Assembly: GCA_027941995.1 (NCBI GenBank)
Contig: CP115967.1
Span: forward strand, 62,001-126,000
Source: Erythrobacteraceae bacterium WH01K
Lineage (GTDB): Bacteria > Pseudomonadota > Alphaproteobacteria > Sphingomonadales > Sphingomonadaceae
Direction of reading: 5' to 3'
DNA: 64,000 nt
Part shown: piece after piece, positions 1 through 64,000 of the stretch
Layout: each line of letters starts with the position of its first letter
Numbering within the stretch: position 1 is the stretch's first letter
Made by a program: the position numbers and the translations under genes
Notes under the pieces: model-generated
The model's database searches: none
The model's input: the letters and a program-made list of their open reading frames with translations, nothing else
Told to the model about the DNA's origin: nothing

Positions 1-2
1 CC

Positions 3-302
3 ATCCTAAGCGCCCTCGACGTCGCCAAAGTCATCATGCTGCCGGTCATGGCCGGTGCGACCATTTCATTCGGGTTCGGTCGCCTCGGCATCGACGGGTT
101 CGCGCAAATCGTCGCCGCCAGCCTCCTCGCCTGGGGGATGATCGATGTCTGGGACGGAACCGCAGGGCTGAAGACGGGCATCGACAAAGTGAAGAAGCAG
201 ATCCGCCGCGGCGCCGCCGCGCGCAAGATGTCGATCGCCAAGACCATCTTCGGGCTGTCATCGACCATCCTGGGCGGGCTCGGCCTGCTGATGGCGATCT
301 GA
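3..302 (+). CDS. small hydrophobic protein, 5' partial
   Basis: The frame is open from the first bases of the window, so the gene probably begins upstream. If it starts at the ATG at position 36 the product has 88 residues. There are two hydrophobic stretches, an N-terminal one with glycine and alanine and a C-terminal one (around residues 68-88), separated by a basic segment rich in Lys and Arg. This suggests a small inner-membrane protein with a cytoplasmic basic loop. I do not recognise the family. The next gene starts 26 bases downstream on the same strand, so the two may be cotranscribed. Confidence 0.5.
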   Translation: MLSALDVAKVIMLPVMAGATISFGFGRLGIDGFAQIVAASLLAWGMIDVWDGTAGLKTGIDKVKKQIRRGAAARKMSIAKTIFGLSSTILGGLGLLMAI

Positions 303-328
303 CGATTGGCATCAATGATCGCGAATAC

Positions 329-928
329 ATGAAGGAACGATACCGCAAGCGCGGGGGAGCCGTCGGTATACCCATTTGGCGCGAACGCCACGCCCGCATG
401 GAATATGACGAGGCGGACATGGTAGCCGGCCGCTATCGCGCACAAGCCGGCTCGATGCTTCGCCTGGGTCCTGCCAGCTCCGCAACCGGTTCGAGAAAGA
501 ACATGCTTGCCGCGGCCGCGCTTGTGTTCGCCGCGATCGTCTATTTCCTCGCCGCACAGCCTTTCGGCGACGTCCTCGATTTCAGCGGGCTGCCGAAGAC
601 CGGCGAATTTCGCGTGCTCGCGAAACTACGCGCAGAACCCACAGGGTTGCTCAAGATCACCGCGCCGGACGAGGATATCGCGCTGCATCTGCTGGACGCC
701 GACGACCGCGAAGTGTTCGTCGGATTCGTCCGGAAAGACGAAGAAGGCGCGCTGACGGTACCTGCCGGCCGATGGCATACCATCGTCACTTCGGGAACGG
801 CCGAGAGCCTGCAGGTCGCAACGGACCTCACGCTTGGCCATCCCCTTGGCATTATCGAGATCTCTCCGGGGGAGGCTGTCACCGCCTCGCGCGTGGCTGA
901 GGACCAGCAAACGGAGAGCGAACAGTAA
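329..928 (+). CDS. single-pass membrane protein of unknown function
   Basis: A 199-residue product. The first 55 residues are basic and hydrophilic, a single membrane helix follows at about residues 59-77, and the remaining roughly 120 residues are acidic, with beta-rich patterning and no cysteines. A type II membrane protein with a periplasmic domain is the simplest reading. The frame continues upstream of the ATG without a stop, but no convincing earlier start codon exists. It follows the small hydrophobic gene closely. No family recognised. Confidence 0.55.
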   Translation: MKERYRKRGGAVGIPIWRERHARMEYDEADMVAGRYRAQAGSMLRLGPASSATGSRKNMLAAAALVFAAIVYFLAAQPFGDVLDFSGLPKTGEFRVLAKLRAEPTGLLKITAPDEDIALHLLDADDREVFVGFVRKDEEGALTVPAGRWHTIVTSGTAESLQVATDLTLGHPLGIIEISPGEAVTASRVAEDQQTESEQ

Positions 929-1023
929 GGAAAATATCAGACAATCGAATGAGATGGCCCTAGAATATCTGCGCTAGCGACCGCGCAGTTAAAATGGGCC
1001 AAAGCAATGAAAGGAGAATCCAG

Positions 1024-1713
1024 ATGCACTATGCCATGAAACGCCTGCTGCCGATCGCGGCTGCCTCCATCGCCTTGGCTTCGCCAGCGCACGCGCAGCG
1101 GGCGGACCGGTCGATCGAAATCTACCATATCTTCGACCTGAAGACCGACGCCCCACGAGCCGAAGTCACGCGGGCCATCACGGATTCCCTCAACAACAAC
1201 GTGTCCGACATCGAGACAATCATGCCGCTCGTCCGCGGCGCACCCCCCGAAACACCCGGGACGTTCGAGCTCGTCGACCCGTTCGAGAATTCTCGCCTCG
1301 GCGCTTTCGGAGCCTTGATCGGCGCCTCGCAGCGCGCCCAGCTGAAGCAGGTGCAGTGCGATGGTGCCGTCTGGATCGCGAATGCCGTGCGGCGCATCCG
1401 TGGTTCGCAGAACCTTCGCCTCACGATGTGCCTGTTCCCCTACACGGAGGGCTATCACCTGGACGTGTACGCGGTCGACACCGAGGAAAAGGGCGGTGGC
1501 CTCGCCGCGAAGCTCGGCCGCGCGATCGCCGGAGCGGTGGTCAAGGATCCACGCGAGTGGACCAACAAGACCATCGTGGGCACGGTCCGCTCGGTCGCCA
1601 ACAAGACTGGCGCGACGGTGACCTACGTCGAAGGGCAGCCCGCCTTCACCGACGCGCCGTGGAACGATGCGAATACGCTCATTCCGCAGGAGTCGGAGCA
1701 AACCGACGAATAG
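1024..1713 (+). CDS. secreted periplasmic protein of unknown function
   Basis: An in-frame ATG lies 30 bases upstream, but the ATG at 1024 is preferred because AAAGGAG sits 7-8 bases before it and the protein then begins with a clean signal peptide (MHYAMKRLL, a hydrophobic core, cleavage after AHA around residue 23). The mature part of about 205 residues has two cysteines (in VQCDG and MCLFP) that could form a disulfide. I do not recognise the family. The signal peptide points to the periplasm or outer envelope. Confidence 0.6.
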   Translation: MHYAMKRLLPIAAASIALASPAHAQRADRSIEIYHIFDLKTDAPRAEVTRAITDSLNNNVSDIETIMPLVRGAPPETPGTFELVDPFENSRLGAFGALIGASQRAQLKQVQCDGAVWIANAVRRIRGSQNLRLTMCLFPYTEGYHLDVYAVDTEEKGGGLAAKLGRAIAGAVVKDPREWTNKTIVGTVRSVANKTGATVTYVEGQPAFTDAPWNDANTLIPQESEQTDE

Positions 1714-2045
1714 GAAGCGCAAACCCGGCCGCGGCCCAATTCAATTTCCCCGATCAATACATCCGGATTGGACACAAGAGAATTGGCAAGCATCGACACT
1801 GCGAATTAGCAAACCGTATGGCAACACAAGAACCGCCCCTGCCTGAACGTGAGGATTTTCTTCTCATCCTGAGCAAATCGATTAACCTTCTGTCGAGTTC
1901 GACGATAGGAAGGGTCCACTCCTGACGGCCCTTCATCGATGACTTCGGCCGGCATCTATGCCATCTACCACTACGAGACGCTGAGTCGCTCGCTTCTGGC
2001 CCAGATCGGCGCGATCTGAATGAAGACAGTCGGATCGCCTCGCGC

Positions 2046-2174
2046 GTGAACGTCAGATGGATAATCCTCGCGGTCGAGTTTCTTCTGATCTTCGCGATAA
2101 CCGCGTATTTCTACGCCAACGCGCTGGTTCAGCTCGTAAAATCCGCCCTCGAAATGACTCGCTCCGCCTTCTGA
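2046..2174 (+). CDS. possible 42-residue single-helix membrane protein
   Basis: A GTG-initiated frame encodes a basic start (VNVRW), a hydrophobic run (IILAVEFLLIFAITAYFY) and a short tail ending RSAF. The composition is what a small membrane protein or the remnant of one would show. The frame is open further upstream to about 1926 without a good start. There is no strong ribosome binding site, and neighbouring frames also contain protein-like scraps, so this could be a piece of a decayed gene. Confidence 0.28.
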   Translation: MNVRWIILAVEFLLIFAITAYFYANALVQLVKSALEMTRSAF

Positions 2175-2234
2175 TCGACCAACATTGTTCCCTTTTCGTT
2201 CGCTTTGAGGCAAAGGCGTCGAAACGGAGGAGCT

Positions 2235-2309
2235 ATGTCGCCTGTCAGCCTGGTCGAACTCAATTTGACAAATGCCACGTTAAACGAGATTCCGTGTCAG
2301 GAAAGGTGA
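2235..2309 (+). CDS. possible 24-residue leader-type ORF
   Basis: The only argument for this ORF is a strong Shine-Dalgarno (CGGAGGAG) 4-6 bases before its ATG, the best in this gap. The peptide (MSPVSLVELN, then about 14 residues) resembles nothing I know. It overlaps the first copy of the short direct repeat. Confidence 0.22.
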   Translation: MSPVSLVELNLTNATLNEIPCQER

Positions 2310-2321
2310 GATTCTCAATCG
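2284..2321. repeat. diverged direct repeat, copy A
   Basis: About 38 bases with the pattern ACG-A/G-GATTCCG ... GAGATTCTCA, matching a second copy at 2672-2710 by eye at roughly three quarters of positions. The copies are in the same orientation about 390 bases apart. They could be ends or binding sites of a decayed mobile element. Confidence 0.35.
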
Positions 2322-2539
2322 CTGCGGCAAAGCACCCCTCCAATAACTAGTTAATATGAAGAACTTACGCGAATTCCGAGAATTCGGACGATTTTTTTGC
2401 CAAGCAGCTGCGTCGGTGATTTAGACGAGTATTCTTCGCAACGCCCAATGCCGGTTTCGGTCACGCTCAAGACCGTTGCGTCGACCGCGCAGATCCTGCC
2501 TTATCGTCGGACTGCAAATGACAGGATTTCCTGTTGATC

Positions 2540-2569
2540 GACCCCCGTTGGTTGCAGCCGACGGGGGTC
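2540..2569 (+). terminator. strong GC-rich hairpin, probable terminator
   Basis: A 12-bp stem (GACCCCCGTTGG paired with CCGACGGGGGTC, one wobble pair) closes a 6-base loop. The hairpin is followed by ATTTCGTTT, a weak T-rich tail. It may terminate a transcript coming from the left, or form the 3' end of an unrecognised RNA. No clear gene precedes it. Confidence 0.5.
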
Positions 2570-2671
2570 ATTTCGTTTGAGCATTTATAAATTCTCGGAG
2601 CAGCTAGCACCACGGCTCGCGTCGGCCCGACCACGTCCGAGCAACGCCAGCGCTGTCAAAAGCCTCGGAAA

Positions 2672-2710
2672 ACGGGATTCCGCGCCAGATAGAGCGAGAT
2701 TCTCATTTCG
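2672..2710. repeat. diverged direct repeat, copy B
   Basis: Second copy of the sequence at 2284-2321, same orientation, sharing GATTCCG at the left and GAGATTCTCA at the right. Confidence 0.35.
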
Positions 2711-2976
2711 TGTGGCTGGCAGCAAGCCCAATCTGCACAGCAAAACAATACTTTAACGGGCACGCGCGTTCCGACCGACATTTTTTTGCCAATCGAGCAA
2801 ACCGCAAATTTTCGGATAACAACAGTGGATGACCGGAAACGGAGAAACCTGCACGATTACTGGGTTGGCTGTCTGATTTTGCCGGTGCTCCTTTATGCGA
2901 TCGTGCGGCTTCTAATTCACCTAGCAAGCTAGCCGGGGGTCACGACCGAGCGAGGCGATCCGCTGGTTGGCTTTCA

Positions 2977-3696
2977 TCAAACCTCAGCTACAGCGAATTC
3001 GGGCGAGCCTGCCCAGGTAAGCTCCCAAGTCGCTCCTTGTCGGATGTTCTGGACAAGTGTCGTGCGGAATGTCGCCAGGCAGCTTCCACCGGCCCGGCGT
3101 GACGACGGATAGACAACACCACCGAAATCGGCGCCTCGCAGTTCCCGCGCCAGTTTTTGCCCCGCTGCATGGCCACTTTCCTCAACGGGATCGAGGTAGT
3201 CCGCTCCGTCCTGGTCGCGCAGATCCACGAAAGGTCCCAGAAACCCTGCGATCAGTTCACGGTACCGCGTGACGTTCTCATAGCGGCCGACGTTGTGCAG
3301 TTCGCGGGTCAGATGGTGACCGACTTCCGCCACAGCGGTCTCGTTCGGCGCATCACCGAACGCCGCGTACCATGCACCGCGATTGCCGTCGTTGAAGCGG
3401 CTGCCTTGAGGACGCGTGTAACAGAATGCCGCGTTCACATAGGTCCAACCATAACCGTAGGCAGATGTCAGCAGTTCGTCCTGCCGCACCTCGGAAGGCA
3501 GCGGCATATTCTCGTTTTGCCGGAGTGAAGTCTTTCGCTCGATCTCCTCCAGAAAGGCGAGTGCGGCGTCCGTGTCCGCCAGCGGAGCCATCGCGGGCTC
3601 TTCGATATAGGCTGTGCTTATCAGCCGGATTGTCGCCGGTTCGACGATCTCAACAAGCGGTAATCCTCGTGGGACCGTGTTTTCGACAAGCTGCAC
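2977..3696 (-). CDS. RES-domain toxin (NAD-degrading family)
   Basis: A 239-residue protein matching the RES toxin fold. The conserved Arg is in the RFND/NRGAWYAA segment (about residues 99-110), the conserved Glu in NETAVAEVG (about 118), and the conserved Ser in VVYPSSR near residue 200. Known RES toxins (ParT, MbcT, Res) degrade or modify NAD and stop growth. It lies 7 bases after an MbcA/ParS/Xre-type antitoxin gene and would be translated from the same message. Regulation is probably through the palindrome at 4121-4154. Longer than many RES toxins (150-230 residues) because of an N-terminal extension. Confidence 0.85.
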   Translation of the reverse strand: MQLVENTVPRGLPLVEIVEPATIRLISTAYIEEPAMAPLADTDAALAFLEEIERKTSLRQNENMPLPSEVRQDELLTSAYGYGWTYVNAAFCYTRPQGSRFNDGNRGAWYAAFGDAPNETAVAEVGHHLTRELHNVGRYENVTRYRELIAGFLGPFVDLRDQDGADYLDPVEESGHAAGQKLARELRGADFGGVVYPSSRRAGGSCLATFRTTLVQNIRQGATWELTWAGSPEFAVAEV

Positions 3697-3703
3697 GGCC
3701 GCC

Positions 3704-4114
3704 TCACAAGCCGCCGCGCAGCGCGTCGATATGCTGGCGGACCGCCGCCATCGCGGGAATACCGCCGGCGATCATCATATCGACCGGCCGCCTGCCATTG
3801 TAGGGCGCGCCTTTGTTGGCCAGCGTCGGCCACTCGGTGGTAAGCGGCCCGTTGAACAAGAGCCGCAACCCCTTGAAGATGCCGATGATGAGGCTTGCGC
3901 GCGTGACCTTGTCGCGATCAAGGCGACCCTTGAACGCATCCTGCTTCATCCGGTCCCAAGTAGCTTGGGGAACATCGAACAGCGCCGCACCTTCCTGACC
4001 GGATAGATCCCAGTGCTGGGCGGCACGAACCACAGCTTTCACGATCACGGAGACCTGCTCGCGATCGGCGATCGGGGCGACCTGTGGGCGCTCTAAGTCC
4101 TGGACACTTGTCAT
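3704..4114 (-). CDS. Xre/MbcA/ParS-type antitoxin
   Basis: A 136-residue protein. The N-terminal half fits a degenerate helix-turn-helix, and the C-terminal half carries the toxin-binding domain pattern of this family (LFNGPLTTEWPTLANKG followed by GRRPVDMMIAGGIPAM). It is the first gene of a two-gene operon with the RES toxin, the usual order. A good ribosome binding site (AGAGGTGAAGC before the ATG) lies at the edge of a 34-bp palindrome, so autorepression by the antitoxin or the complex is likely. Confidence 0.87.
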   Translation of the reverse strand: MTSVQDLERPQVAPIADREQVSVIVKAVVRAAQHWDLSGQEGAALFDVPQATWDRMKQDAFKGRLDRDKVTRASLIIGIFKGLRLLFNGPLTTEWPTLANKGAPYNGRRPVDMMIAGGIPAMAAVRQHIDALRGGL

Positions 4115-4120
4115 GCTTCA

Positions 4121-4154
4121 CCTCTTATGATAGAGATATCTATATCATATGAGG
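4121..4154. promoter_or_regulatory. 34-bp palindromic operator of the RES/Xre pair
   Basis: An almost perfect dyad centred between 4137 and 4138: CCTC-T-TATGATA-GA on the left mirrors TA-TATCATA-T-GAGG on the right around GATATC. It begins 6 bases from the antitoxin start codon and overlaps its Shine-Dalgarno. Position and symmetry fit an antitoxin operator. The DUF2235 gene starts divergently 45 bases beyond it and may share the control. Confidence 0.75.
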
Positions 4155-4198
4155 TCCGATTGCAAGTGCAGTCGGACGTGCAAACGAGGCAGACCACC

Positions 4199-5671
4199 GT
4201 GTCGAAGAACATTTTGATATTTTCCGATGGCACCGGTCAATACGGTGGGCTGAAACCCGACCAGCGCCTGTCGAACATCTACAAGCTCTACGCCGCGGCG
4301 CGCCCTTCCATCGACAATTGCATCGACCCTGCCGACCAGGTCGCATTCTACGATTCGGGCCTTGGCACAGGAGAAGATGGGGGCGGATGGGGTCAGCGCC
4401 TTTCGCGTATATTCGGTTTGGCCTTCGGTACCGGTATCAGCGACAATATTGCCGACTGCTACGAGGCGATCCTCAAGCACTACGAGCCGGGCGATCGTAT
4501 CTATCTCTTCGGGTTCAGTCGCGGCGCCTACACCGCGCGGTGCGTGGCGAATGTGCTGAACCTGTGCGGGGTCCCGCAAACGCGCGAAGGTGGCCCTATC
4601 CCGCGCGGCGGGAAAGCGCTGCGCGACATCGCCGAGGAAGCCGTGTTCGAAGTCTATGAGCACGGTGCCGGCAAACCACGCGGCGACTACGAAGAAGAGC
4701 GCGAGGAGAAGGCGCGCCGATTTCGAGCGAAATACAATTGCTGCGGCGAAGGACTGGATGGCGAGGAGCAGGGCAATGTCGCGCCGTACTTTATCGGCGT
4801 TTTCGATACGGTGGCCTCACTCGGGACGGCGCGCGCACGGACCTTCATTTTCGCCAGCTTCTTTCTTTCCCTCGGCGCCGCCCTGATCGCGGGGTTCTGG
4901 ATCAAGTCTGCATGGGCTGCAGCTCTTCTGGCGATCCCCGCTCTCTGGTTGCTCTACAAGGGGCTCGGCATGGCGAAGCGGCAATGGAAGACCATTACCG
5001 ACTGGCCAAAACCTGGCCAAAAGCGATCGCACAGCGCCAAGTGGAACATGAAGAACGCAGACAGGTTCCTCGACACGAACGTGCGCTTTGCGCGCCATGC
5101 ATGCTCGATCGATGAAGACCGCAAGCATTTCCCCATCGCAGGCTGGGGCTATTCCTCCGACGTTCAGCGCATGGATCACCTCGATCCGCCCTGGCTTCGC
5201 CAGGTCTGGTTTGCCGGCAACCACTCGGACGTTGGGGGTAGCCATCCAGAAGACGAGTCGCGGCTTTCCGATATTGCCTTGCAGTGGATGGTGGAACAGC
5301 TCGACGAAACCAAGCATCCGATAGAACTGAACCGGGCCCGCCTCAACCTGTGGCCCGATGCGCTCGGAATCCAGCATGATGAGCGCCGAGCGCTGCTCGA
5401 CGCCCCCTGGCAGGCCCTGCTACCCAGGAAATGGCGAAAGACATGGCCGCAGGAAGCCAGATCCATCAATCCGCAAGCGGAATTGCATCCGAGCGTTTTC
5501 GAGCGCGCTCGCGCAACGTCAGTCAGGAACTACGACCGGCACGAGCCTTACCGGCCGAGCGCGCTCCAGAAGCACGAGAAACTCTTGGCAGCCGGGTCGA
5601 CGACCGAGCCTCCGGCGCAACCGATCAGCCCCGATAGGCCGGGCGCCGAGGGCAACCAGACCGATCCGTAA
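4199..5671 (+). CDS. DUF2235 alpha/beta hydrolase (Tle1-like)
   Basis: A 490-residue product from the GTG at 4199. An upstream ATG at 4127 is in frame but lies inside the antitoxin operator, and only the sequence from VSKNILIF fits the family. Family hallmarks: an early SDGTGQ block, SGLGTG, the nucleophile elbow in YLFGFSRGAYTAR (GxSxG), and the late NHSDVGGSHPEDESRLSDIALQWM block. Two membrane helices sit mid-protein (FIFASFFLSLGAALIAGF and AWAAALLAIPALWLL). The family includes type VI secretion phospholipase effectors and stand-alone hydrolases. No VgrG or immunity gene is nearby, so a secreted effector role is not supported. Confidence 0.75.
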   Translation: MSKNILIFSDGTGQYGGLKPDQRLSNIYKLYAAARPSIDNCIDPADQVAFYDSGLGTGEDGGGWGQRLSRIFGLAFGTGISDNIADCYEAILKHYEPGDRIYLFGFSRGAYTARCVANVLNLCGVPQTREGGPIPRGGKALRDIAEEAVFEVYEHGAGKPRGDYEEEREEKARRFRAKYNCCGEGLDGEEQGNVAPYFIGVFDTVASLGTARARTFIFASFFLSLGAALIAGFWIKSAWAAALLAIPALWLLYKGLGMAKRQWKTITDWPKPGQKRSHSAKWNMKNADRFLDTNVRFARHACSIDEDRKHFPIAGWGYSSDVQRMDHLDPPWLRQVWFAGNHSDVGGSHPEDESRLSDIALQWMVEQLDETKHPIELNRARLNLWPDALGIQHDERRALLDAPWQALLPRKWRKTWPQEARSINPQAELHPSVFERARATSVRNYDRHEPYRPSALQKHEKLLAAGSTTEPPAQPISPDRPGAEGNQTDP

Positions 5672-5766
5672 CTGGTCACGCCGTTCGCCACAGACCGACA
5701 TGCAACCGAGAACCCGGCCAACCCTATAGAATTAGCCTCCCAGTTTCGAAAGCTCCGTTACCCACG

Positions 5767-8700
5767 ATGCCCTCCTCGACAATCATCAAGATGCCATCGG
5801 ACGACAAGGCCTTCGAGGAAAACTGTGTGCCGCTGTTCTGCGGCGTCCTGAATGACCCGAACGTCAAGCTCGTCGGCACGCGGGGCAAAGCCCAATCGGG
5901 GATCGATCTGACCGGCAGGCGCGACCGCGATCCCACGCAGCTGGTCGGTATCCAGTGCAAGCTCATCACGCGTGGCGGAAAGCTCACCGAGGAGATCGTC
6001 CGCGCCGACTTCGCCAAAGCCCTGCAGATCACTCCGGCGCTGACCGAATTCATCGTCGCCACCACCGCGAACGACGATCTCGAATACGATCGCATTGCAA
6101 ACACGCTGTCGCAGGAGCAGGCGGCGCTCGGCCGCCGAATCGACGTCCAGGTCTGGGGATGGGACACGCTCCAACCGAAAATTCGCGCGCATAAGGCGGC
6201 GCTCGATGCGTTCGATCCCGGTCACAGCGCATCGACCGATCGGATTGTGGCCCTGGGAGAGGAATCTCTCGAGCGCCATGGCCATACGAAAGCAGCCGTC
6301 GATCGCGGGTTCGAGATGCAGGAGCGCATCCTGAGAACGGTGACGGCCATCGATGCTGGCCGCAGCGGTGAACTGGATGTTCACCTCGATCTCCAGATCG
6401 ATGGGTATCGCGACATCCTCAACGGCGGCAAACCGCACACCGCGCTCGGCCTGCTCGAGAACCTCGAAGCAAAATTGACCGCAAACAGTTCTGCAGCGAT
6501 ACGTGCGCGCACTCGCGCCAATATCGGCCTCGCCTACCAGCGGCTCGGCGATGACGAGCGAGCCGGCGAACTGCTTCTCGAAGCCTACGAGCTCAATCCC
6601 GACGATCCGAAAGTCGCTACCAATCGCGCTCTTGGCCTTCAGCTTCTCGGACGCTTCGAGGAGTCGACGCAGTGGGCGCGCGCGCGGCTGCGAGAAGATT
6701 CCTCCGACGAACACGCCGCCGCCTTCCTGCTCCAGGCGGCGACGTTTCTCACGGACCTGGACGATCCGAGTGCAGATATCCCCGAAGAGCTCTGCAACAG
6801 CGAGCTGGTCCGTATCTATCGCTGCGCCTTCTTGCGCTCACGCGGCCGTGACGACGAATGGCGGCAACTGGCGATCAAGAACTGGCACGACAATCCTGAC
6901 AGCCTTCCCGCGGGCCGGCTTGCCGGCGATGCCTACCTCGAGATCGCGATCGGCGATGGCCGGTTCGAACGATCGGCAAAGATCGACTCCATTAGGCAGG
7001 AGGCGCTCGCATCTGCGCGCGACCTCCTGCAAAACTACTGGGACGAGGTGCGGCAATACGAAAACGCCGATCAAAACACCTACAATTGCGTCGCCTGCAA
7101 TCTAATCACCGCCTATCGCGCTCTTGGCCATCCCGAGAAAGCCGACACGATCGCCACGCAATTGCTCGCGATCGCTCCCACCGACGAGAACGCGCTGATG
7201 AACGCGGCCTACGCATCGATGGACCAAGGGCACCATGAGAACGCACTGGGCCATGCTCGCAAGCTCGATGACGGGCCGGCGAAGACCGCCCTGCTGTTGC
7301 ATATCTGGTCGGCGCAATCCAACTGGGTGAGCATCCTGGACTACAAATCCGACGAACGGCGCAGCGCTTTGTCGGAAGCCGTCCAGGAGCAATACGACGC
7401 GATGGTTTTCCGCGCGACCTACGCGGCCGACACGTCGCTCGATTGCCGCGAAGACGCAGATATTTTGCTGGCACGCTGGCCGGCCTCGCTGCCGGTGCAT
7501 GTCACGGTAGCCGATGCCCTCAGCCACCGCGGTTCGGACCGCTTGGGTCACGTGATCGACAGAGCGATGGGGCTGGTCACCGATGCCACGAACTTTGGCC
7601 ATCGATCGATGCTCGCGCATCTGTTCTACCTCGAAGAGCGATGGGACGATGTCATCGGAACGCTCAGTGGCTTCGTCGCGCTTGATCGCGACACCGTACA
7701 GCTGTCCTGGTTGGCCCTTTCGCATGCGAACAGCGACGAGCGAACCAGGGCGAGCACCTTCTTCCGCGAACTGTCTCCCGAATTGCTCGCAACGTCGAAA
7801 TACGCCCGCCTTGCGGGAGCGGCCGAGCACAACCGCGGCGATGTGAAAGCGGCCGAGCGGTATCTCCGCATGGCAATAGCGGACGACCCCAACGATCTAC
7901 GCGCGCACTTGCTGCTACAAAGCGCGCTTCAGCGGGCGAACAAGTCCAGAGATGCGCAAGATCACATCCTGCCGCTCGACGAAACGAAGCTTGTCGGAAA
8001 CCCCCATGATCGCCTGCGACTGGCGATGCTCCTGCGCCATTTCGGGGAGGCTGGACGCGCACTCGAACTGGCATTCGATGCCGCATCGCAAAATCGCGGG
8101 GACCGCGAGATCGTCTCGTCGTATCCCGGTTTGATTTTTACCGACGAGGAACTTCCCTCGTCGATTGCGATGGCCAAGGGCCTTGGCCCAAACTTCTGGT
8201 TCAGGCTCGAAGGCGTCGATGGCGAGGAGCCTGTCGAGGGCATTCTCAGCGACGAGCCAATCCCGGAGGTCCAGACTTTTCCGGGAACCCATGCTCTCGC
8301 GGCGGCGCTTGCAGGAAAGGTCGTCGGCGACAGCGTGACCCTCCCGCAGAACATGGGGCCCGACCTCACTTATGAAGTGAAAGAGGCGAAGCACAGATAC
8401 ATCTGGCTGCTCCACGATATCATGCACACGCACGGGGCCCGGTTTCCGGAAGAGACCGCGATGTTCTCGCTGAAAACCAGGGAAGGGGATGTCCAGCCCA
8501 TCCTCGACATGGCGAAAGAGATGTCGGAACGCGGGCGCTCGATTATCGATGTCTATCTCGAAAACGCGATACCGCTTGCTGCCGTCGCTCCGATGTGCCG
8601 CAAGAACGTCATCGAGATGGCAGACCATCTCGTCATCATCGGCGAGGATCTTAGGACCTGCCTCGGCGATCACGGCGAACGAAACAACGCGCAGCAAGCG

Positions 8701-9708
8701 GTCGTCGAGGGCAAGGGGCAAGCTGCGGCTCTGGACACGATCGCGGTCTGGCGCGCGAGCCAGCTCGGGGTGCTGGACGATCTACGCGATTGGTTCGGAA
8801 CACTTTATGTCGCGCAATCCTCGTTCGATGAACTGCTGGAATTACGGTCGAGTTCGGAATTCGCGTCGCGGCAGGATACCGGGTTCCTCGGCTATCACGA
8901 GGGCAAGCACTTTCGTAGCGAGCTTACGGCAGAGGAGGCTGGTGCGCAGAAAGCGCGGATTGATGCGGCGCTCGAGGACATCCAGCGCTGCTGCGAAATT
9001 GTCCCTGTCGACGATTCCCAGTCGATCGAAGGCGGGTGGAAATCCGCGCTGGCCGAAAACTCGTTGCTTCTTGATCCGATCCTGGCCGCGCGCGAACGCG
9101 ATTGCCTGCTGCTTTCCGAAGAATTGAACACCAAACAGCTGGCACATCAGCTCGGCATCGCACGCACTTCGTGGCTGCAGGCCACCTTGATGACGATGGC
9201 CGAACAAGGCGCGCTCGCAAACGGAAGCTACTACCGCGCGACCGCCCGGCTCGCTGTCTCGCGCCACGGGCACGTGTCGCTCAGCGGAGACGCACTGCTC
9301 GGCATTCTCCTGCTCGAAGATGAGTTTGCCTTCGAGTATTTCGGAGCCGCGAGCCGCTACATCGGCGGCGCAAAAGCCGAGCCGGTCTCGCATATCGAGG
9401 CGGTGAAAGGCTTCGCGCTCGCTGTTGCGTCCGCTAAACTTCCTGAATGGCAAAGAGGGCGAGCTTTGGGCTTGTTAATTGGTCGTCTTATCGCCGGCCG
9501 ATCGGACTGGCATCCACTTCTGTTTGTTCTCGAACTGCAGCTGCGAGCTTTGCGAGCACGGCTATCGAACGCGCGCTGGGCGCACGACTATCTCATCGAG
9601 TGGTTGCGGGGCCATTTCATCGGCATCGACGAAGTTCGCGAAGACCCGAGACTAACCACGCGTAAGAAGAAGCGGATCGCCAAAGCTAGAACCAGGAGAT
9701 CGTCTTGA
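5767..9708 (+). CDS. giant Mrr-like nuclease / TPR / PIN-like protein
   Basis: A 1313-residue protein in three parts. Residues 10-150 read as a PD-(D/E)xK restriction-type domain of the Mrr class: GTRGKAQSGID with Asp47, then GIQCK giving the QxK motif at 63-65, followed by FIVATTAND. Residues about 200-800 are helical repeats of TPR type (GLLENLEAK, LLLEAYELNPDDPKVA, AERYLRMAIADDPND). Residues about 905-1140 look PIN-like (AVWRASQLGVLDDLRDWF, VAQSSFDELLEL, then RDCLLLSEELNTKQLA). Two nuclease-like ends joined by TPRs is typical of conflict proteins. It ends 92 bases from the convergent Gabija operon. A defence role is inference. Confidence 0.6.
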   Translation: MPSSTIIKMPSDDKAFEENCVPLFCGVLNDPNVKLVGTRGKAQSGIDLTGRRDRDPTQLVGIQCKLITRGGKLTEEIVRADFAKALQITPALTEFIVATTANDDLEYDRIANTLSQEQAALGRRIDVQVWGWDTLQPKIRAHKAALDAFDPGHSASTDRIVALGEESLERHGHTKAAVDRGFEMQERILRTVTAIDAGRSGELDVHLDLQIDGYRDILNGGKPHTALGLLENLEAKLTANSSAAIRARTRANIGLAYQRLGDDERAGELLLEAYELNPDDPKVATNRALGLQLLGRFEESTQWARARLREDSSDEHAAAFLLQAATFLTDLDDPSADIPEELCNSELVRIYRCAFLRSRGRDDEWRQLAIKNWHDNPDSLPAGRLAGDAYLEIAIGDGRFERSAKIDSIRQEALASARDLLQNYWDEVRQYENADQNTYNCVACNLITAYRALGHPEKADTIATQLLAIAPTDENALMNAAYASMDQGHHENALGHARKLDDGPAKTALLLHIWSAQSNWVSILDYKSDERRSALSEAVQEQYDAMVFRATYAADTSLDCREDADILLARWPASLPVHVTVADALSHRGSDRLGHVIDRAMGLVTDATNFGHRSMLAHLFYLEERWDDVIGTLSGFVALDRDTVQLSWLALSHANSDERTRASTFFRELSPELLATSKYARLAGAAEHNRGDVKAAERYLRMAIADDPNDLRAHLLLQSALQRANKSRDAQDHILPLDETKLVGNPHDRLRLAMLLRHFGEAGRALELAFDAASQNRGDREIVSSYPGLIFTDEELPSSIAMAKGLGPNFWFRLEGVDGEEPVEGILSDEPIPEVQTFPGTHALAAALAGKVVGDSVTLPQNMGPDLTYEVKEAKHRYIWLLHDIMHTHGARFPEETAMFSLKTREGDVQPILDMAKEMSERGRSIIDVYLENAIPLAAVAPMCRKNVIEMADHLVIIGEDLRTCLGDHGERNNAQQAVVEGKGQAAALDTIAVWRASQLGVLDDLRDWFGTLYVAQSSFDELLELRSSSEFASRQDTGFLGYHEGKHFRSELTAEEAGAQKARIDAALEDIQRCCEIVPVDDSQSIEGGWKSALAENSLLLDPILAARERDCLLLSEELNTKQLAHQLGIARTSWLQATLMTMAEQGALANGSYYRATARLAVSRHGHVSLSGDALLGILLLEDEFAFEYFGAASRYIGGAKAEPVSHIEAVKGFALAVASAKLPEWQRGRALGLLIGRLIAGRSDWHPLLFVLELQLRALRARLSNARWAHDYLIEWLRGHFIGIDEVREDPRLTTRKKKRIAKARTRRSS

Positions 9709-9800
9709 TTGCTCCGGCCGCAAACCGGGAAAGCCAAAATTTGCTTGCCGCTTGGTTTAACAAGAATGATTCACACCTTCCCTTCCGCGCGGACGCCGTG

Positions 9801-11591
9801 TCAGGGGACCTGGTCATAGCCGAAATTACAGGCGAGCAGGATATCGGTAGGGTGATAGACATTGTGCTGGCCCCGGCGCCGCCCTGCTTCCGATATCAGA
9901 TGCAGGTTCTTTTTCGCCCTTGAGCATATAACATACAGGAGCCTGTTCGCGGCCGCGACCTTGTCGTCCTCGTTGAAATGCGGGACCATTCCCTCAAGGA
10001 GGCCGAAGGCGATCACGGCTTCGAATTCGGCGCCTTTCACACCATGGATCGTCGAAACAGTGATCCCGGTCTTCTCATCGAAAACCTTGCGGAACATGGA
10101 AACGTCGGCAATCGCGGTCGCACCATCTGCAACAAGCCGGTCGATACGCCGCTGCGATCCTTCGACGAAGGCCTCGTAATGCTCGACCAGCATTGGGGAA
10201 CTAGTGCGATCGATGCCGAGCGCCGAGAAAAGGGCGTCGAAGCATTCGAGCAAATATGCAAGACCATCGGTTTCGGTCGAGGAGATACCGTTCGAGACGC
10301 GCAACAGACTTTTGCGGGTAATCGCGGTGGTATTAATGCCCGCCAGATCGAGCGCGGCGATCACTTCACCGGCCCATCGGCTGCGCCGGATGTAAAGCTG
10401 CGGCGAAGCCTCGGTCAGGATGATCCGAGCAAGCTTGTACCAAAAATTGTCGATGTCCCGCGCGAAGGGGACCATCCCGGGGCCGGAGAAGCTGTAATCG
10501 GGCAAAGCCGCCACAAGCTGGCGTGTCATGGCGGCAAGCGGCAACCATTGCGGTCCGACGATGCAGACTTCGCTGGGCGGAATTCCCAGCGTGTCGATGT
10601 TGTGGCGGATCAGCCGCACGACCTCAGCCACCAGCATGTCGCGGTGCGTCGAATGGTCGTAGGAAATTGCGCTCGCAAAGTTCTTGTATTTGCCTCCCGC
10701 GCTGATCTTGGAAGTCAGCTGGTTGAAGTTCTCGAAATAGCTGACGATGCGATCCGATGAGCGGTAGTTCACCGAAAGGTCCATCTCGGTAAAGCTTACA
10801 CCGCTAAGTGCGGAAAACTCGGCAGGGGTGATCGCATAGCCGCCAAGCGACCCGTAGATCGCCTGATTGGGATCTCCGACAACGAACGCTCTGGCCTTGC
10901 CCATCGACGCTTTCAGGATGGCGCCAAGTATCGCGTAATGGATTTCCTTGGTGTCCTGATACTCATCGACCAGCACGATCGCGAAAATCGAGCCCAGAAG
11001 CACGCTGATGGATGGGACGTCCCGGACCAGCTCGTAGGCGTAGGAGAGTATCATCTCGAAATCGACCTGACGACTGGAACGCAGGTCGGCCCAATATTGC
11101 TGGAGAAGCGCATCGACACTGGCCTGCTTCCAGTGCGGGCAGGAGATGACATAGCCAGTCGAGGTAAAATAGTGGCCACAGTCAAAGGTGCGAAGACCGC
11201 CGCCATGCTGAGTGCACAGTAGCTCATGTGCACGTTCGGTATCGTGCGCATTGATCACTCGGAAGCCGTGTTTGAGCTCGGGGTGGTATACAGCGTAAGG
11301 TCGCAAGATCCACTCGAGGCAGAAGGAATGGATAGTGCCGATCCAGAGCTGACCGGTGTCGACGCCGAGCTGTTCGATCCGCTCCTGGATTTCATCGGCC
11401 GCGCGGTGAGTGTAAGTGATCGCAACGACACGCTGCTTGTCGGACGTGAGCAACGATAGTTCACGGGCGATCTTGTAGGTCAGCGTATGCGTCTTCCCGC
11501 TGCCAGGGCACGCGGTCAGGAACACGCTGCCGGGTTGCTCAATCGCATTGACCTGATCTGCGTTCAGGGCATTCGCGTTCCAAACGAACAT
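9801..11591 (-). CDS. gajB: Gabija GajB-like UvrD/REP helicase
   Basis: A 596-residue superfamily 1A helicase with its motifs in order: Q-motif NADQVNAIEQ, Walker A ACPGSGKT (28-34), TYTHRAADEI, GTIHSF, Walker B LVDEYQDT, VVGDPNQAIYG, LSVNYRS, and the C-terminal VSTIHGVKGAEF and YVICSRAKKNLHL blocks. It shares one base with the end of the GajA-like gene and is translated directly after it. In Gabija, GajB senses nucleic acid ends and assists the GajA nuclease complex during phage infection. The gene pair, overlap and order support this over a housekeeping UvrD. Confidence 0.85.
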   Translation of the reverse strand: MFVWNANALNADQVNAIEQPGSVFLTACPGSGKTHTLTYKIARELSLLTSDKQRVVAITYTHRAADEIQERIEQLGVDTGQLWIGTIHSFCLEWILRPYAVYHPELKHGFRVINAHDTERAHELLCTQHGGGLRTFDCGHYFTSTGYVISCPHWKQASVDALLQQYWADLRSSRQVDFEMILSYAYELVRDVPSISVLLGSIFAIVLVDEYQDTKEIHYAILGAILKASMGKARAFVVGDPNQAIYGSLGGYAITPAEFSALSGVSFTEMDLSVNYRSSDRIVSYFENFNQLTSKISAGGKYKNFASAISYDHSTHRDMLVAEVVRLIRHNIDTLGIPPSEVCIVGPQWLPLAAMTRQLVAALPDYSFSGPGMVPFARDIDNFWYKLARIILTEASPQLYIRRSRWAGEVIAALDLAGINTTAITRKSLLRVSNGISSTETDGLAYLLECFDALFSALGIDRTSSPMLVEHYEAFVEGSQRRIDRLVADGATAIADVSMFRKVFDEKTGITVSTIHGVKGAEFEAVIAFGLLEGMVPHFNEDDKVAAANRLLYVICSRAKKNLHLISEAGRRRGQHNVYHPTDILLACNFGYDQVP

Positions 11592-13726
11592 CAGAGCATC
11601 GCGATGATGGAATTAATCCGATCGCCGGGGAATGCGGCCAGCATCTCGGCGCGCACCGCGGCAAAGTCGATCTCTCGATCGCGAAAGCGCGCGATTGTAT
11701 CGCGCATCACATCGACCTGAGATTGCAGTACCAGCCCCGACGCAACTTGAACCTTGAGTCGGTACTCGAGAATGCTCGCCATGGTTTCGACGGAGATCGG
11801 CCGATGTGCGCTAAATAGGGCGGACAGGAGATAATTGGGCAGATGCACATCGGGGGTGATTGCCTTGCCGAGAATGATCGCGAACCAGCCCTTGCCGACT
11901 TGCTTCGCCATCGTGAGCACACGCGTTCCATAACGGGCGATGTCACCGGATTCGAGGTCGGCCTTGGCCTGAGCGATGGTTCCTGCGTCAACATAGACGT
12001 CGTTCAGGATGGAGGCCACTGCTGCATTGTTGCCGGCAAGAATGAAGTCCACTTCGAAGGTATGCTGCGCGAAATGCGCGCTCAGCCAGGCATTGTCGTG
12101 GCAGAAAGCGTTGAGCCGAGCCGAACGGGCCGCTCCGGAGGTCTGCGATCCGAGCGCACGGCTCTTCGCCTTGATCTCGGCATCGCTGTCGAGCGGATCG
12201 GGCGTCAGGTCGATAAAGGCCTGGTCGAGGTCCGTGATGATCGCGCAATTTTTGCGAATTCGCATATCGTGGAAAAGGACGGCCACATTCTCGAAGCCTG
12301 TGCTGCGAATATTGATCAGGCTGGTGCCAAGTTCGTCCAGACTCAGACCGAACACCTGCCTTATCAGGATCGGAACGAGAATCTCCTCGGCGTCTCCCTC
12401 GACCAGCAGCACACTTTTGGCAAAGAGCAGATTGCTGCGCACCGCGTCGAGGTATCGCTGGATATTACCGATCTGGCCGGGATCGAGACCGGCAGCGGGT
12501 TGAAAGACTTCGCAAACACCACCGTTTCGTCCGAGGATGTTGATGTTCTCGACATTGCTGACTTCTGAGATGTGAGTCGAATGCGTCGAGTAGATAATCT
12601 GCGTGTCGTCATAGTTCAGGCGGTCGAACAGCGTTTTCTGGATATGAGTATGGATGTGCGCCTCGGGCTCCTCGACCACGAGGAAATTGGCAAAAGTCTG
12701 TTTGACCTTCTGATATTTAAATTCGAGGAGCTTGAGGGTCAGGTAAATGAGGTTTGCTCCGCCTAGGCTGAGCTCATGGATCGCGCCCTCATATCCGGCT
12801 TCCGATTCGCCGACGAAGAGCTTCAGCGACTGGAAGAGGCGATCGGCTTCATCGGACAGGTCGGACCGGATAGAGAGGGATTTCGGGGAGTAGGTTTCGC
12901 CTGCTGCATCAGTGATTGTTTCGCGGATATCGGCGCGGATCGCGCCTACGTCGTCAAGACCCTCGATCGCATCATTCAGGTTAGACACCAGGTCGCTGAT
13001 CGGAGCAAAGGCAGCGGGGTCGATCTCGCCGCTCTTGCCCTTGAGCAGAGTGAGCAGCGGATTGGTGCGATTGTTCTGGAACTCCGCAACGACGTCGCGG
13101 AGCGCCTGGACGAAGGTGAAGCCGACTTCGCGCGCAATCGAAAACATGCCGGGGACGACCCCGCCAATTTCGGGCGGGGTGAGTTCCTCCGGGAAAGTGA
13201 CTGTATCGAAATCGCCGACAAGCGAACGATAGACATCGGGATCGCAGAAATCAGCGCTGCTTTTGCCGGTGAAGATCGTTTCGTAGTCCGACAGACTGAC
13301 CTCGGCGCGCAGCGCCGCCAAGCCAGCATGATCGCCGACAGCCAGCTCGCCTAGCTTCTGGCGAACTGCAGCTTTCGGACGGAAGATCAGATTATAGGTC
13401 GCCCGATCAACGGTCGCGGCGGCGATGTTGCCGGTAGCGTGGAGGAACAGCGACTGGATCGTTTCATCCTGCGACACATCGGTGAATTCGAGGCTGATGA
13501 TGATCCAGTGACCGCGCCACTCGGCGATACCGCGATGGAAGTCGCGTTCATCGAGACGGTAGGCCATGCGGAGCAGGTTCTCATCGAGAAGCAGCCGGAT
13601 CGCCCGAAACAGGTTTGTCTTGCCGGACCCGTTCTCGCCGATGATCGTGTTGACGCCCTTTTCAAACTTCACCGTCGCAGCGGCAAAGTTTCGGTAATTG
13701 ACCATCTGGAGTTTCGATATGTGCAT
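11591..13726 (-). CDS. gajA: Gabija GajA-like OLD-family ATPase/TOPRIM nuclease
   Basis: A 711-residue OLD-type protein. The N-terminal ABC-like ATPase has Walker A GENGSGKT (30-37), a signature-like LSLGGANLIYL near 320, Walker B FLVVEEPEAH near 352 and STHS after it. A TOPRIM nuclease follows, with VEGDAEE near 442 and TDLDQ near 500 as metal-binding acids. GajA forms a tetrameric nuclease that is released from inhibition when phage depletes nucleotides. It is longer than the best-studied GajA (about 580 residues), mainly through inserts between the ATPase halves and a C-terminal extension. It is second in an operon after a DnaQ-like exonuclease, with a 30-base gap. Confidence 0.85.
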   Translation of the reverse strand: MHISKLQMVNYRNFAAATVKFEKGVNTIIGENGSGKTNLFRAIRLLLDENLLRMAYRLDERDFHRGIAEWRGHWIIISLEFTDVSQDETIQSLFLHATGNIAAATVDRATYNLIFRPKAAVRQKLGELAVGDHAGLAALRAEVSLSDYETIFTGKSSADFCDPDVYRSLVGDFDTVTFPEELTPPEIGGVVPGMFSIAREVGFTFVQALRDVVAEFQNNRTNPLLTLLKGKSGEIDPAAFAPISDLVSNLNDAIEGLDDVGAIRADIRETITDAAGETYSPKSLSIRSDLSDEADRLFQSLKLFVGESEAGYEGAIHELSLGGANLIYLTLKLLEFKYQKVKQTFANFLVVEEPEAHIHTHIQKTLFDRLNYDDTQIIYSTHSTHISEVSNVENINILGRNGGVCEVFQPAAGLDPGQIGNIQRYLDAVRSNLLFAKSVLLVEGDAEEILVPILIRQVFGLSLDELGTSLINIRSTGFENVAVLFHDMRIRKNCAIITDLDQAFIDLTPDPLDSDAEIKAKSRALGSQTSGAARSARLNAFCHDNAWLSAHFAQHTFEVDFILAGNNAAVASILNDVYVDAGTIAQAKADLESGDIARYGTRVLTMAKQVGKGWFAIILGKAITPDVHLPNYLLSALFSAHRPISVETMASILEYRLKVQVASGLVLQSQVDVMRDTIARFRDREIDFAAVRAEMLAAFPGDRINSIIAML

Positions 13727-13756
13727 GGTTCCCCCGGATTTGAGTTTGTAGCGTGA

Positions 13757-14641
13757 TCAGGTGCGATCGGAAAAGCGGTTGAAGGGGGTGATCTCACGCA
13801 CCAGCAACTCGACGTCGCGCAGATAGATTTCTTTGCGAAGAAAGGCGATTTCATCGCCCTGCAGACCATCGTCGACATCGATGTACCAAGCGCGGGGGTT
13901 GGGATTGTCGTCACCGTTCCAGCGATAGCCGCGTGCCTTGAGCACGTCCTTCAAATCGAAAGGGGAGTTCTCCGCCCAGATTCGCCAGCTTGGGCGTCGG
14001 GCCTTTTCCAGAAGCTTCTGCATTGCCGGCACGCGGCTTGCGGGAAGCGGCATAGCGAGCAATTCGATGGCTGCGCGACAGTCATGAACGGCGCGGTGAC
14101 GATCGTAGAAAAACCCGGCGCCGGCGGCGAGATAGGCCAGTTTCACGCCTTCATGACCTTCGCCGATCCAGTCGATCTGCGACATCGAACAGGCCCAGGG
14201 TTTGAACACAAATGCATCGCTGAGACGTTCGAGAAACCGCCGATCAAAGCCGGCATTGTGCGCGATCACAAGAGAAGCGCGATCGACCAGTGCGCGGACA
14301 GCGTCGAGATCGATACGATGCCCGGCAACCATCGCGTCGGTAATCCCGGTCAAACGGGTTATTTCGGGCGGAATCGGCGCCGACGGCTCCTGAAACTGTT
14401 CGAATGGTGGACCAATATCGCAAATCAAACCGTCGGGGAGATAGCTGAACGGTATCATGCCGAGCTCAATGATCTCGTGCTTGGTCGGATCGAGCCCCGT
14501 CGTCTCAACATCCACGAATAGACCGAGACGGGTCGGGGCACCGCCTGAATCATTGATTCGAAGCCTGGGTTGCAAGCGTCGTAGTACGCGGTACTGCCCA
14601 CTTGCCTGTAATGCCTCGGCCATCGCGTCAAGATCGTTCAT
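13757..14641 (-). CDS. DnaQ-like DEDDh 3'-5' exonuclease linked to Gabija
   Basis: A 294-residue protein with all DEDDh motifs: Exo I FVDVETTGLDP (Asp44, Glu46), Exo II IAHNAGFDRRFLE near 130, and Exo III RHRAVHDC with the catalytic His and Asp. The last 90 residues are a separate domain ending in FNRFSDRT, with a YRWNGDDNPNPRAWYIDV segment. It is the first gene of an operon with gajA and gajB. Proofreading subunits do not normally sit here, so a role within or beside the Gabija system is plausible but inferred. Confidence 0.8.
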   Translation of the reverse strand: MNDLDAMAEALQASGQYRVLRRLQPRLRINDSGGAPTRLGLFVDVETTGLDPTKHEIIELGMIPFSYLPDGLICDIGPPFEQFQEPSAPIPPEITRLTGITDAMVAGHRIDLDAVRALVDRASLVIAHNAGFDRRFLERLSDAFVFKPWACSMSQIDWIGEGHEGVKLAYLAAGAGFFYDRHRAVHDCRAAIELLAMPLPASRVPAMQKLLEKARRPSWRIWAENSPFDLKDVLKARGYRWNGDDNPNPRAWYIDVDDGLQGDEIAFLRKEIYLRDVELLVREITPFNRFSDRT

Positions 14642-14848
14642 TGTGGTCCCTGTCGCCTATAATCGGCATAGCCGATCTAACGAAGGCGACTATGGCGTTA
14701 ATTCAAATTGTCTACGATATACCTGCGATGCCCTGCGCGGCGACGGGTCTGGGGACTGCTGTTCGATTAAGCTGCCAAACCGGGGGAAAGGTCGCCACTT
14801 GGCATTCGTGGTCGGCCACCACTCAATACGTGATGGCCGACCGTCGAT

Positions 14849-15133
14849 CTACTCCGCGTCGCCCGTCCAATCGTCGTAGTCGTCGGGGAGATGGCTCAGA
14901 TCTTCAGGTGGCTTCGCGAATGTTTCCCATTCTTCCGCCGTCATCATGTCGGTCCGGATGCTTTTCTGCAGTTGGTTGTTCCAGTCGGGAATGGCGGAGA
15001 TGCGAACCAACATCACCTCGACCTTGCCCTTGTCGTAGATTTCGAACGTCCGCGTCTTCGCCAGTTCGACATAATTGCCAAGATCCTGCGCCAGCTCGTC
15101 GACCGAGATGCGGAAACATGCATGTGGTTTCAT
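14849..15133 (-). CDS. Phd/YefM-like small protein, module 1
   Basis: A 94-residue acidic protein starting MKPHACFRISVDEL. The segment NYVELAKTRTFEIYDKGKVEVMLVR has the pattern of Phd/YefM antitoxin N-terminal domains (a helix, then a strand ending in a hydrophobic VMLV). No toxin gene follows. A second copy of identical length lies at 43270-43554, again beside a DUF1403 gene and a tyrosine recombinase, so it belongs to a conserved three-gene module. It could be an antitoxin-like regulator of the module. Confidence 0.6.
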   Translation of the reverse strand: MKPHACFRISVDELAQDLGNYVELAKTRTFEIYDKGKVEVMLVRISAIPDWNNQLQKSIRTDMMTAEEWETFAKPPEDLSHLPDDYDDWTGDAE

Positions 15134-15262
15134 GGAGTTAGAACCTTTCGATTGCGTACAACAATCCCGCCGACCGCGGAGCCGCGTGGGCGATGCAGTC
15201 GGGCAGGCAAAAGGCTCGTGCCGAGAGTGATAGCCGATCGGGAGCGGAAGGAAAGCCCCGCT
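15134..15262. other. conserved noncoding block, module 1
   Basis: About 130 bases between the Phd-like and DUF1403 genes are conserved with 43555-43684 in module 2, including AACCTTTCGATTG, GACCGCGGAGCCG and GTGATAGCCGATC. The copies differ at scattered sites without a codon pattern. It is the 5' region of the Phd-like gene. A long structured leader, a small RNA or a recombination site are all possible. Confidence 0.5.
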
Positions 15263-15265
15263 CCG

Positions 15266-16168
15266 TTAGCGCTCAAGCTGGCGCATCAGGTAACCGGCAC
15301 CGGCCGGCGTGGCGTTCACCGCGATCGCGAGCTTGTTGCGTGTCAGCGACGGCAGAGCGACCCGCAGCTCGGCCGCATCGACCAAGCGGCTGCGCGCGGT
15401 CCGCCGATATCGCTCATGCAACCGCGACATTTCTCGCTCCATGCGATCGAGCGAGCGAGCAGCAAGCGGCGCCTGACTGAACAGGCACTCGGCAAGCAGG
15501 TCACGCCATTCCGCGAACGACGAGCACAGAAATTTGTGCCGGGGGACGAGCGAGGGAAGCAGGTTCGCGCTGAGTCCCGAGCGCTGTAGCAGTGTCGGTA
15601 CCATTATCATCACCAGCCAGGCACGGAGATGGTCGTGGCCGAAGGAGATGGTGCGCCCGTCGGGGAGAGTCGCAACCAGCTCGGAATGATCCGCGGCGCG
15701 GCGAACCAACCGCGCCATCTGGGCAAGCCTACCCGAGATTGACGTCAGCGATGGCTCGAGCCCAGGCTCATCCGTAATCTTGCGGAGACCGCGCCACAGC
15801 GGGCCGTAATGGACGAGGTCGGCACCCGACCAGGTCGACGCCTCGGCTTCAGCGTCGAACAAGCCTTGCAGCAACCGACGAACCTGGCGATCGCGCCCGG
15901 CGGACGCGGGCGCAAGGCTGGCGAAGAAGAAATGGACGATTGCCGCCACTCCAAGCGGATCATTCAGCCCCTCGCTCGCGCGCGGCGGTGAACCCGACCC
16001 AGCGACCCACGCCTCGATTGCGTTTGCATCGGTCGGCACTCCCGCGTTGCACGCGGTGATCGCCGCGCCTTCGAAACGCGCACGGATGCTCCAGGCCGTG
16101 CGCGCCGGACTGTGGGTCAGGCGCCCGTCGAGCCGTCCGAGGGCGAGGAGAGGGTCTAGGCGTTCCAT
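15266..16168 (-). CDS. DUF1403 family protein, module 1
   Basis: A 300-residue protein when started at MERLDPLLAL, the start that aligns with the second copy (43713-44615). The longer reading from 16228 has a 20-residue extension absent from copy 2. Recognisable family segments: GLNDPLGVAAIVHFFFASLAP, WSGADLVHYGPLWRGLR, FGHDHLRAWLV and LPSLTRNKLAIAVNATPAGAGYL. Function unknown. It is divergent from the tyrosine recombinase with a palindrome between them, so the two are probably co-regulated. It may act as a recombination accessory protein, which is inference from context. Confidence 0.7.
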   Translation of the reverse strand: MERLDPLLALGRLDGRLTHSPARTAWSIRARFEGAAITACNAGVPTDANAIEAWVAGSGSPPRASEGLNDPLGVAAIVHFFFASLAPASAGRDRQVRRLLQGLFDAEAEASTWSGADLVHYGPLWRGLRKITDEPGLEPSLTSISGRLAQMARLVRRAADHSELVATLPDGRTISFGHDHLRAWLVMIMVPTLLQRSGLSANLLPSLVPRHKFLCSSFAEWRDLLAECLFSQAPLAARSLDRMEREMSRLHERYRRTARSRLVDAAELRVALPSLTRNKLAIAVNATPAGAGYLMRQLER

Positions 16169-16270
16169 ATATATGCGTGGTCGAATATCCAACGATTCTA
16201 GTCGCATATGGATTCCGCAGGAAAGCAAAAAGTGGGTTAGCTTTCGCCCACTCGTACGGTTCGCGAGCGC

Positions 16271-16299
16271 ACATGTGATAAGGGGAACTTATCACATGT
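16271..16299. promoter_or_regulatory. 29-bp palindrome between DUF1403 and recombinase, module 1
   Basis: Perfect 12-bp arms ACATGTGATAAG and CTTATCACATGT flank GGGAA. It lies 37 bases upstream of the recombinase start. The module 2 copy (44716-44744) has AAA/TTT instead of AAG/CTT at the inner arm ends, a paired change that keeps the dyad. Either an operator for the divergent genes or the recombinase core site. Confidence 0.7.
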
Positions 16300-16335
16300 T
16301 GCAAGATCGCCCGTTCTGACTAGTTTTGTGCCGAC

Positions 16336-17538
16336 GTGCCCGACATCGCACCCCCTTCAGCGTCGCCCGGTAGCGCCCTCACCGAGCTGCAAACCGACCT
16401 CGCGATCGCATTGCGCACACCGAACGTCGCCGTCGATCGCGAGCTTCTCGCCGCCTATGTCGAGGCGGCCGCGCCGAACTCGATCCGCGCGCTGCGACAG
16501 GACGTCGAAGCATTCGACCTGTGGTGCCGGCGCAGCGATACCCGCGCGTTCCCCGCGACGCCCGGTATGGTCGCGGACTGGCTGAAGCATCGCGCAAGCG
16601 AGGGCGCCGCGCCCGCCTCGCTGGTTCGGTATAAGGCGTCGATCGCCAAGGCGCACCGGCTACTCGGTCTCGACGATCCGACCAAGCACGAGATCTGCCG
16701 GCTTGCGATCGCTGCGCACCGCCGCAAGGTGGGCTCGCAGCAGAAGCAGGCGCGACCGCTGCGGTTCCGCGGCGCGGTCAAGAATCCGGTGCAGGACACT
16801 CCGCGCGGCATCCATATCCGCGCAATACTAGCCGCCTGTGACGGCACGCCCACGGGCCTCCGCAACCGCGCGCTGCTTTCGGTTGCCTACGACACGGGCC
16901 TGCGCGCGAGCGAACTGGTCACCATCGCGCTCGAGGACATTGTCGAAGCGCTCGACCCCGATGCAAGGCTGCTCCGGATCGGTCGACACAAGGGCGACCA
17001 GGACGGCGAAGGCTCGACCGCCTATCTCTCGCCGCGCAGCGTGGGGGCGCTTGATGCCTGGCTGCGCGCTGCGGACGTCAGCGAGGGTCCGGTGTTCCGA
17101 CGGGTCATCGTGCGGCGTTACGCCGCCCGGCCCGCGCGCAGGCGGATCGATCCAAACACGCTGTCGGGCCGGGCGATCTGGGATCCACGCAGGTTCGCGG
17201 CGAAGGCGGTGGTCGCTGCGCGCACCGAATACCATGTTGGCGAAAAGGCGTTACATCCTGGCTCGGTGACCCCGCTCGTCCGCGGCATGATTACTGCAGC
17301 TATCGATGCCGGCGCGTTCGGCGATCTCGACAAAGAACAGGCGAGGAAATTGGTCGCAGGATTCAGTGCCCATTCGACGCGGGTCGGGTTGAACCAAGAT
17401 CTGTTCGCGATCGGCGAAACGCTCGCCGGGATCATGGATGCGCTGCGGTGGAAGTCGCCAAAGATGCCGCTAGCATACAACCGCAATCTTGCTGCCGAAG
17501 CTGGCGCAGCAGGTCGGCTACTATCGAAGCTAGATTAG
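16336..17538 (+). CDS. tyrosine recombinase, module 1
   Basis: A 400-residue site-specific recombinase starting at GTG, equivalent to the start of the module 2 copy. An N-terminal SAM-like core-binding domain (SIRALRQDVEAFDLWCRR) precedes the catalytic domain: Arg in YDTGLRASEL (about 193), Lys in RHKGD, HxxR in SAHSTRVG (about 353) and Tyr in PLAYNRNL near 385. All catalytic residues are present. These enzymes cut and rejoin DNA through a phosphotyrosine link. It is divergent from a DUF1403 gene with a shared palindrome. Probably the integrase of a small mobile module. Confidence 0.85.
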   Translation: MPDIAPPSASPGSALTELQTDLAIALRTPNVAVDRELLAAYVEAAAPNSIRALRQDVEAFDLWCRRSDTRAFPATPGMVADWLKHRASEGAAPASLVRYKASIAKAHRLLGLDDPTKHEICRLAIAAHRRKVGSQQKQARPLRFRGAVKNPVQDTPRGIHIRAILAACDGTPTGLRNRALLSVAYDTGLRASELVTIALEDIVEALDPDARLLRIGRHKGDQDGEGSTAYLSPRSVGALDAWLRAADVSEGPVFRRVIVRRYAARPARRRIDPNTLSGRAIWDPRRFAAKAVVAARTEYHVGEKALHPGSVTPLVRGMITAAIDAGAFGDLDKEQARKLVAGFSAHSTRVGLNQDLFAIGETLAGIMDALRWKSPKMPLAYNRNLAAEAGAAGRLLSKLD

Positions 17539-17581
17539 GTCGTTCGGCGAGCGGTGTTTCGCAGCTGACACCGGCAGCTTT

Positions 17582-17750
17582 GCGCCCTATTGTGTTGAAA
17601 AAGTCTGCCGCGCGTTTTGGTCAGCAATAATCGAATCTTGATGGGCCGTTCGACGCAGCAATGATTCAAGCGGCGAGACTGACCTGAATCATTATTGCCA
17701 AAAACTGGCCGCTGGGTCGTCAGCTTCGACTTTTTCAACACAATACGCCC
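17582..17750. mobile_element. MITE-like element with IS-type terminal inverted repeats
   Basis: About 169 bases bounded by inverted repeats. The left end contains TATTGTGTTGAAAAAGTC and the right end is its exact reverse complement followed by GCCC. There is no transposase; the interior is only about 120 bases with its own weak inverted repeat (CAATGATTCA against TGAATCATT). A short nonautonomous derivative of an insertion sequence is the best reading. It lies 43 bases after the recombinase gene. Confidence 0.65.
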
Positions 17751-18153
17751 CAATATCAGTCATCCGACCACTCCGGCCATATTCCCGAAAGCGGACGGTG
17801 AAATGATCGTCGCAAGCGGAAGCAATGCCAGACACTTGTGACTGTCCGGAAGCAGAGAGCGTCCAGAGGCCCTTGTCGATTTCACAGGGGAAATGCTTAA
17901 GGCGTGGTAGGTCATCGACATGACCTGATGGCCGTGAATCTGCGAATCTTCGCTCGCCGTTTATATTCATTCACCACCTGCCACTTCGTAAGCGTCCGGT
18001 CGAAACCGTTGTCGGCAATGGCCGGTTTCGGGATGCGGGTGGCGGCACCGGAATGACCGGGTTTGGGTGGGGAGCGGAAGGGCGGCTTTGCACGGGGGCG
18101 TCTGCTTTCGGCGGCCCGGTCTGAGTATAAGTACCCGACCTTGCAGGCGGGGC
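17751..18153. other. intergenic stretch without a gene
   Basis: No convincing gene. The part around 18000-18110 is rich in short G-runs (GCCGGTTTCGGG, GGTTTGGGTGGGG) resembling the degenerate intergenic repeats seen elsewhere in the window. Confidence 0.4.
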
Positions 18154-18582
18154 TTACCTTCCTGAGTGGCATACTGCTTCGATGTTTATTCCGTCCGGGT
18201 CGTAAACAAAGGCTCCGTAATAATCGTCATGATAACGGCGAATGCCGGGTGCGCCATTGTCGGTGCCGCCCGCGGCCAGCGCTGCTTCGTAGAATGCGTC
18301 AACTTGCTCGCGGGTCTGGGCAATGAACGCGAAGTGGGTAGCTTCCCCCACTCTGGCTCCGCCGACGACCCAGAACAGTGGTTTGTGCTCTCGTCCGAAG
18401 CCGTGCATCGTCGCGCCGGTTTTCTGCTGTTCGCCTTCCTCCTCGGCGTGCTCAGGCGGGATTGAAAGAAGCAGTCGCAGTCCGAGTGGAGCAAGCGCCT
18501 TCTCGTAAAAATGGCGCGATCTCTCGGCATCGGAGACTCCGATGTTGAGATGGTCGATGATGGTTTCTTGGTAGGGGTTCAT
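18154..18582 (-). CDS. VOC (glyoxalase/dioxygenase) family protein
   Basis: A 142-residue VOC-fold protein: DHLNIGVSDAERSRHFYEKAL at the start (metal-ligand His in DHLN), HFAFIAQTREQVDAFY in the middle, and DYYGAFVYDPDGINIEAVC at the end, where the Glu is the usual metal ligand. Such proteins bind a divalent metal and act as glyoxalases, dioxygenases or drug-binding proteins; the substrate cannot be told. Divergent from a WYL/HTH regulator about 100 bases away, which probably controls it. Confidence 0.8.
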   Translation of the reverse strand: MNPYQETIIDHLNIGVSDAERSRHFYEKALAPLGLRLLLSIPPEHAEEEGEQQKTGATMHGFGREHKPLFWVVGGARVGEATHFAFIAQTREQVDAFYEAALAAGGTDNGAPGIRRYHDDYYGAFVYDPDGINIEAVCHSGR

Positions 18583-18680
18583 ATCACGGTTCCTTGCGGC
18601 GAAGTGCTCGTTTGCCCACCGGCACTACGACACCGCTGCTGACAGCGCGGTGTCAGCATTATGACGCTAGAGGCATTGTG

Positions 18681-19397
18681 ATGAGACGCGCAGACAGACT
18701 GATCCAGATCATCCAGATTCTTCGGCGGCGCGCTATGCCGACCACCGCTCGCATGCTGGCCGAGGAATTGGAGGTCGCACCGCGGACCGTTTACCGCGAC
18801 ATCGTCGCGTTGCAGGCCGCGCGCGTTCCGGTCGATGGGGAAGCAGGTATCGGATATGTGCTGCGCCCCGGCTATGATCTGCCGCCTTTAATGTTCACGG
18901 CGGAAGAGATCGAAGCTGTAGTGCTCGGCGCGCAACTGGTGATCGGCCGCGCCGATCCAGGTCTCGCCAAAGCAGCAGAAAACGTCCTCGCCAAGATCAA
19001 GGCGGTGCTTCCGGGCGACGCCGAGGCACGCATCAGGCAGGCGGGCCTGATTGTCCCTCATGCTCTGGAGGAAGGAGTGACCTTCGGGGATCATGTTGCC
19101 CAGATCAGGCAAGCGGTCCGGCAAAGTTGCAAGCTTGCGATTACCTACACCGACCGGTCTGATCACCAGACATGCCGGGTTATCTGGCCGCTGGGCCTGT
19201 ACCTTTACAGCCATGTGACCCTTGTATGTGCCTGGTGTGAAGAGCGCCGCGACTTTCGCGCGTTCCGCTCTGATCGGATCACCACATGCCGCACACTCGA
19301 TCAGCGATTCGATGGAGGGTGCGGTAAGCTCATGCAGGATTTCCTCACGCATTTTGAAGGTCGTCAAGGGACAAAGCCCAACGAGACAGCTGTCTGA
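18681..19397 (+). CDS. YafY-type HTH/WYL transcriptional regulator
   Basis: A 238-residue protein from the ATG at 18681. The frame is open upstream but the family starts at MRRADRLIQIIQILRRR. The N-terminal winged HTH (TTARMLAEELEVAPRTVYRDI) matches HTH_11, and the middle contains the WYL-type domain (WPLGLYLYSHVTLVCAWCEERRDFRAFRSDRI). Family members sense ligands or nucleic acid and repress or activate adjacent genes. It is divergent from the VOC gene, its likely target. Confidence 0.8.
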   Translation: MRRADRLIQIIQILRRRAMPTTARMLAEELEVAPRTVYRDIVALQAARVPVDGEAGIGYVLRPGYDLPPLMFTAEEIEAVVLGAQLVIGRADPGLAKAAENVLAKIKAVLPGDAEARIRQAGLIVPHALEEGVTFGDHVAQIRQAVRQSCKLAITYTDRSDHQTCRVIWPLGLYLYSHVTLVCAWCEERRDFRAFRSDRITTCRTLDQRFDGGCGKLMQDFLTHFEGRQGTKPNETAV

Positions 19398-19490
19398 CCT
19401 GTCGCGGATGATGCTTGGTGCGTCGACCATGCATGGCAAAATTGAGGCCGACCACACTCCCCTAGAAGATACCGAGATGAATCGCTGGTT

Positions 19491-19520
19491 GACTCCATAC
19501 CGACTGGTTGGTATGGGGTC
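19491..19520. promoter_or_regulatory. palindromic operator upstream of TetR gene
   Basis: A 30-bp dyad (arms GACTCCATACC and GGTATGGGGTC around GACTGGTT), 12 of 15 positions paired, ending 3 bases before the TetR start codon. Size and place fit autoregulation of the TetR operon. Confidence 0.65.
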
Positions 19521-19522
19521 GC

Positions 19523-20134
19523 ATGGACAAGACGCACTTACCCCAGTCGGCAAAGGAAAGGCTGCTCGATGCCGCCGTCATGCTCATCCGGAGGCAGGGC
19601 TTCGCCGGCACGTCTGTCGATCAGCTGTGCGCGGCAGCCGGGGTGACCAAAGGAGCGTTTTTCCACCACTTTGCTTCCAAGGAAGAGCTGGGGATTGCGG
19701 CAGCCGGACACTGGGTTACCCTGACGGCGCCTGCATTCGAAGAAGCGGACTATCAAGGCGAAGAAACCCCGCTGAAGCGCCTGCTTGCTTACCTCGACCT
19801 TCGCGCAGCTATGATCACAGGCGACACCGATGCCTTTACATGTTTGGCCGGTACGCTCGCCCAGGAAGTCCACCAGACCCACCCCAGGATCGCGCGGGCT
19901 TCCGATGCGGCCATTCGCGCGCATAGTCTGACCCTTGAGAATGATATTGCGGCCGCGCTGGCTGAACACGGACTCGAAGATGTCGATCCGGCCAGCCTCG
20001 CGCTTCATATCCAAGCCGTGCTGCAGGGCAGTTTCGTTCTCGCCAAAGCTGCCGGCGACCCTGCGGTCGCGCGCGACAGCGTCCACCACCTCAAACGCTA
20101 CATTTTACTCATGTTTAATGGAGAGGAAACATGA
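19523..20134 (+). CDS. TetR/AcrR family regulator
   Basis: A 203-residue protein starting MDKTHLPQSAKERLL; a TTG 15 bases earlier is possible. The N-terminal HTH has the classic pattern RLLDAAVMLIRRQGFAGTSVDQLCAAAGVTKGAFFHHFASKEEL, and a helical ligand domain follows. It is the first gene of a four-gene operon with overlapping stop/start codons (SRPBCC, DoxX-like, DUF4287). The palindrome just before its start suggests autorepression and control of the operon. Ligand unknown. Confidence 0.85.
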   Translation: MDKTHLPQSAKERLLDAAVMLIRRQGFAGTSVDQLCAAAGVTKGAFFHHFASKEELGIAAAGHWVTLTAPAFEEADYQGEETPLKRLLAYLDLRAAMITGDTDAFTCLAGTLAQEVHQTHPRIARASDAAIRAHSLTLENDIAAALAEHGLEDVDPASLALHIQAVLQGSFVLAKAAGDPAVARDSVHHLKRYILLMFNGEET

Positions 20135-20583
20135 CTGAAGATAAATTGGAGCTAGTCATCGAACGTCACATCGATGCGCCTGTCGAACGTGTGTGGCAGG
20201 CCATGACCGAGCAGTTCGAAGACTGGTTCTGCACCGCACCCTGGCGCGCCGAAGCGCGCCAGCTTGAATGGCGGCCTGGCGGTCGGAGCCTCGTCGTGAT
20301 GCACGGGCCCGCCGGTGAGGAGATGCCCAATGATGGTGTGGTGCTGGCGTTCGAGCCGAATCGGCGCTTTGTGTTCACCGATGCTTTTACCGCTGACTGG
20401 CAGCCCACCGGCCCCTTCATGATCGGCATCTTTGAAATCGAGCCGGAAGGCAGCGGCACATCGTACCGCGGGATCGCGCGGCACTGGACCCGCGATGCTT
20501 TTGAGCAGCACCGTGACATGGGCTTCGAGGCTGGATGGGGCGCCGCTGCCGACCAGATCAAGACGCTGGCAGAGAGAGGATGA
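20131..20583 (+). CDS. SRPBCC/AHSA1 family protein
   Basis: A 150-residue START-like protein: IERHIDAPVERVWQAMTEQFEDWFC at the start, WRPGGRSLVVMHGP and RFVFTDAF in the middle, and a C-terminal helix (HRDMGFEAGWGAAADQI). The fold forms a hydrophobic pocket for lipids or small ligands. It overlaps the TetR stop codon by four bases and the next start by four, so it is translationally coupled in the operon. Substrate unknown. Confidence 0.85.
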   Translation: MTEDKLELVIERHIDAPVERVWQAMTEQFEDWFCTAPWRAEARQLEWRPGGRSLVVMHGPAGEEMPNDGVVLAFEPNRRFVFTDAFTADWQPTGPFMIGIFEIEPEGSGTSYRGIARHWTRDAFEQHRDMGFEAGWGAAADQIKTLAERG

Positions 20584-21047
20584 GCAGCATGGCACATCTT
20601 ATTCGAAGCACGCCGGTACCATCGCGATGGTCCCTCCGTATAGGCTGGAGCCTCAGCGGTCTCGCCATCCTGATGCTCGGCATGGATGCCGGCGCCAAGC
20701 TGATTGCTCCGGAGGTAATGATCGCCAACAGCCCGCCTCTCGGGCTGCCGGCTGACCCCGGCTTCCACCGTATCCTTGGCGCGATCCTTGCGCTCTGCAC
20801 GCTGCTCTACGCTTGGCCGCGGACATCACCGATCGGCGCGGTCCTGCTGACAGGCTATCTGGGCGGCGCTGTCGCTACCCACCTGCGGGTCGATAGTCCG
20901 CTCGTGACCCATACATTTGTCAGCGTCTATCTCGGCGCGATTGTCTGGCTAGGGCTCATGCTGCGTGATCGCCGTGTCGCTGCTCTTCTGGCAACGAGCC
21001 AAACAGCCGATCAATCTTTACTAGCAGAGGACGTATTCAATGACTGA
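20580..21047 (+). CDS. DoxX-like integral membrane protein
   Basis: A 155-residue protein from the ATG overlapping the SRPBCC stop (ATGA). Four hydrophobic helices are visible: WSLSGLAILMLGMDAGAKL, FHRILGAILALCTLLYAW, PIGAVLLTGYLGGAVATHLR and FVSVYLGAIVWLGLMLR. The first helix followed by PEVM and the HLR motif after helix 3 are typical of the DoxX-like family. Such genes often sit in operons with SRPBCC and DUF4287 proteins. Function is poorly defined, with stress or thiol links suggested for relatives. Confidence 0.8.
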   Translation: MSSMAHLIRSTPVPSRWSLRIGWSLSGLAILMLGMDAGAKLIAPEVMIANSPPLGLPADPGFHRILGAILALCTLLYAWPRTSPIGAVLLTGYLGGAVATHLRVDSPLVTHTFVSVYLGAIVWLGLMLRDRRVAALLATSQTADQSLLAEDVFND

Positions 21048-21249
21048 AAAGAGCATCAAAGGCCCGGCGTCCTATTTTCCATCAATTGAGAAGACTTACG
21101 GACGGCCCATCAGTGAATGGCTTGAGGTCGTTCGGAGCCATCCATCGACCAAACATTCGGAGTTGGTCGCCATGCTCAAGGGTGAACACGGTATGGGGCA
21201 CGGTCACGCTAATGCGATCGTCGCCCATACTTTGTCCCTGCACGATTAG
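21040..21249 (+). CDS. DUF4287 domain protein
   Basis: A 69-residue protein (GPASYFPSIEKTYGRPISEW, then KHSELVAMLKGEHGMGHGHANAIVAH). The Tyr/Trp-rich start and the GMGHGHANA motif identify DUF4287. Some relatives are fused to a DUF5655 domain; here it stands alone. It overlaps the DoxX-like gene by eight bases and ends the TetR operon. Role unknown. Confidence 0.85.
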   Translation: MTEKSIKGPASYFPSIEKTYGRPISEWLEVVRSHPSTKHSELVAMLKGEHGMGHGHANAIVAHTLSLHD

Positions 21250-21359
21250 AACACGATTGGCGAAGAATGGGGTGCCATCACAGGGCGACGCATCCAGTTA
21301 ACAACTGACATTGCCTTAGCCCGTCAGTTGAAATTGCATTTTCTGGCGATGCCGGGAAT

Positions 21360-21510
21360 CAGCCGTACGGCCTATAAATATGGCCGCTACGGGGTGGGAA
21401 CCTGAAGGGCGGGAAGTTTTCAGAACTGCGGCAAAGCGGTCCTGCCGCTTTCGGGATCGCGCCGGGCCCTCGCTCATGACCGGGAATGGGTGGATTTCGG
21501 AATGGCGGGT
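21360..21510. repeat. degenerate intergenic repeat
   Basis: Shares GGTGGGAACCTGAAGGGCGGGAAG ... GCTTTCGGGATCGCG in outline with 23060-23180. Parts resemble other copies of a scattered G-rich intergenic repeat family in the window. It separates convergent genes. Confidence 0.45.
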
Positions 21511-21540
21511 TTCGGGTTTGCCACGCGAAAAACAAGCGCA

Positions 21541-21954
21541 TTAAAGGTGACGAGTTTCCTCAGGTTCGTCTTGCCAACAATCATGCAGGCCATCGGCGCA
21601 GCGAATGGGCGAATCTAACAGATCTCGCGCGCTCAGATCATCAAGCGCGGCAACATGCACCATCACGAATTTCCCTCCGAGCATTAGCATGTCGCCGTCG
21701 TTGTAAAGGGCAATGCCGCAATGTTTGCAAAAGCGGTGATGCTGTTCGCCCCCGTCCCCTGAACTGCCGTAGTCGGCCAGAGCATCGTGACCTTGCAAGA
21801 GCCGAAACTCTTCCGGCTTAATTGGCGCTGTCTTCCACATCCGCTGTTTCCAGCAAAAGGTGCAGTTGCACTTCCCGGTTCCGTTTGCGAGGTCGATGTC
21901 AGCCTCGAAGGTTACTGCCTTGCAATGGCAGCTCCCGTGATACGTCTTTTTCAA
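21541..21954 (-). CDS. GFA family protein (glutathione-dependent formaldehyde-activating fold)
   Basis: A 137-residue zinc-binding protein of the GFA fold. Cys9-x-Cys11 (SCHCKAV), Cys29-x-Cys31-x2-Cys34 (CNCTFC) and the later FCKHCG pair supply the zinc ligands, followed by IALYNDGDML. The family is named after an enzyme once thought to join formaldehyde and glutathione, but most members have unknown activity. It is a single gene facing the TetR operon. Confidence 0.85.
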   Translation of the reverse strand: MKKTYHGSCHCKAVTFEADIDLANGTGKCNCTFCWKQRMWKTAPIKPEEFRLLQGHDALADYGSSGDGGEQHHRFCKHCGIALYNDGDMLMLGGKFVMVHVAALDDLSARDLLDSPIRCADGLHDCWQDEPEETRHL

Positions 21955-22298
21955 ATTAGCACTCCAGCGACGCGCGCGACCGCCTCGCTTAGATTATGAA
22001 TAAATGGCTGAAAACGAGGTTTCGACGAGCTGCTCGTTTTGTCCGAAGAGGGGTCGTCACCGGCTGGTCCGAACTTGGGCAGATTTTCGAGATAGCCGCC
22101 TGTCCGCTCGCGGGTTCGTCTGTCAGGGTATCGAGCGCCCGCTTATGGGTGGAAAACGGAATGGCAATTTCAGCGCACGCAGATGCGGCGCCCGCTACTG
22201 CGATGATCCGTTTGCAGCAATCGGGGGCCGATCAGCTTTTGCCAGCGTGATGCGAAGTGACCGGAAAATTCCGGCAGGAACTGCGACCGCCCTGCCAA
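21955..22298. other. intergenic stretch with repeat remnant
   Basis: No gene seen. 22004-22055 holds a hairpin (AAAACGAG against CTCGTTTT). 22080-22175 resembles the scattered G-rich repeat (CTTATGGGTGGAAAACGGA). Confidence 0.4.
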
Positions 22299-22832
22299 CT
22301 AGTCGGACTCTTGGCAGAAGCGGATGCGATTGCCGAATGGATCGCTCACCTCCATCTGATCTCCCCAAGGCTGGCGCTCGAGGTTCGGACGACCATAGCC
22401 ATACTTTCTTGAAATCAGCTCGGCGTGAAACTTCGCGATGTCTCTCATTGCGACATAGCTAGTCGAACCTGGGGTGCCGTCACCGTGATGCTCGGAAAGA
22501 TGTAATTCCAGTCCGGCTCGCTCGACAGCCATATAGAGCGGGAGATCCGGCTCGAACCGATGCTCCATGATGACTGTGAAGCCGAGAAAATCGCAATAGA
22601 ACTCTCGCGCTTTCGAGACGTCAAAGATTCTGATGACTGGAATAGCTTGTTCAAAGCCAATTGTATTGGCTGATGTCCGTTCAAGTGCGGCAGCGGCGGT
22701 GTTCCAGTCTCGATGCCCGATAGTGGCAGCTACAAGTTCAAGACTGTTTGCGTGAGAAACAATGGTCTCTCGTTCACCTAAGGCAGAGCGCAAACGCTTT
22801 GCCATGGCTTTAGCTTCGTCGATGGTGAGCAT
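22299..22832 (-). CDS. glyoxalase-superfamily/bleomycin-resistance-like protein
   Basis: A 177-residue protein from the ATG at 22832, which has GAAGGGA 6 bases upstream; a longer reading from 22901 lacks a good site. The N-terminal 60 residues (MLTIDEAKAMAKRLR, then AATIGHRDWNTAAAAL) form the small helical domain seen in some glyoxalase-like proteins. The rest is a VOC domain (IPVIRIFDVSKAREFYCDFLGF, LELHLSEHHGDG, GDQMEVSDPFGNRIRFCQ). Relatives bind bleomycin-type drugs or act as lyases. Substrate unknown. Confidence 0.8.
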   Translation of the reverse strand: MLTIDEAKAMAKRLRSALGERETIVSHANSLELVAATIGHRDWNTAAAALERTSANTIGFEQAIPVIRIFDVSKAREFYCDFLGFTVIMEHRFEPDLPLYMAVERAGLELHLSEHHGDGTPGSTSYVAMRDIAKFHAELISRKYGYGRPNLERQPWGDQMEVSDPFGNRIRFCQESD

Positions 22833-23059
22833 GATAGTCCCTTCGGTCACGACAGATTTCCGGGGCTCGCATTGCGGACGTGTCGCCTGTTGGGCTATCA
22901 CGATAACCAGTTACCGATGTCTTCACCAAGCCCTTGAAGGCGCGAGCGGCGGGCGACATCTGCCGCCATAAAATCTGCCAAGGACAAGCTTTTCTGTCAA
23001 GCATGGGCGATGCAGGAGGCAAAAGCCTAGTAAAAGCCTCCTAGGTCCAAGCTTGCGTA

Positions 23060-23180
23060 GGGATAACGGGGAGGGCCACTTTGGGGTCGATACCTGAACG
23101 GCAAGAATTTTCCAGCAGGGTGGCAAAGCCGCTGTGCAGCTTTCGGGATCGCGCATCGACCCCGCTTATGGCAACTGGTG
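23060..23180. repeat. degenerate intergenic repeat
   Basis: Shares the order GGTCGATACCTGAACGGCAAG, GCAAAGCCGCTG and GCTTTCGGGATCGCG with 21360-21510. It lies in the roughly 410-base gap between a glyoxalase-like and a serine hydrolase gene; no gene was seen there. Confidence 0.45.
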
Positions 23181-23244
23181 GGTGGTTTGGCGACAGTCTT
23201 CTTTCGGTCAAGAAAACGGTAAAGCGGCCTTTGGCTCGGTATCG

Positions 23245-24555
23245 CTATGAAGCGCGAGGATGGCGCGAACGGTCTCGACGGCGGAACCAGAAGCCCCCCG
23301 CCAGAATGATGCCCCATCCGCCGGCGATCCAGAGCAAAGGCAACAGCGCTTCCGCCGGACTCGTTAGCCGCAAGGCCGTGCCGTAGATCATCGCAGGGGT
23401 GATTGCAGCCCGTCGCTGGGCGGTCCATTCGCTTCCGAGTTTCGAGGCGATACCTCTGCCGCCCGTAGACAAGGCGACAATCGCATCGCCGGTCGCCGCC
23501 TCTATACGGACGGTGTTGCTGACCGCAGGTACATTCCCCCCGCTGTGGCCATAGATGACGTCTCCGCGCGTGCTCTTCGCAAATAGCTGAACGCCGAGGC
23601 CCCAGTGGGCAGAGCCAAATAACTCCGCTTCTGGTGCGCGCATGGATGCGATCAAGCCCGGAGAGATTACTCCCCGGCCAGGCACTCCCCCGTCGGGACC
23701 CTCCATATGTGCCTGGGCAAATCGTGCCATGTCGTTTGCCGACGAATAGAGCGATGCCGCGGCTGCTGCTGTGTAACGGTAGTGCGGCGCAACTCCTCCA
23801 TCGGTCCCGAAGAACTCGGCGACGTCCGCAGCGCCCGCCGCGCCCGTTCGAAAGGTCGAGTTCTCCATGCCAAGCGGGTCCAAGACCGTACGATCCATAT
23901 AGTTTGCAAAGGGCTCCCCAGATACCTCTTCGATCATCAGCTGAAGCAGGGTGTAGCCACCTCCTGAGTAGCGCCACGAGCCGGGTTGATCGCCTACGCG
24001 CACGGCGCCGGTTCTGAGCGGGCAGGTGTCGACCGCGCGGCTCAGGGAATCTTCGATCGGTTGGAGCTTCGTGCCGGGTGAGAAACCGCAATACCCCAGA
24101 TCGTCGGTCAGACCGGCGGTATGGCTCAACAAGCGTCGCACGGTGACGTGCTCGTTCGGATAATCGCCGCGAGGCAGCGTCCAGCGTTCGACATAGCGCG
24201 AAACGGGAGCATCCAGATCGACTTTGCCGGCTTCGACGAGTGCCATGACGCCCCAGGCCGTGACCCATTTGCTGACCGAAGCCATCTGGAACACGGTGTC
24301 GCCGGAAACTGGCTTGCCGATCGACATCGTGTGCGACTGAGCGACCTTGCCGTTTTCGATCAGCACGAGCGCAAGGTTGCCGCGATGATCTCTTGCCACT
24401 TCGCGCGCCGCTTTCGCAAATGCAACGCTGCCAGTCCCGTCGACTTTCATTCCCCCAAGCCCCGTCAGGGGCGCGAAGGTAACGAGGATGGTCCAGATGA
24501 ACATCGAGGCCAAAACGGCCGTCACAAATCTGGGACGCGAAAGCTTTGCCGTCAT
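23245..24555 (-). CDS. membrane-anchored serine hydrolase (class C beta-lactamase fold)
   Basis: A 436-residue penicillin-binding-like hydrolase. Catalytic SxxK is SVSK at 93-96 (FQMASVSKWVTAWG), the Tyr motif is WRYSGGGY near 195, and the third motif is YGHSGGN near 350. An N-terminal helix (FVTAVLASMFIWTILVTF) and a C-terminal helix (ALLPLLWIAGGWGIILAGGFWF) anchor it to the membrane with the catalytic domain probably outside. Family members include esterases, D-aminopeptidases and true beta-lactamases; the substrate cannot be deduced. Confidence 0.85.
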   Translation of the reverse strand: MTAKLSRPRFVTAVLASMFIWTILVTFAPLTGLGGMKVDGTGSVAFAKAAREVARDHRGNLALVLIENGKVAQSHTMSIGKPVSGDTVFQMASVSKWVTAWGVMALVEAGKVDLDAPVSRYVERWTLPRGDYPNEHVTVRRLLSHTAGLTDDLGYCGFSPGTKLQPIEDSLSRAVDTCPLRTGAVRVGDQPGSWRYSGGGYTLLQLMIEEVSGEPFANYMDRTVLDPLGMENSTFRTGAAGAADVAEFFGTDGGVAPHYRYTAAAAASLYSSANDMARFAQAHMEGPDGGVPGRGVISPGLIASMRAPEAELFGSAHWGLGVQLFAKSTRGDVIYGHSGGNVPAVSNTVRIEAATGDAIVALSTGGRGIASKLGSEWTAQRRAAITPAMIYGTALRLTSPAEALLPLLWIAGGWGIILAGGFWFRRRDRSRHPRAS

Positions 24556-24979
24556 TTGCCTCCACTGCGCCCGTTTCTGCTCATCGGGAAAAATGCAGCT
24601 CTTTGCGCGACTACCATCTTATGAGGTGACGGGTTTTAGGCCAAGCGGCGTGGGGCTTAATTGTCTAGAGTGGGGTCGTGAACCGAATGGCGGCTATACT
24701 ACATCACCGCGCTGAAAGCCGACAGTCTGCAACCGGCCCAGTTTCTGCATCGATCTGTTACCCGTAAGACGCTCAGCCTGGGGAAGTTCGCGTTAAGTCC
24801 GAACGCAGCTAGGTTCCTCGAATTTTTCGAAGAGCCAGGTGATTAAGACTGATTAAGGCTTGACTGCCAAACCTACATCCCCCCTCTGCTTACCAGTCGT
24901 CATTTTCGAATCTTGATCGTATGCATACGCGATGCGCCTACGACCTACCGATCTTGGGGCTGCGTGATATCCTAGTTGC
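24556..24979. other. gap upstream of Tn7-like operon 1
   Basis: No gene seen in 424 bases. It separates cargo from the TnsE-like gene. Only about 20 bases before the start codon resemble the equivalent position upstream of 52499, so conserved machinery begins close to the ATG. Confidence 0.4.
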
Positions 24980-26776
24980 ATGAGCTTCATTCAGCTGCAG
25001 CGCGAACCGGGCATCCACTACCTCGCCGGGTATCAGAACTTCCGCACGTCGCCGGCTTTCGAACATCTTCTCGAGGCCAAATGCTTGCTCCGAAGCATTA
25101 CGACCGCAGGCGCCGTCGGATCGTCGCTTCACGTACCGCTGTCGGATTTCGCGATGTTCCCGATCGGCACGTTGTTCGGCTCGGGTAAAGCGATGATGCT
25201 GCGCAATCGCGGTCGCCGACGAACCCGCAGAACGATCCTTCTGGGCGACGAAGTCGAGATTTGGGACTTCGAGCGCCCGACCCTCGTCAGTCCGCAGAAG
25301 CACGCCAAACCCTTCGACCTGTCGATCCGCCAAACCGAGAAGGTGTTCATCGACCAGATCGAGGCCCTACACCCCCTCGGTTTGGCCCACGGCGAGCAGT
25401 TCCGGTTCATCTGCTCGGGGGTCAGCTTTCTGCTCGATACGCTTTCGCTGCGCTCCATCGTCTCGCAGAAGAGCCTCGCGGGCATGTTCGTCGACGAGGC
25501 GGAGACCGGAATCGACGAGAACGGTACCTACGTCATCACGCCGTTGCGTCCGTTTCAGAACGCGACCGCGACGCTGCAGATCGCGCTCCTGCTCACCAAT
25601 CCCGACCTAGCGGATTACATCCGTTTCTTCTTCCGGCGGGTCGGTGCGGCGATGCGCGGGGAACCCGCCGGGTCGGAAGGGGCGCTGACGTTCCGGGACG
25701 CCATGGACTGCACGATCGAAACCGAGCCGCTCGCGATCGGCCCGCCAGGAAACGAAAGAGCGGTCGACTATTGCGACCGGATCATCGCCGACCACCGCAA
25801 GCCGAATTTCAGGGATATCGTCGTCCGCATCCGCAATACGCGGGCGGACGAGCAGATCGAGCTGATCGAGGAGCTCCGCACCGAGGCGGAGCGAGAGAAG
25901 CTCAGGGTAGCGTCGAGCACCAAGGTCAAACGCTACCCGGCGGACAAGCGCACCGTTCGCCTTGGCCGCCTGGACGGCGATTTCGGGCGGCTGTTCCCCG
26001 AGTTCGCTAAGCTTGCCATGCGCTTCGATCGGCAAACCGTCCCCGCCGCGGAAGGCGATAGCCGACCGTCAAGGTTCGATCCTCAAAAGGATCGTCCCGA
26101 ATTCGTAACGCCGATCGTGTCGTCGGGGCTACCCGAACCCGGCGGCAAGGTCCCCCGGGCGGAGAGCGGGCCGGTCGAGACCGTCGTCTTTGAACGCCCG
26201 AGCCTGCCGACCCGGTTCCTCGCTACGAGCGATGCGCCGGGCCTCGAAGCGCGGATCGCGAAGCTCGACGACGTGCCGCTCTTGATGCGCGAGTTCTTCC
26301 TCGCGGGCTACTATATGACCGAGCATCGCTCGGCGACGAGCCTGCCGGAATACGATCTCGGACGCGGCGAAGAAGTGCTCTATCGGCTCCCACCGTCATG
26401 GGGTGGGTTCGCCGCGCCCGACGCGAAAGGTCTCACCCGCTTTGCGGCCGCCGTCCCGCTCGCCTTCGACCACGGCATAGTGTGGGCCATCGAGATCCTC
26501 AGGAACGATGCCAGCGAGGCGTTCGCCATGGGGCTCGTCGCGCAGTTCGACCGCGACGACGGGCTGAGCTTTCTTGGCCGGGCGCTGCGCAGCGTCTGCG
26601 ATCGCGTCGGTCGGCGGCGCGGCGACGATCCATCGGGCACCTTCCCGCGCGCCGACTTCCTCGACACGCGGATCGACACCGTCGTCCACAAGAAGACCGT
26701 CTGGGACGCGAGGACGCTGGCGCAGGTCATCCCGGCACGGGCCGAATTGCTCCTGTCGACCGAGCGGAACTTCTAG
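24980..26776 (+). CDS. TnsE-like protein of Tn7-like element 1 (598 residues)
   Basis: A 598-residue protein with a same-length copy at 52499-54295. By eye the middle resembles Tn7 TnsE: a helical stretch FRFICSGVSFLLDTLSLRS and the following ITPLRPFQNATATLQIALLL with TNPDLADYIRFFFRR correspond in pattern to the TnsE segment before its DNA-binding C-terminal domain. The last 160 residues (WGGFAAPDAKGL, FDHGIVWAIEILRND, DDGLSFLGRALRSV) would be the C-terminal domain. It is convergent with tniQ and the stop codons share CTAG. TnsE steers Tn7 to replicating or conjugating DNA. Length and context fit; homology is inferred. Confidence 0.5.
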   Translation: MSFIQLQREPGIHYLAGYQNFRTSPAFEHLLEAKCLLRSITTAGAVGSSLHVPLSDFAMFPIGTLFGSGKAMMLRNRGRRRTRRTILLGDEVEIWDFERPTLVSPQKHAKPFDLSIRQTEKVFIDQIEALHPLGLAHGEQFRFICSGVSFLLDTLSLRSIVSQKSLAGMFVDEAETGIDENGTYVITPLRPFQNATATLQIALLLTNPDLADYIRFFFRRVGAAMRGEPAGSEGALTFRDAMDCTIETEPLAIGPPGNERAVDYCDRIIADHRKPNFRDIVVRIRNTRADEQIELIEELRTEAEREKLRVASSTKVKRYPADKRTVRLGRLDGDFGRLFPEFAKLAMRFDRQTVPAAEGDSRPSRFDPQKDRPEFVTPIVSSGLPEPGGKVPRAESGPVETVVFERPSLPTRFLATSDAPGLEARIAKLDDVPLLMREFFLAGYYMTEHRSATSLPEYDLGRGEEVLYRLPPSWGGFAAPDAKGLTRFAAAVPLAFDHGIVWAIEILRNDASEAFAMGLVAQFDRDDGLSFLGRALRSVCDRVGRRRGDDPSGTFPRADFLDTRIDTVVHKKTVWDARTLAQVIPARAELLLSTERNF

Positions 26777-27750
26777 CGCGCGTTCGAGGAACCGGGGCGA
26801 AGATAGGTGTCGAGAACGTGGCGCAGCGCGAAGGGTGTCTGGACGCCCGGCTCCTCCGGCACGATCCAGCTTGCCCAGGCGCGCGCCTCGCCGCACGGAC
26901 CGACGAGGCCGAACGGCCATCCCCGCAGCAGCCGGCTGACCCCGCGCATCACGCCGTGCGCAGCGCTGACGGTCATGGACCGGATACTGGGGTTCGCAGT
27001 CCTGTAGTCGAGGTCGATCTCCCCGATCGAAGGATGCAGCGCTTCGCGGACGCGCTTGCCCCAGCGTTTGGCAGCGATCGCTCGGAAGAGCGCCAGCTGG
27101 ATAGCGAAGAAGGCGATCGGATGGATCCCGTGCAGATGGGGCCAAGCCACCGCGCGTCCGTCTAACACCGCTTCGTTATGCGCCTGCAGGACGAGCACGC
27201 TCGGAGCGGCGATGGACGCGGAAAGGGCGGAAAGGTCGAGGCCGCACCCGTCGCAATGGCGGAAGCCCGAGCGGTGTGGCTGGTATGGGGCATCGCAGTC
27301 CGGGCAGGCGTCCATCAGCACGGCGGCGTGCTTCGTGCATGCTGGAAAGAGCCGCAGCCGCCAGGTCAGCGGCAAATAGGGGGTGTCGTCGGCGAGGCAA
27401 TGTGGACAGAAGGCCTGCCCGTGCGCCTTGCGGAACCGGTGGCGCACGCCGAGTGGCACCACCATGAACGACTGGTTGGCGCCGGAGATGGATTCGGCGA
27501 GAACGCCTTCGTAGGCGCCGAGCGTCGTGCGCCGGCAACGCTCGAGCGGTGTTCCCGTCTTCACCGCCAGAGCTCGGACGAGCTCCGGCGATGCGACGAG
27601 ATCGCCATCCCTGGTCCAGAACTCGAGGCCGGGCGCGAGTTCCTTCATCAGCGAGTGGTGCTTGGTACCCTTTGCCGCGGCAATGCGGATCAGCCAGGAG
27701 CTGACCGATTCCCGTGGCAATGGGCTTGGACGGATATGCCAGCGGCTCAC
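26773..27750 (-). CDS. tniQ: TniQ/TnsD-family target-selection protein, element 1
   Basis: A 325-residue protein starting at the GTG that overlaps the tnsC stop (GTGA), an arrangement also present in copy 2. N-terminal WHIRPSPLPRESVSSWLIRIA is the TniQ signature. Two zinc knuckles follow: FCPHCLADDTPYLPLTWRLRLFPACTKH and CPDCDAPYQPHRSGFRHCDGCG. TniQ/TnsD proteins recruit TnsC to the target site. At this length it resembles short TniQ forms rather than long sequence-specific TnsD. Fourth gene of the tnsBC-tniQ operon. Confidence 0.85.
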   Translation of the reverse strand: MSRWHIRPSPLPRESVSSWLIRIAAAKGTKHHSLMKELAPGLEFWTRDGDLVASPELVRALAVKTGTPLERCRRTTLGAYEGVLAESISGANQSFMVVPLGVRHRFRKAHGQAFCPHCLADDTPYLPLTWRLRLFPACTKHAAVLMDACPDCDAPYQPHRSGFRHCDGCGLDLSALSASIAAPSVLVLQAHNEAVLDGRAVAWPHLHGIHPIAFFAIQLALFRAIAAKRWGKRVREALHPSIGEIDLDYRTANPSIRSMTVSAAHGVMRGVSRLLRGWPFGLVGPCGEARAWASWIVPEEPGVQTPFALRHVLDTYLRPGSSNAR

Positions 27751-28670
27751 GCCGGTTCGCATTCCCTGGACGTCTTCACTTCGAGCCGATCGATGACGTC
27801 GCAGGCGCGCTCGGAAAGCGGTACCCACGCCATGTCCTCGAGGGTCTTCGCGTCGATCACCTCGCGGCCGCTTTGGATGGCCATACGCGCCGCGAGAAGC
27901 ATCACCCGCCGGATATGGCCGATGACGTGATCTCCCTTCTCGAGGATGGTCTCGACGAGCTTGGGATCAGCCACGACATGCGACGTCTTGCGCAGCGGCA
28001 GACGCACCTCGATGTTATGGATCAACACGTTCGCCTCGTCGCCACGGTTCCACGGCGGCAGCGCGATCTGCTCGAAGCGACGCTGGAGTTGCGGATCGTC
28101 GTTCAGGATATCGACGCCCGGCGGCGTCCCGAACAGGGCGACACCGCACCCGCAATCCTCGCCGATCGACTTCACCATGTTCTTGAGCGCCTCGCGGTTG
28201 CGATGGGTCCCGTTGGCGAGATCCTGGAACTCGTCGATGATGAGCAGCCTCGTTCGCATCGTCCTCAGAACTGCGTAGGCCATGGAGGTGAGATGCGAGG
28301 TCGACCATCGCAGATTGAAGGGCTCCGCGACGTAGCGCAGGATGCGGATCGCAAACTCGCGAACCGACGCTTCGCCCGGCATTGAGACCCGCACCACATC
28401 GGCGCGGTCCGCATCGCCCGTTATGCCGGTCTGTACCGGATGCAGCGACGCGAAATGCTTCGAGATGGTGCTCTTGCCGTTGTAGCTGCGCCCGAACACT
28501 GCGATGCTGTGCTCGTGCGGCTCGGGAGCCTCGAGGATCGCCCGAAGGCGATCCTCGATTTCCATCATGCGCGGATGGTGGATGGTCTGCGGCTCGGCGA
28601 GGTAGGCGAGCCGGGTGGCATCGTCCGCGAGGCGCAGGTCGTCGAGGGATGTGGTGTTGTTGCAGGTCAT
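27747..28670 (-). CDS. tnsC: TnsC/TniB AAA+ regulator, element 1
   Basis: A 307-residue AAA+ ATPase starting at the ATG that overlaps the tnsB stop by four bases. Walker A is FGRSYNGKST (near 65-72), Walker B LLIIDEFQDL, sensor region VALFGTPPGVDIL, and the arginine-rich LQRRFEQI block follows. TnsC polymerises on DNA with ATP and links target selectors to the transposase. The open frame runs much further upstream but the upstream part is tnsB in another frame. It is closely similar to 55266-56192. Confidence 0.9.
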   Translation of the reverse strand: MTCNNTTSLDDLRLADDATRLAYLAEPQTIHHPRMMEIEDRLRAILEAPEPHEHSIAVFGRSYNGKSTISKHFASLHPVQTGITGDADRADVVRVSMPGEASVREFAIRILRYVAEPFNLRWSTSHLTSMAYAVLRTMRTRLLIIDEFQDLANGTHRNREALKNMVKSIGEDCGCGVALFGTPPGVDILNDDPQLQRRFEQIALPPWNRGDEANVLIHNIEVRLPLRKTSHVVADPKLVETILEKGDHVIGHIRRVMLLAARMAIQSGREVIDAKTLEDMAWVPLSERACDVIDRLEVKTSRECEPA

Positions 28671-30430
28671 TGGACGGCTCCACTGGAGGGAAGGATGGTG
28701 ATGCTGGCGGGGTCGATCCTGACGACCGGGACCGGCGGAAGAGGCGACTGCTCGGGCGCCGGCAACCGGTTTCGGCCACGCTCGCGCTTCACCGCGTTCT
28801 GTGCGATCTTGCGCTGCTTCGCCCGGTCGAGCTTGGACCTCGGGTTCACGACCTTGGCGTGGCGGGCGGCTTCGGCGCGCTCCTTCTCGATGATGCCGAG
28901 AATGCCCGTCGCCGTCACCCGGCCGCGTTTCCTGAGCTTGGCCTTGAAGTCGGCCCGCGCCCGTTCCCACTCGGCGACGGTGATCGCTTGGTCCTCGGTG
29001 AGCGCGTCGCGAAGCTCGATGTAGCGACCGTTGCGAGGGTCCTCGACAAACGCGCGGCTGACGTCGGCGGGGTCGCGTTTGACGTTGAGCATCGTCCCCT
29101 TGGCGGCGTTTAGAAGGGGCTGGAGCTCGCGCGCGGTGTAGCTGAGGTAGCTGACGCGGAACCCGTACTTCTCGAGCTTGCGCTTTTCGGTCTTCAGAAA
29201 GTCGAGATAGAAGGCCTGCGGATCGTCGACGCGCCGGGGATCGCCATATTGCGCGACCCCCAGGTTCCACTTCTCCGCCGGCGTCATCCCCAGCGTCGGA
29301 TGGATGCGGTACGGGTATTCGCCCACGAAGTACCGCACCATCGCCTCGAGGTATTCATCGAGCGTCAGGCTCGCGGTCTCGGTGGGATCAATGCGATCTT
29401 TCTCCCGCCTTGTGGAGCTGAAGATGGTGTTGCCCGGCAGCTTGCGGGTCTGCGTCATCGCGGTGCCGATCATCCGCTCGACGATCCCGCCGTGATGCGG
29501 CTGCGAGCGGTGCGAGAGGTCGATCCGCCACTTGCCGCACCCCCGGTGGAAGGACTTTGACGTGAAGTCGACGCCGCGGTCGACGAAGATTGCCGAGGGT
29601 ACGCCGAACCACGGCCAGTCGATCCCCTCGATGCCTTTGGCGGCGAGCCAGCCATCCTTGGGCAGGCAGGCGATCGCCATGGCCTCGGCCAGTTCCTCGA
29701 CGCTCGGATAACCGAACGTCACGTGGATACCCAGGGGCAGGCGCGAGAACTCGTCGACCACCATGGTGAAGGTTGGGCGACCGAGCGAGATCCACAGCTC
29801 CTCTGAGATGAGGTGCACGTCACTGTAGGTGTGGTCGATCTGCACCCGCTCGAGCGGATAGGTGCAGAGCGGGGTCGAACCCTTGTCGCGGTCGTACTTG
29901 TCCGCGGCCGCCTGCGCGCCGTTCTTGTGCGCGTAGCGGACGCGCACGTCGAGCGATTCCCAGCGGCGCCTGATGGTCCGATCGGACGGCGGCTCGATAC
30001 CCGCCTTCGCGCAGGCCTTCTGCACGTTGTCGATGTAGACCGTGACCTGCTGGCCCCTGTAGCGGCGCTGTTTCAGGAACTTCTTGAGCTCGCCCTCGAC
30101 GATTTCCTCGACCGCCGGATCGAGCTTGGAATGCCAGGCGCGCTTGGTCGGGACCTTGAAGAGCGCCATGGCGTGCCCAGCGTCCTCGTAGGCCTTGAGC
30201 TTGCGATAGAACTTGGAGGTCGACCATTCGAGCATGCGAGCGGCTTTCTTCGCGTTCTCGCGGGTGCGAGCACCGCGACGAAACGCGTCGATGACGTCGG
30301 CCTCGAAGCTAGTGCGCTGCCAGTCGGCGTCACTGATCGTTTCGACAGTGATCTGGTGATCAGGACCGACAGTCGTGACCTGGAGGACGTCCTTCGCCAA
30401 GGCGGGGGTGGTCTTCTTACGATTAGACAT
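28667..30430 (-). CDS. tnsB: TnsB/TniA DDE transposase, element 1
   Basis: A 587-residue Mu/Tn7-type transposase. Start at MSNRKKT, 10-11 bases after a GGAG that is conserved before copy 2; the longer reading from 30505 is not conserved. N-terminal HTH domains lead into the rve catalytic core: Asp in VQIDHTYSD (near 193), Asp in IFVDRGVDF (near 282), Glu in GGIVERMIG 34 residues later. The basic C-terminus (KRERGRNR) and the final segment contact TnsC in relatives. All catalytic residues are intact, so the element could be active. Confidence 0.92.
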   Translation of the reverse strand: MSNRKKTTPALAKDVLQVTTVGPDHQITVETISDADWQRTSFEADVIDAFRRGARTRENAKKAARMLEWSTSKFYRKLKAYEDAGHAMALFKVPTKRAWHSKLDPAVEEIVEGELKKFLKQRRYRGQQVTVYIDNVQKACAKAGIEPPSDRTIRRRWESLDVRVRYAHKNGAQAAADKYDRDKGSTPLCTYPLERVQIDHTYSDVHLISEELWISLGRPTFTMVVDEFSRLPLGIHVTFGYPSVEELAEAMAIACLPKDGWLAAKGIEGIDWPWFGVPSAIFVDRGVDFTSKSFHRGCGKWRIDLSHRSQPHHGGIVERMIGTAMTQTRKLPGNTIFSSTRREKDRIDPTETASLTLDEYLEAMVRYFVGEYPYRIHPTLGMTPAEKWNLGVAQYGDPRRVDDPQAFYLDFLKTEKRKLEKYGFRVSYLSYTARELQPLLNAAKGTMLNVKRDPADVSRAFVEDPRNGRYIELRDALTEDQAITVAEWERARADFKAKLRKRGRVTATGILGIIEKERAEAARHAKVVNPRSKLDRAKQRKIAQNAVKRERGRNRLPAPEQSPLPPVPVVRIDPASITILPSSGAVQ

Positions 30431-30567
30431 TTGAATGTACTCCTTCTTTTGAGAACGGAGCACGAGCCGGAAAAAGGGCGCACGCGACCGGCGCCAGGCG
30501 CGCAATGGCGCTTGACTTGGGGCCGCTTTTCGGGGATGACGAGGGTGCTTGGGGTCCTAGTATCCCG

Positions 30568-30599
30568 AAAAGGCCTGGCTCCTCGGAGCCGGGCTTTTT
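30568..30599 (-). terminator. bidirectional intrinsic terminator, element 1
   Basis: Stem GCCTGGCTCC with GGAGCCGGGC, A-run on one side and T-run on the other. It lies between the small HTH gene and tnsB, so it would stop transcripts of the HTH gene before tnsB. The same hairpin is kept at 58090-58121. Confidence 0.7.
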
Positions 30600-30641
30600 C
30601 CATTTCGTGCTGATCAAATTCAGTTGTTTGGCACGAGCTGT

Positions 30642-30887
30642 CTACATACACTTCTCCTCATCGATCGCGCGCAGCCACTCGGCCACGTCTTGGGTGAAGG
30701 CGAACGTTCCGCTCCGGTCCGGTAGCTTGAAAACGTGGACGCCGAGGCGTCCTCGCTGTTTGGCCTTGCGAAAGGCAGCCGCGCTCGGAAATCCGAGGGA
30801 TTTCCACAGTGCCCCGCCGGTCAGAAACGGTCCCGATCCGTCGACCAGGTGTTCCGCCAGCTTGGTACCGGACGCCTTCGAAGCCAT
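30642..30887 (-). CDS. small excisionase-like DNA-binding protein, element 1
   Basis: An 81-residue protein starting MASKASGT, the start shared with copy 2; a longer reading to 30959 is not conserved. The pattern LTGGALWKSLGFPSAAAFRKAKQRGRLGVHVFKL, then TFAFTQDVAEWL, looks like a small winged-helix or MerR/Xis-type fold. It is divergent from the unknown gene at 31014 and upstream of the transposase operon with a terminator between. Probably a regulator or architectural protein of the element; the function is inferred. Confidence 0.6.
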   Translation of the reverse strand: MASKASGTKLAEHLVDGSGPFLTGGALWKSLGFPSAAAFRKAKQRGRLGVHVFKLPDRSGTFAFTQDVAEWLRAIDEEKCM

Positions 30888-31013
30888 ATTCACGCTAGTC
30901 CTTTTCGGGTCGGAGAATCGCCAGTTGGCATGCATGTCACGCTCGTTACGCTTGTCCAAACGACGTAATTGGGGCCAAATTTGTCGCCTGATCGAACTGC
31001 GAGTCGAAGAGCG

Positions 31014-31793
31014 ATGGAGTATCGGAAGAGAGCGAAGACCGAATGGACCCTGACCCGGTGGGTCATGGCCTGCGTCGACTTCCGCGCGACGCCCGAAGAC
31101 GCAGAATGGATCAGAAACGAGCTCAATTGCAGCAAGGATACATTACGGCACTATCGCCTGGGCGAGCGTCGCATCCGATGCGATGTGCAGGCCTCCGTTC
31201 TCGATCGGTTGGACGGACGCTTTCCCGGAACCGCTGCGATGCTTCGCGGACCGATGGCGCAGATCCTGATGCGCCGTGAACTAGGGCCGGGCGGTTTGAG
31301 GGCAGCGATCAGGCAGCTGTCAGATCCCTGCCGCACACTTCTGCTTATGCTCGGTTACGGCTCGGATCGGGGCGAGATCGATCCCGCCGTCCGGCTCGAA
31401 GAGACGCTCAATTACCTGCTGCGATACAGCGCTTTCGAGACGCTCGAGGCCATCGTCTTCATGCTCGCGTGGTGCGACGAGATCGGCGATGAAGCTTCGT
31501 GGACGACGATTTGCTGTCGGTATCGTGCGGCGCTCCCGAACATGCTGTTCGAGGGCATTCCGGAACACCACCACCCTCTGCTCGACGCGATCGACGATTA
31601 TGCTCGAACCATAGAGTTTCGCTACGCGCGGCGGGTCCGATCGAAGCGCAGCTGGCGCACGGCCATCCCGAAGGCCAGGAAAATCCGGAAGCAGGGCGCG
31701 ATTGCTGTCCAGCAGCATTGGGAGGCCTGTCCCAAAGAGGTAACCTTCCGCATCAATCCGCCATCCGAGGACACGATGAGAACTAGCTCCTGA
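31014..31793 (+). CDS. conserved element-associated protein of unknown function, element 1
   Basis: A 259-residue protein from MEYRKRAKTEW, the start that matches copy 2. The N-terminal portion (TEWTLTRWVMACVDFRATPEDAEWIRNEL, then LRHYRLGERRIRCD) is basic and helical and could bind DNA. The rest is helical with paired Trp and Cys (MLAWCDEIGDEASWTTICCRY). Family not recognised. It lies between the small HTH gene and tnsA, reads opposite to both, and is kept at the same place in element 2, where it is broken by a stop codon. Confidence 0.65.
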   Translation: MEYRKRAKTEWTLTRWVMACVDFRATPEDAEWIRNELNCSKDTLRHYRLGERRIRCDVQASVLDRLDGRFPGTAAMLRGPMAQILMRRELGPGGLRAAIRQLSDPCRTLLLMLGYGSDRGEIDPAVRLEETLNYLLRYSAFETLEAIVFMLAWCDEIGDEASWTTICCRYRAALPNMLFEGIPEHHHPLLDAIDDYARTIEFRYARRVRSKRSWRTAIPKARKIRKQGAIAVQQHWEACPKEVTFRINPPSEDTMRTSS

Positions 31794-31819
31794 AGGCAGG
31801 AAATTCGGCTCCGTACTGG

Positions 31820-32545
31820 TTACCGTAGAAAGACCCTACGGCGCGGTCCGCGGCTTAGAATGGCGTCCTCGTCCCATTCGCGCGTGATATCGAACCAGAG
31901 TTCATCAATAGCACACGCATGCAGCGCCGCCGAAATGATCTCGCTCCTCACATGGCCAAGCCGCTCGACGTTCGCGATCACCGATCCGAGCTTCGCAGGA
32001 AACTCGCCGAGCCTGCCCGACAGTATGAGGTCGAGCAACGAGGGGGCCGGCTTGTGCGCTGCGCGGTCCAGGATTGCTTTTGCATTCGGCAGGCCCTTCT
32101 CGATCAGCTTCTCGTCGGTCACTAGGAGGAACGAGCAGTCCGTCTGTTCGCGGCACCAGCGCATCATCGCGACGTGCGCGCGGCCAGCGGCAGACGCGCT
32201 TCCTGCCGCCGCGATGCGATCGGCTTCGCGGCGCTCCTTCACCTCGACGATGTAGCGGTAGCGCCGGTCCTCGCGATCGTTGATCTCGACGAGATAATCG
32301 GGCGTATAGACCCGTGTCCGTTCGTCGATGAGATCGCGGAATTCGATGGAGAAAGGCTCCCACGCGATGTGCCGCACCTCGTTCGCGAAATCGCAAAGTT
32401 GGACGAATCCACGCTCGATCGAGGACTGGAAGGCGACCCTATTCGCGCCGTTTCGGAAGCTGTAGAAGCCGGTTTCCGCGCTGGTGCGCGCGGGTTTTCT
32501 GCTCCGCGCAGAAGGAGTTATCCGTACGTGGTCAACTAGTCTCAC
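31820..32545 (-). CDS. tnsA: TnsA-like endonuclease, element 1
   Basis: A 241-residue protein with a PD-(D/E)xK fold like Tn7 TnsA. The catalytic Glu is in SSIERGFVQLCDF, the Asp in VYTPDYLVEI, and Glu-x-Lys in YIVEVKERRE. TnsA cuts the 5' ends of the transposon so that, with TnsB, the element excises fully (cut-and-paste). The start is GTG inside an inverted repeat shared with copy 2. It is 274 bases from the small HTH gene's ORF across the divergent unknown gene, not in one operon with tnsB. Confidence 0.85.
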   Translation of the reverse strand: MRLVDHVRITPSARSRKPARTSAETGFYSFRNGANRVAFQSSIERGFVQLCDFANEVRHIAWEPFSIEFRDLIDERTRVYTPDYLVEINDREDRRYRYIVEVKERREADRIAAAGSASAAGRAHVAMMRWCREQTDCSFLLVTDEKLIEKGLPNAKAILDRAAHKPAPSLLDLILSGRLGEFPAKLGSVIANVERLGHVRSEIISAALHACAIDELWFDITREWDEDAILSRGPRRRVFLR

Positions 32546-32559
32546 CGACTATGACCACG
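32527..32559. promoter_or_regulatory. inverted repeat across the tnsA start, element 1
   Basis: Arms CGTGGTCA and TGACCACG are 17 bases apart and straddle the tnsA start codon. Element 2 has the same arrangement with one arm mismatch (60047-60079). Likely an operator or a transposase-binding site used for autoregulation. Confidence 0.5.
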
Positions 32560-32658
32560 CCGATTTCGAGCCGGCGAAATGGACACGCCGTCTCACAAAA
32601 GGGTTCGAATCGGGGCAAATTGCACCCGGTTGAGTCGCACCATTTGTGGAAGTTATCA
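32560..32658. mobile_element. right end of Tn7-like element 1
   Basis: About 100 bases between tnsA and the point where similarity to element 2 stops. Read inward, the terminus is TGATAACTTCC followed by TGCGACTCA, GGG and TGAGAC words; the same order occurs at 60178 inward (TGATAATTTCC, TGCGACTCA, TTGAGAC). The terminal TGATAA supplies the stop codon of the interrupted nuclease gene, which fixes the boundary near 32658. Confidence 0.65.
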
Positions 32659-32991
32659 AGCGCGGACCATCTGGTCGCCAATCGATCCCCGTGAATTCGT
32701 GACAATCGCGAGCGTCCGACCATAGCGATCGGTATCTTGGCGAATGATGTTGTAGCGCTCCGAATTCAAAAGGGTCACCAGCCTATCCCTTGCACGCACC
32801 GCTAGCCGACGCTCGCTTTCGCAGGCGCCGTCGAGTTCTGGTGTATCGATGTCGGCGATACGTATCCGTTCGCGCGCCACGATGAAGCTGTCGCCATCGT
32901 GGACGCATGTGATCCGCACCCCTGAGGGAGGACAGACCCCGATAGGAGAGCTCGCTGCCAGGATGGCGAGAAGAAAGCTCACCGCTCGCAT
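32656..32991 (-). pseudogene. thermonuclease-like gene, 3' end cut off by element 1
   Basis: The 111 residues left have a signal peptide (MRAVSFLLAILAASSPIG) and the core of the staphylococcal-nuclease fold: VHDGDSFIV, IRIADIDTPELDG and DRYGRTLAIV with the catalytic Asp, Glu and Arg. The family normally continues after LVRAG with about 15-25 residues ending near a Cys; here the frame stops right after MVRA because the element terminus follows. It overlaps the excalibur gene by 13 bases, so both belonged to one operon. Activity of the shortened protein is uncertain. Confidence 0.75.
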
Positions 32992-33335
32992 CCAATACCA
33001 TCGTTATCGCGATCTAGATGTCGGCCGTAGCCTGGTTGTCCTCTTCGTACCGGCGCTGCACCGGCGGCACGAGCGGCAGCGCAATTTGGATAGTACACTT
33101 CGCCGCTCGGGGTTCTTGTCGGTTTGCTAGCTGCGCGACCGCCATGGCAATGTCGACCGCCGTTCTTGCGATCGTTGTGACAGCCATCAGCGGCCGTGCG
33201 TCCAGGATGCGCGGATGCAGCCGAGGAGGCTAGAAACGCGACGATACCCACAAGCATGGCCACTTGAACGATGAGCAGGAACGCGAATTCCGCCTTCATA
33301 CTCCAGGGCGTCTTTGCTTCGCCGTTTTCCTTCAT
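32979..33335 (-). CDS. excalibur-domain secreted/membrane protein
   Basis: A 118-residue protein from the ATG at 33335 (MKENGEAKTPW). One hydrophobic helix (FAFLLIVQVAMLVGIVAFLA) serves as signal or anchor. A YHYH-like block (HPGRTAADGCHNDRKNGGRHCHG) and a C-terminal excalibur domain (YYPNCAAARAAG, HLDRDNDGIGCE) follow. The DRDNDGIGCE loop binds calcium in relatives. Such proteins often accompany thermonuclease-like proteins, as here. Confidence 0.8.
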   Translation of the reverse strand: MKENGEAKTPWSMKAEFAFLLIVQVAMLVGIVAFLASSAASAHPGRTAADGCHNDRKNGGRHCHGGRAASKPTRTPSGEVYYPNCAAARAAGAAPVRRGQPGYGRHLDRDNDGIGCER

Positions 33336-33345
33336 GCTTTTCCCG

Positions 33346-33447
33346 TCACTCACTCTTGGTATCTCGCCTGAATGCCCAGACGAGCGTCGCTGTAGCCGAA
33401 ATAAGAGCTGCAACAGCAGTGATTAAAGTCGCGTCAATTTCCAGCAT
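33346..33447 (-). CDS. 33-residue membrane peptide upstream of excalibur gene
   Basis: A short ORF with an excellent ribosome binding site (GAAGGAGGCAGAA before the ATG). The peptide has one helix (LITAVAALISATATLVWAF) and a charged tail (RRDTKSE). It ends 10 bases before the excalibur start and probably begins that operon. An inverted repeat lies 22 bases upstream of its start. Phage and plasmid regions often have such peptides; function unknown. Confidence 0.55.
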   Translation of the reverse strand: MLEIDATLITAVAALISATATLVWAFRRDTKSE

Positions 33448-33468
33448 TTCTGCCTCCTTCGACAACGG

Positions 33469-33487
33469 GATAACCAAATAGGTTATC
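33469..33487. promoter_or_regulatory. inverted repeat upstream of the 33-residue ORF
   Basis: GATAACC-AAATA-GGTTATC, perfect 7-bp arms. Its position 22 bases before the start codon fits an operator. Confidence 0.5.
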
Positions 33488-33629
33488 TGTAGGAAAGCAG
33501 TTTTTGCGGGAGCCAAGTAGGCATTCGCATCGCCACTCGCACAGCCGCATAAATCCCCTCATCCGGCGCTCGCGCCTTCTCCACCGATCCTAGCGGCGCG
33601 ATAGGCCGAGAAATTGCCGGAGAGCGTCC

Positions 33630-35426
33630 ATGAGTATCGAAACTATCGCACCGCTGAAACGGTGCGCAATATACACCCGAAAGAGCACCAATCGGCGTCT
33701 TGAGCACGACGTCAATTCGCTGGTCACGCAGCGCGAAATCAGCAGCGCATACATTACGAGCCAACAATATAAGGGCTGGGTGGAGCTACCGAACCGATAC
33801 GACGATGGCGGTCATTCGGGGAGCGGAATGGATCGCCCTGCCCTCTCGCAGCTCATGCAGGATATCGAAGCAGGAGAGATCGATGTTGTCGTCGTCTACA
33901 AAATCGATAGGCTGACGCGCAGTCTCGCGGACTTCGTTCGGATGATCGAGATCTTCGATCGCCGCAACATCGCGCTGGTCCCCATCTCACAGGCTTTCGA
34001 CACGTCCGACAGCATGGGCCGGATGATCCTAAACGTGCTGCTCACGTTCTCGCAATTCGAGCGCGAGCTTATCGCGGAGAGAGTGCGCGACAGCATTCGC
34101 ACCCGCAAGCGGCACGGCAAGATGCATGGTGGCCTGCCGCCATTTGGCTACATTGCTACGCCTGACGGTCTCAAGATTGACGAGCCCGAAGCTGAGATCG
34201 TCCGGTTCATCTTCGACGAATTCTTGCGGACAAGGCGCTACACAAAGGTCATGACCGCAGTGCGCGAGCGCGGATATTGTAGCTCTATTAAGTACTCGCC
34301 GCGCGGCAAGCCGCGTGGCGGAACTGCGATATCACCGAGCACGGTCTACGCTATCGTCCAGAATCCGATGTATGTCGGAGAAATTCGCGGGCACGATACG
34401 ACCTACCCCGGAGAGCACGAACCGCTCATCTCGCGCGATATCTGGGACGAAGCGCAGATAATTTGCCAGGAACGCAAAAAGCGCAGACCTCACAATCGCG
34501 ACACTGACCACTTCCTTGCCGGCCTGCTTTGGGACGATCTTGGGCGCCATATGCGGCTCGACCTGAAGTGGCATTGGGGCAAGTTCTATAAAACTTACGT
34601 CTCGAGCAACGCCATCTGGTCGCAGAAGCTATTTCTCCGGCAGTATCGTGCGAGCGCCGACCAGCTTGATGAGGTTGTTTTGGCGGCAGTCGCGGCATTC
34701 CTATGCGATCGCATCAAGCTTCGAAAGGCGCTCAAAGGGCTGGGTCTGTTCGGCGAAAACCTGGAAACCTTGGCAGCGAAAGGGCCAGCGGCATCCGACC
34801 GACTGATGGCGACCCCGAAGCCGCATCTGCATGAGCTTTTCAAGGCGATCGCGCATCGTGTGGAGCTCGGTGAGGACCAGGTCTCGATCGAGTTTCGTAT
34901 GCTGGAGGTACAGCGGTATCTCGAATGGAAGAGCGAAATGAGTTTCCGCGGGCGTCCATCAAACTGGTCGTGCAGCGATGCTCGGTATGAGCATATCGTT
35001 GCCGTGCGGGCAGTGACTGCGGAGCGATGGCCCTCCCTGCACATCAATCCGCGACAGACTTCCTGCAAAGGAAAGCCGGACAAGAAGCTTGTCGATCTGG
35101 TTCGAAGCGCGCGAAAAGCCCAGCGGCTCGTGGAAGAGAATCGCGCGCTCGATCTCGATGCTCTAGCCAAGATCCATGGTTGCCGCACCGCGCAATTCAC
35201 CCGTCTGATCCGGCTGAATTATCTGGCTCCTGACATTGTGACGGCGGTTTTCGACGGGACGCAGCCTCCCGGTCTCAACAGGAAAGTCTTACTCAATTCC
35301 AATGTGCCGACCGATTGGGCGGTACAGCGCAAGCTTTATGGCTTTCCAGCGCCCGAGCGCGCCATTGATCCTCGCAACCTCTATGGGCGCGGCATGTGGC
35401 CGAGCGCGAGAATAGAAGCTCCATAG
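33630..35426 (+). CDS. large serine recombinase
   Basis: A 598-residue serine integrase. The N-terminal resolvase domain has the nucleophile in YTRKSTNR (Ser near 19), DDGGHSGSGMDRPAL, VVVYKIDRLTRSL and FSQFERELIAERVRD. A recombinase domain follows (GGLPPFGY, then STVYAIVQNPMYVGEIRG). The usual Cys-rich zinc ribbon is reduced: the loop around FLAGLLWDDLGRHMRL has lost the cysteines, as in some phage and plasmid forms. It could move the island that follows it (35.4-42.8 kb). The attachment sites are not visible. Confidence 0.85.
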   Translation: MSIETIAPLKRCAIYTRKSTNRRLEHDVNSLVTQREISSAYITSQQYKGWVELPNRYDDGGHSGSGMDRPALSQLMQDIEAGEIDVVVVYKIDRLTRSLADFVRMIEIFDRRNIALVPISQAFDTSDSMGRMILNVLLTFSQFERELIAERVRDSIRTRKRHGKMHGGLPPFGYIATPDGLKIDEPEAEIVRFIFDEFLRTRRYTKVMTAVRERGYCSSIKYSPRGKPRGGTAISPSTVYAIVQNPMYVGEIRGHDTTYPGEHEPLISRDIWDEAQIICQERKKRRPHNRDTDHFLAGLLWDDLGRHMRLDLKWHWGKFYKTYVSSNAIWSQKLFLRQYRASADQLDEVVLAAVAAFLCDRIKLRKALKGLGLFGENLETLAAKGPAASDRLMATPKPHLHELFKAIAHRVELGEDQVSIEFRMLEVQRYLEWKSEMSFRGRPSNWSCSDARYEHIVAVRAVTAERWPSLHINPRQTSCKGKPDKKLVDLVRSARKAQRLVEENRALDLDALAKIHGCRTAQFTRLIRLNYLAPDIVTAVFDGTQPPGLNRKVLLNSNVPTDWAVQRKLYGFPAPERAIDPRNLYGRGMWPSARIEAP

Positions 35427-35456
35427 GTCAGCGACCTTTCCATGTAAGTGACAGCG

Positions 35457-36224
35457 TCAGCCAATGTTTACCTCTTCAGGATTGACCAAGGTAAGCGGCC
35501 GTTTGACGCTAGAGTTTGCGCCACTCGAAGATCGCGACAAGTTCTGGGGTCCTGAGATGATCCTTAGCTTGGCATTCCGATAGTGGGCGATCCGGAAGGC
35601 CATCGCGACTTCCTCGCTCGCAAAAGTCGTAGTGAATTGGCCGTCTGCCGCGTCGCTCAGAGTGCCCTCTGGCACCTCGGAATGCCACCCGCGCCCCTCA
35701 CGAAATGCAGTGACCAGAGCGCTGAAGGTAGGATCGGCATGATCGACATGGGCCTCTTCGAAGGTGAGCAGGTCGCCACTAATCTCGCATTCGACAAAAC
35801 CGAGTTCGTCGGCATGCTCGTTAAAAAACGCCCGTTTTGCTGTTCGAATGTCCGACAGAACCGCCGCGCGACAGGCATCGGCAAATTCCTGAAACAGTGG
35901 TTTTGGCTCACCACGTATCGCCCATATGAAGCTGAAATCGGTCTCGCTGCCATCCGTGCGAATGGCCCAGAAGCCTCTCGTGGCGCCACCAGCTCCTGAA
36001 TTTGTGCGCACTTCGAAATGGTCGATCCCTGCGCCGGCCTTCGAATTGTTCTCGCCATGCGCAGCATCAAACCGCTCGACCAAGGCAGCAAGGTCACTGT
36101 GATCATTCGCATCCTCGATTGGGACGCCGTCCGGATAACGATCCCGCAGCGTACGGAAATGATCAGTCGCCGCCTTCTGTGTATTCCAGACGCGTCCGTT
36201 GCTAAGGCTGATCTGCTTAGCCAC
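35457..36224 (-). CDS. DUF3223 (DCL-like) protein, partner of the AAA_13 ATPase
   Basis: A 255-residue protein starting at GTG, which shares one base with the upstream AAA_13 stop codon (TAGTG). Residues about 45-115 have the DUF3223 pattern: DLAALVERFDAAHGENNSKAGAGIDHFEVRTN, then FWAIRTDGSETDFSFIWAI. The following segment VECEISGDLLTFEEAHVDHADPTFSALVTAF resembles an HNH-like arrangement (Cys, then HVDH). Translational coupling to an SMC-like ATPase suggests a two-component defence system with this as the nuclease; the nuclease role is inference. Confidence 0.65.
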   Translation of the reverse strand: MAKQISLSNGRVWNTQKAATDHFRTLRDRYPDGVPIEDANDHSDLAALVERFDAAHGENNSKAGAGIDHFEVRTNSGAGGATRGFWAIRTDGSETDFSFIWAIRGEPKPLFQEFADACRAAVLSDIRTAKRAFFNEHADELGFVECEISGDLLTFEEAHVDHADPTFSALVTAFREGRGWHSEVPEGTLSDAADGQFTTTFASEEVAMAFRIAHYRNAKLRIISGPQNLSRSSSGANSSVKRPLTLVNPEEVNIG

Positions 36225-38464
36225 TACTCGCCCACCGGCTCGGGCGAAGCCTTTGGAACATCCCCACTCGGGAGCTTCATCATCATGTTGAAATGAGCAA
36301 GATGTCCCGTTTTCTCAAAGATTTGCCGGAACACTCGCAGGTATCCCTGAACCGCATTACCGTCTGCGGCCAGGTAGATTTCATCATGCGCGGTGTGAGA
36401 GCCATCGTGGGTCCAAGAGAAAAGAGAAGCGCAGATCTGCGCCTCCCTGCCTTCAAATTTGGCTACGATTTCATCTTGCTTCAGGCCGCCGAGCACGATC
36501 AGGTAGTTCTCGATGATCCTGCGCAAAGTGTTCTGGATCGTTAGCTTCGAGCGATCGTCAGCGCGTACTTCCTCCCATAGCATTTCGTACGACGTCTTCA
36601 CTGGGTTGAACCCATAGCTCTGAACCGATGAGATGCCCTCGCGCTTGCGCACGACCCAAAATGTTTCATCGCGCCTGCAATTGTCAGTGGCGCGGCTGCG
36701 GTCGAAGCTGACTTCCTTATGGAAGTAGATGTTGTGCGTGAGCACAAACACCTGCCTTGCGGAGCCATTGCCGTCGCGCACATCTTTGATGACGTTTCTG
36801 ATAAGCGAACTGACGACAAACAGGACGTCAGCATCCAGGCTGGACACCGGATCGTCGAACACGACGACCTTCTCTTCGGTAGTGCCGGTACCCGAAGTGC
36901 TTCCAGAAAGCATGTGATAAAAGTACAGAAACGTCACGAAGGAGCGTTCGCCCTCGCTGAGCGTGCTCCGCGCATCAGAGCCATCCGAACGAACTATGCG
37001 GTACATATCACCGCGCTCGCCCGCGACCGAGAGCTTGAAGCTGGTGAAGCCGAAGGAAGTGAGTATCGAGTTAATCGCATCGACCGTCGGTTGCACGCTG
37101 GTTGCCTTGGCCTCGAGCTCTTTCAACCGGGTGTCGAACTCCGCGCGCGTTTGGCGTTTCGACGCAAGGCTCTGTTCCAAGCCTTCGATGGCTTTTGAGA
37201 TCGTTCCGGTTGTTGTTTCGTAGGTTGAAAGATCAGTCTTTCGCTCTTCGATGATGAAGCGCCAGACCTGGCTTCTCAGCGTCGTTCTCGAAGCGGCCAG
37301 GTCGCGCACAAGCTCATTGTGGGACTGAATGGCTTCGTTCGCCTGCGCGACTATCTCAGCTAACGCGTTGCCGACTCCCAGGGTGTTTTCGATTTGAACA
37401 GCCTCGCTGGGATTGCGGCGTTTGGCATCGAGCCTTTCGATATTGAGATCGTAGGCGCGCCTGAGCGCCGCATGGCGCTCGGCCAGGACATCGTTGTCTA
37501 CGAACCGCGACGTCTCGGCAAGCAAGCCTTGCACCCGTTCCTCCACGTTGTTGGCGGCAGCGGCATATTGGTCGGCAAGCGCGCTGATTGCAGAAAGATC
37601 GTTCTCGTATTGACGATCGAAGAAAGCATCGAGATTGTCACGCAGGTCGGCAGGCGCGGATTGTTGGCAGAACGGACAGCGCCCGTTGGCGGGCTCGATA
37701 TACTGCACACCTTGTTTCACCCAGTCGCTGTTACCTAGCTGCTCGATGAGCTTGGCGACGATCACGTCGTCGCGACCCACAATCCTGCGCTCTAGGATTG
37801 GTGCATTTTCCATGTCTTGAAAGCCGCTGAAATCGATCGGAGCAATCGGCGCCTGTTCAGTCGCATCGGTTCGGAATGTCGTTTCCGCATGGGATTTGAG
37901 CGTATCGAGATGTACGAGTTCGGACGCGTTGTTCTCCGCTTCTGCGATAAGCTTGTCGCAAAATGCGGCCTTACTCTGCCTGTGCCCTGCCATCGCTTCT
38001 TCGAAGGCGCCCTTATGGGTTTGTTGCGATGTCCAACAAGCCTCTTCGAGCTGAACTCTCGCGTCTCTCAATTCCTGGCGCCGCCCACCGGAGGCATCAT
38101 CACCTTCCAGATTGCGTATAAGTCCGTCGATTTCGCGGTCGAGCTTTCCAATCTCACCCTGTAGCCGTTCAATTTCTTCTGCGTTTTTGGTTGAGTCCTC
38201 GCCAAGTGTGAAAATGCCTTTGAGCTGCTCGCCGAAGTTGTTCTCTGCGAAGTCGCGATTATAGACCAATGCCGCGATTGGACGAGCGTTAGCCCAGCCC
38301 ACCGAATAGCCGTCTCGGGCTGCAGGATCGCTGATTGCACGAGAGATTGTTGTTTTGCCGCAGCCATTATGACCAAAGAGGAAATTCACCTTCTTGAGCT
38401 CGCTCAGCTCCACGCCGTCGTTTGGGAAAGTGGCCTCACCAGTAATCGATATACTAATCAGCAT
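36224..38464 (-). CDS. AAA_13 (PrrC/RloC-like) ATPase
   Basis: A 746-residue SMC-like ATPase. Walker A GHNGCGKTT (31-38), central coiled coils around a CPFCQQ motif near 260, signature LSEGERSFVTFLYFYHML near 500, Walker B KVVVFDDPVSSLD near 535, then VFVLTHNIYFH. The C-terminal 120 residues contain LRRIIENYL near 648-656 and a histidine pair (SWTHDGSH) about 34-38 residues later, which recalls the Arg-x3-Glu ... His triad of PrrC-type anticodon nucleases. A DUF3223 gene follows immediately. Abortive-infection defence is the likely role. Confidence 0.75.
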   Translation of the reverse strand: MLISISITGEATFPNDGVELSELKKVNFLFGHNGCGKTTISRAISDPAARDGYSVGWANARPIAALVYNRDFAENNFGEQLKGIFTLGEDSTKNAEEIERLQGEIGKLDREIDGLIRNLEGDDASGGRRQELRDARVQLEEACWTSQQTHKGAFEEAMAGHRQSKAAFCDKLIAEAENNASELVHLDTLKSHAETTFRTDATEQAPIAPIDFSGFQDMENAPILERRIVGRDDVIVAKLIEQLGNSDWVKQGVQYIEPANGRCPFCQQSAPADLRDNLDAFFDRQYENDLSAISALADQYAAAANNVEERVQGLLAETSRFVDNDVLAERHAALRRAYDLNIERLDAKRRNPSEAVQIENTLGVGNALAEIVAQANEAIQSHNELVRDLAASRTTLRSQVWRFIIEERKTDLSTYETTTGTISKAIEGLEQSLASKRQTRAEFDTRLKELEAKATSVQPTVDAINSILTSFGFTSFKLSVAGERGDMYRIVRSDGSDARSTLSEGERSFVTFLYFYHMLSGSTSGTGTTEEKVVVFDDPVSSLDADVLFVVSSLIRNVIKDVRDGNGSARQVFVLTHNIYFHKEVSFDRSRATDNCRRDETFWVVRKREGISSVQSYGFNPVKTSYEMLWEEVRADDRSKLTIQNTLRRIIENYLIVLGGLKQDEIVAKFEGREAQICASLFSWTHDGSHTAHDEIYLAADGNAVQGYLRVFRQIFEKTGHLAHFNMMMKLPSGDVPKASPEPVGE

Positions 38465-38686
38465 AGTCTCTCCTCAGAGTATTGCCCAGAAAATCGGGAG
38501 CGGCCCCTACTCATGCTCCTCCAGAGATCTCAGCAAACTAGCTCACGCTCGTTGAATTGCGCGACATGAGATCTTACTAAACTTATTCATAAAACGGCGA
38601 GCGCAGCTTTTGAAGAAATCTTCGATTTGTTCTGTCAGTAATCATTCTGACCCAGCTTAGGGGCACCCATCGGGTATAGGTAAAAC

Positions 38687-39385
38687 GTGAGCGTGGCTGA
38701 CGACATTAAAAAGAATTGTGCCGATACATTCGGCAAGAAGTGGGCCGTACGAGACGGTCAGGTTGTTCCAGACGCAAGCGACCTGAAGCTAACCAACGAC
38801 GCAGTGCGTTTTGAAAAGGCTACCGTCCTCTATGCTGATCTCGACCAGTCTACGGATCTCGTCGAGACGAAGAAATGGCAGTTCGCGGGAGAGATATACA
38901 AGACGTTCCTCTATGCGGCCTCCCGTCTTATCCGAAACCATGGCGGGAAGATTGTCTCATACGACGGTGATAGGGTCATGGGGGTTTTCATAGGAGATAG
39001 ACAGCGAAACGAGGCGGTCTCCTGTGCCTTGAAGATCAACTACGCGGTAAAAAACTACGTCCAAGCAGAGAAAGAAAAGCGTTGGTCTGGTGATTTCAAG
39101 ATCCGCCATGTGATCGGCATCGACGTATCGGAGATACGCGGCGCACGCACAGGTGTTCGCGGCGACAACGACTTGGTATGGATAGGCACCGCTGCAAATC
39201 TCGCTGCCAAGCTTACATCACTTAGCGCAGATCAGCCGACCTGGATCACTAAACGGGTTTACGATTACCTCGATGGTTCGCAGAAGTTTGGGTCCAAAGG
39301 GGAGAATATCTGGACTAGCTGGAAATGGAACCAGCACAACGACGAGGAGATATATTCCTCGACCTATTGGAGGCAGTTCAGTTGA
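38687..39385 (+). CDS. pycC: Pycsar-type nucleotide cyclase (PycC-like)
   Basis: A 232-residue class III cyclase domain with no sensor domain. Metal-binding aspartates are Asp51 (VLYADLDQST) and Asp94 (YDGDRVMGVF), and the block HVIGIDVSEIRGARTGVRGDNDLVWIGTAANLAAKL is typical of Pycsar cyclases. Known PycC enzymes make cCMP or cUMP upon phage infection. It is followed with a four-base overlap by a cyclic-nucleotide-binding TIR-like effector. Start GTG at 38687 with a weak ribosome binding site. Which pyrimidine it uses cannot be told. Confidence 0.85.
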   Translation: MSVADDIKKNCADTFGKKWAVRDGQVVPDASDLKLTNDAVRFEKATVLYADLDQSTDLVETKKWQFAGEIYKTFLYAASRLIRNHGGKIVSYDGDRVMGVFIGDRQRNEAVSCALKINYAVKNYVQAEKEKRWSGDFKIRHVIGIDVSEIRGARTGVRGDNDLVWIGTAANLAAKLTSLSADQPTWITKRVYDYLDGSQKFGSKGENIWTSWKWNQHNDEEIYSSTYWRQFS

Positions 39386-40305
39386 GCGGATTAATCGATC
39401 GTTTTCAGGGCGACGCAGGACGCGGCAATCTCATTGACGCAATGCTGCAGCAACAGATCGTCAGCGGTAATCGCGAACTAGCCGAGGAACTGGCCGACCG
39501 AGCCGAGATCATCGAGGTCTCCGAGGGCGAAGCGATCATCGCCCAAGGCGGCGACGACAACGATCTATTCCTGATTGTAGCTGGCAGCTTTAGGATCGTC
39601 GTGAACGGTCGTGATGTGGCCTCGCGCGGACGAGGTGACCATGTCGGAGAAATGGTGGTCGTCGAGCCATCTCAGCGTCGGTCCGCAGACGTCGTAGCGA
39701 TTGAGACAGGGCTGGTCGCCAAAATCACGCACGCCGATATCACCGATGTCGCCTCGCGCTATCCGGATATCTATCGAGTCATCGCAAGGACACTGGCCCG
39801 CCGCCTGTTCGAACGCAACAAACTGGTTGGACAGCACCGCGAAAAGATACGGGTTTTTATCATCTGCTCGGTAGAGGCGCTGGCCGTCGGGCGCATCATC
39901 GAGAACGCCTTTGAGCATGACGATTTCGTAGTGCGGCTCTGGACGAACGATGTCTTCAAGGTTGCGAGCTACGCTCTGGATTCGCTGGAGACCGAAGTCG
40001 ATGATTCCGATTTCGCAATAGCGATCGCTCATAGTGACGACGTCACCCTGTTCCGGGACCAGGAATGGCCTGCGCCTCGTGATAATGTGATCTTCGAGCT
40101 CGGGCTTTTCATGGGCCGCCTCGGCCGTAAGCGAGCCATTCTGATGGAACCGCGCGAGGAAAAGGTGAAGTTGCCCAGCGATCTTACTGGCGTGACCACC
40201 ATCCCCTACTCCTACGAACCCGGCAAGGACGCCTCAGCACTTATGGCGCCAGCATGCAATACTCTGCGGGATCACATCAAAGAGTGGGGCCCGTTCAACG
40301 GCTGA
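39382..40305 (+). CDS. pycTIR: Pycsar effector: cNMP-binding plus TIR-like domain (PycTIR-like)
   Basis: A 307-residue product from the TTG at 39382, which overlaps the cyclase stop (TTGA) and has TTGGAGG 8 bases upstream; an ATG 57 bases earlier lies inside the cyclase gene. Residues 45-140 form a cyclic-nucleotide-binding domain (SEGEAIIAQGGDDNDLFLIVAGSF, GDHVGEMVVVEP). Residues about 155-280 are a TIR-like nucleotide-binding domain (IRVFIICSVEAL, PRDNVIFELGLFMGRLGR with Glu239). In Pycsar such effectors bind cUMP/cCMP and degrade NAD, killing the infected cell. Confidence 0.85.
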   Translation: MSGLIDRFQGDAGRGNLIDAMLQQQIVSGNRELAEELADRAEIIEVSEGEAIIAQGGDDNDLFLIVAGSFRIVVNGRDVASRGRGDHVGEMVVVEPSQRRSADVVAIETGLVAKITHADITDVASRYPDIYRVIARTLARRLFERNKLVGQHREKIRVFIICSVEALAVGRIIENAFEHDDFVVRLWTNDVFKVASYALDSLETEVDDSDFAIAIAHSDDVTLFRDQEWPAPRDNVIFELGLFMGRLGRKRAILMEPREEKVKLPSDLTGVTTIPYSYEPGKDASALMAPACNTLRDHIKEWGPFNG

Positions 40306-40359
40306 GACCTTGCCTGCCCGCCGGTAATCCACGGGATGTGCGCTGAAGGGCTGGAAAGG

Positions 40360-40374
40360 CTAGATAAAATCTAG
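40360..40374. promoter_or_regulatory. inverted repeat upstream of tandem-cyclase gene
   Basis: CTAGAT-AAA-ATCTAG, perfect 6-bp arms, 77 bases before the tandem-cyclase start and 55 bases after the effector stop. It may be an operator for the second operon. Confidence 0.4.
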
Positions 40375-40450
40375 ATGTTCTTCTAACGTTCCATTTCACA
40401 ACAGGTCGCAGCCCTTCGGTGATTCGCGATCATCAAGGAGGCTGCATACG

Positions 40451-42043
40451 ATGGCGTGGAACGAGGATCGTGCCCGGAAAAGAATCCGGGATTTCATGGA
40501 AAGCGTGCCGGAAGGCGACATCAAGGTCGAAGATTTTCGCACCTTCCTCACCGAGGCTCGGGTGCAGAAGGGGATGGCTGCCGACACTTCCGTGCGGGCA
40601 GCTCTGATCGATATTCCGCGCAATAGGGCAATCACCACGGACGCCGTTCACGTCTATGCCAATCTCATCGACTTTAATGATGTCTTGACCGAGGCGGGAC
40701 GCGAGACCGAGGCAAGCCATAAGCGGGCGCTCGAATTTCTCCATGCGCACTACCGGGGCTGTGACGAACTCCTCGACGAATTCGAGATGCAGCGGGTGGA
40801 TTTCCACGGCTCGAGACTGCATGCTGTAGTCTTGGCCCCCGAAGGAGCCGAGAACGAGGGCGAACGTGTTCGGGTCGCCGTAGCTTTCTCCGCTGCGTTT
40901 CGTGAGATGGTCGAGAGGCTCGGCGACAAGCATCCGAATTTCAAGACGGGTGTCTGCATCGGTATCGACAGCGGGCCCGCTGTCGCCATTGATTCCGGTC
41001 GGCGCGGCGAGCGCGAACCGCTCTTCATCGGTAGCCCGGCGAATCATGCGGCCAAACTCGCGGACGGAACAGATGAAGGCCTGAATCTGAGCCCGCGAGC
41101 GGCCTCCGCGATCGGACAGGCGACCAAACCGCTCGCCAAGAGCGTGTTCCTCAACGAAGAGATTGAGCGCCGTTATCTTGACGACGAAATCACTATGGCA
41201 GGCGTTCGGCAGACCGCCAACGAACGGCTCGAAAAGGCATACGCTTCGGTGCTCGAAAGTCTTGACGCGCGGATTAAGTCTGACAGTGGCGAAGCGGTCT
41301 TCCGGTTCCATCACAAGGAGCCACCGCTGAAAGACCTAGTCTACGCGGACCATCCTCCGAGCAATGCGATCCGGATGGAATTAGCATCGATCTTCGCCGA
41401 CGTGGACAACTTCACGGCTTATATCGACCATGCCATCGCGACCGGCGGAATTGCCGAGGCCGTGGCCAATCTGCATGTCATCCGCGCAGAGATGGGTGCC
41501 GTCTTGCGGGACGATTTCGGCGGTCGAAAGGTTCGCTACATCGGGGATTGCGTCCACGGTCTGCTCGCGGAAGGAAGCACGATCGAAACCAATTCAATGG
41601 CTACGATGAAGAAATCGGTCGATGCTGCCGCAGGGCTTCGTTCCTCCTTCGAATTGTGTCGCGAAATGCTGCCTGGAATCGAGGGCCTGGGCCTTGCCAT
41701 CGGCATCGATTACGGCACCACGCCCATCTGTCGGCTCGGTCTACGCGGCGATGCCAGTGTTCGCGCAGCTGCTAGCCGTGCGACCTGCGTTTCTGAAGCG
41801 GAGCAGCGGCGCTGCAATGGCATCGAGACAGCGCTTGGCGAGAACGCATATCGTAATTCGCCAGCAAGCGTTCGCGAAGCTTTCGGTAACGAGCGGATTT
41901 TCCAGAATCTGAATACGGAGACTGCTGAGGTGGTACTGGGGACTATGTCGTCACCCTACATCAACACAGGAGCGGACGGCGAGCCAATGCGCGCGCATGA
42001 GCCTGATGCATCCCCGCCGATGCGGGCACATGATCGCAGGTGA
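40451..42043 (+). CDS. tandem class III cyclase (pseudo-domain plus active-looking domain)
   Basis: A 530-residue protein with a strong ribosome binding site (AAGGAGG). Residues about 60-205 are a cyclase-like domain (AVHVYANLIDFNDVL, then GIDSGPAVAIDSGRRGEREPLFIGSPANHAAKL), but the first metal aspartate is replaced by Asn and the GD motif reads HG, so it should not catalyse. Residues about 310-490 are a second cyclase domain with Asp317 (FADVDNFTAY) and Asp366 (YIGDCVHGLL) kept. It overlaps an E2-like gene by four bases. Likely makes a cyclic-nucleotide signal in a defence setting; product unknown. Confidence 0.75.
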   Translation: MAWNEDRARKRIRDFMESVPEGDIKVEDFRTFLTEARVQKGMAADTSVRAALIDIPRNRAITTDAVHVYANLIDFNDVLTEAGRETEASHKRALEFLHAHYRGCDELLDEFEMQRVDFHGSRLHAVVLAPEGAENEGERVRVAVAFSAAFREMVERLGDKHPNFKTGVCIGIDSGPAVAIDSGRRGEREPLFIGSPANHAAKLADGTDEGLNLSPRAASAIGQATKPLAKSVFLNEEIERRYLDDEITMAGVRQTANERLEKAYASVLESLDARIKSDSGEAVFRFHHKEPPLKDLVYADHPPSNAIRMELASIFADVDNFTAYIDHAIATGGIAEAVANLHVIRAEMGAVLRDDFGGRKVRYIGDCVHGLLAEGSTIETNSMATMKKSVDAAAGLRSSFELCREMLPGIEGLGLAIGIDYGTTPICRLGLRGDASVRAAASRATCVSEAEQRRCNGIETALGENAYRNSPASVREAFGNERIFQNLNTETAEVVLGTMSSPYINTGADGEPMRAHEPDASPPMRAHDRR

Positions 42044-42816
42044 AATCAGCCGTATTATACCTGGCTGAAACGGCTCCAGCTTGGTTTTCAATAGAAAAGT
42101 CTAATAGAGATTACCTTGTTGGTCATGCGCGACTGCCCAAGACGCCTTGGGCGGTCGGCGGCCTTCAACTGCATATCTTCGGGAGAGAGGTTCCACGGGT
42201 CCGCGAGGAAGTGCCAGGCACTGATCTGCCGTGTCGATGCCCCGAGCGGCACATTCAAGGTGATCAAACCTTCTGCCTGGGTCTGCGCTACCTTAAGGTG
42301 CAGTCGACGGAAAAGGCCCGTCAGTGGTGGGTGCAGCTCGACCAGTTTCTTAGATGCCAAGGGGTCGCTGAACTCACGCGAGTTTGGCCCGTAAACCAAT
42401 CCCTAGATCATGGTAGCGCGGGCGAACATCATGAGCGTGCCCTCTCGCTTGCTGCCGAAGCAGGTCTGGAGGAAGAGTATGCTTCCGCACGCCTCGGTGA
42501 GCCGAGTTGGCTAACCGATCCCAAGTTGCACCTGTTTGACAAGAAGGGCCGCGCCATTAACGGCCGTGCTCTCTGTCCGAGAGGTTGTCGGAGACGTGCT
42601 CGTGGGCGTATAGTTAGTACGCTCCGCATCGATTGCGAAAAAAGGCAATTACTAGTCGATCTTGCTTTTACTGAGCACTTACGTCGCAAGGCGTTAGAGA
42701 GGTATTGGAAGGCTGTTTTCGATAGCGGTGAGAAGTGCTGCAGAACAATGCGAGGGTGCCCGCTAGCCGCCTATGAGAACCGACGCGAAGGCGAATACGA
42801 TGAAATTCGTGAATGA
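42040..42816 (+). CDS. E2-like cysteine-rich protein paired with tandem cyclase
   Basis: A 258-residue protein starting at the ATG overlapping the cyclase stop (ATGA). Residues 60-90 (VPGTDLPCRCPERHIQGDQTFCLGLRYL) resemble the active-site region of ubiquitin-conjugating E2 folds, where a His-rich turn precedes a G-x-C-L motif; Cys79 would be the candidate catalytic residue. The C-terminal third has several cysteines (CPRGC, a single Cys, CC, C) that could bind zinc. No E1 or JAB gene is adjacent. A conjugation-like or scaffold role is possible but unproven. Confidence 0.5.
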   Translation: MKSAVLYLAETAPAWFSIEKSNRDYLVGHARLPKTPWAVGGLQLHIFGREVPRVREEVPGTDLPCRCPERHIQGDQTFCLGLRYLKVQSTEKARQWWVQLDQFLRCQGVAELTRVWPVNQSLDHGSAGEHHERALSLAAEAGLEEEYASARLGEPSWLTDPKLHLFDKKGRAINGRALCPRGCRRRARGRIVSTLRIDCEKRQLLVDLAFTEHLRRKALERYWKAVFDSGEKCCRTMRGCPLAAYENRREGEYDEIRE

Positions 42817-43269
42817 GGTCGACTTCATTCAATGCCAGCTAGATCGGTTACTTGGGTTCTGTGTCTATCTGTAACCGCGAATTGCTTTCCTCTTTTGCCT
42901 GAATACGCTCATCCTTATCATTTATACACTCAGGGCTCGCTTTGACACTTTAACTCATTGCTTGGGATGTTAACTGCCCCGATTCCAACCGCAAAACAGG
43001 CAGTTCCGGATTATCTGACATTGCTTTCGATCGGCGATGATCATTCAACGTCTCGTTTCGGGGACCTGCTATGAATGCCGTGATGACTGAGATGGGACGC
43101 CGCGCGCGACATCTGGTCACCGAACACCGAAAACGAGGCGACCGCAATTGGGCCGCCTCAAAGGCTGAAAATACTCGCGCTTCACTCCGAGCAGATCAGA
43201 TAGCAATGCGCGAGTTAGCACCTGCACAGCATCCGTCGGTTGAGGCGCAGCGCCCATGGATTTCATTCA
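42817..43269. other. gap between E2-like gene and module 2
   Basis: Nothing convincing in about 450 bases. A frame at 43071-43319 begins MNAVMTEMGRRARHL and faintly recalls the start of gamma-glutamyl phosphate reductase, but it degenerates and overlaps the end of the next gene. The AT-rich part at 42880-42960 is probably old intergenic DNA at an island boundary. Confidence 0.35.
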
Positions 43270-43554
43270 CTAGATTTCGTCGGGCCAAACATCACCGTTC
43301 TCTTCGATCCACTTTTTGAGCCGCTCCGACTCCGACTGAATTGCCTCCCATTCATCATCAGACATCAATTCCGTCGGTACGTTGATTTGCAGCTGACGAT
43401 GCCATTCGGGCACCGCTTCCATCCGGACAAGCATGACCTCGACCTTGCCCCGATCGTAGATCTCAAACGTCCGCGTCTTGGCGAGTTCGGCGTATTTGGC
43501 AAAATCCTGCGCGACCTCGTCGACCGAGACACGAAAACATGCATGTGGTTTCAT
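43270..43554 (-). CDS. Phd/YefM-like small protein, module 2
   Basis: A 94-residue protein from MKPHACFRVSVDEV, the same length and start as module 1 (14849-15133). The N-terminal 65 residues are almost the same (KYAELAKTRTFEIYDRGKVEVMLVR), while the acidic C-terminus has diverged (KKWIEENGDVWPDEI). A divergent tail on a conserved N-terminus is the pattern of Phd-type antitoxins whose tail contacts a partner. No partner toxin gene is next to it. Confidence 0.6.
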   Translation of the reverse strand: MKPHACFRVSVDEVAQDFAKYAELAKTRTFEIYDRGKVEVMLVRMEAVPEWHRQLQINVPTELMSDDEWEAIQSESERLKKWIEENGDVWPDEI

Positions 43555-43684
43555 GGGATTGGAACCTTTCGATTGCTTACAACAATCCTGCCGACCGCGG
43601 AGCCGAGTGGGCGATGCAATCGGGCAGGCAAAAGGTTCGTGCCAAGAGTGATAGCCGATCAGTCGCGGAAGGAAAGCCCCCATC
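43555..43684. other. conserved noncoding block, module 2
   Basis: Counterpart of 15134-15262. Long identical runs (AACCTTTCGATTG, GACCGCGGAGCCG, GTGATAGCCGATC) occur in a region that is not coding in module 1. Confidence 0.5.
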
Positions 43685-43712
43685 CTGAGGCCCAGCATAA
43701 TTCTGCGCGGTG

Positions 43713-44615
43713 CTAGCGCGCGAGCTGCCGCATCAAGTAGCCTGCCCCCGCAGGGGTCGCGTTGACCGCGATCGCAAGCTTATTGCGAGTAAGAGAAGGC
43801 AGAGCGACGCGCAGCTCGGCTGCATCAACCAAACGGCTCCGCGAAGTTCGGCGATATCGCGTATGCAGCTGCGCCATCTCACGCTCCAAACGTGCAAGAG
43901 CGCTAGCAGCTGCCGGAGCTTGTCTGGACAGGCACTCGGTCAGCAAATCACGCCATTCCGCGACCGACGAGCATAGGAACTTGTGCCTTGGAACGAGCGA
44001 AGGGAGCAGATTGGCGCTCAATCCCGAACGTTGCAGGAGTACCGGCACCATCGCCAGTACCAACCAAGCGCGGGGATGGTCGCGGCCGAACGTGACGGCC
44101 CGGCCGTCGGGAAGCGTCGCGACAAGCTCGGCATGATCCGTAGCGCGCGTGACCAACCGTGCCACATGCGCGAGCCTTTCAGCGATCGACGTCAGCGATG
44201 GCTCTAACCCCGGTTCTTCCGATATCTTGAGAAGGGCGCTCCACAGCGGACCGTAATGGATAAGATCGGCACCTGACCAGGTCGACGCCTCGGCTTCGGC
44301 GTCGAACAAGCCGCGCAATAGGCGGCGAACCTGACGCTCCCGATTTCCGGTCGCGGGCTCAAGACTAGCGAAGAAGCAGTGGACGATCGCCGCAACGCCG
44401 AGTGGATCGTTCAGGCCTTCACTCGCGCGCGGCGGCAAGCCCGAGCCTGCGACCCAAGCTTCGATAGCGTTAGCGTCAGTCGGAACCCCGGCATTGCGCG
44501 CCGCGATCGCGGCGCCTTCAAAGCGCGCACGGATGCTCCAGGCGGTTCGCGCCGGACTGTGAGTCAGGCGCCCATCGAGCCGTCCGAGGGCGAGAAGGGG
44601 ATCTTGGCGTTCCAT
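43713..44615 (-). CDS. DUF1403 family protein, module 2
   Basis: A 300-residue protein starting MERQDPLLALG, the start used to set that of copy 1. It keeps the same family segments (GLNDPLGVAAIVHCFFASLEP, WSGADLIHYGPLWSALL, FGRDHPRAWLV, LPSLTRNKLAIAVNATPAGAGYL). The high similarity to copy 1 along the whole length, with many silent changes at DNA level, indicates functional conservation. Divergent from the recombinase with a palindrome between them. Confidence 0.7.
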   Translation of the reverse strand: MERQDPLLALGRLDGRLTHSPARTAWSIRARFEGAAIAARNAGVPTDANAIEAWVAGSGLPPRASEGLNDPLGVAAIVHCFFASLEPATGNRERQVRRLLRGLFDAEAEASTWSGADLIHYGPLWSALLKISEEPGLEPSLTSIAERLAHVARLVTRATDHAELVATLPDGRAVTFGRDHPRAWLVLAMVPVLLQRSGLSANLLPSLVPRHKFLCSSVAEWRDLLTECLSRQAPAAASALARLEREMAQLHTRYRRTSRSRLVDAAELRVALPSLTRNKLAIAVNATPAGAGYLMRQLAR

Positions 44616-44715
44616 ATCGCTGTCGTCGAATATCCAACGATTCTAGGCGCATATGGATTCCGTAGGAAAGCAAAAAGTGGGTTTGCTTTTGCTTGCTTGG
44701 ACGGTCGTGAAACAA

Positions 44716-44744
44716 ACATGTGATAAAGAGTATTTATCACATGT
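44716..44744. promoter_or_regulatory. 29-bp palindrome between DUF1403 and recombinase, module 2
   Basis: Perfect 12-bp arms ACATGTGATAAA and TTTATCACATGT flank GAGTA, 38 bases before the recombinase start. The inner pair differs from module 1 on both arms at once, so symmetry is under selection while the 5-base centre is free to change. Confidence 0.7.
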
Positions 44745-44781
44745 TGCAGAGACGCCTGCTTTGGCTAGTCTGAAGCCTGAA

Positions 44782-45984
44782 ATGGCCGGCATCCCCTCCC
44801 CGTACGCGCCCAGCAACACCGCCATCGCGGAAGTGGTGACCGATCTTGCGTTGGCGCTGCGGGGTCCGGGCGTAAACGTCGATCGGGAGATGCTCGAGGC
44901 TTATGTCACGGCAGCTGCGCCGAATTCAATCCGCGCGCTGCGCCAGGATGTTGAAGCGTTCGATCTATGGTGTCGGCGCGAGAATTATTCGACCTTTCCC
45001 GCCACGCCGAAACAGGTCGCGAATTGGTTGAAGCATCGCGCCGCCGAAGGTGGTGCACCCGCCTCGCTAGTGCGCTACAAGGCATCGCTCGCCAAGGCTC
45101 ATAGACTACTCGGGCTCGCAGACCCGACCAAACATGAGCTGTGCCGCCTCGCGATTGCATCGCATCGGCGCGTGGTTGGTTCGAAGCAGAAGCAGGCGCG
45201 ACCGCTTCGGTTCCGCGGCGCGGTCAAGGATCCGGTGCAAGATACGCCGCGCGGCATACATATCCGCGCGATCTTGGAAGCTTGCGACGACACGCCAACC
45301 GGGCTGCGGAATCGCGCGCTGCTCTCGACCGCCTATGATACGGGGCTTCGCGCCAGCGAACTGGTTGTAGTCGAGGTCGCCGACCTGCTGGAGGCGCTCG
45401 ATCCCGAGGCCCGGCTGCTGGCAATCGATCGCCATAAGGGCGACCAGGAGGGAGAAGGCGCCACCGCCTATTTATCACCGCGCAGCGTCAAGGCGATCGA
45501 CGCCTGGCTCAAAGCAGCGGACATCGAGGACGGGCCGATCTTCAGGCGGGTGATTGTGCGACGCTATGCCGCACGACCTGCGCGAAAACCGATGAAGCCC
45601 TCGCAGCTATCAGGGCGCGCTCTTTGGGACCCGCGCAAGTTCGTCGGGCGCGACGCGGTGGCAGCACGGGTTGAGCATCAGGTTGGCGAAAAGGCCCTGC
45701 ATCCGGGATCGATCACACCGATTCTTCGCAAGATGATCTCGGAGGCAATCGATGTGGGCGCGTTCGGCGATCTCGACAAGGAGCAGGCTGGTCAGCTCGT
45801 GAACGGGTTCAGCGCGCATTCGACGCGGGTCGGGCTCAACCAGGACTTGTTCGCGGTGGGTGAGACGCTCGCTGGCATTATGGATGCGTTGCGCTGGAAC
45901 TCGCCAAAGATGCCGCTCGCCTACAATCGCAATCTTGCGGCCGAAGAAGGCGCAGCAGGGCGTTTGCTTTCAAAGCTGGATTGA
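44782..45984 (+). CDS. tyrosine recombinase, module 2
   Basis: A 400-residue recombinase, equal in length to copy 1 when started at the ATG at 44782; the longer frame from 44653 would run through the palindrome. Catalytic residues: Arg in YDTGLRASEL, Lys in RHKGDQEG, HxxR in SAHSTRVG, Tyr in PLAYNRNL. The sequence is highly similar to copy 1 across the catalytic domain and varies mostly in the first 30 residues. An intact enzyme in a second copy of the same module suggests independent acquisition rather than a recent duplication. Confidence 0.85.
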   Translation: MAGIPSPYAPSNTAIAEVVTDLALALRGPGVNVDREMLEAYVTAAAPNSIRALRQDVEAFDLWCRRENYSTFPATPKQVANWLKHRAAEGGAPASLVRYKASLAKAHRLLGLADPTKHELCRLAIASHRRVVGSKQKQARPLRFRGAVKDPVQDTPRGIHIRAILEACDDTPTGLRNRALLSTAYDTGLRASELVVVEVADLLEALDPEARLLAIDRHKGDQEGEGATAYLSPRSVKAIDAWLKAADIEDGPIFRRVIVRRYAARPARKPMKPSQLSGRALWDPRKFVGRDAVAARVEHQVGEKALHPGSITPILRKMISEAIDVGAFGDLDKEQAGQLVNGFSAHSTRVGLNQDLFAVGETLAGIMDALRWNSPKMPLAYNRNLAAEEGAAGRLLSKLD

Positions 45985-45992
45985 CGCTCCTG

Positions 45993-46355
45993 CTAGGCGT
46001 GAACTCCGGCATGAACCGCGCCCTGCACGTTTTTGACATACTCGGCTTCGCCCTTCCCGATCCAATCAAGCGGCGAGCCTCTGCCCAAACCTCGCGGGTA
46101 CCCATGGTTCATCCAGCAGGCAGCCTTTGTTTCGTCCTCGGCGAGCCAGATCGCACGGTTGTAAACATCGAGCAGCGGCTGCAAACGATCCTGCGTCGAT
46201 CCTGACAGCTTGTTTTGATTGAGTTCTGCCGTCGTCACACCGATCACCTCGGCCAGGCGCGCCCTTGAGATCATAAGACTCTCAGCAAAACGTGCGATGT
46301 CGGCGCCGGTCTCTGGCATAGTCCACTTGGGCTTGAAATTGGTCGCTTCGCTCAT
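45993..46355 (-). CDS. orphan MbcA/ParS/Xre-type antitoxin-like protein
   Basis: A 120-residue protein. The N-terminal HTH-like part (ESLMISRARLAEVIGVTTAELNQ) and the C-terminal toxin-binding pattern (KAACWMNHGYPRGLGRGSPLDWIGKGEAEYVKN) fit the antitoxins of RES toxins. No RES gene is adjacent: the downstream neighbour is the recombinase, convergent and 8 bases away. It may be an orphan left after loss of its toxin, or an anti-addiction gene. Confidence 0.7.
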   Translation of the reverse strand: MSEATNFKPKWTMPETGADIARFAESLMISRARLAEVIGVTTAELNQNKLSGSTQDRLQPLLDVYNRAIWLAEDETKAACWMNHGYPRGLGRGSPLDWIGKGEAEYVKNVQGAVHAGVHA

Positions 46356-46451
46356 GGTTCACACCTTGTGCTTCGTGTGGAGAACTGCGGTCTCATTACA
46401 CTATTGATAAGGCAGTTTGCCTCCCCGTCATTCACAAGGTAGCATTACGCT

Positions 46452-46598
46452 ATGCGGATTAATTCTGACAAGTCGCTAGCCGTCGCGCGCCAGACCTTCG
46501 AGCGGTTTGGCCGTAGCTGGACCGAAGTTCGCAAACATGCCGTTAGACGAGATGGTGTGCTAGTCGTCGACAGCTCGAAGGCACCGCCACAGACATGA
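46452..46598 (+). CDS. possible 48-residue protein
   Basis: A short frame beginning MRINSDKSLAVARQTFERFG with basic character and a DGVLVVD segment. No good ribosome binding site and no known family. It sits in the gap between the antitoxin-like gene and the kinase gene. Confidence 0.28.
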   Translation: MRINSDKSLAVARQTFERFGRSWTEVRKHAVRRDGVLVVDSSKAPPQT

Positions 46599-46616
46599 CG
46601 CGAAAGTCTGGAATGA

Positions 46617-46647
46617 GGGTGGGAAGAGGACAGTCTGCTTTCGAGCA
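46617..46647. repeat. degenerate intergenic repeat
   Basis: GGGTGGGAAGAGGACAG followed by TCTGCTTTCGAG, matching the pattern at 47418-47447 and 48968-49000. Confidence 0.45.
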
Positions 46648-46689
46648 TCAATATTGCCAAGCGGACACAACCGAGCAATTCTCTCTTTC

Positions 46690-47259
46690 ATGGAAAGCGT
46701 AGCAACAAAACGGTTCAAGCAACCAAAGATTGTCGTGATAAATGGTGTTAGCAGCGTCGGTAAAACGTCGGTGGCGAAGGCCATTCAAAATCATGCGAGG
46801 GGAGCTTTCCTTCATGTGCAAATGGATGATTTCCTCAGAATGCTTCCCCGCCGGGCTCTTGAAAGCCGTGAGGGGCTGGTTTTCGAGCGCATCGACAGTC
46901 AAACGATTGATGTTAAATTCGGCGATCTAATTGAGCGCGCCTTAGCTGGTATGCGCAGCGCCGTCGCTTCAATGGCCGAATGCGGCAACAACATGGTGAT
47001 TGATGATGTTTTTCTCGCCGACGAAGACGTTCACTACCGCAGACTGCTTAGCCGATTTGAGTATCGACTGGTTGGGCTTTTCGCGCCGCTGGAGATAGTG
47101 CAGGAGCGGGAACGTGTGCGCGGAGATCGAGATATCGGCTTGGCGAAAGGCCAATATGAACGGGTCCACACAGGACGGATTTATGACTTGAAGATGGACA
47201 CTTCGCAGGCATCTCCGGACCAGATTGCATTAGAAATATGCGAGGCTTTTTCGCTTTAG
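46690..47259 (+). CDS. chloramphenicol-phosphotransferase-like P-loop kinase
   Basis: A 189-residue P-loop protein from MESVATKRF. Walker A is INGVSSVGKTSVAKAI, the substrate segment is FLHVQMDDFLRMLPRR, and VIDDVFLADEDVHYR is the Walker B-like region; a basic RERERVRGDRDIGLAKGQY lid follows. This matches the CPT family, which phosphorylates chloramphenicol or related hydroxyls in some hosts. Substrate not provable. It sits in a run of small-molecule-modifying enzymes (APH-like, two GNATs). Confidence 0.75.
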   Translation: MESVATKRFKQPKIVVINGVSSVGKTSVAKAIQNHARGAFLHVQMDDFLRMLPRRALESREGLVFERIDSQTIDVKFGDLIERALAGMRSAVASMAECGNNMVIDDVFLADEDVHYRRLLSRFEYRLVGLFAPLEIVQERERVRGDRDIGLAKGQYERVHTGRIYDLKMDTSQASPDQIALEICEAFSL

Positions 47260-47284
47260 CTGACCTAGAGTTTCTTCTGCTTTC

Positions 47285-47480
47285 GGGATATCAAAACACC
47301 CCCCGAAACGGCTGACTTTAGGGTCGTGAGCCGTCCGTCCGATCTTGGGAATCATCCAGACTAAGCTGACGGGCCGCCTACAGGTTGTGACCCTGCGCAA
47401 ACGATGGTCTGCTTATAGGTGGGGAGCAGAACGTCCGCTATCGAGAGGCATCAAGGGGAAGCGGACGTTCAAGGCGCGAA
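47285..47480. repeat. degenerate intergenic repeat cluster
   Basis: Contains TTTAGGGTCGTGAGCCGTCCGTCC and GGTGGGGAGCAGAACGTCCGC, both resembling intergenic sequence at 48898-49000 and 52370-52430. It fills the gap between two convergent genes. Confidence 0.45.
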
Positions 47481-47535
47481 TAAGGTCGCCGTCGTTCTCG
47501 GTGCCGAAAGAGCTAAGGGCCTCGACCAAAGGCGC

Positions 47536-48417
47536 TCACGCTCCTAGTGCAGACGCGGCATTTCTGATGCTCGCTGTCGCTACCTGCCGCATGGAGCGCT
47601 CCCGTTCAGGGTCGAGGCCCCAATTCCCCATACTTCGGTTCCCCGCTGCTGCGACGTAAGCCTGCCACAGTGCAAACCGCATAGGAGCGACCTGCTTGTT
47701 TTCACGATAAGCATCCAAGAAGACGCGAGAACCCCAGTCGCCGTAAAGGTAACTTAGCTCCAGACACGCACAGGCGACGTCCGACAGGGGATCGCCAAGC
47801 GCTGCATCCTCCCAATCAATGATTCCGACAAGCTTCTCATTCTGCCAAATCAGGTTCTTTGGCCAATAGTCTCCGTGCAGCAGCACAGGCTCGCCCGAAA
47901 AGGCGCTGAATTCCATTCGAGCGACATGGTCTCGCAGTCGGTGCCACTCGGCCTCCGGAGGAAGGAAGTCGAGTAATTCGGGTCGCGGGTCCGATCTTGA
48001 CGGCAACGCTGGCAATGTGTCGGTCCTGCTGCCGTGAATGGCCACCAGCTGCTCTGCCATGACCCGAATATGCTTTTCGACGGCCGAAGCGGGAATATCG
48101 GTCGATCCCTCAATGTAGCGCAGCAAGGTGAAGGGGTGTCGATCAGCGCCATCGGCATTACCCCATGCGATCGGCTCAGGCACTGCCAAACCCAAGCTGT
48201 ATAACGAGCGCAGCAATTCAAATTCAAGAGCGGCCGGATGTCCGCAGTGGCTCGCTCCGTGCTCGCGCAAGACAAGCCTTGTCATTGCACTGGTCTCAAG
48301 TTGAACGTCGAGCAAGGTAACATTCGCTGAAACACCGCCTTCCAACTTCTCATGCTGTCGCAGTTTCGCACCAGGAAAGTACATGGCGAGAAGGCTGTTT
48401 AGGTGTTCGTCCATCAT
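47536..48417 (-). CDS. aminoglycoside-phosphotransferase (APH) family protein
   Basis: A 293-residue kinase-fold protein. The catalytic loop is LLHGDYWPKNLIW (Asp and Asn) and the metal-binding motif is GIIDWEDAALGDP. The N-lobe has GGVSANVTLLDV and the linker HPFTLLRYIEGS. The family phosphorylates aminoglycosides, macrolides, choline or homoserine-type substrates. The context of other modifying enzymes suggests drug resistance, but the substrate is open. Confidence 0.85.
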   Translation of the reverse strand: MMDEHLNSLLAMYFPGAKLRQHEKLEGGVSANVTLLDVQLETSAMTRLVLREHGASHCGHPAALEFELLRSLYSLGLAVPEPIAWGNADGADRHPFTLLRYIEGSTDIPASAVEKHIRVMAEQLVAIHGSRTDTLPALPSRSDPRPELLDFLPPEAEWHRLRDHVARMEFSAFSGEPVLLHGDYWPKNLIWQNEKLVGIIDWEDAALGDPLSDVACACLELSYLYGDWGSRVFLDAYRENKQVAPMRFALWQAYVAAAGNRSMGNWGLDPERERSMRQVATASIRNAASALGA

Positions 48418-48461
48418 GCGCTGCTATACCAAGAGCTGGTGCGTCATGCTATCAACGGGTG

Positions 48462-48896
48462 ATGGTAATCGCGTTCACCTTCGTAGGTCGAGACGACATC
48501 GATCAGTTCAGAAGCGTCGCGGAAGACGTGTTCGACTCAGATTTGTCCGCTGATGCCCTGGAATCGTTCTTGACCAATGAAAGCAACCACATGGTGATAG
48601 CTAGAGCCAGCGATACGATCGTGGGCTTCGTTTCGGCGGTGGACTACATCCACCCTGATAAGCCTCGCGAGATGTGGATAAACGAAGTCGGCGTAGCCAA
48701 AGCGTGGCGTGGACAGCAGATTGCCAAAAAACTGGTGTCGAAAATGCTTGATTATGGCCGCACGATCGGATGCACGGAGGCATGGGTCCTTGCAGACCCC
48801 GACAATGTAGCTGCCAACTCGCTATATCGCGCGGTAGCCGCAAAGCACGACCCTGAACCAACGACCGCTGTTATGCACACTTTCAAGCTGATCTAA
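48462..48896 (+). CDS. GNAT acetyltransferase (AAC-like)
   Basis: A 144-residue GNAT. The acetyl-CoA site is INEVGVAKAWRGQQIAKKLV (Q/R-x-x-G-x-A pattern), followed by GCTEAWVLADPDNVAANSLYRAV. The acidic N-terminus (DVFDSDLSADALESFL) recalls aminoglycoside 3-N-acetyltransferases of the AAC(3)-I type. ATG at 48462 preferred; a GTG lies one codon earlier. It is divergent from the APH-like gene with about 45 bases between them. Confidence 0.8.
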   Translation: MVIAFTFVGRDDIDQFRSVAEDVFDSDLSADALESFLTNESNHMVIARASDTIVGFVSAVDYIHPDKPREMWINEVGVAKAWRGQQIAKKLVSKMLDYGRTIGCTEAWVLADPDNVAANSLYRAVAAKHDPEPTTAVMHTFKLI

Positions 48897-48897
48897 C

Positions 48898-49010
48898 GAC
48901 CGATTTTGGGGTCGGTAGCTGTCAGTCAGCTCCTGGCCCGTCGCTTGCTCGGCCAATTAGTCGCGAAGTGGGTGGAAAGCGGACGATCCGCTATCAGGGA
49001 GTTGTGGATG
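48898..49010. repeat. degenerate intergenic repeat
   Basis: Begins GACCGATTTTGGGGTCGGTAGC and contains GTGGGTGGAAAGCGGAC-GATCCGCTATC, the clearest example of the scattered repeat family. A frame through it should not be taken as the start of the next gene. Confidence 0.5.
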
Positions 49011-49103
49011 AAAACGGTCATTCCGGAGCTTACCCCCCTTCTGCGCGAGGGATTTGTACGCAAGTGCTCGAACCCAAAGTCGAATTTAGAAGGAGTTGGT
49101 CTT

Positions 49104-49655
49104 TTGAGTGTCAGAGATATCTCGCTCACTGAACGTCCGGACCTTTTGACTGAGCGCTTGGTGCTACGGCGGCCCGAACTCGGTGATGTCGAAGCTATAG
49201 TGAGCATCGTAGGGGATTGGGATGTAGCTCGCCGTCTGGCGCGGGTGCCTTACCCCTATGGAACAGATGACGCGCATTTCTTCCTTGATGAGGTTGTTCC
49301 GAGCGAGTGGGTCTGGGCCATCACCTTGATCGGGGACGATACTCTTATCGGCGCGGTCGGGTTAACCCCGGAAGAGGACAGGAACTCGGCAGAACTCGGA
49401 TATTGGTTGTCGCCTGCTCATGCCGGAAAGGGGATCGCGACGGAGGCTGCCACGGAGGTCGTCCGGTTTGGCTTCGAGAGCCTTCGCCTGCCTCTTGTCA
49501 CGTCCGGCTATTTTGAAGACAACCCGGCCTCAGGCCGCGTGCTTCGCAAGCTGGGTTTCATCGAGACCGGGCCGGGCGAACGTTCGAGCATGGCCGCTGG
49601 AAGCACTGTCCCATCGGTCGAGATGGAATTGCCGCGGTCGAACTGGCTCGAATGA
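49104..49655 (+). CDS. GNAT acetyltransferase (RimJ/RimL type)
   Basis: A 183-residue protein from the TTG at 49104, 8 bases after AAGGAG. The frame opens at 48906 but that part is repeat DNA. The family start TERLVLRRPELGDVEAIV is followed by ELGYWLSPAHAGKGIATEAATEVVRFGFESL, the acetyl-CoA loop, and ENPAS-like DNPASGRVLRKLGFIETG. Relatives acetylate ribosomal protein N-termini or antibiotics. Substrate unknown. Confidence 0.8.
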   Translation: MSVRDISLTERPDLLTERLVLRRPELGDVEAIVSIVGDWDVARRLARVPYPYGTDDAHFFLDEVVPSEWVWAITLIGDDTLIGAVGLTPEEDRNSAELGYWLSPAHAGKGIATEAATEVVRFGFESLRLPLVTSGYFEDNPASGRVLRKLGFIETGPGERSSMAAGSTVPSVEMELPRSNWLE

Positions 49656-49706
49656 CCTCGGCCATTCTCCAACATCACCGAGCGATCGACGCTGCTCTCG
49701 TCCAGA

Positions 49707-51146
49707 TCATGAATGTTGGTGCGCAGCACGCCTCCCGGACGCGCCAAGGCGAAGGGCGATAAACGCCGCCCAGACTAGGACACAAATCCATCCGAACAGA
49801 TCGCCGACAGAAGCGTAGGTTGTCTGCGCGGCCAAGGGTATTGGTACTTCGCTTTGCAGGATACCCAAGGCAGCATTACTCCGCCGTTCGCTCAGCACCC
49901 TACCAAAACGATCGCTTACAAAGCTGATCCCACCACCCCGTGCCGCGCGAGCTATCGAAAATCCGCTCTCGACGCCCCGCAATACCGTCATTCGAGAGGT
50001 GAGCCAGTCATCGACCTCGAAATCGTTGGCCGGCACCAGCATGAGCTGAGATCCTTGCTGCGCATATTCGCGGCCGAGCGTGGGGAAATGCATGTCTTTG
50101 CATATCGCGATCCCCGTTCTCGCGCTCCCGACCTGGGTGACAAGCGGGTCGGAGCCCGCGGTCAGCTCGCTCTCGATTCCCGGAATAAGGTGCTGCTTTA
50201 CATACCAATGAAAGCGGCCGTCCGGATGCGCGATCAAAGCTCTTCCTGTGACCCTATCCGCTTCCTCGACGGACATGCCCACTACGATCGTCGAGCCCGT
50301 CGCGGAGGCTTTTTCAGCCAGCTCCCGCGCGGCAATTTCAGCTTGCGCCTCGGGCAAATCGAGCACTGACTCAGGCAGAACCACTATCGACCCCGAATTT
50401 GCCGAACGTTCAATGGCGTCGCCATAAACGCCCAGAAACCCAACCAAATTGGTCTGGCGCCTGTCGGCGCTATCCGTCGAAATAAGGGCGATGTTGGGGT
50501 GCGATGCGCGATCCGCTTCGCCGAGGCGGATAAAGCCGAATGCCAATATCGCACCGATCACGGTGATCGCGGCAATGCTGGCAACAAGCTTTTCACGGCG
50601 ATCCGTTTCGAACTCCGTCCCGAGCAGCAGACCTAAAAGGCTACCGCTCAGCAATACAACGAAAGCAATTGCGGGAACGCCGCCAAGGCTTGCCACCTGG
50701 ATGACAGGCAGGACATTCATCTGGCTGTAGGCAATACTTCCGGCACTTCCGTGGGGCGAAAAGTGGATCAGCAGCGTCTCGATTGCTGCCCAGACGACGG
50801 GGACGGAAAGGAGTGCGAGGGAGAACTGACGTTTCTCTGCGAACCCAACCGCGAGGCGTATCGCGCTCGACCATGCCAGCGCGACAAGAAAAAGGATCAG
50901 GAGCGCAGAGAACCAACTGCCTACCGTCAGGTGATAGGCGAAACTGCTGATCCCGCCGAGCGCTCCCGCTAGCAGGGTAATCCACCGTCGATGCGATGCT
51001 GGGACACGCAAGGTTGCAAACAGTAGCGGCGCGGGAGCAAGCCAGGCAGCCCACCAGAGTGGGTGCATGGCATAGCTCATCGATAGCAACAGTCCGGAAA
51101 GAGCCGCGAGAGCGTAGGCCGTCACAGTTTTGTGCCCGAAACTCAA
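49707..51146 (-). CDS. apolipoprotein N-acyltransferase-like enzyme (Lnt family)
   Basis: A 479-residue protein with six to seven N-terminal membrane helices (to about residue 215) and a C-terminal nitrilase domain. The catalytic triad is Glu in VVLPESV (near 256), Lys in YVKQHLIPG (near 317) and Cys in GIAICKDM (near 348). Lnt adds the third acyl chain to lipoproteins in the inner membrane. A copy within mobile DNA is unlikely to be the housekeeping enzyme, and GKxRLVPFGE-type residues typical of Lnt are altered (KQHLIPGIES), so the acceptor may differ. Confidence 0.75.
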   Translation of the reverse strand: MSFGHKTVTAYALAALSGLLLSMSYAMHPLWWAAWLAPAPLLFATLRVPASHRRWITLLAGALGGISSFAYHLTVGSWFSALLILFLVALAWSSAIRLAVGFAEKRQFSLALLSVPVVWAAIETLLIHFSPHGSAGSIAYSQMNVLPVIQVASLGGVPAIAFVVLLSGSLLGLLLGTEFETDRREKLVASIAAITVIGAILAFGFIRLGEADRASHPNIALISTDSADRRQTNLVGFLGVYGDAIERSANSGSIVVLPESVLDLPEAQAEIAARELAEKASATGSTIVVGMSVEEADRVTGRALIAHPDGRFHWYVKQHLIPGIESELTAGSDPLVTQVGSARTGIAICKDMHFPTLGREYAQQGSQLMLVPANDFEVDDWLTSRMTVLRGVESGFSIARAARGGGISFVSDRFGRVLSERRSNAALGILQSEVPIPLAAQTTYASVGDLFGWICVLVWAAFIALRLGASGRRAAHQHS

Positions 51147-51321
51147 ATTCCGCCCCCCAGATCAGTCGGATCTTCTTCTCGCATTACAGCGTGCTCCGGC
51201 GATGACGCAATCAACCGCCAAAGGTCTACGCACGATTTCACAACCCCTGCCATTTGTTCTTGCACTACGCTTGCTTGATTTGTCACGATCCAGATTAACG
51301 AAGCAGAGGGGCGGATAGAGA

Positions 51322-52359
51322 ATGAAGCGACGATACAAATTCGGCATCGGATGCCTGAGCGTCATCTCGGTTCTAATCGCGATAAATGCCTATCTTTGGT
51401 TCACGCGAGAGCCAACACCAATCGTCATTGCAGAAGCAGGCGCAGGTGGAGATCGGGTCACCATCAACGGATTTCCAGCCAATTTCTACCGTGGGGCAGG
51501 TGAAGGGCCTCGGCCTGCAATCCTGTTGCTCGGAGGATCCGAGGGCGGCTTGCGGGAATATCGCAATGTCTTTGCGCGGCAGTTGGCGCGGGAGGGTTAC
51601 TCAGTTCTGTATCAAGCCTATTACTCAACAACGGATGACAACAAGTCATTCAACATGGTTCCGCTTGAAACCTTTGATGCGTCGCTCGATTGGCTTGAAA
51701 CCAATCCGGATATTCGAGCCGGACCGGTCGGTATAATCGGGCACTCCAAGGGTGCAGAAGCGGCTTTGCTAGTAGCCTCGAAAGATGACCGTATCGGGGC
51801 CGTCATTGCAGCTATGCCTAGCGACGTGGTCTGGCAGGGCTTCGACTTCGACAGCATAGACATGTCGCAGTTCAGCTCCTCGTTCGCAGAGGGAGGAGAG
51901 CCTGTCGCTTATCTGCCTTACGCCACATTGGGCTGGCATGAGTATTTTACCGCAGACGAGCCTCGGCTTGAGATATTCAAGCTTAGTAGAGGCTTGGCGG
52001 ACGAGTATCCGTCAGCATTCATAGAAGTCGAAGAGGTTGCGGGGCCAATCCTGCTGATTTGCGGCAAAGACGATACACTTTGGCCGGGCTGCCGAATGGC
52101 CGAAGCACTGGCGCGCCGATCCACTTCTAACTCAGGTCCGGCCACTGAGGTATTAGCCTACGACAATGCTGGTCACTGGGCTTTCGGTCCAGCAGAGAAT
52201 ATTTCAGAAGGTGACGCTAAATTCTTGGGGCGCATGGGCGCGGATGAAAAAGGCGATATTGCTGCACGCAAGGATCAGTGGTCTCGAATACTCCGATTTC
52301 TAAGCTCAACAGTCGGTGACGGCGCTCCAGATCCATCTTCTGAGATTAACGATGAGTGA
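51322..52359 (+). CDS. BAAT/dienelactone-type alpha/beta hydrolase
   Basis: A 345-residue protein with an N-terminal anchor helix (FGIGCLSVISVLIAINAYLW). The nucleophile elbow is IIGHSKGAEAAL near 139-146, the acid is in LICGKDDTLWPG near 250 and the His in NAGHWAF near 286. LLLGGSEGGLREY is the oxyanion region. The combination matches the acyl-CoA thioester hydrolase/BAAT C-terminal family. Substrate unknown. It precedes Tn7-like operon 2 but is separated by a repeat. Confidence 0.8.
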   Translation: MKRRYKFGIGCLSVISVLIAINAYLWFTREPTPIVIAEAGAGGDRVTINGFPANFYRGAGEGPRPAILLLGGSEGGLREYRNVFARQLAREGYSVLYQAYYSTTDDNKSFNMVPLETFDASLDWLETNPDIRAGPVGIIGHSKGAEAALLVASKDDRIGAVIAAMPSDVVWQGFDFDSIDMSQFSSSFAEGGEPVAYLPYATLGWHEYFTADEPRLEIFKLSRGLADEYPSAFIEVEEVAGPILLICGKDDTLWPGCRMAEALARRSTSNSGPATEVLAYDNAGHWAFGPAENISEGDAKFLGRMGADEKGDIAARKDQWSRILRFLSSTVGDGAPDPSSEINDE

Positions 52360-52369
52360 CGTCCGTTTT

Positions 52370-52430
52370 CAGGCGAGTCCCATGGTCCGCGCTACGTCCA
52401 ATATTAGGGTCGGTAGCGGACATGTGCGCT
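52370..52430. repeat. degenerate intergenic repeat
   Basis: Contains CGTCCAATATTAGGGTCGGTAGCGGAC, a member of the scattered repeat family, just upstream of the TnsE-like gene of element 2. Confidence 0.45.
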
Positions 52431-52498
52431 GACAAGGCTCCAAATCGAAAAGAGATTTCTGCCTCATAGCGGCCTCATCTCATGCTAGCCTATGTCGC

Positions 52499-54295
52499 AT
52501 GAGCTTCATCCAACTCGAACGTGAACCCGGAATCCATTATCTGGCCTCCCATAAGAACTTCCGTGCCTCGCCAACATTCGAGAACCTTACCGAAGCCAGC
52601 TGCGCAATTCGCACCATCACTGCCGCGGGCGACTTAGAGACGACGCTACACGTTCCGCTTTCGGATTTTGCCATGTTCCCGGTAGGCTCGGTCTTCGGGC
52701 AGAACAACGCGGCGATAGTGCGCAATCGCGGTCGCAGACGAACTCGCAAGGCAGTTGTCTTGGGCGATCAGTTTGAGACTTGGAATTTCGAGCGTCATAC
52801 GCGGATAAAGGCGAAGAAACTACGCGGTCCGTACGACCTGACCCTCCGGCAGACAGAAAAGGTCTTCATCGATCAAATTGCCGATGAGCGCCCGCTTGGA
52901 TTTGCTCACGGGGAGCAATTCCGCTTCATCTGTTCCGGGGTTAGCTTCCTTCTCGATACGCTCTCGCTCAGATCGATCACATCGCAAAAAAGCCTTGCAA
53001 GCATGTTCGTCGACGAATCCGAGACCGGCATCGACACGAACGGCACTTACGTCATCACACCGCTTCGTCCGTTTCAGAACGCCACAGCAACGCTGCAGAT
53101 CGCCCTTCTGCTCACCAATCCGGATCTTGCCGATTACGTCCGCTTTTTCTTCAGGCGCTTGGGCTCAGCCTTGCGCGGAGAACCCGTCGAGACTTCTCGG
53201 GCGCTCACCTTTCAGGATCCGATGGATTGTACAATCGAGACCGAACCCATCTCGATTGCGTCGGCGGATGGCGACAGGGTGGTCGACTATTGCGACCGGA
53301 TCGTCGCCGATCATCGTAAACCCGCCTTCAAGGACATCGTCGTGCGCATTCGAAACACGCTGGCTGACGAACAAATCGAATTGATAGAGCAGCTGAGGAC
53401 CGAGAAGGAAAAAGAGCAGCTGCGGGTCGCATCGACCACCAAGGTAAAACGCTATCCGGCGGACAAACGCACCGTCCGCCTCGACCGGATGGATGGCGAC
53501 TTCGGACGGCTGTTCCCTGAGTTCGCCAAGCTCAATTTGCGCTTCGACCGGGAGACGGTCGGGACCGGCGAGAGCCCTAGCCGGAGCTCGGCGACCACCA
53601 AGGAAAGCACCCGGCCCGACTTTGTCAGCCCGCTTGCATCGTCCACCCCGCCCGAGCCCGGTGGCACCGTTCCGCAACTCAAGAGCGGTCCTGTGGAAAC
53701 GGTCGTCTTCGAACGACCCAGCGTATCGACAAGATTTCTCGCGCCGAGTGACGACCCTGGTCTCGAGCCGCTGATCATCAGGCTCGACGAGATGCCGCTT
53801 CTTTTGCGCGAGTTCTATCTCGCAGGTTATTACATGGAGAATCATCGCTCGGCCTCAAGCCTGCCTGATTTCGCGACGGGGCGCGGCGAGGAAGTCCTCT
53901 ATCGGCTCCCATCTGCCTGGGGCGGTTTCGCGGCTCCCAATAGCAAGGGTCTCGATCGCTTCGCCGCCGCTTTCCCGCTCGCCTTCGACCACGGCACCGT
54001 CTGGGCCATCGAAATCATGAGAAACGATGCGAAGGAAGCCTTCGCCATGGGACTTGTCGCGCAGCGCGACCGAGACGACGGTCTCAGTTTCCTTGGCCGC
54101 GCTCTTCGCAGCGTCTGCGAGCGTGTCGGGCGGCGGCGCGGGGGCGATGTGTCAGGTACTTTTCCGCGCGCCGATTTCCTCGACACCGCTATCGACACGG
54201 TCGTGCACAAAAAGACGGTGTGGGACGCCAAGACGCTATCTCAAATCATTCCCGCACGAGCCGAACTGCTGCTTTCGCCCGAGCGCAACTTCTAG
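52499..54295 (+). CDS. TnsE-like protein of Tn7-like element 2 (598 residues)
   Basis: A 598-residue homologue of 24980-26776, same length, differing mainly near residues 85-115 and 355-400. The TnsE-like central part (FRFICSGVSFLLDTLSLRS, PLRPFQNATATLQIALLL) and the C-terminal part (FDHGTVWAIEIMRND, DDGLSFLGRALRSV) are conserved. It is again convergent with tniQ, with both stop codons in a shared CTAG. Conservation of both copies shows it is a core gene of the element rather than cargo. Confidence 0.5.
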   Translation: MSFIQLEREPGIHYLASHKNFRASPTFENLTEASCAIRTITAAGDLETTLHVPLSDFAMFPVGSVFGQNNAAIVRNRGRRRTRKAVVLGDQFETWNFERHTRIKAKKLRGPYDLTLRQTEKVFIDQIADERPLGFAHGEQFRFICSGVSFLLDTLSLRSITSQKSLASMFVDESETGIDTNGTYVITPLRPFQNATATLQIALLLTNPDLADYVRFFFRRLGSALRGEPVETSRALTFQDPMDCTIETEPISIASADGDRVVDYCDRIVADHRKPAFKDIVVRIRNTLADEQIELIEQLRTEKEKEQLRVASTTKVKRYPADKRTVRLDRMDGDFGRLFPEFAKLNLRFDRETVGTGESPSRSSATTKESTRPDFVSPLASSTPPEPGGTVPQLKSGPVETVVFERPSVSTRFLAPSDDPGLEPLIIRLDEMPLLLREFYLAGYYMENHRSASSLPDFATGRGEEVLYRLPSAWGGFAAPNSKGLDRFAAAFPLAFDHGTVWAIEIMRNDAKEAFAMGLVAQRDRDDGLSFLGRALRSVCERVGRRRGGDVSGTFPRADFLDTAIDTVVHKKTVWDAKTLSQIIPARAELLLSPERNF

Positions 54296-55269
54296 CGCGC
54301 ATTCGAAGAGCCAGGTCGTAGATAGGTGTCGAGCGCGTCTCGGAGAGCGAATGGTGTTTGCATGCCCGTTTCTTCCGGCACGATCCAGCTCGCCCATGCA
54401 CGCGCTTCACCGCACAGGCCGACAAGCCCGAACGGCCATCCTCTAAGTAAACGCTCCACGCCGCGCATCGCATCATGCGCCGAACTAGTGGTCATCGACC
54501 GAATGCTGGGTGTTTTCGCCCTATACTCCAGTTCAAGTTTGCCGATCGACGGCTGCAAAGCATCTCGGACGCGGCTGCCCCAACCTCGCGATACGATCGC
54601 TCGGAAAAGCGCCAGCTGCATGGCGAAGAAGGCGACCGGATGTGTGCCGTGCAGATACGGCCAGGCAACAGCCCGCCCGTCGAGCACCGCCTCATTATGC
54701 GCCTGGAGTGTGAGAACGTTTGGATCAGCGGTCGGCGCTTCGGGTGTCGTTAGAGCAAGACCGCAGCCGTCGCAATGTCGCATGCCGCCTCTATGGGGCT
54801 GGTAGGGCGCACCGCAGCCGGGGCATCCATCCAGCAACACCCGCCCGTGCCGTGTACACGTTGGAAACAGCCGCAAGCGCCAGGTCAATGGAAGATAGGC
54901 CGTCTCTTCGGCCAGACAGTGCGGGCAGAAAGCCTGGCCGTGCGCCTTCCGAATACGGTGGCGCACGCCGAGCGGAACGATCATGAAGGATTGGTTAGCG
55001 CCCGAAATGCTCTCGGCCAGCACGCCCTCATATGCGCCGAGAGAAGTACGCCTCGCCCGTTCGAGCGTTACTCCCGTCTTCACCGCCAGAGCTTCGAAAA
55101 GCTCTGGCGGTGCGACAAGGTCGCCATCCCTGGTCCAGAACTCGAGCCCGGGCACGAGTTCCTTCATCAGCGAATGGTGCTTGGTGCCCTTCACCTCGGC
55201 AATGCGGATCAACCATGAGGTGATCGATTCCCGAGGCAGAGGGCGAGGACGGATATGCCAATAGCTCAC
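54292..55269 (-). CDS. tniQ: TniQ/TnsD-family protein, element 2
   Basis: A 325-residue protein starting at the GTG that overlaps the tnsC stop. WHIRPRPLPRESITSWLIRIA begins it, and zinc knuckles FCPHCLAEETAYLPLTWRLRLFPTCTRH and CPGCGAPYQPHRGGMRHCDGCG are intact. The C-terminal half varies more than the zinc region when compared with element 1, which may reflect a difference in target or partner recognition. Confidence 0.85.
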   Translation of the reverse strand: MSYWHIRPRPLPRESITSWLIRIAEVKGTKHHSLMKELVPGLEFWTRDGDLVAPPELFEALAVKTGVTLERARRTSLGAYEGVLAESISGANQSFMIVPLGVRHRIRKAHGQAFCPHCLAEETAYLPLTWRLRLFPTCTRHGRVLLDGCPGCGAPYQPHRGGMRHCDGCGLALTTPEAPTADPNVLTLQAHNEAVLDGRAVAWPYLHGTHPVAFFAMQLALFRAIVSRGWGSRVRDALQPSIGKLELEYRAKTPSIRSMTTSSAHDAMRGVERLLRGWPFGLVGLCGEARAWASWIVPEETGMQTPFALRDALDTYLRPGSSNAR

Positions 55270-56192
55270 GCTGGCTCCCATTCCTTGTCCGCCTTTAGCT
55301 GAAGACGGTTCACGACGTCTTCGCTGCGCTCGGACAGCGGCACCCATTCCATCGCCTCAAGCGTTTTGGCGTCAATCACCTCGCGGCCCGTCTGGATCGC
55401 CGTGCGAGCCGCAAGCAGCATGACGCGGCGAATATGGCCGATGACATGATCCCCCATCTCAAGGATTGTCTCGACGAGCGCAGGATCGGCGACGATGTGC
55501 GAAACCTTGCGCAGCGGCAGCCGTACTTCGAGGTTATGTATGAGCACATTGGCCTCATCCCCACGTTCCCACGGCGGCAGGACGAGCTGCTCGAACCGGC
55601 GCTGCAATTGCGGGTCGTCGTTCAAGATATCGATGCCTGCCGGTGTACCGAACAACGCGACGCCGCACCCGGTATCCTCACCGATCGACTTGATCATGTT
55701 CTTGAGCGCCTCGCGATTGCGCGAGGTACCGTTGGCGAGGTCCTGGAACTCGTCGATGATAAGCAGCTTGGTTTGCATCGCCCTTAAAACCGCATAGGCC
55801 ATTGAGGTCAGATGCGACGTCGACCACCTGAGGTTGAAGGGCTCGCCGACATAGCGCAGGATCCGGATGGCGAACTCGCGCACCGAAGCTTCGCCCGGCA
55901 TCGAAATCCGAACCACATCAGCACGATCGGCATCGCCGAGAATATTTGTCTGGATCGGATGCAGCGAGGCGAAGTGTTTCGAGATCGTGCTCTTGCCGTT
56001 GAAGCTGCGCCCGAACACAGCAATGCTGTGTTCGTACGGCTCGGGCATGTTGAGGATCGCCGCAAGGCGCTCCTCAAGCTCCATCATGCGCGGATGGTGG
56101 ATGGTCAGCGGCTCGTTGAGGAAAGCGAGCCGGGTCGCTGCATCCTCAAGGCGCAGTTCGTCGATCGGTGTGGTGGTGTTGGTCTGGGTCAT
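55266..56192 (-). CDS. tnsC: TnsC/TniB AAA+ regulator, element 2
   Basis: A 308-residue AAA+ ATPase beginning MTQTNTTTPIDEL. Walker A FGRSFNGKST, Walker B LLIIDEFQDL, GVALFGTPAGIDIL, LQRRFEQL. It is coupled to tnsB (ATGA overlap) and to tniQ (GTGA overlap), exactly as in element 1. TnsC is expected to polymerise on DNA and to carry target immunity, which matters because two related elements lie within 28 kb. Confidence 0.9.
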   Translation of the reverse strand: MTQTNTTTPIDELRLEDAATRLAFLNEPLTIHHPRMMELEERLAAILNMPEPYEHSIAVFGRSFNGKSTISKHFASLHPIQTNILGDADRADVVRISMPGEASVREFAIRILRYVGEPFNLRWSTSHLTSMAYAVLRAMQTKLLIIDEFQDLANGTSRNREALKNMIKSIGEDTGCGVALFGTPAGIDILNDDPQLQRRFEQLVLPPWERGDEANVLIHNLEVRLPLRKVSHIVADPALVETILEMGDHVIGHIRRVMLLAARTAIQTGREVIDAKTLEAMEWVPLSERSEDVVNRLQLKADKEWEPA

Positions 56193-57952
56193 TTTACGGC
56201 TCCGGAACTGGGAAGAATGGTGATGGTGGCGGGGTCGATTTTCACGACCGGCGCCGGGGGAAGCGGCGATGCTTCAGGAGCGGGCAACCGGTGCTGGCCA
56301 CGCCCGCGCTTCTCAGCCTGCTGCGCGACCTTGCGCTGCTTGGCCCGCTCGAGCTTGGACGTCGGTTTGGCGACCTTGCGGCGGCGCCTGGCCTCCGCAC
56401 GCTCCTTCTCGATCAGACCGAGAATGCCCGTTGCCGTGACCTGGCCACGCTTCTTGAGCTTAGCCTTGAGTGAGGCGCGCGCCTTTTCCCACTCGGCAAC
56501 GGTAATCTCCTTGCCCTCGGTCAAAGCATCGCGGAGTTCGATGTAGCGCCCGTTACGCGGGTCCTCGACGAAGGCGCGGCTCACATCGGAAGGATCGCGC
56601 TTGACGTTGAAGAAGGTGCCCTTGGCCACGTTCAGGAGAGGCTGCAGCTCGCGCGCAGTGTAGCTGCAATAGCTTACCCGCAGCCCATATTTCTCCAGCT
56701 TGCGCCGCTCGGTCTTGAGAAAATCGAGGTAGAAGCCCTGCGGATCGTCAACCCTCCGGGGATCGCCGTACTGCGCGACGCCGAGATTCCACTTCTCGGC
56801 CGGCGTCATTGCCAAAGCGGGATGGACGCGATGGGGATACTCGCACACGAAGAACCGGACCATCGCTTCCAGATACTGCTTGAGCGTCAGTTCCGCGGTC
56901 TTGGTTGGATCGATCCGGTCCTTCTCCCGCCGCGTCTTGCTGAAAAGGGTATTGCCCGGCAGCTTGCGGGTCTCCTTCATCGCCGTTCCAATGAGCCGCT
57001 CGATGACGCCGCCATGATGCGGCTGCGAACGGTGCGACAGGTCGATGCGCCACTTCTCGCACCCGCGATGAAACGACTTCGAGGTAAAATCGCAGCCGCG
57101 ATCGACGAAAACGGCCGACGGGATGCCGTACCAGGGCCAGTCCAACCCGAGAATCCCCATGGCCTGAAGCCAACCGTCCTTGGGAAGGCACGCGATTGCC
57201 ATCGCCTCGGCGAGTTCCTCGACTCTCGGGTAGCCGAATGTCACATGGATGCCGAGCGGAACGCGCGAGAACTCGTCCACCACCATCGTGAAGGTCGGCC
57301 TGCCGAGCGAAATCCAGAGTTCCTCCGAAATGACATGCAGATCGGCATAGGTATGATCGATCTGGATCCGATCGAGCGGATAGGTGCAAGGCGGGGTCGA
57401 ACCCTTGTTGCGATCGTACTTGTCGGCAGCAGCCTGAGCGCCGTGCTTATGAGCATAGCGCACCCGCTCGTCGAGCGCCTCCCACCGCCGCCGGATCGTC
57501 CGCTCGGAGGGAGCCTCGAGACCGGCTTTGGTGCACGCCTTCTGGACGTTCTCGATATAGACCGTGACCGGCTGACCCTTATAGCGCTTCTGCCTCAGGA
57601 ACTTCTTGAGCTCGGTTTCGGCAACCTCCTCAACCGCCGGATCGAGCTTGGAATGCCAGATCCGCTTGGCCGGAGGCTTGAACAGCGCCATAGCGTGCCC
57701 TGCCGCCTCGTAATCCGTGAGCTTGCGGTAAAACTTGGCCGGCGACCAACCGAGCATGCCGGCAGCCTTCTCGGCGTTTTCGCGGGTGCGCTCGCCATTG
57801 CGGAAGGTATCGATAACGCAGGCCTCGAAGCGGATCTGCTTCCAGTCGGCCTCGCTGATATCGTCAAGCGAGAGCTTCTGACCGGCACCCTGGCGCGCAA
57901 CCGTGTTGATGCTGGCCGCCGTCGAAACGACGTTCTTCTTGGTATTGGACAT
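56189..57952 (-). CDS. tnsB: TnsB/TniA DDE transposase, element 2
   Basis: A 587-residue transposase, same length as in element 1 when started at MSNTKKN with GGAGTACGTACAA before it. Catalytic Asp in IQIDHTYAD, Asp in VFVDRGCDF and Glu in GGVIERLIG are all present. The N-terminal 80 residues, which would bind the transposon ends, are more diverged than the catalytic core, so the two transposases may not recognise each other's ends equally. Confidence 0.92.
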   Translation of the reverse strand: MSNTKKNVVSTAASINTVARQGAGQKLSLDDISEADWKQIRFEACVIDTFRNGERTRENAEKAAGMLGWSPAKFYRKLTDYEAAGHAMALFKPPAKRIWHSKLDPAVEEVAETELKKFLRQKRYKGQPVTVYIENVQKACTKAGLEAPSERTIRRRWEALDERVRYAHKHGAQAAADKYDRNKGSTPPCTYPLDRIQIDHTYADLHVISEELWISLGRPTFTMVVDEFSRVPLGIHVTFGYPRVEELAEAMAIACLPKDGWLQAMGILGLDWPWYGIPSAVFVDRGCDFTSKSFHRGCEKWRIDLSHRSQPHHGGVIERLIGTAMKETRKLPGNTLFSKTRREKDRIDPTKTAELTLKQYLEAMVRFFVCEYPHRVHPALAMTPAEKWNLGVAQYGDPRRVDDPQGFYLDFLKTERRKLEKYGLRVSYCSYTARELQPLLNVAKGTFFNVKRDPSDVSRAFVEDPRNGRYIELRDALTEGKEITVAEWEKARASLKAKLKKRGQVTATGILGLIEKERAEARRRRKVAKPTSKLERAKQRKVAQQAEKRGRGQHRLPAPEASPLPPAPVVKIDPATITILPSSGAVK

Positions 57953-58089
57953 TTGTACGTACTCCATCTTTGAGAAATTGGAGCACGAACCGGAAAGCCG
58001 CGCGGCATCCTCGCCAGACGCGAGCGTTCGCGCTTGACTTGGGGCGGCTTTTCGGAGACAACGAAAGTGTTGAGGGATCTCGTATCCCG

Positions 58090-58121
58090 AAAAGGCCTGG
58101 TTCTTCGGAGCCAGGCTTTTT
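58090..58121 (-). terminator. bidirectional intrinsic terminator, element 2
   Basis: Stem GCCTGG with CCAGGC extended by TTC/GGA pairs, A-run on the left and T-run on the right. Same place as 30568-30599, with sequence changes that keep the stem. Confidence 0.7.
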
Positions 58122-58163
58122 CCGTTTCGTGCTTGGTGAATTTAGACTTCAGGCACTCGTTTC

Positions 58164-58409
58164 CTAGATAGACACCTCCTTATCGATCGCGCGCAGCCAT
58201 TCGGCCACGTCCTCTGTAAAAGCGAATGTTCCGCTCCGGCCCGGAAGTTTGAAGACGCGCACGCCCACACCTCCGCGCGCCTTGGCTTTGCGAAACGCGG
58301 CCGCGCTGGGAAATCCCAACGCCTTCCAGAGCGCTGTGCCCGTCAGAAACGGACCCGATCCATCGAGCAGTGCATCTGCCAGCTGGGTCCCGGACACCTT
58401 CGACGCCAT
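58164..58409 (-). CDS. small excisionase-like DNA-binding protein, element 2
   Basis: An 81-residue homologue of 30642-30887 (MASKVSGTQLADALL, LTGTALWKALGFPSAAAFRKAKARGG, TFAFTEDVAEWL). Both copies keep the helix-turn-helix-like core. It is divergent from the broken unknown gene, which begins about 130 bases away, and upstream of tnsB across the terminator. Confidence 0.6.
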   Translation of the reverse strand: MASKVSGTQLADALLDGSGPFLTGTALWKALGFPSAAAFRKAKARGGVGVRVFKLPGRSGTFAFTEDVAEWLRAIDKEVSI

Positions 58410-58537
58410 AGTATCGCTGTTCCTTTTTTTAAGCCGGATATTCGCCGATTGGCGTGCATGTCACGGGCGCTACGCTTGTCCAAGCGACGTTTATCGGGCC
58501 AAAATCGTCGCTTGACTTGGCCGCGAATCGGAAAGCG

Positions 58538-59308
58538 ATGGGGAACACGAAGAAGGCGCGAACCGAATGGACCCTGACCAAATGGGTCATGGCCTGCGTC
58601 GATTTCCGCGCGACACCAGAGGATGCCGAGTGGATCAAGACCGATCTCAACTGCAGCAAGGATAGTCTTCGGCATTATCGCAAAGGCGAACGCCGCATCC
58701 GGGCCGACGTTGAGGGGTCCGTTCTCGATCGTCTGGAGACGCGCTTTCCGGGAACGGCCGCGATGCTGCGCGATCCCATGGCACAGATTCTTATACGGCG
58801 AGACCTCCCGGATGGAGCGCTTCGGCACACGATCAGGCAGCTGCCTGACCCGTATCGTACGCTACTTCTGGCGCTCGGTTACGGAGCAGATCGAAGCGAG
58901 ATCGACCCCCATGTGAAGCTCGAAGCCGTGTTAGACTATTTGCTTTAGGCAACGTCGCTCGACACTCTCCAGACGATCGTCTTCATGCTCGCTTGGTGCG
59001 ACGATATTGGCGACACGGTTTCGTGGACCACAATCTGCGAAAGGTACCGCGCAGCGCTGCCGAACATGATCTTCGAGGGAATACCCGAGCATCACTTTGC
59101 GCTGCTCGACGCGATCGACGAATACGCCCGAGCCATCGAGTTCAAGCACGGGCGACGCGTGAGTACGAAGAGCAACTGGCGGACGGCCGTCGCGAAAGCA
59201 AAGAAGATCCGCAAGGAAGGCGGGATAGCGATACAGGAGCATTGGGAGGAGATTCCCAAGGTTTTTGCGCTCCATATGGAACCGAAGGCAGACGAAGACC
59301 CTGGCTAA
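58538..59308 (+). pseudogene. element-associated unknown gene with in-frame TAG, element 2
   Basis: Homologue of 31014-31793. The first 137 codons (MGNTKKARTEW to VLDYLL) end at a TAG at 58946-58948, but the same frame continues with matching sequence (MLAWCDDIGDTVSWTTICERYR, SNWRTAVAKAKKIRKEG) to 59308. Only one codon is affected and no frameshift is present. It is either recently inactivated or read through at amber. The rest of element 2 seems intact, so the gene may be dispensable for transposition. Confidence 0.7.
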
Positions 59309-59339
59309 CTTGTTGCATTAGTCAGGAGCTGCTTCGATC

Positions 59340-60065
59340 TCAGCGCACGAAGACCCTTCTGCGCGGCCCAAGGTCCAAGATGGTGTCGTCGCTCCACTCG
59401 TCGGCAATATCGAACCAGAGCTTGTCCGCTGCACACAGATGCAACACCGTCGAGATGATCTCACCTCTCGCAAAACCGAACCTCTCACCGTGGAAGATCG
59501 TCGATCCCAGTGTCGCAGGAAATTCGCCGAGCCAGCCCGACAGGATCAGATCGACCAGATTGCCATCGGGCTCATAAGAGGCACGGTCGGTGATCGCCTT
59601 TGCATTCGCCAAGCCTTTGGCGGCGATCGTGTCGTCGGTCGCTAGAAGAAAAGAGCAATCGGTCTGCTCGCGGCACCAGCGCATCATGGCGATATGGGCT
59701 CGTCCGGGAACCGAGGCACCGCCTGCCTCCACGAGGCGGTCAGCCTCTCGTCGTTCCTTGACCTCGACAATGTAGCGATAACGACGCCCTTCCCGATCAT
59801 TGATCTCCACGAGATAATCGGGAGTGTATGTCCGCGTCTGTTCGTCTACGAGATCCGTGAACTCTATCGAGAAAGGCTCCCATGCGATGTGCTTCACCTC
59901 GTTCGCGAAATCGCACAGTTGGACGAATCCACGCTCGATCGATGACTGGAACGCGACCTTTTTCCCGGTTTTTCGGAGGCGATAAAGGCCAGTTTCCGCA
60001 CTCACCCGAGCGGGAATTTCGCTTTTGTGCGAGGAGGTTAAGCGGACGTGGTCAACTAGTCTCAT
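59340..60065 (-). CDS. tnsA: TnsA-like endonuclease, element 2
   Basis: A 241-residue homologue of 31820-32545 starting at ATG where element 1 has GTG. Glu in SSIERGFVQLCDF, Asp in TYTPDYLVEI and YIVEVKERRE keep the catalytic pattern. With TnsB it would make double-strand breaks at both ends for cut-and-paste movement. The C-terminal 70 residues vary most between the copies. Confidence 0.85.
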   Translation of the reverse strand: MRLVDHVRLTSSHKSEIPARVSAETGLYRLRKTGKKVAFQSSIERGFVQLCDFANEVKHIAWEPFSIEFTDLVDEQTRTYTPDYLVEINDREGRRYRYIVEVKERREADRLVEAGGASVPGRAHIAMMRWCREQTDCSFLLATDDTIAAKGLANAKAITDRASYEPDGNLVDLILSGWLGEFPATLGSTIFHGERFGFARGEIISTVLHLCAADKLWFDIADEWSDDTILDLGPRRRVFVR

Positions 60066-60079
60066 CGACTATGTCCACG
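60047..60079. promoter_or_regulatory. inverted repeat across the tnsA start, element 2
   Basis: CGTGGTCA and TGTCCACG, 17 bases apart, one mismatch, straddling the tnsA start codon as in element 1. The roughly 40 bases here are nearly identical between the elements. Confidence 0.5.
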
Positions 60080-60178
60080 CCAATTTGGGCAGGCAAGGAT
60101 TGCCACCCAGTCTCAAAACTGGGCCGATATCGGGGTGAAAAACACCCAAGTGAGTCGCATATGTTGAGGAAATTATCA
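60080..60178. mobile_element. right end of Tn7-like element 2
   Basis: Read inward from 60178: TGATAATTTCC, TGCGACTCA, a GGGTG/CACCC stem, TTGAGAC. Same order as element 1. Outside 60178 the sequence switches at once to the 3' part of a umuD gene, which marks the element boundary. Confidence 0.65.
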
Positions 60179-60279
60179 TCTGGCTCGTGCCGGAAGCCGA
60201 AGGATATCCCCATACGATCGTCGATGAGGACGTCGAAATCTGGGGCGTGGTCGTCGGCCTCGCACGGCGATACCGATGA
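60179..60279 (+). pseudogene. umuD: umuD-like 3' fragment cut by element 2
   Basis: About 33 codons remain. They read [25 protein letters not shown] and end LARRYR, the C-terminal end of a LexA/UmuD-type S24 peptidase. It overlaps the umuC start by four bases, the usual umuDC arrangement. The N-terminal half with the cleavage site and catalytic Ser/Lys is missing and not found elsewhere in the window. umuC has therefore lost its normal promoter and partner. Confidence 0.8.
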
Positions 60280-61556
60280 GCGCGCCGATTGCCTTATGTG
60301 ATTGTAATTCCTTCTATGTTTCGGCGGAACGCGTCATGGATCTATCTCTTCGAGGCGTCCCGACCATCGTCAGCTCCAACAACGACGGCAATGCAATAGC
60401 CCGCTCAGCGGAAGCCAAGGCTTTGGGCGTGAAGATGGGCGATCCAATCTTCAAGATTCGCGACTTGATCGAGAAGCACGGCATCGCGGTCCGGTCGAGC
60501 AATTATACCCTCTACGCAGACATGCAGCGCCGGGTAATCGCTGCCACCGAACCGTACTGTCGCGACTATGAGATATATTCGATCGACGAAAACTTTATTT
60601 CATTACAAGGATTTGAGCATCTCGATCTCGTCGACCATTGCCAGAAGCTACGCGCCAACATCCTGCAGTGGACCACGATCCCGACCTGCGTCGGCATCGG
60701 GCCGACCAAGACGCTTGCCAAGCTCGCCAACGCGGCCGCGAAAAAGAACCCGATCTTCGACGGTGTGGCGGACCTCAGCGACGAACATATTCGTCGCTAC
60801 GTCATGGATCGGTTTGAAGTCGCGGATGTGTGGGGTGTGGGATCGGCGACAGCGCGGACATTGCAGACGCTGGGGATCGAGACGGCGGGGCAGCTGCGGG
60901 ACATGCAGTTGAAGCAGGCGAGGGGCATCGGCACCGTTGTGCTGGAACGCTTGGTCGCGGAGTTGAACGGCGTGCCGGCGGATGCGGTCGAGGTGATCGC
61001 GCCGCGGCGCAAGGGAATGGCGGTGACGCGCTCGTTCGGCCGCCCGATCGCCACCAAGCACGAGCTGATGGGCGCCGTGACCCAGTTCGCCATGCGCGCC
61101 GGCGAGAAGCTGCGCCAGCACGGTCTGGTCGCCGGCAGGCTGACAGCATTCTTCCACACCAACAGGTTCAAGCCCGAGCGGCCGCAATATAGCGCGGGAA
61201 AGGCGGTAACGCTCCATCCCATGACCAGCGACAGCTTCGAGCTCATCTCGGCCGCGCGCCGGGCGGTAGAGCGGTGCTGGCGAGACGGCTATGGCTTCAC
61301 CAAGGCGGGTGTGATGCTCGAGCAGCTGGACGATGCTGCGCTGCGACCGCGCACGCTGTTCGAGGACGAAGACGGCAGGGCCAAGCGCGAGCGGTTGATG
61401 GAAGCGATCGATGCAGTAAATGGGCGCTATGGAAAGATGACGATCGTGCCGGCGGCACAAGGGTTCAAGCGGCCGTGGAAGATGCGCGCAGAGAACCTTT
61501 CCCCGGCATGGACGACGCGGATCGAGGATCTGCCGATCGTCGCAGCGAAGGGCTAG
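60276..61556 (+). CDS. umuC: UmuC-like Y-family DNA polymerase
   Basis: A 426-residue translesion polymerase subunit. The catalytic Asp is in [15 protein letters not shown] (Cys replaces the usual Val next to it), the acidic pair is in [31 protein letters not shown] is the steric-gate region, and [13 protein letters not shown] and [11 protein letters not shown] are the thumb and HhH motifs. With UmuD' it forms Pol V and is normally SOS controlled. Here umuD is disrupted, so transcription may now depend on element 2. Confidence 0.9.
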
Positions 61557-61559
61557 GCG

Positions 61560-62166
61560 ATGTGCAATCTCTACCGGATGACGAAAGCGCAAGCGGAAGT
61601 GGCGAAACTGTTCGAGGTCAGCGCGCCATCGTCCCTCAATACGGCAGAAGAGATCTACCCGGGCTATCCCGGCATGGTCGTGGCGGGCGATACCTTGCGC
61701 TCGATGGTCTGGGGCTTTCCACTGATTCTCAAGAGCAAGAAGACCGGAGAGCCGCTCAAACCAAAGCCCGTCAACAACACGCGCACCGACAAGCTCGACA
61801 GCTATATGTGGCGCTACAGTTTCCAGGACCGGCGATGCCTCATCCCGCTGACGGCTTGGGCCGAGGCGGAAGGTCCGAAGGGCAAGATGACGCGGACCTG
61901 GCTATCCCTGCCCGATGCGGAGCTGTTCGCGGTTGCCGGTATCTGGCGGGAAAGCGAGGAATGGGGCGAATGCTACTCGATGGTGATGCGACGCCGCCGG
62001 CGAGGCAGCGGACGTTCATGATCGGATGCCCGTCATTCTGAACGGCGAGCAGCGGGCTGTCTGGCAAACCGGATCGCAGGACGAAGCGAAAGCACTTTGC
62101 CGCGGATATGAGGGTGCCCTGGTGATCGAGCGAACCGATCAGTTGTGGAACAGGCGATCCGGATGA
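61560..62166 (+). pseudogene. SRAP (YedK/HMCES-like) gene with frameshift
   Basis: Starts MCNLYRMTKAQ with the catalytic Cys2, then NTRTDKL (catalytic Asn region) and RCLIPLTAWAEAE. After YSMVM (near 61986) the frame runs into a short basic tail and stops at 62021. The expected continuation (HDRMPVILNGEQRAVW, ALCRGYEGALV, ending RRSG) is present in the next frame to 62166. One extra base or a two-base loss explains it. SRAP proteins cross-link to abasic sites in single-stranded DNA. The missing His-containing end probably destroys activity. Confidence 0.8.
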
Positions 62167-62497
62167 GACTGCTAGGTCAACCGAAGTAACTCGAAAATAA
62201 CGAACAATTCGAAAGCATTGCGAAACCAGTTTGCTTAATGGAAGACTGGTCGTGAAGCATGTTTCGAACGCACCCAATGAGCCGCGCTCTGGTGCGTTCG
62301 GTCTTTTATTAAGGAGACTCCCTTTTCTCGGCCGCGCATCGACGGGGCGAACAGGACAGAGAGCCAAGCGGCGACGAGGTGCGAACCGGCCAAATTCAAG
62401 GACGGGGTCCCGATACCGCGCCGAGAGTTCGAGCAGTATTTCGATCAGGCCGGGCTCGAGTTGCTGAAGGTGATGTGACAGTCGCTCAGCAAGAAGA
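62167..62497. other. gap with terminator and coding-like scrap
   Basis: Apart from the hairpin at 62265-62308, a frame ending at 62478 reads KFKDGVPIPRREFEQYFDQAG, which looks protein-like but has no start codon. It may be the end of a decayed gene. Confidence 0.35.
62265..62308 (+). terminator. intrinsic terminator after umuC/SRAP
   Basis: Stem CGAACGCACC with GGTGCGTTCG, then GTCTTTTATT. It ends the transcript of umuC and the SRAP gene. Confidence 0.75.
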
Positions 62498-62872
62498 TCA
62501 GTCCCAGGGTAGAACGGTACCGGTCGCAAGCATGGCCCGACCGAGGTCGCGACCGTCCGCGAGGGTGCAGGATGCAACCACGCGATCATAGCTTCGGCCT
62601 TCATTGCGACAGCGCATGGGTGGGGCGGCAATCGTAATGTGACCGCTTTTCCATCGCCCTGTCCGGCGTCCGAGCAACTCGACCAGGGCATCTCTTGAAG
62701 CCTCTCCCGAGGCCCGAGGACATGGATGATGCGGCCGGCAGGTGCCATCGATCTCGCGCGCCGCTATCGATGAGATGCGGATCTTCGGACCTTCCTCGCA
62801 CCAAATTGGGCCGTCACCGTCCCAAACTGCGATCGGTGTACAGATGAACGCGGCGGCCGCGACAAATCCCAT
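62498..62872 (-). CDS. thermonuclease-like (SNase) secreted protein
   Basis: A 124-residue protein with a short signal-like start (MGFVAAAAFICTPIAVW). The pattern GPIWCEEGPKIRISSIAAREIDGTCRPHHPC, GHITIAAPPMRC, RVVASCTLADGRDL and AMLATGTVLPW is typical of the Cys-containing SNase-like proteins of alphaproteobacterial plasmids and islands. Usual catalytic Asp positions are partly changed, so nuclease activity is uncertain. A ribosome binding site (AAGGAAATC) precedes its ATG. It is not the missing part of the truncated nuclease gene at 32656. Confidence 0.7.
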   Translation of the reverse strand: MGFVAAAAFICTPIAVWDGDGPIWCEEGPKIRISSIAAREIDGTCRPHHPCPRASGEASRDALVELLGRRTGRWKSGHITIAAPPMRCRNEGRSYDRVVASCTLADGRDLGRAMLATGTVLPWD

Positions 62873-62973
62873 CGTGATTTCCTTCGATCTTCCCCGCCAA
62901 ACTAATGAAGTCCCGCGTTTGCCATTCCTACGGTGAGAGCTATGTTCATGCCAGTCAACGATGAGATTACGGT

Positions 62974-63243
62974 ATGAATATGGGCGACTTGGTTAAGACC
63001 GTGGCGAAAGAAACCGATGTCTCGGAGGGCAAGGCGAAGGACATCGCAATCAGCATCTTCAACGCGATCGGAGATGCCGCTGCGAAAGGGGAGGACGTAG
63101 CGATCCCCCAATTCGGAAAGTTCACGGTAAAGGATCGCCCCGCGCGCGAAGGACGTAATCCCTCGACCGGTGAGAAGATGCAGATCAAGGCGTCTCGGGC
63201 CGTGTCGTTTAAGGCTGCAAAGGGTCTGAAGGACAAGATGTGA
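62974..63243 (+). CDS. HU-family DNA-binding protein
   Basis: An 89-residue histone-like protein. MGDLVKTVAKETDVSEGKAKDIAISIFNAI is the dimerisation helix pair, IPQFGKFTVKDRPAREGRNPSTGEKMQIKA is the DNA-binding arm with the Arg-x-Gly-x-Asn-Pro tip, and AVSFKAAKGLKDKM is the end. HU bends DNA and assists recombinases and transposases. It could start two codons later. Mobile regions often carry their own HU. Confidence 0.92.
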   Translation: MNMGDLVKTVAKETDVSEGKAKDIAISIFNAIGDAAAKGEDVAIPQFGKFTVKDRPAREGRNPSTGEKMQIKASRAVSFKAAKGLKDKM

Positions 63244-63324
63244 TCGCATGGCTGGATTACTAATATTGGAGTGATTCAGAATATGTATTTTGCGTGATCG
63301 GCGAGATTGGTCATTGCCGGTTCC

Positions 63325-63639
63325 ATGCCGCTGACCGACCTTGCCGCACGGTCCTCCATTCATCTTTACGCGATCGACCCCGCACGTAACTGCGATCGTC
63401 GCTATCAGATCGAGCGCAGTTCGGACCTATTCGGCGAGCAGATCATCGAGCTAAGCTGGGGGCGCGCCGGCCGCCGGGGACAAGGCAAACGATTATCCGC
63501 GCCTTCCGAGGAGGAAGCCATCCTTCTGGTGCGAAGAGTGCCAAACGCAACACGGCAACGGATCGGATCGGCACCGCTTATCGGCCACAGGCACGTATCC
63601 ACAATCTATCTTCTCAGAATGATAATAAGAATTATGTAA
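63325..63639 (+). CDS. WGR domain protein
   Basis: A 104-residue protein from MPLTDLAARSS. The WGR core is HLYAIDPARNCDRRYQIERSSDLFGEQIIELSWGRAGRRGQGK. WGR domains sense DNA ends or activate PARP and bacterial homologues; stand-alone short versions are common in alphaproteobacterial plasmids near HU and SNase genes. The C-terminal part (VSTIYLLRMIIRIM) looks unusual and may reflect a changed stop position. Confidence 0.75.
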   Translation: MPLTDLAARSSIHLYAIDPARNCDRRYQIERSSDLFGEQIIELSWGRAGRRGQGKRLSAPSEEEAILLVRRVPNATRQRIGSAPLIGHRHVSTIYLLRMIIRIM

Positions 63640-63641
63640 AT

Positions 63642-63739
63642 ACCAGTACCACTGGTGTCTATGTCCACTGTGTCCACTAGGTATCAGAAATCATTAGACA
63701 ATGCTCCAACTTCGATCGATACTGGCACCAGTGTCCAGT
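63642..63739. promoter_or_regulatory. cluster of short inverted and direct repeats before a recombinase gene
   Basis: ACCAGT-ACC-ACTGGT at 63642-63656 and ACTGG-CA-CCAGT at 63721-63732 are inverted repeats with the same half-site. TGTCCACT occurs at 63662 and 63671, and TGTCCAGT at 63732. They end at the start codon of the recombinase. They may be an operator or recombinase-binding sites. Confidence 0.5.
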
Positions 63740-64000
63740 ATGCTAATTCTCACGCCCGTTCGAGCTGCCCGGATCGTGATGCCAAATGGCGAACGGACAT
63801 GGACCGTACTGGATGTGGAAGGTGACGTTGTCGACAGCATAAGGCAATGGATCATTCACCTGGAGGAAACCAACGCTTCACCTAACACCACAACCGCATA
63901 CCTCCGGCACGTGGTCGATTTTGCCAATTACCTCGGGGTCAACGATGCAAGCCTGCATCATCCTACAGTTGCACTCTATGACCGATTCTTAGCTTGGCGT
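63740..64000 (+). CDS. tyrosine recombinase, 3' partial
   Basis: 87 codons are visible before the window ends. After MLILTPVRAARIV the segment VVDSIRQWIIHLEETNASPNTTTAYLRHVVDFANYLGV is a typical SAM-like core-binding domain of tyrosine recombinases. The catalytic domain lies beyond the window. It differs from the recombinases of modules 1 and 2. An ATG at 63778 is an alternative start. Confidence 0.75.
   Translation, partial: MLILTPVRAARIVMPNGERTWTVLDVEGDVVDSIRQWIIHLEETNASPNTTTAYLRHVVDFANYLGVNDASLHHPTVALYDRFLAWR

Follow-up and report, generated by a model that had tools for sequence, protein, structure and literature searches.

Introduction

Target selection by two pathways in Tn7 provides the model for the mechanism considered here (PMC5371812, PMC11406308). 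According to the second of these sources, TnsE homologues are almost universal in glmS- and comM-targeting elements, and it describes TnsE outside prototypic Tn7 as lacking mechanistic information, with an unknown mode of TnsC recruitment. In Tn7, tnsE and tnsD share one strand, tnsE being the downstream gene, and TnsE (538 amino acids in plasmid R721; PDB 5D16, 5D17, 9D5L) serves as the reference for a fold of two SSB-like domains and a C-terminal domain. In Tn6022, which targets comM, the TnsE gene is on the opposite strand, and its product is less than 10% identical to Tn7 TnsE (Faure et al. 2023, PMC10293859). A candidate for this branch is WP_001144971.1, a protein of 595 amino acids without a Pfam match from the A. 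pittii plasmid pApiAE13c, which we infer to be a Tn6022-branch TnsE from its place, strand and length. Profiles of its family and of Tn7 TnsE matched with P=0.0035 in one alignment, in support of this assignment, but with P=0.22 in another. The Tn6022-type protein had no match in any of 398 phylum genomes scanned.

We analysed a stretch of 64,000 nucleotides from Erythrobacteraceae bacterium WH01K (the window), which corresponds to positions 62001–126000 of a 172,502-bp contig; the genome also has a 2,745,896-bp contig. The window contains two Tn7-like elements, A and B, each coding for a protein of 598 amino acids that an earlier note had proposed to be a divergent TnsE, and both homology and context support this proposal. 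The protein resembles the Tn6022-type TnsE in its length (598 vs. 595 amino acids), its position on the strand opposite to the tns operon, its comM-targeting Tn7-like carrier and the absence of a PF18623 match, whereas its gene is placed tail-to-tail with tniQ and the Tn6022-type tnsE lies far from tniQ, near the left end. The transposons differ as well, since those of the Tn6022 type have tnsF, coding for an inactive tyrosine-recombinase fold, in the operon after tniQ, where elements A and B have the convergent 598-residue gene and no recognised TnsF. Elements A and B are therefore relatives of Tn6022, but not Tn6022 itself.

Two Tn7-like elements with a conserved 598-residue protein

Self-comparison of the window revealed two sets of collinear repeats, 24965–32658 with 52483–60178 (75.7%) and 15008–17536 with 43428–45982 (77%). 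The 598-residue genes are located inside Tn7-like elements with TnsA, TniA, TniB and TniQ, which share the same orientation on the contig and comprise the following genes.

24980–26776, + strand: 598-residue TnsE-like protein, element A (ORF translation, profile comparison with TnsE)
26773–27828, − strand: TniQ, element A, 351 amino acids (Pfam TniQ, E=1.3e-23)
27747–28673, − strand: TniB (TnsC-like ATPase), element A (Pfam TniB, E=1.4e-55 for the extended ORF 27747–29270; start from homology with element B)
28667–30505, start approximate, − strand: TniA (TnsB-like transposase), element A (Pfam Mu-transpos_C, E=2.2e-7)
31820–32545, − strand: TnsA-like endonuclease, element A, 241 amino acids (Pfam Tn7_TnsA-like_N, E=1e-7)
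52499–54295, + strand: 598-residue TnsE-like protein, element B (homology with the element A copy)
54292–55347, − strand: TniQ, element B (Pfam TniQ, E=4.4e-23)
55266–56192, − strand: TniB, element B (Pfam)
56189–57967, − strand: TniA, element B (Pfam)
59340–60065, − strand: TnsA-like endonuclease, element B (Pfam)

The two 598-residue proteins are 75% identical over 598 columns without a single gap, and in both elements the stop of the gene overlaps the opposite-strand tniQ by 4 nt, tail-to-tail. The equal length and the convergence with tniQ that the earlier note had reported are thus confirmed, and the peptides it cited occur in the translation of 24980–26776. Because the dN/dS value between the A and B copies (0.127) is close to those of tniQ (0.157) and tnsA (0.170), the ORF is a real gene, and it is under purifying selection. 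Matches to the protein were obtained in 5 of 397 family genomes, three of which were judged to be real, namely its own genome with two copies, G207 and G320. The other two (loci L006 and L007) were judged to be chance matches falling over other genes, and a match at L038 was dismissed, as it overlies a tyrosine integrase. Viral scans yielded nothing useful. A third ORF of 598 amino acids in the window (33630–35426) codes for a serine recombinase and is unrelated to the TnsE-like pair.

Several other segments are of note. Between TniA and TnsA, an interval of about 1.3 kb (30505–31820) is conserved among A, B and G207, and the two plus-strand ORFs scanned there in element A matched no Pfam family. 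The same three also share a tyrosine recombinase gene (PF00589) with a divergent gene for a protein of 320 or 300 amino acids (15266–17538 and 43713–45984). The recombinase, encoded about 7.4 kb from the tniQ region, appears catalytically intact when inspected by eye, with the catalytic R, HxxR and Y all present; its neighbour belongs to no Pfam family, apart from one weak DinB_2 match below the cut-off for the B copy. This pair could be involved in resolution or in comM recognition. Defence-type cargo is present as well: element A includes a UvrD helicase gene adjoining one for an OLD-type nuclease (9801–13726), which we take to be a Gabija-like pair, and left of the conserved block of element B a gene for a cNMP-binding TIR protein adjoins a cyclase gene in a Pycsar-like arrangement (39325–42043). 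A gene for a UmuC-type polymerase (60276–61556) begins about 100 bp beyond the right end of element B, and a TnsE-like gene of A. junii lies about 10 kb from umuD/umuC.

Element boundaries and insertion of relatives in comM

The ends were recognised by comparison with two elements inserted in comM, those of G207 and of Erythrobacter sp. HI0063 (G1122). Both genomes have a split comM and share the left end TGTCAAAAGCCTCGG, and the insertions are accompanied by 5-bp duplications (GGCGG in G207, GAAGC in HI0063), as in Tn6022-type transposons; element A itself is on a plasmid with AGCGC. All four elements (A, B, G207 and HI0063) have a right end that reads TGATAA inward, beyond which their DNA differs.

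2654–2673, + strand: left end of element A, TGTCAAAAGCCTCGGAAAAC (common to G207 and HI0063; preceded by AGCGC at 2649–2653)
32634–32658, − strand: right end of element A, inward TGATAACTTCC (end comparison; followed by AGCGC at 32659–32663)
60154–60178, − strand: right end of element B, inward TGATAATTTCC (end comparison)

The window contains a single occurrence of the left-end sequence, at 2654 (up to 3 mismatches; 0.01 occurrences expected), and with AGCGC on each flank element A therefore extends from 2654 to 32658 (30,005 bp). A left end near 14.8 kb had been assumed before, and the search for inverted ends on that assumption failed; the left end of element B was not found.

Comparing element A with G207, the segment 24721–28020, which contains the 598-residue gene, tniQ and the end of tniB, is 98.3–100% identical per 300-nt bin, while the remaining tnsC/B/A region shows 74–94% identity. 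One recombination tract suffices to explain this step, which shows that the 598-residue gene and tniQ can be exchanged together and does not imply that they always are.

The chromosomal comM gene of the genome under study is also split (G000 contig 1, about 15631–54851, L060–L062), at a different point and with its halves about 39 kb apart. Its insert begins with an apparent serine recombinase gene, so comM appears to have been struck by another kind of element too.

Similarity of the 598-residue protein to TnsE

Direct searches with the 598-residue proteins gave no matches in Pfam, NCBIfam, PADLOC or the PDB sequences. The Pfam profile TnsE_C (PF18623) did not match the protein at E≤10 (Tn7 TnsE: 6.7e-54), and it is therefore not assigned to the classical Tn7 TnsE subfamily. 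BLAST found nothing significant against either Tn7 TnsE (R721) or the Tn6022-type TnsE; a weak hint (E=1.3) paired residues 150–220 of one of the two proteins (P0003, the other being P0001) with residues 130–204 of TnsE, so that the middle section singled out by the earlier note aligns with the TnsE stretch it had meant. An 8-protein profile found nothing in the PDB, and an AlphaFold prediction from the two-sequence alignment resulted in a pLDDT of 28.3 and a pTM of 0.18, a poor model which we attribute to too few sequences. Because the accepted Tn6022-type TnsE also misses Pfam and differs strongly from that of Tn7, the negative direct searches are not decisive.

Additional TnsE-like proteins were obtained from related elements. 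TnsA matches (E≤1e-5) occurred in 6 of 397 family genomes (its own, G207, G160, G164, G017 and G340), the last four of which contain genes for TnsA, TniA, TniB and a TniQ- or TnsD-like protein in a row. In G160 and G164, a gene for a 559-residue protein is located tail-to-tail with tniQ with an identical 4-nt overlap, and G017 and G340 contain no gene of this type overlapping tniQ. The 559- and 598-residue proteins share this genetic setting without any direct similarity in BLAST. Against a profile of Tn7- and Tn6022-type TnsEs the 559-residue protein ranked 1 of 184, and against Tn7 TnsE 1 of 94 (local mode), above every control. It also led to a 596-residue protein in G1012 (L080, 8394–10184), around whose gene no Tn7-type gene was detected within 19 kb, and to a weak match with another ORF (L081, 9756–12005). 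When held out, the 559- and 596-residue proteins match TnsE profiles.

We then compared the 598-residue proteins with a wide TnsE profile of 13 proteins (seven Tn7-type, three Tn6022-type, two of 559 and one of 596 amino acids), from which they had been left out themselves. The comparison set (n=242) consisted of P0001, P0003, 138 unrelated ORFs of 420–800 amino acids (231 before filtering), 100 shuffled sequences and two reversed copies. P0003 ranked first over 208 columns and P0001 third, separated by a UvrD-type ORF that aligned over 31 columns only; in several tests one unrelated ORF scored above one or both 598-residue proteins, over about 31 columns. With three other alignments the pair took ranks 1 and 3, 2 and 3, and 2 and 4 of 142. 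The profile comparison proposed in the earlier note was negative against Tn7 TnsE alone (P=0.11, no rank signal) and became positive once the divergent TnsE branches were included.

Leaving out the Tn6022-type, 559- and 596-residue families in turn, with 70 decoys each, P0003 reached z values of 5.1, 2.7 and 3.6 (0, 1 and 1 decoys above it) and P0001 values of 2.9, 4.4 and 2.2 (0, 1 and 2 decoys above), compared to 5.0 and 7.2 for held-out, accepted Tn6022-type TnsEs. All 12 best alignments of the 598-residue proteins lay within 3% of the collinear position, while decoys within 5% of it numbered 18, 11 and 14 of 138 and 12, 10 and 12 of 70. Taken together, the two proteins also matched the C-terminal domain of TnsE (P=2.5e-4; 0.031 with the tool-default alignment). 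When the profile was restricted to Tn7- and Tn6022-type TnsEs, they came 5th and 9th of 184 in local mode; no signal for them was obtained in the 'global' mode of hhalign, whose scores were set aside because they mostly reflected short alignments.

In the wide profile, the 598-residue proteins are in register with the middle region and the C-terminal DNA-binding domain of Tn7 TnsE, to which they show no direct sequence signal. The block PQLELARSLF of Tn7 TnsE, presumably its clamp-binding motif, is aligned with DTLSL, and its Q is not retained. Profile similarity to the broadly defined TnsE superfamily is therefore present, albeit weak, dependent on the alignment and dependent on the bridge formed by the 559- and 596-residue proteins. 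Judging from these comparisons, homology of the 598-residue protein to TnsE is quite probable.

Role of the 598-residue protein and alternative readings

Placed in its genetic context, the 598-residue protein is likely to be a divergent TnsE in the wide sense, which includes the Tn6022 type, and the second target selector of a comM-homing, Tn7-like family of sphingomonads. We also lean towards a TnsE-like function, with less assurance than for the ancestry.

The alternative that fares best is a target selector with no relation to TnsE, such as a comM reader for TniQ analogous to TnsF, which would stand beside tniQ by function and not by TnsE ancestry. It draws on the lack of a tnsF-like gene after tniQ, on the insertion of relatives in comM, on the joint exchange of the 598-residue gene and tniQ between A and G207, and on the short TniQ, as short TniQs are usually partnered according to PMC10293859. 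We nevertheless consider it unlikely, because the match to TnsE is in register at two separate regions and because both copies in the window reside on a plasmid with F-type conjugation genes, with remnants on Croceicoccus plasmids. Moreover, comM of G340 (L068, 9700–16500) is interrupted at nearly the same place by a small TnsA-TniA-TniB-TniQ element, which encodes a Sul1-type dihydropteroate synthase and lacks a TnsE-like gene; this indicates that the 598-residue protein is not required for comM.

That the gene is instead cargo or an accessory (for defence or regulation) lying beside tniQ by chance, as the abundant defence-type cargo of the elements and the lack of an assigned family might suggest, is very improbable, since the exact 4-nt overlap is kept in A and B while their cargo at 17.6–24.7 kb differs, and in two other elements that very position is occupied by a different gene, for the 559-residue protein.

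Plasmid setting

Judged by its gene content, the 172,502-bp contig is a plasmid with F-type conjugation genes, as it codes for a TrwB/TraD-type coupling protein, a TrwC relaxase, homologues of TraG, TraH, TraN, TraC and TrbI, and RepA_C. Searches for the VirB4 family matched on the chromosome only and those for the PF03432 relaxase not at all; both missed the transfer genes of the plasmid because these are F-type. Among 72,556 plasmid records, two, both from Croceicoccus marinus, contained broken copies of the element. The occurrence of the family both in chromosomal comM and on plasmids is what a Tn7-like element with two pathways is expected to show. The spread by plasmids suggested in the earlier note is supported by circumstantial evidence, as both elements reside on a plasmid that carries F-type transfer genes. 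An element akin to that of G340 is present on the conjugative Sphingomonas plasmid pISP1 without TnsE, so plasmid residence alone does not demand TnsE.

Discussion

Taking the 598-residue protein as a divergent TnsE, its mode of action may be envisaged by analogy with Tn7. The TniQ pathway would insert the element into a fixed chromosomal site, comM, and the TnsE-like protein may recognise lagging-strand or conjugal replication structures and recruit TnsC with TnsA/TnsB, by which the element would be directed onto plasmids in transfer. On balance, we favour the view that the 598-, 559- and 596-residue proteins are the first members seen of at least one unrecognised alphaproteobacterial TnsE branch, the first two being locked tail-to-tail with tniQ, and that the pair represents an exchangeable two-selector cassette, with comM targeted via TniQ and F-type conjugative plasmids via the new TnsE. 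As far as the literature searched is concerned, a sphingomonad TnsE branch below Pfam recognition and tied to tniQ by a 4-nt overlap is new.

If this is true, TnsE-type selectors are under-counted in Tn7-like elements, and the highly diverged sequences would be useful for pinpointing the residues that matter. A tniQ/TnsE pair coupled by a 4-nt gene overlap would become available, and there would be an explanation for the arrival of defence-gene cargo on the conjugative plasmids of marine sphingomonads.

Follow-up and report, generated by a model that had tools for sequence, protein, structure and literature searches.

A clade A Pycsar cassette with an E2-like partner gene, and cyclase tails that follow the type of partner

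The genes at 40451-42043 and 42040-42816 raise the question of why a nucleotide cyclase should be coupled to an E2-like protein, and whether the two form a system of their own. They lie in a 64,000-nucleotide stretch of Erythrobacteraceae bacterium WH01K (contig CP115967.1, positions 62,001 to 126,000), here named the window. A preliminary description of this DNA presented the pair as a new signalling defence system located directly after a Pycsar operon. Both open reading frames were found as it described them, with the stop of the 530-residue cyclase overlapping the start of the 258-residue gene in the sequence GTGA (42040-42043). The features of the locus are listed below.

38687-39385, forward strand: PycC1, a Pycsar cyclase with a single domain, which opens the cassette (PADLOC PDLC00766, 2e-102; Pfam Guanylate_cyc; same place in relatives L011-L014)
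39325-40305, forward strand: CNBD-TIR effector PycTIR (Pfam CAP12-PCTIR_TIR, 7e-31, and cNMP_binding, 1e-11; PADLOC PDLC00731, 6e-136)
40451-42043, forward strand: tandem-domain clade A cyclase, 530 aa, here named PycC(A) (PADLOC PDLC00762, 6e-188; PDB 6yii, 2e-76; D317 and D366 invariant)
41984-42040, forward strand: C-terminal tail of PycC(A), PMRAHEPDASPPMRAHDRR, with two RAH motifs, proposed site of E2 action (motif in the last 16 residues in 22/23 E2-type PycC clusters)
42040-42816, forward strand: E2-Crich protein, 258 aa (Pfam PF20298, 1.4e-23, and PF20272, 1.4e-18; PADLOC E2 PDLC00875, 3e-97; conservation)
42809-42931, forward strand: stub of the PycTM effector gene (protein score 72, shuffles reaching 50 at most; at the DNA level the match to L011 stops at 42921)

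The tandem cyclase was matched by the PADLOC PycC models (6e-188 with PDLC00762, and 2e-174) and, in a PDB sequence search, by the solved PaPycC structure (6yii), to which it is ~36% identical over residues 50-492. Two cyclase domains in succession are the defining feature of clade A of PycC (PMC11224242), and a full-length alignment with 20 relatives showed this arrangement in the window protein, as the preliminary description had read it. These matches assign the cyclase at 40451-42043 to clade A of the Pycsar cyclases, rather than to a separate family beside Pycsar. The metal ligands of domain 2, Asp317 (41399-41401) and Asp366 (41546-41548), are invariant in all 21 aligned cyclases. For domain 1, the loss of ligands noted earlier stood for the first position, which is Asn71 in the branch of the window and Asp in some relatives; the second change, initially read as GD to HG, is better described as Gly-Asp to Gly-Ser at H119-G120-S121. 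Judged by these residues, domain 1 is a pseudo-cyclase and domain 2 is the catalytic domain.

The order PycC1-TIR-PycC(A)-E2-PycTM is complete in the four nearest genome-contig relatives, which are from Croceicoccus (L011), Sphingomonadaceae (L012), Oricola (L013) and Brevundimonas (L014). At the DNA level the window matches L011 from 38684 to 42921 (87%), and the match ends ~113 bases into the 504-base L011 gene for PycTM, a membrane effector assigned there to Pfam PF18967. In the window only the first ~110 bases of this gene are present, with an in-frame stop, and unrelated sequence follows. Since the homology breaks inside PycTM and leaves a stub, the comparison indicates that a rearrangement removed this effector from the window copy and kept the TIR effector, whose gene is intact and located 146 bases upstream of PycC(A). 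The true start of PycTIR is probably further in than 39325, because residue 23 is the first one covered by the PADLOC match. By gene order, the two window operons are one composite Pycsar cassette; the operon said to precede the pair is real, but in the relatives it forms a single cassette with the tandem cyclase. As is expected of Pycsar, a PycC-family cyclase has a gene for a cyclic-nucleotide-responsive effector, the CNBD-TIR protein, beside it. PaPycC (Tal et al. 2021, as cited in PMC11224242) likewise has tandem cyclase domains, and the window-type cassette has both TIR and TM effectors; the window copy differs by the lost PycTM and by having two cyclases with one intact effector.

A self-standing cyclase-E2 system unrelated to Pycsar would fit the lack of an intact effector gene behind the window copy, and nothing beyond that. 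The PADLOC and PDB matches to PycC, the presence of PycTM or TIR genes in the loci of relatives, and the PycTM stub in the window all point the other way; this reading was ruled out, as the cyclase belongs to PycC and relatives have the whole cassette. The novelty claimed for the pair was thus not borne out: the tandem cyclase is itself a clade A PycC, Pfam and PADLOC already list the E2 family, and these assignments place the two overlapping genes in a known type of locus, clade A Pycsar with E2. Another alternative is that the unit has no activity in this genome, its own effector being truncated to a stub. This is improbable, given the CNBD-TIR effector just upstream and the purifying selection on both genes in comparisons with L011-L013, where dS could be estimated (dN/dS 0.04-0.08 for PycC(A) and 0.09-0.14 for E2-Crich), although the selection may predate the truncation. 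Because both genes are under purifying selection and their key residues are conserved, the reading of the pair is far above chance.

The E2-Crich protein is a direct member of families catalogued in Pfam (E2-ntca and E2-Crich) and PADLOC (E2; PDLC00875, PDLC00868 and PDLC00878), which give it a name and no mechanism. The E2-ntca domain (PF20298, above the cut-off) covers residues 17-117, and the Cys-rich domain (PF20272) residues 123-242. The E2-like pattern and Cys-rich tail noticed previously were both upheld: the active-site-type motif LP..CPERHIN.D.SFCL surrounds Cys79 (codon 42274-42276), with an HPN-like element followed by the cysteine (HI[NQ]xDxxFC); His71, Cys79 and Cys67 are invariant in 33/33 relatives. 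The C-terminal domain has six cysteines that are likewise invariant, in 32/32 sequences containing this domain. AlphaFold2 models of the full-length protein and of the E2 domain alone had low confidence (pLDDT 45 and 50, from 5-row alignments), and Foldseek and VIA-align comparisons of these models found no E2 match above background, a result not counted against the E2 assignment given the shallow alignments. Profile-profile alignment to the E2 domains of Cap2 covered the Cys motif alone and was not significant (pairwise P ~0.01, probability <5%), and no relative was found in a PDB sequence search. The E2 fold is accordingly regarded as putative, on the basis of Pfam and PADLOC membership and the Cys motif. 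The E2 and Cys-rich domains are encoded separately, by overlapping genes, in an Acinetobacter plasmid (L032:5502-6259); the Cys-rich part is thus able to act in trans.

Half of all the loci collected were recruited through the E2 protein; hence an unbiased count of the partnership was made in the 16 loci to which the cyclase alone had led (plasmids L030-L035, L037, L038 and L063; genomes L056-L058 and L069-L072), in all of which the next gene is visible. A seventeenth cyclase, on viral contig L073, was left out because the contig ends before the next gene. An E2-Crich gene comes next in 10 of the 16 loci and a gene for a ThiF-type E1-E2 protein in the other six, so that the proposed co-occurrence of cyclase and conjugation-type gene held throughout. 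For two of the E2 genes the records carry no annotation. From BLAST, several clade A cyclases had seemed to be without E2, an impression that was rejected; in one such case, that of a Pseudomonas aeruginosa plasmid, the E2 gene lacked an annotation and came to light by profile. Conversely, all 13 plasmid records with an E2 relative also carry a clade A PycC. Neither PycC(A) nor E2-Crich was found in the phage records searched, and the viral contigs searched yielded no E2 relative and a single cyclase relative, that of L073.

A JAB gene is present in five of the six ThiF-type loci (L035, L037, L063, L071 and L072), and the partners in these five are Cap2-like. Relatives of this partner adjoin CD-NTases, and its PADLOC E1-E2 match (5e-183) identifies it as a true CBASS-type enzyme. 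When partner type was placed on a tree of the PycC body, with the tail excluded, at least two switches were found, both forced by well-supported branches. The sixth ThiF-type locus, from Agrobacterium (L031:4001-7400), has a different ThiF protein (Prok-E2_B and ThiF, without JAB) behind a clade A PycC ending in ...GGTRHA, and represents a third partner type. No E1 or JAB (Cap3) gene was found among the genes beside the window copy, and no E1 or deconjugase gene beside the other E2-type loci.

The effectors differ across the E2 loci, and include PycTM, CNBD-TIR, a CNBD protein accompanied by a WYL gene in divergent orientation, and a Tle1-like phospholipase. The last (PF09994, 3e-69; no PADLOC match) is located behind PycC-E2 in Bradyrhizobium plasmids (L004:3039-4325 and L039:7026-8345), and is a candidate Pycsar effector of a new type. 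The WYL regulator and CNBD protein are a recurrent divergent pair facing PycC(A)-E2 (L005, L009, L036, L048, L049, L050, L054 and L057); in L005 the CNBD protein matches the PADLOC TIR effector PDLC00730, yet has no Pfam TIR domain.

The cyclase tails follow the type of partner. E2-partnered PycCs were clustered at 80% identity, and their last 16 residues were scored against shuffled tails. Of the 23 clusters, 22 carry R-[AS]-H or [RQT]-P-[HY] at a distance of 2-9 residues from the C-terminus, against a mean of 0.34 and a maximum of 3 for shuffled tails; the single exception has KAH. The motif was first seen in the plasmid set and held in genome loci fetched or extended later, and none of the seven single-domain PycCs inspected has a tail of the R-[AS]-H type. 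The codons of its Arg vary (CGC, CGG, CGA, AGG and AGA), and this alternation between CGN and AGR places the constraint at the protein level. An origin of the motif as a by-product of the E2 ribosome-binding site was ruled out by the same codon variation, together with a second copy of the motif 11 residues upstream in many relatives. The C-terminal residue itself varies (R, W, L, K, E, S, H, T or I), and is Arg in the window.

Cap2-partnered PycCs have a different tail, ending in ...GPAKKDGFS (L035), ...RTLAGFS (L037), ...GPAKPDGFA (L071), ...GPVKRDGFA (L072) and ...TPTKPAGFA (L063), and this GFA/GFS type is absent from the E2-partnered PycCs. The CD-NTases beside related Cap2s end in ...TPTTPKGFA, ...TPKKPDGFA and ...TPNKSAGFA (L064, L065 and L067), giving a common pattern, ...P.KP.GFA, for PycCs and CBASS CD-NTases with a Cap2 partner, despite the lack of any relationship between these two enzyme families. 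The last 36 residues of five Cap2-type PycCs and five Cap2-linked CD-NTases aligned with a mean score of 49.8, compared with 24.6 +/- 1.35 (maximum 30.0) for shuffled tails, 15.9 for windows of the PycC body and 22.6 for E2-type PycC tails. Since the tail motif tracks the partner type, the tail is most likely where the partner acts on the cyclase. Two further CBASS CD-NTases (L066:1787-3004 and L068:1793-3004) end in GFG-GAE and GFG-GK, with extra residues past the usual last Gly or Ala; by analogy with ubiquitin precursors, they could possibly be precursors trimmed by Cap3.

A cyclase with a ubiquitin-like conjugation partner is common to the window locus and type II CBASS (PMC10097602, PMC11153139), which agrees with the Cap2-like logic, without an adjoining E1, proposed in the preliminary description. 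In CBASS, the Cap2-linked cyclase tail serves as donor in the conjugation: a Cap2-cGAS thioester is formed, and conjugation is abolished when the terminal Gly is replaced by Ser, Val, Arg or Trp (PMC10097602); in Bacillus cereus the CBASS cyclase, ending in KPGGFA, is joined through its C-terminal Ala to lysines of PspA (PMC11153139). The Cap2-like E1-E2, the JAB gene and the matching cyclase tail also occur at some clade A Pycsar loci, namely the five with JAB. The window copy differs in that its cyclase is of class III and not a CD-NTase, its partner is an E2-only protein with a Cys-rich domain, lacking the Cap2 E1 domain and Cap3/JAB, and its PycC ends in Arg instead of Gly or Ala (the Cap2-type relatives end in Ala or Ser). 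For E2-only CBASS, an E2 without E1 is said to regulate the defence cyclase (Yan et al. 2024, as cited in PMC12657218); that cyclase family differs from the one in the window.

We regard it as fairly probable that the locus is the second half of a clade A Pycsar cassette in which E2-Crich acts on the PycC tail in place of Cap2, with TIR as the remaining output. On phage infection the cyclase would make a cyclic pyrimidine, presumably cUMP as suggested by its clade. E2-Crich, as its dedicated partner, would most likely engage the R-[AS]-H tail, probably through Cys79 as the catalytic residue, and this would license, localise or boost the cyclase, a role like that of Cap2 towards the CD-NTases of type II CBASS. 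The output of the window copy would most likely be the upstream CNBD-TIR effector, by NAD+ depletion and abortive infection. The variable terminal residue, the lack of an adjoining E1 and the weak Cap2 profile match count against this mechanism. A C-terminal thioester is not predicted, because the terminal residue of E2-type PycCs varies and is Arg here, unlike the Gly or Ala that Cap2 needs; its place may be taken by non-covalent docking, by dependence on a host E1, or by a bond that is internal or made through a side chain. The stronger proposal, that an E1-free E2 covalently modifies a class III cyclase via the R-[AS]-H tail in a slot exchangeable with CBASS-type Cap2, so that CD-NTases and clade A PycCs would come under the same ubiquitin-like priming via interchangeable tails, is put forward only tentatively, as possible.

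Two other roles for E2-Crich were weighed. It could be a non-covalent regulatory or sensor subunit, in which a degenerate E2 fold and a zinc domain bind the PycC tail and release the cyclase on infection; the absence of E1 and deconjugase genes beside E2-type loci, the varying terminal residue and the separate gene for the Cys-rich domain in L032 would suit such a subunit. A pure scaffold would not need the invariant Cys79, His71 and Cys67, and bona fide E1-E2 enzymes fill the same slot in relatives, which makes this role unlikely. E2 enzymes usually require an E1 and a ubiquitin-like donor, and E2-Crich could alternatively transfer a host ubiquitin-like protein, supplied through a host ThiF/MoeB-type E1, to targets, with PycC as a genetic neighbour only. 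This is very unlikely, as it leaves the partner-specific PycC tails unexplained.

With the E2 family and PycC already catalogued, what is new here, from sequence comparison, is the correspondence between partner and tail and the fixed E2-Crich/ThiF slot behind clade A PycC. A literature search found no paper linking PycC to E2, Cap2 or JAB, and an E2 partner may have been mentioned elsewhere before. The correspondence makes this locus variant worth testing, reduces the question of how clade A Pycsar is switched on to a few point-mutant and tail-swap experiments, and extends Cap2-type control beyond CBASS. If the tail is the recognition element of the partner, Pycsar, whose infection trigger is unsettled, would gain a testable regulator, and the C-terminal peptide would be a portable tag by which a ubiquitin-like enzyme could control any signalling enzyme bearing it.

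The window belongs to the 172.5-kb second contig, possibly a plasmid, of a 2.9-Mb genome. Further defence and mobility genes were found beside the cassette: a HamC-like DUF3223 gene (PDLC00202, 6e-88) and an AAA_13 ATPase gene (PDC-S06, 6e-271) at 35457-38464 on the reverse strand, and a large serine recombinase gene at 33630-35426. On the other side of the cassette, a tyrosine recombinase gene is located at 44653-45984 on the forward strand.
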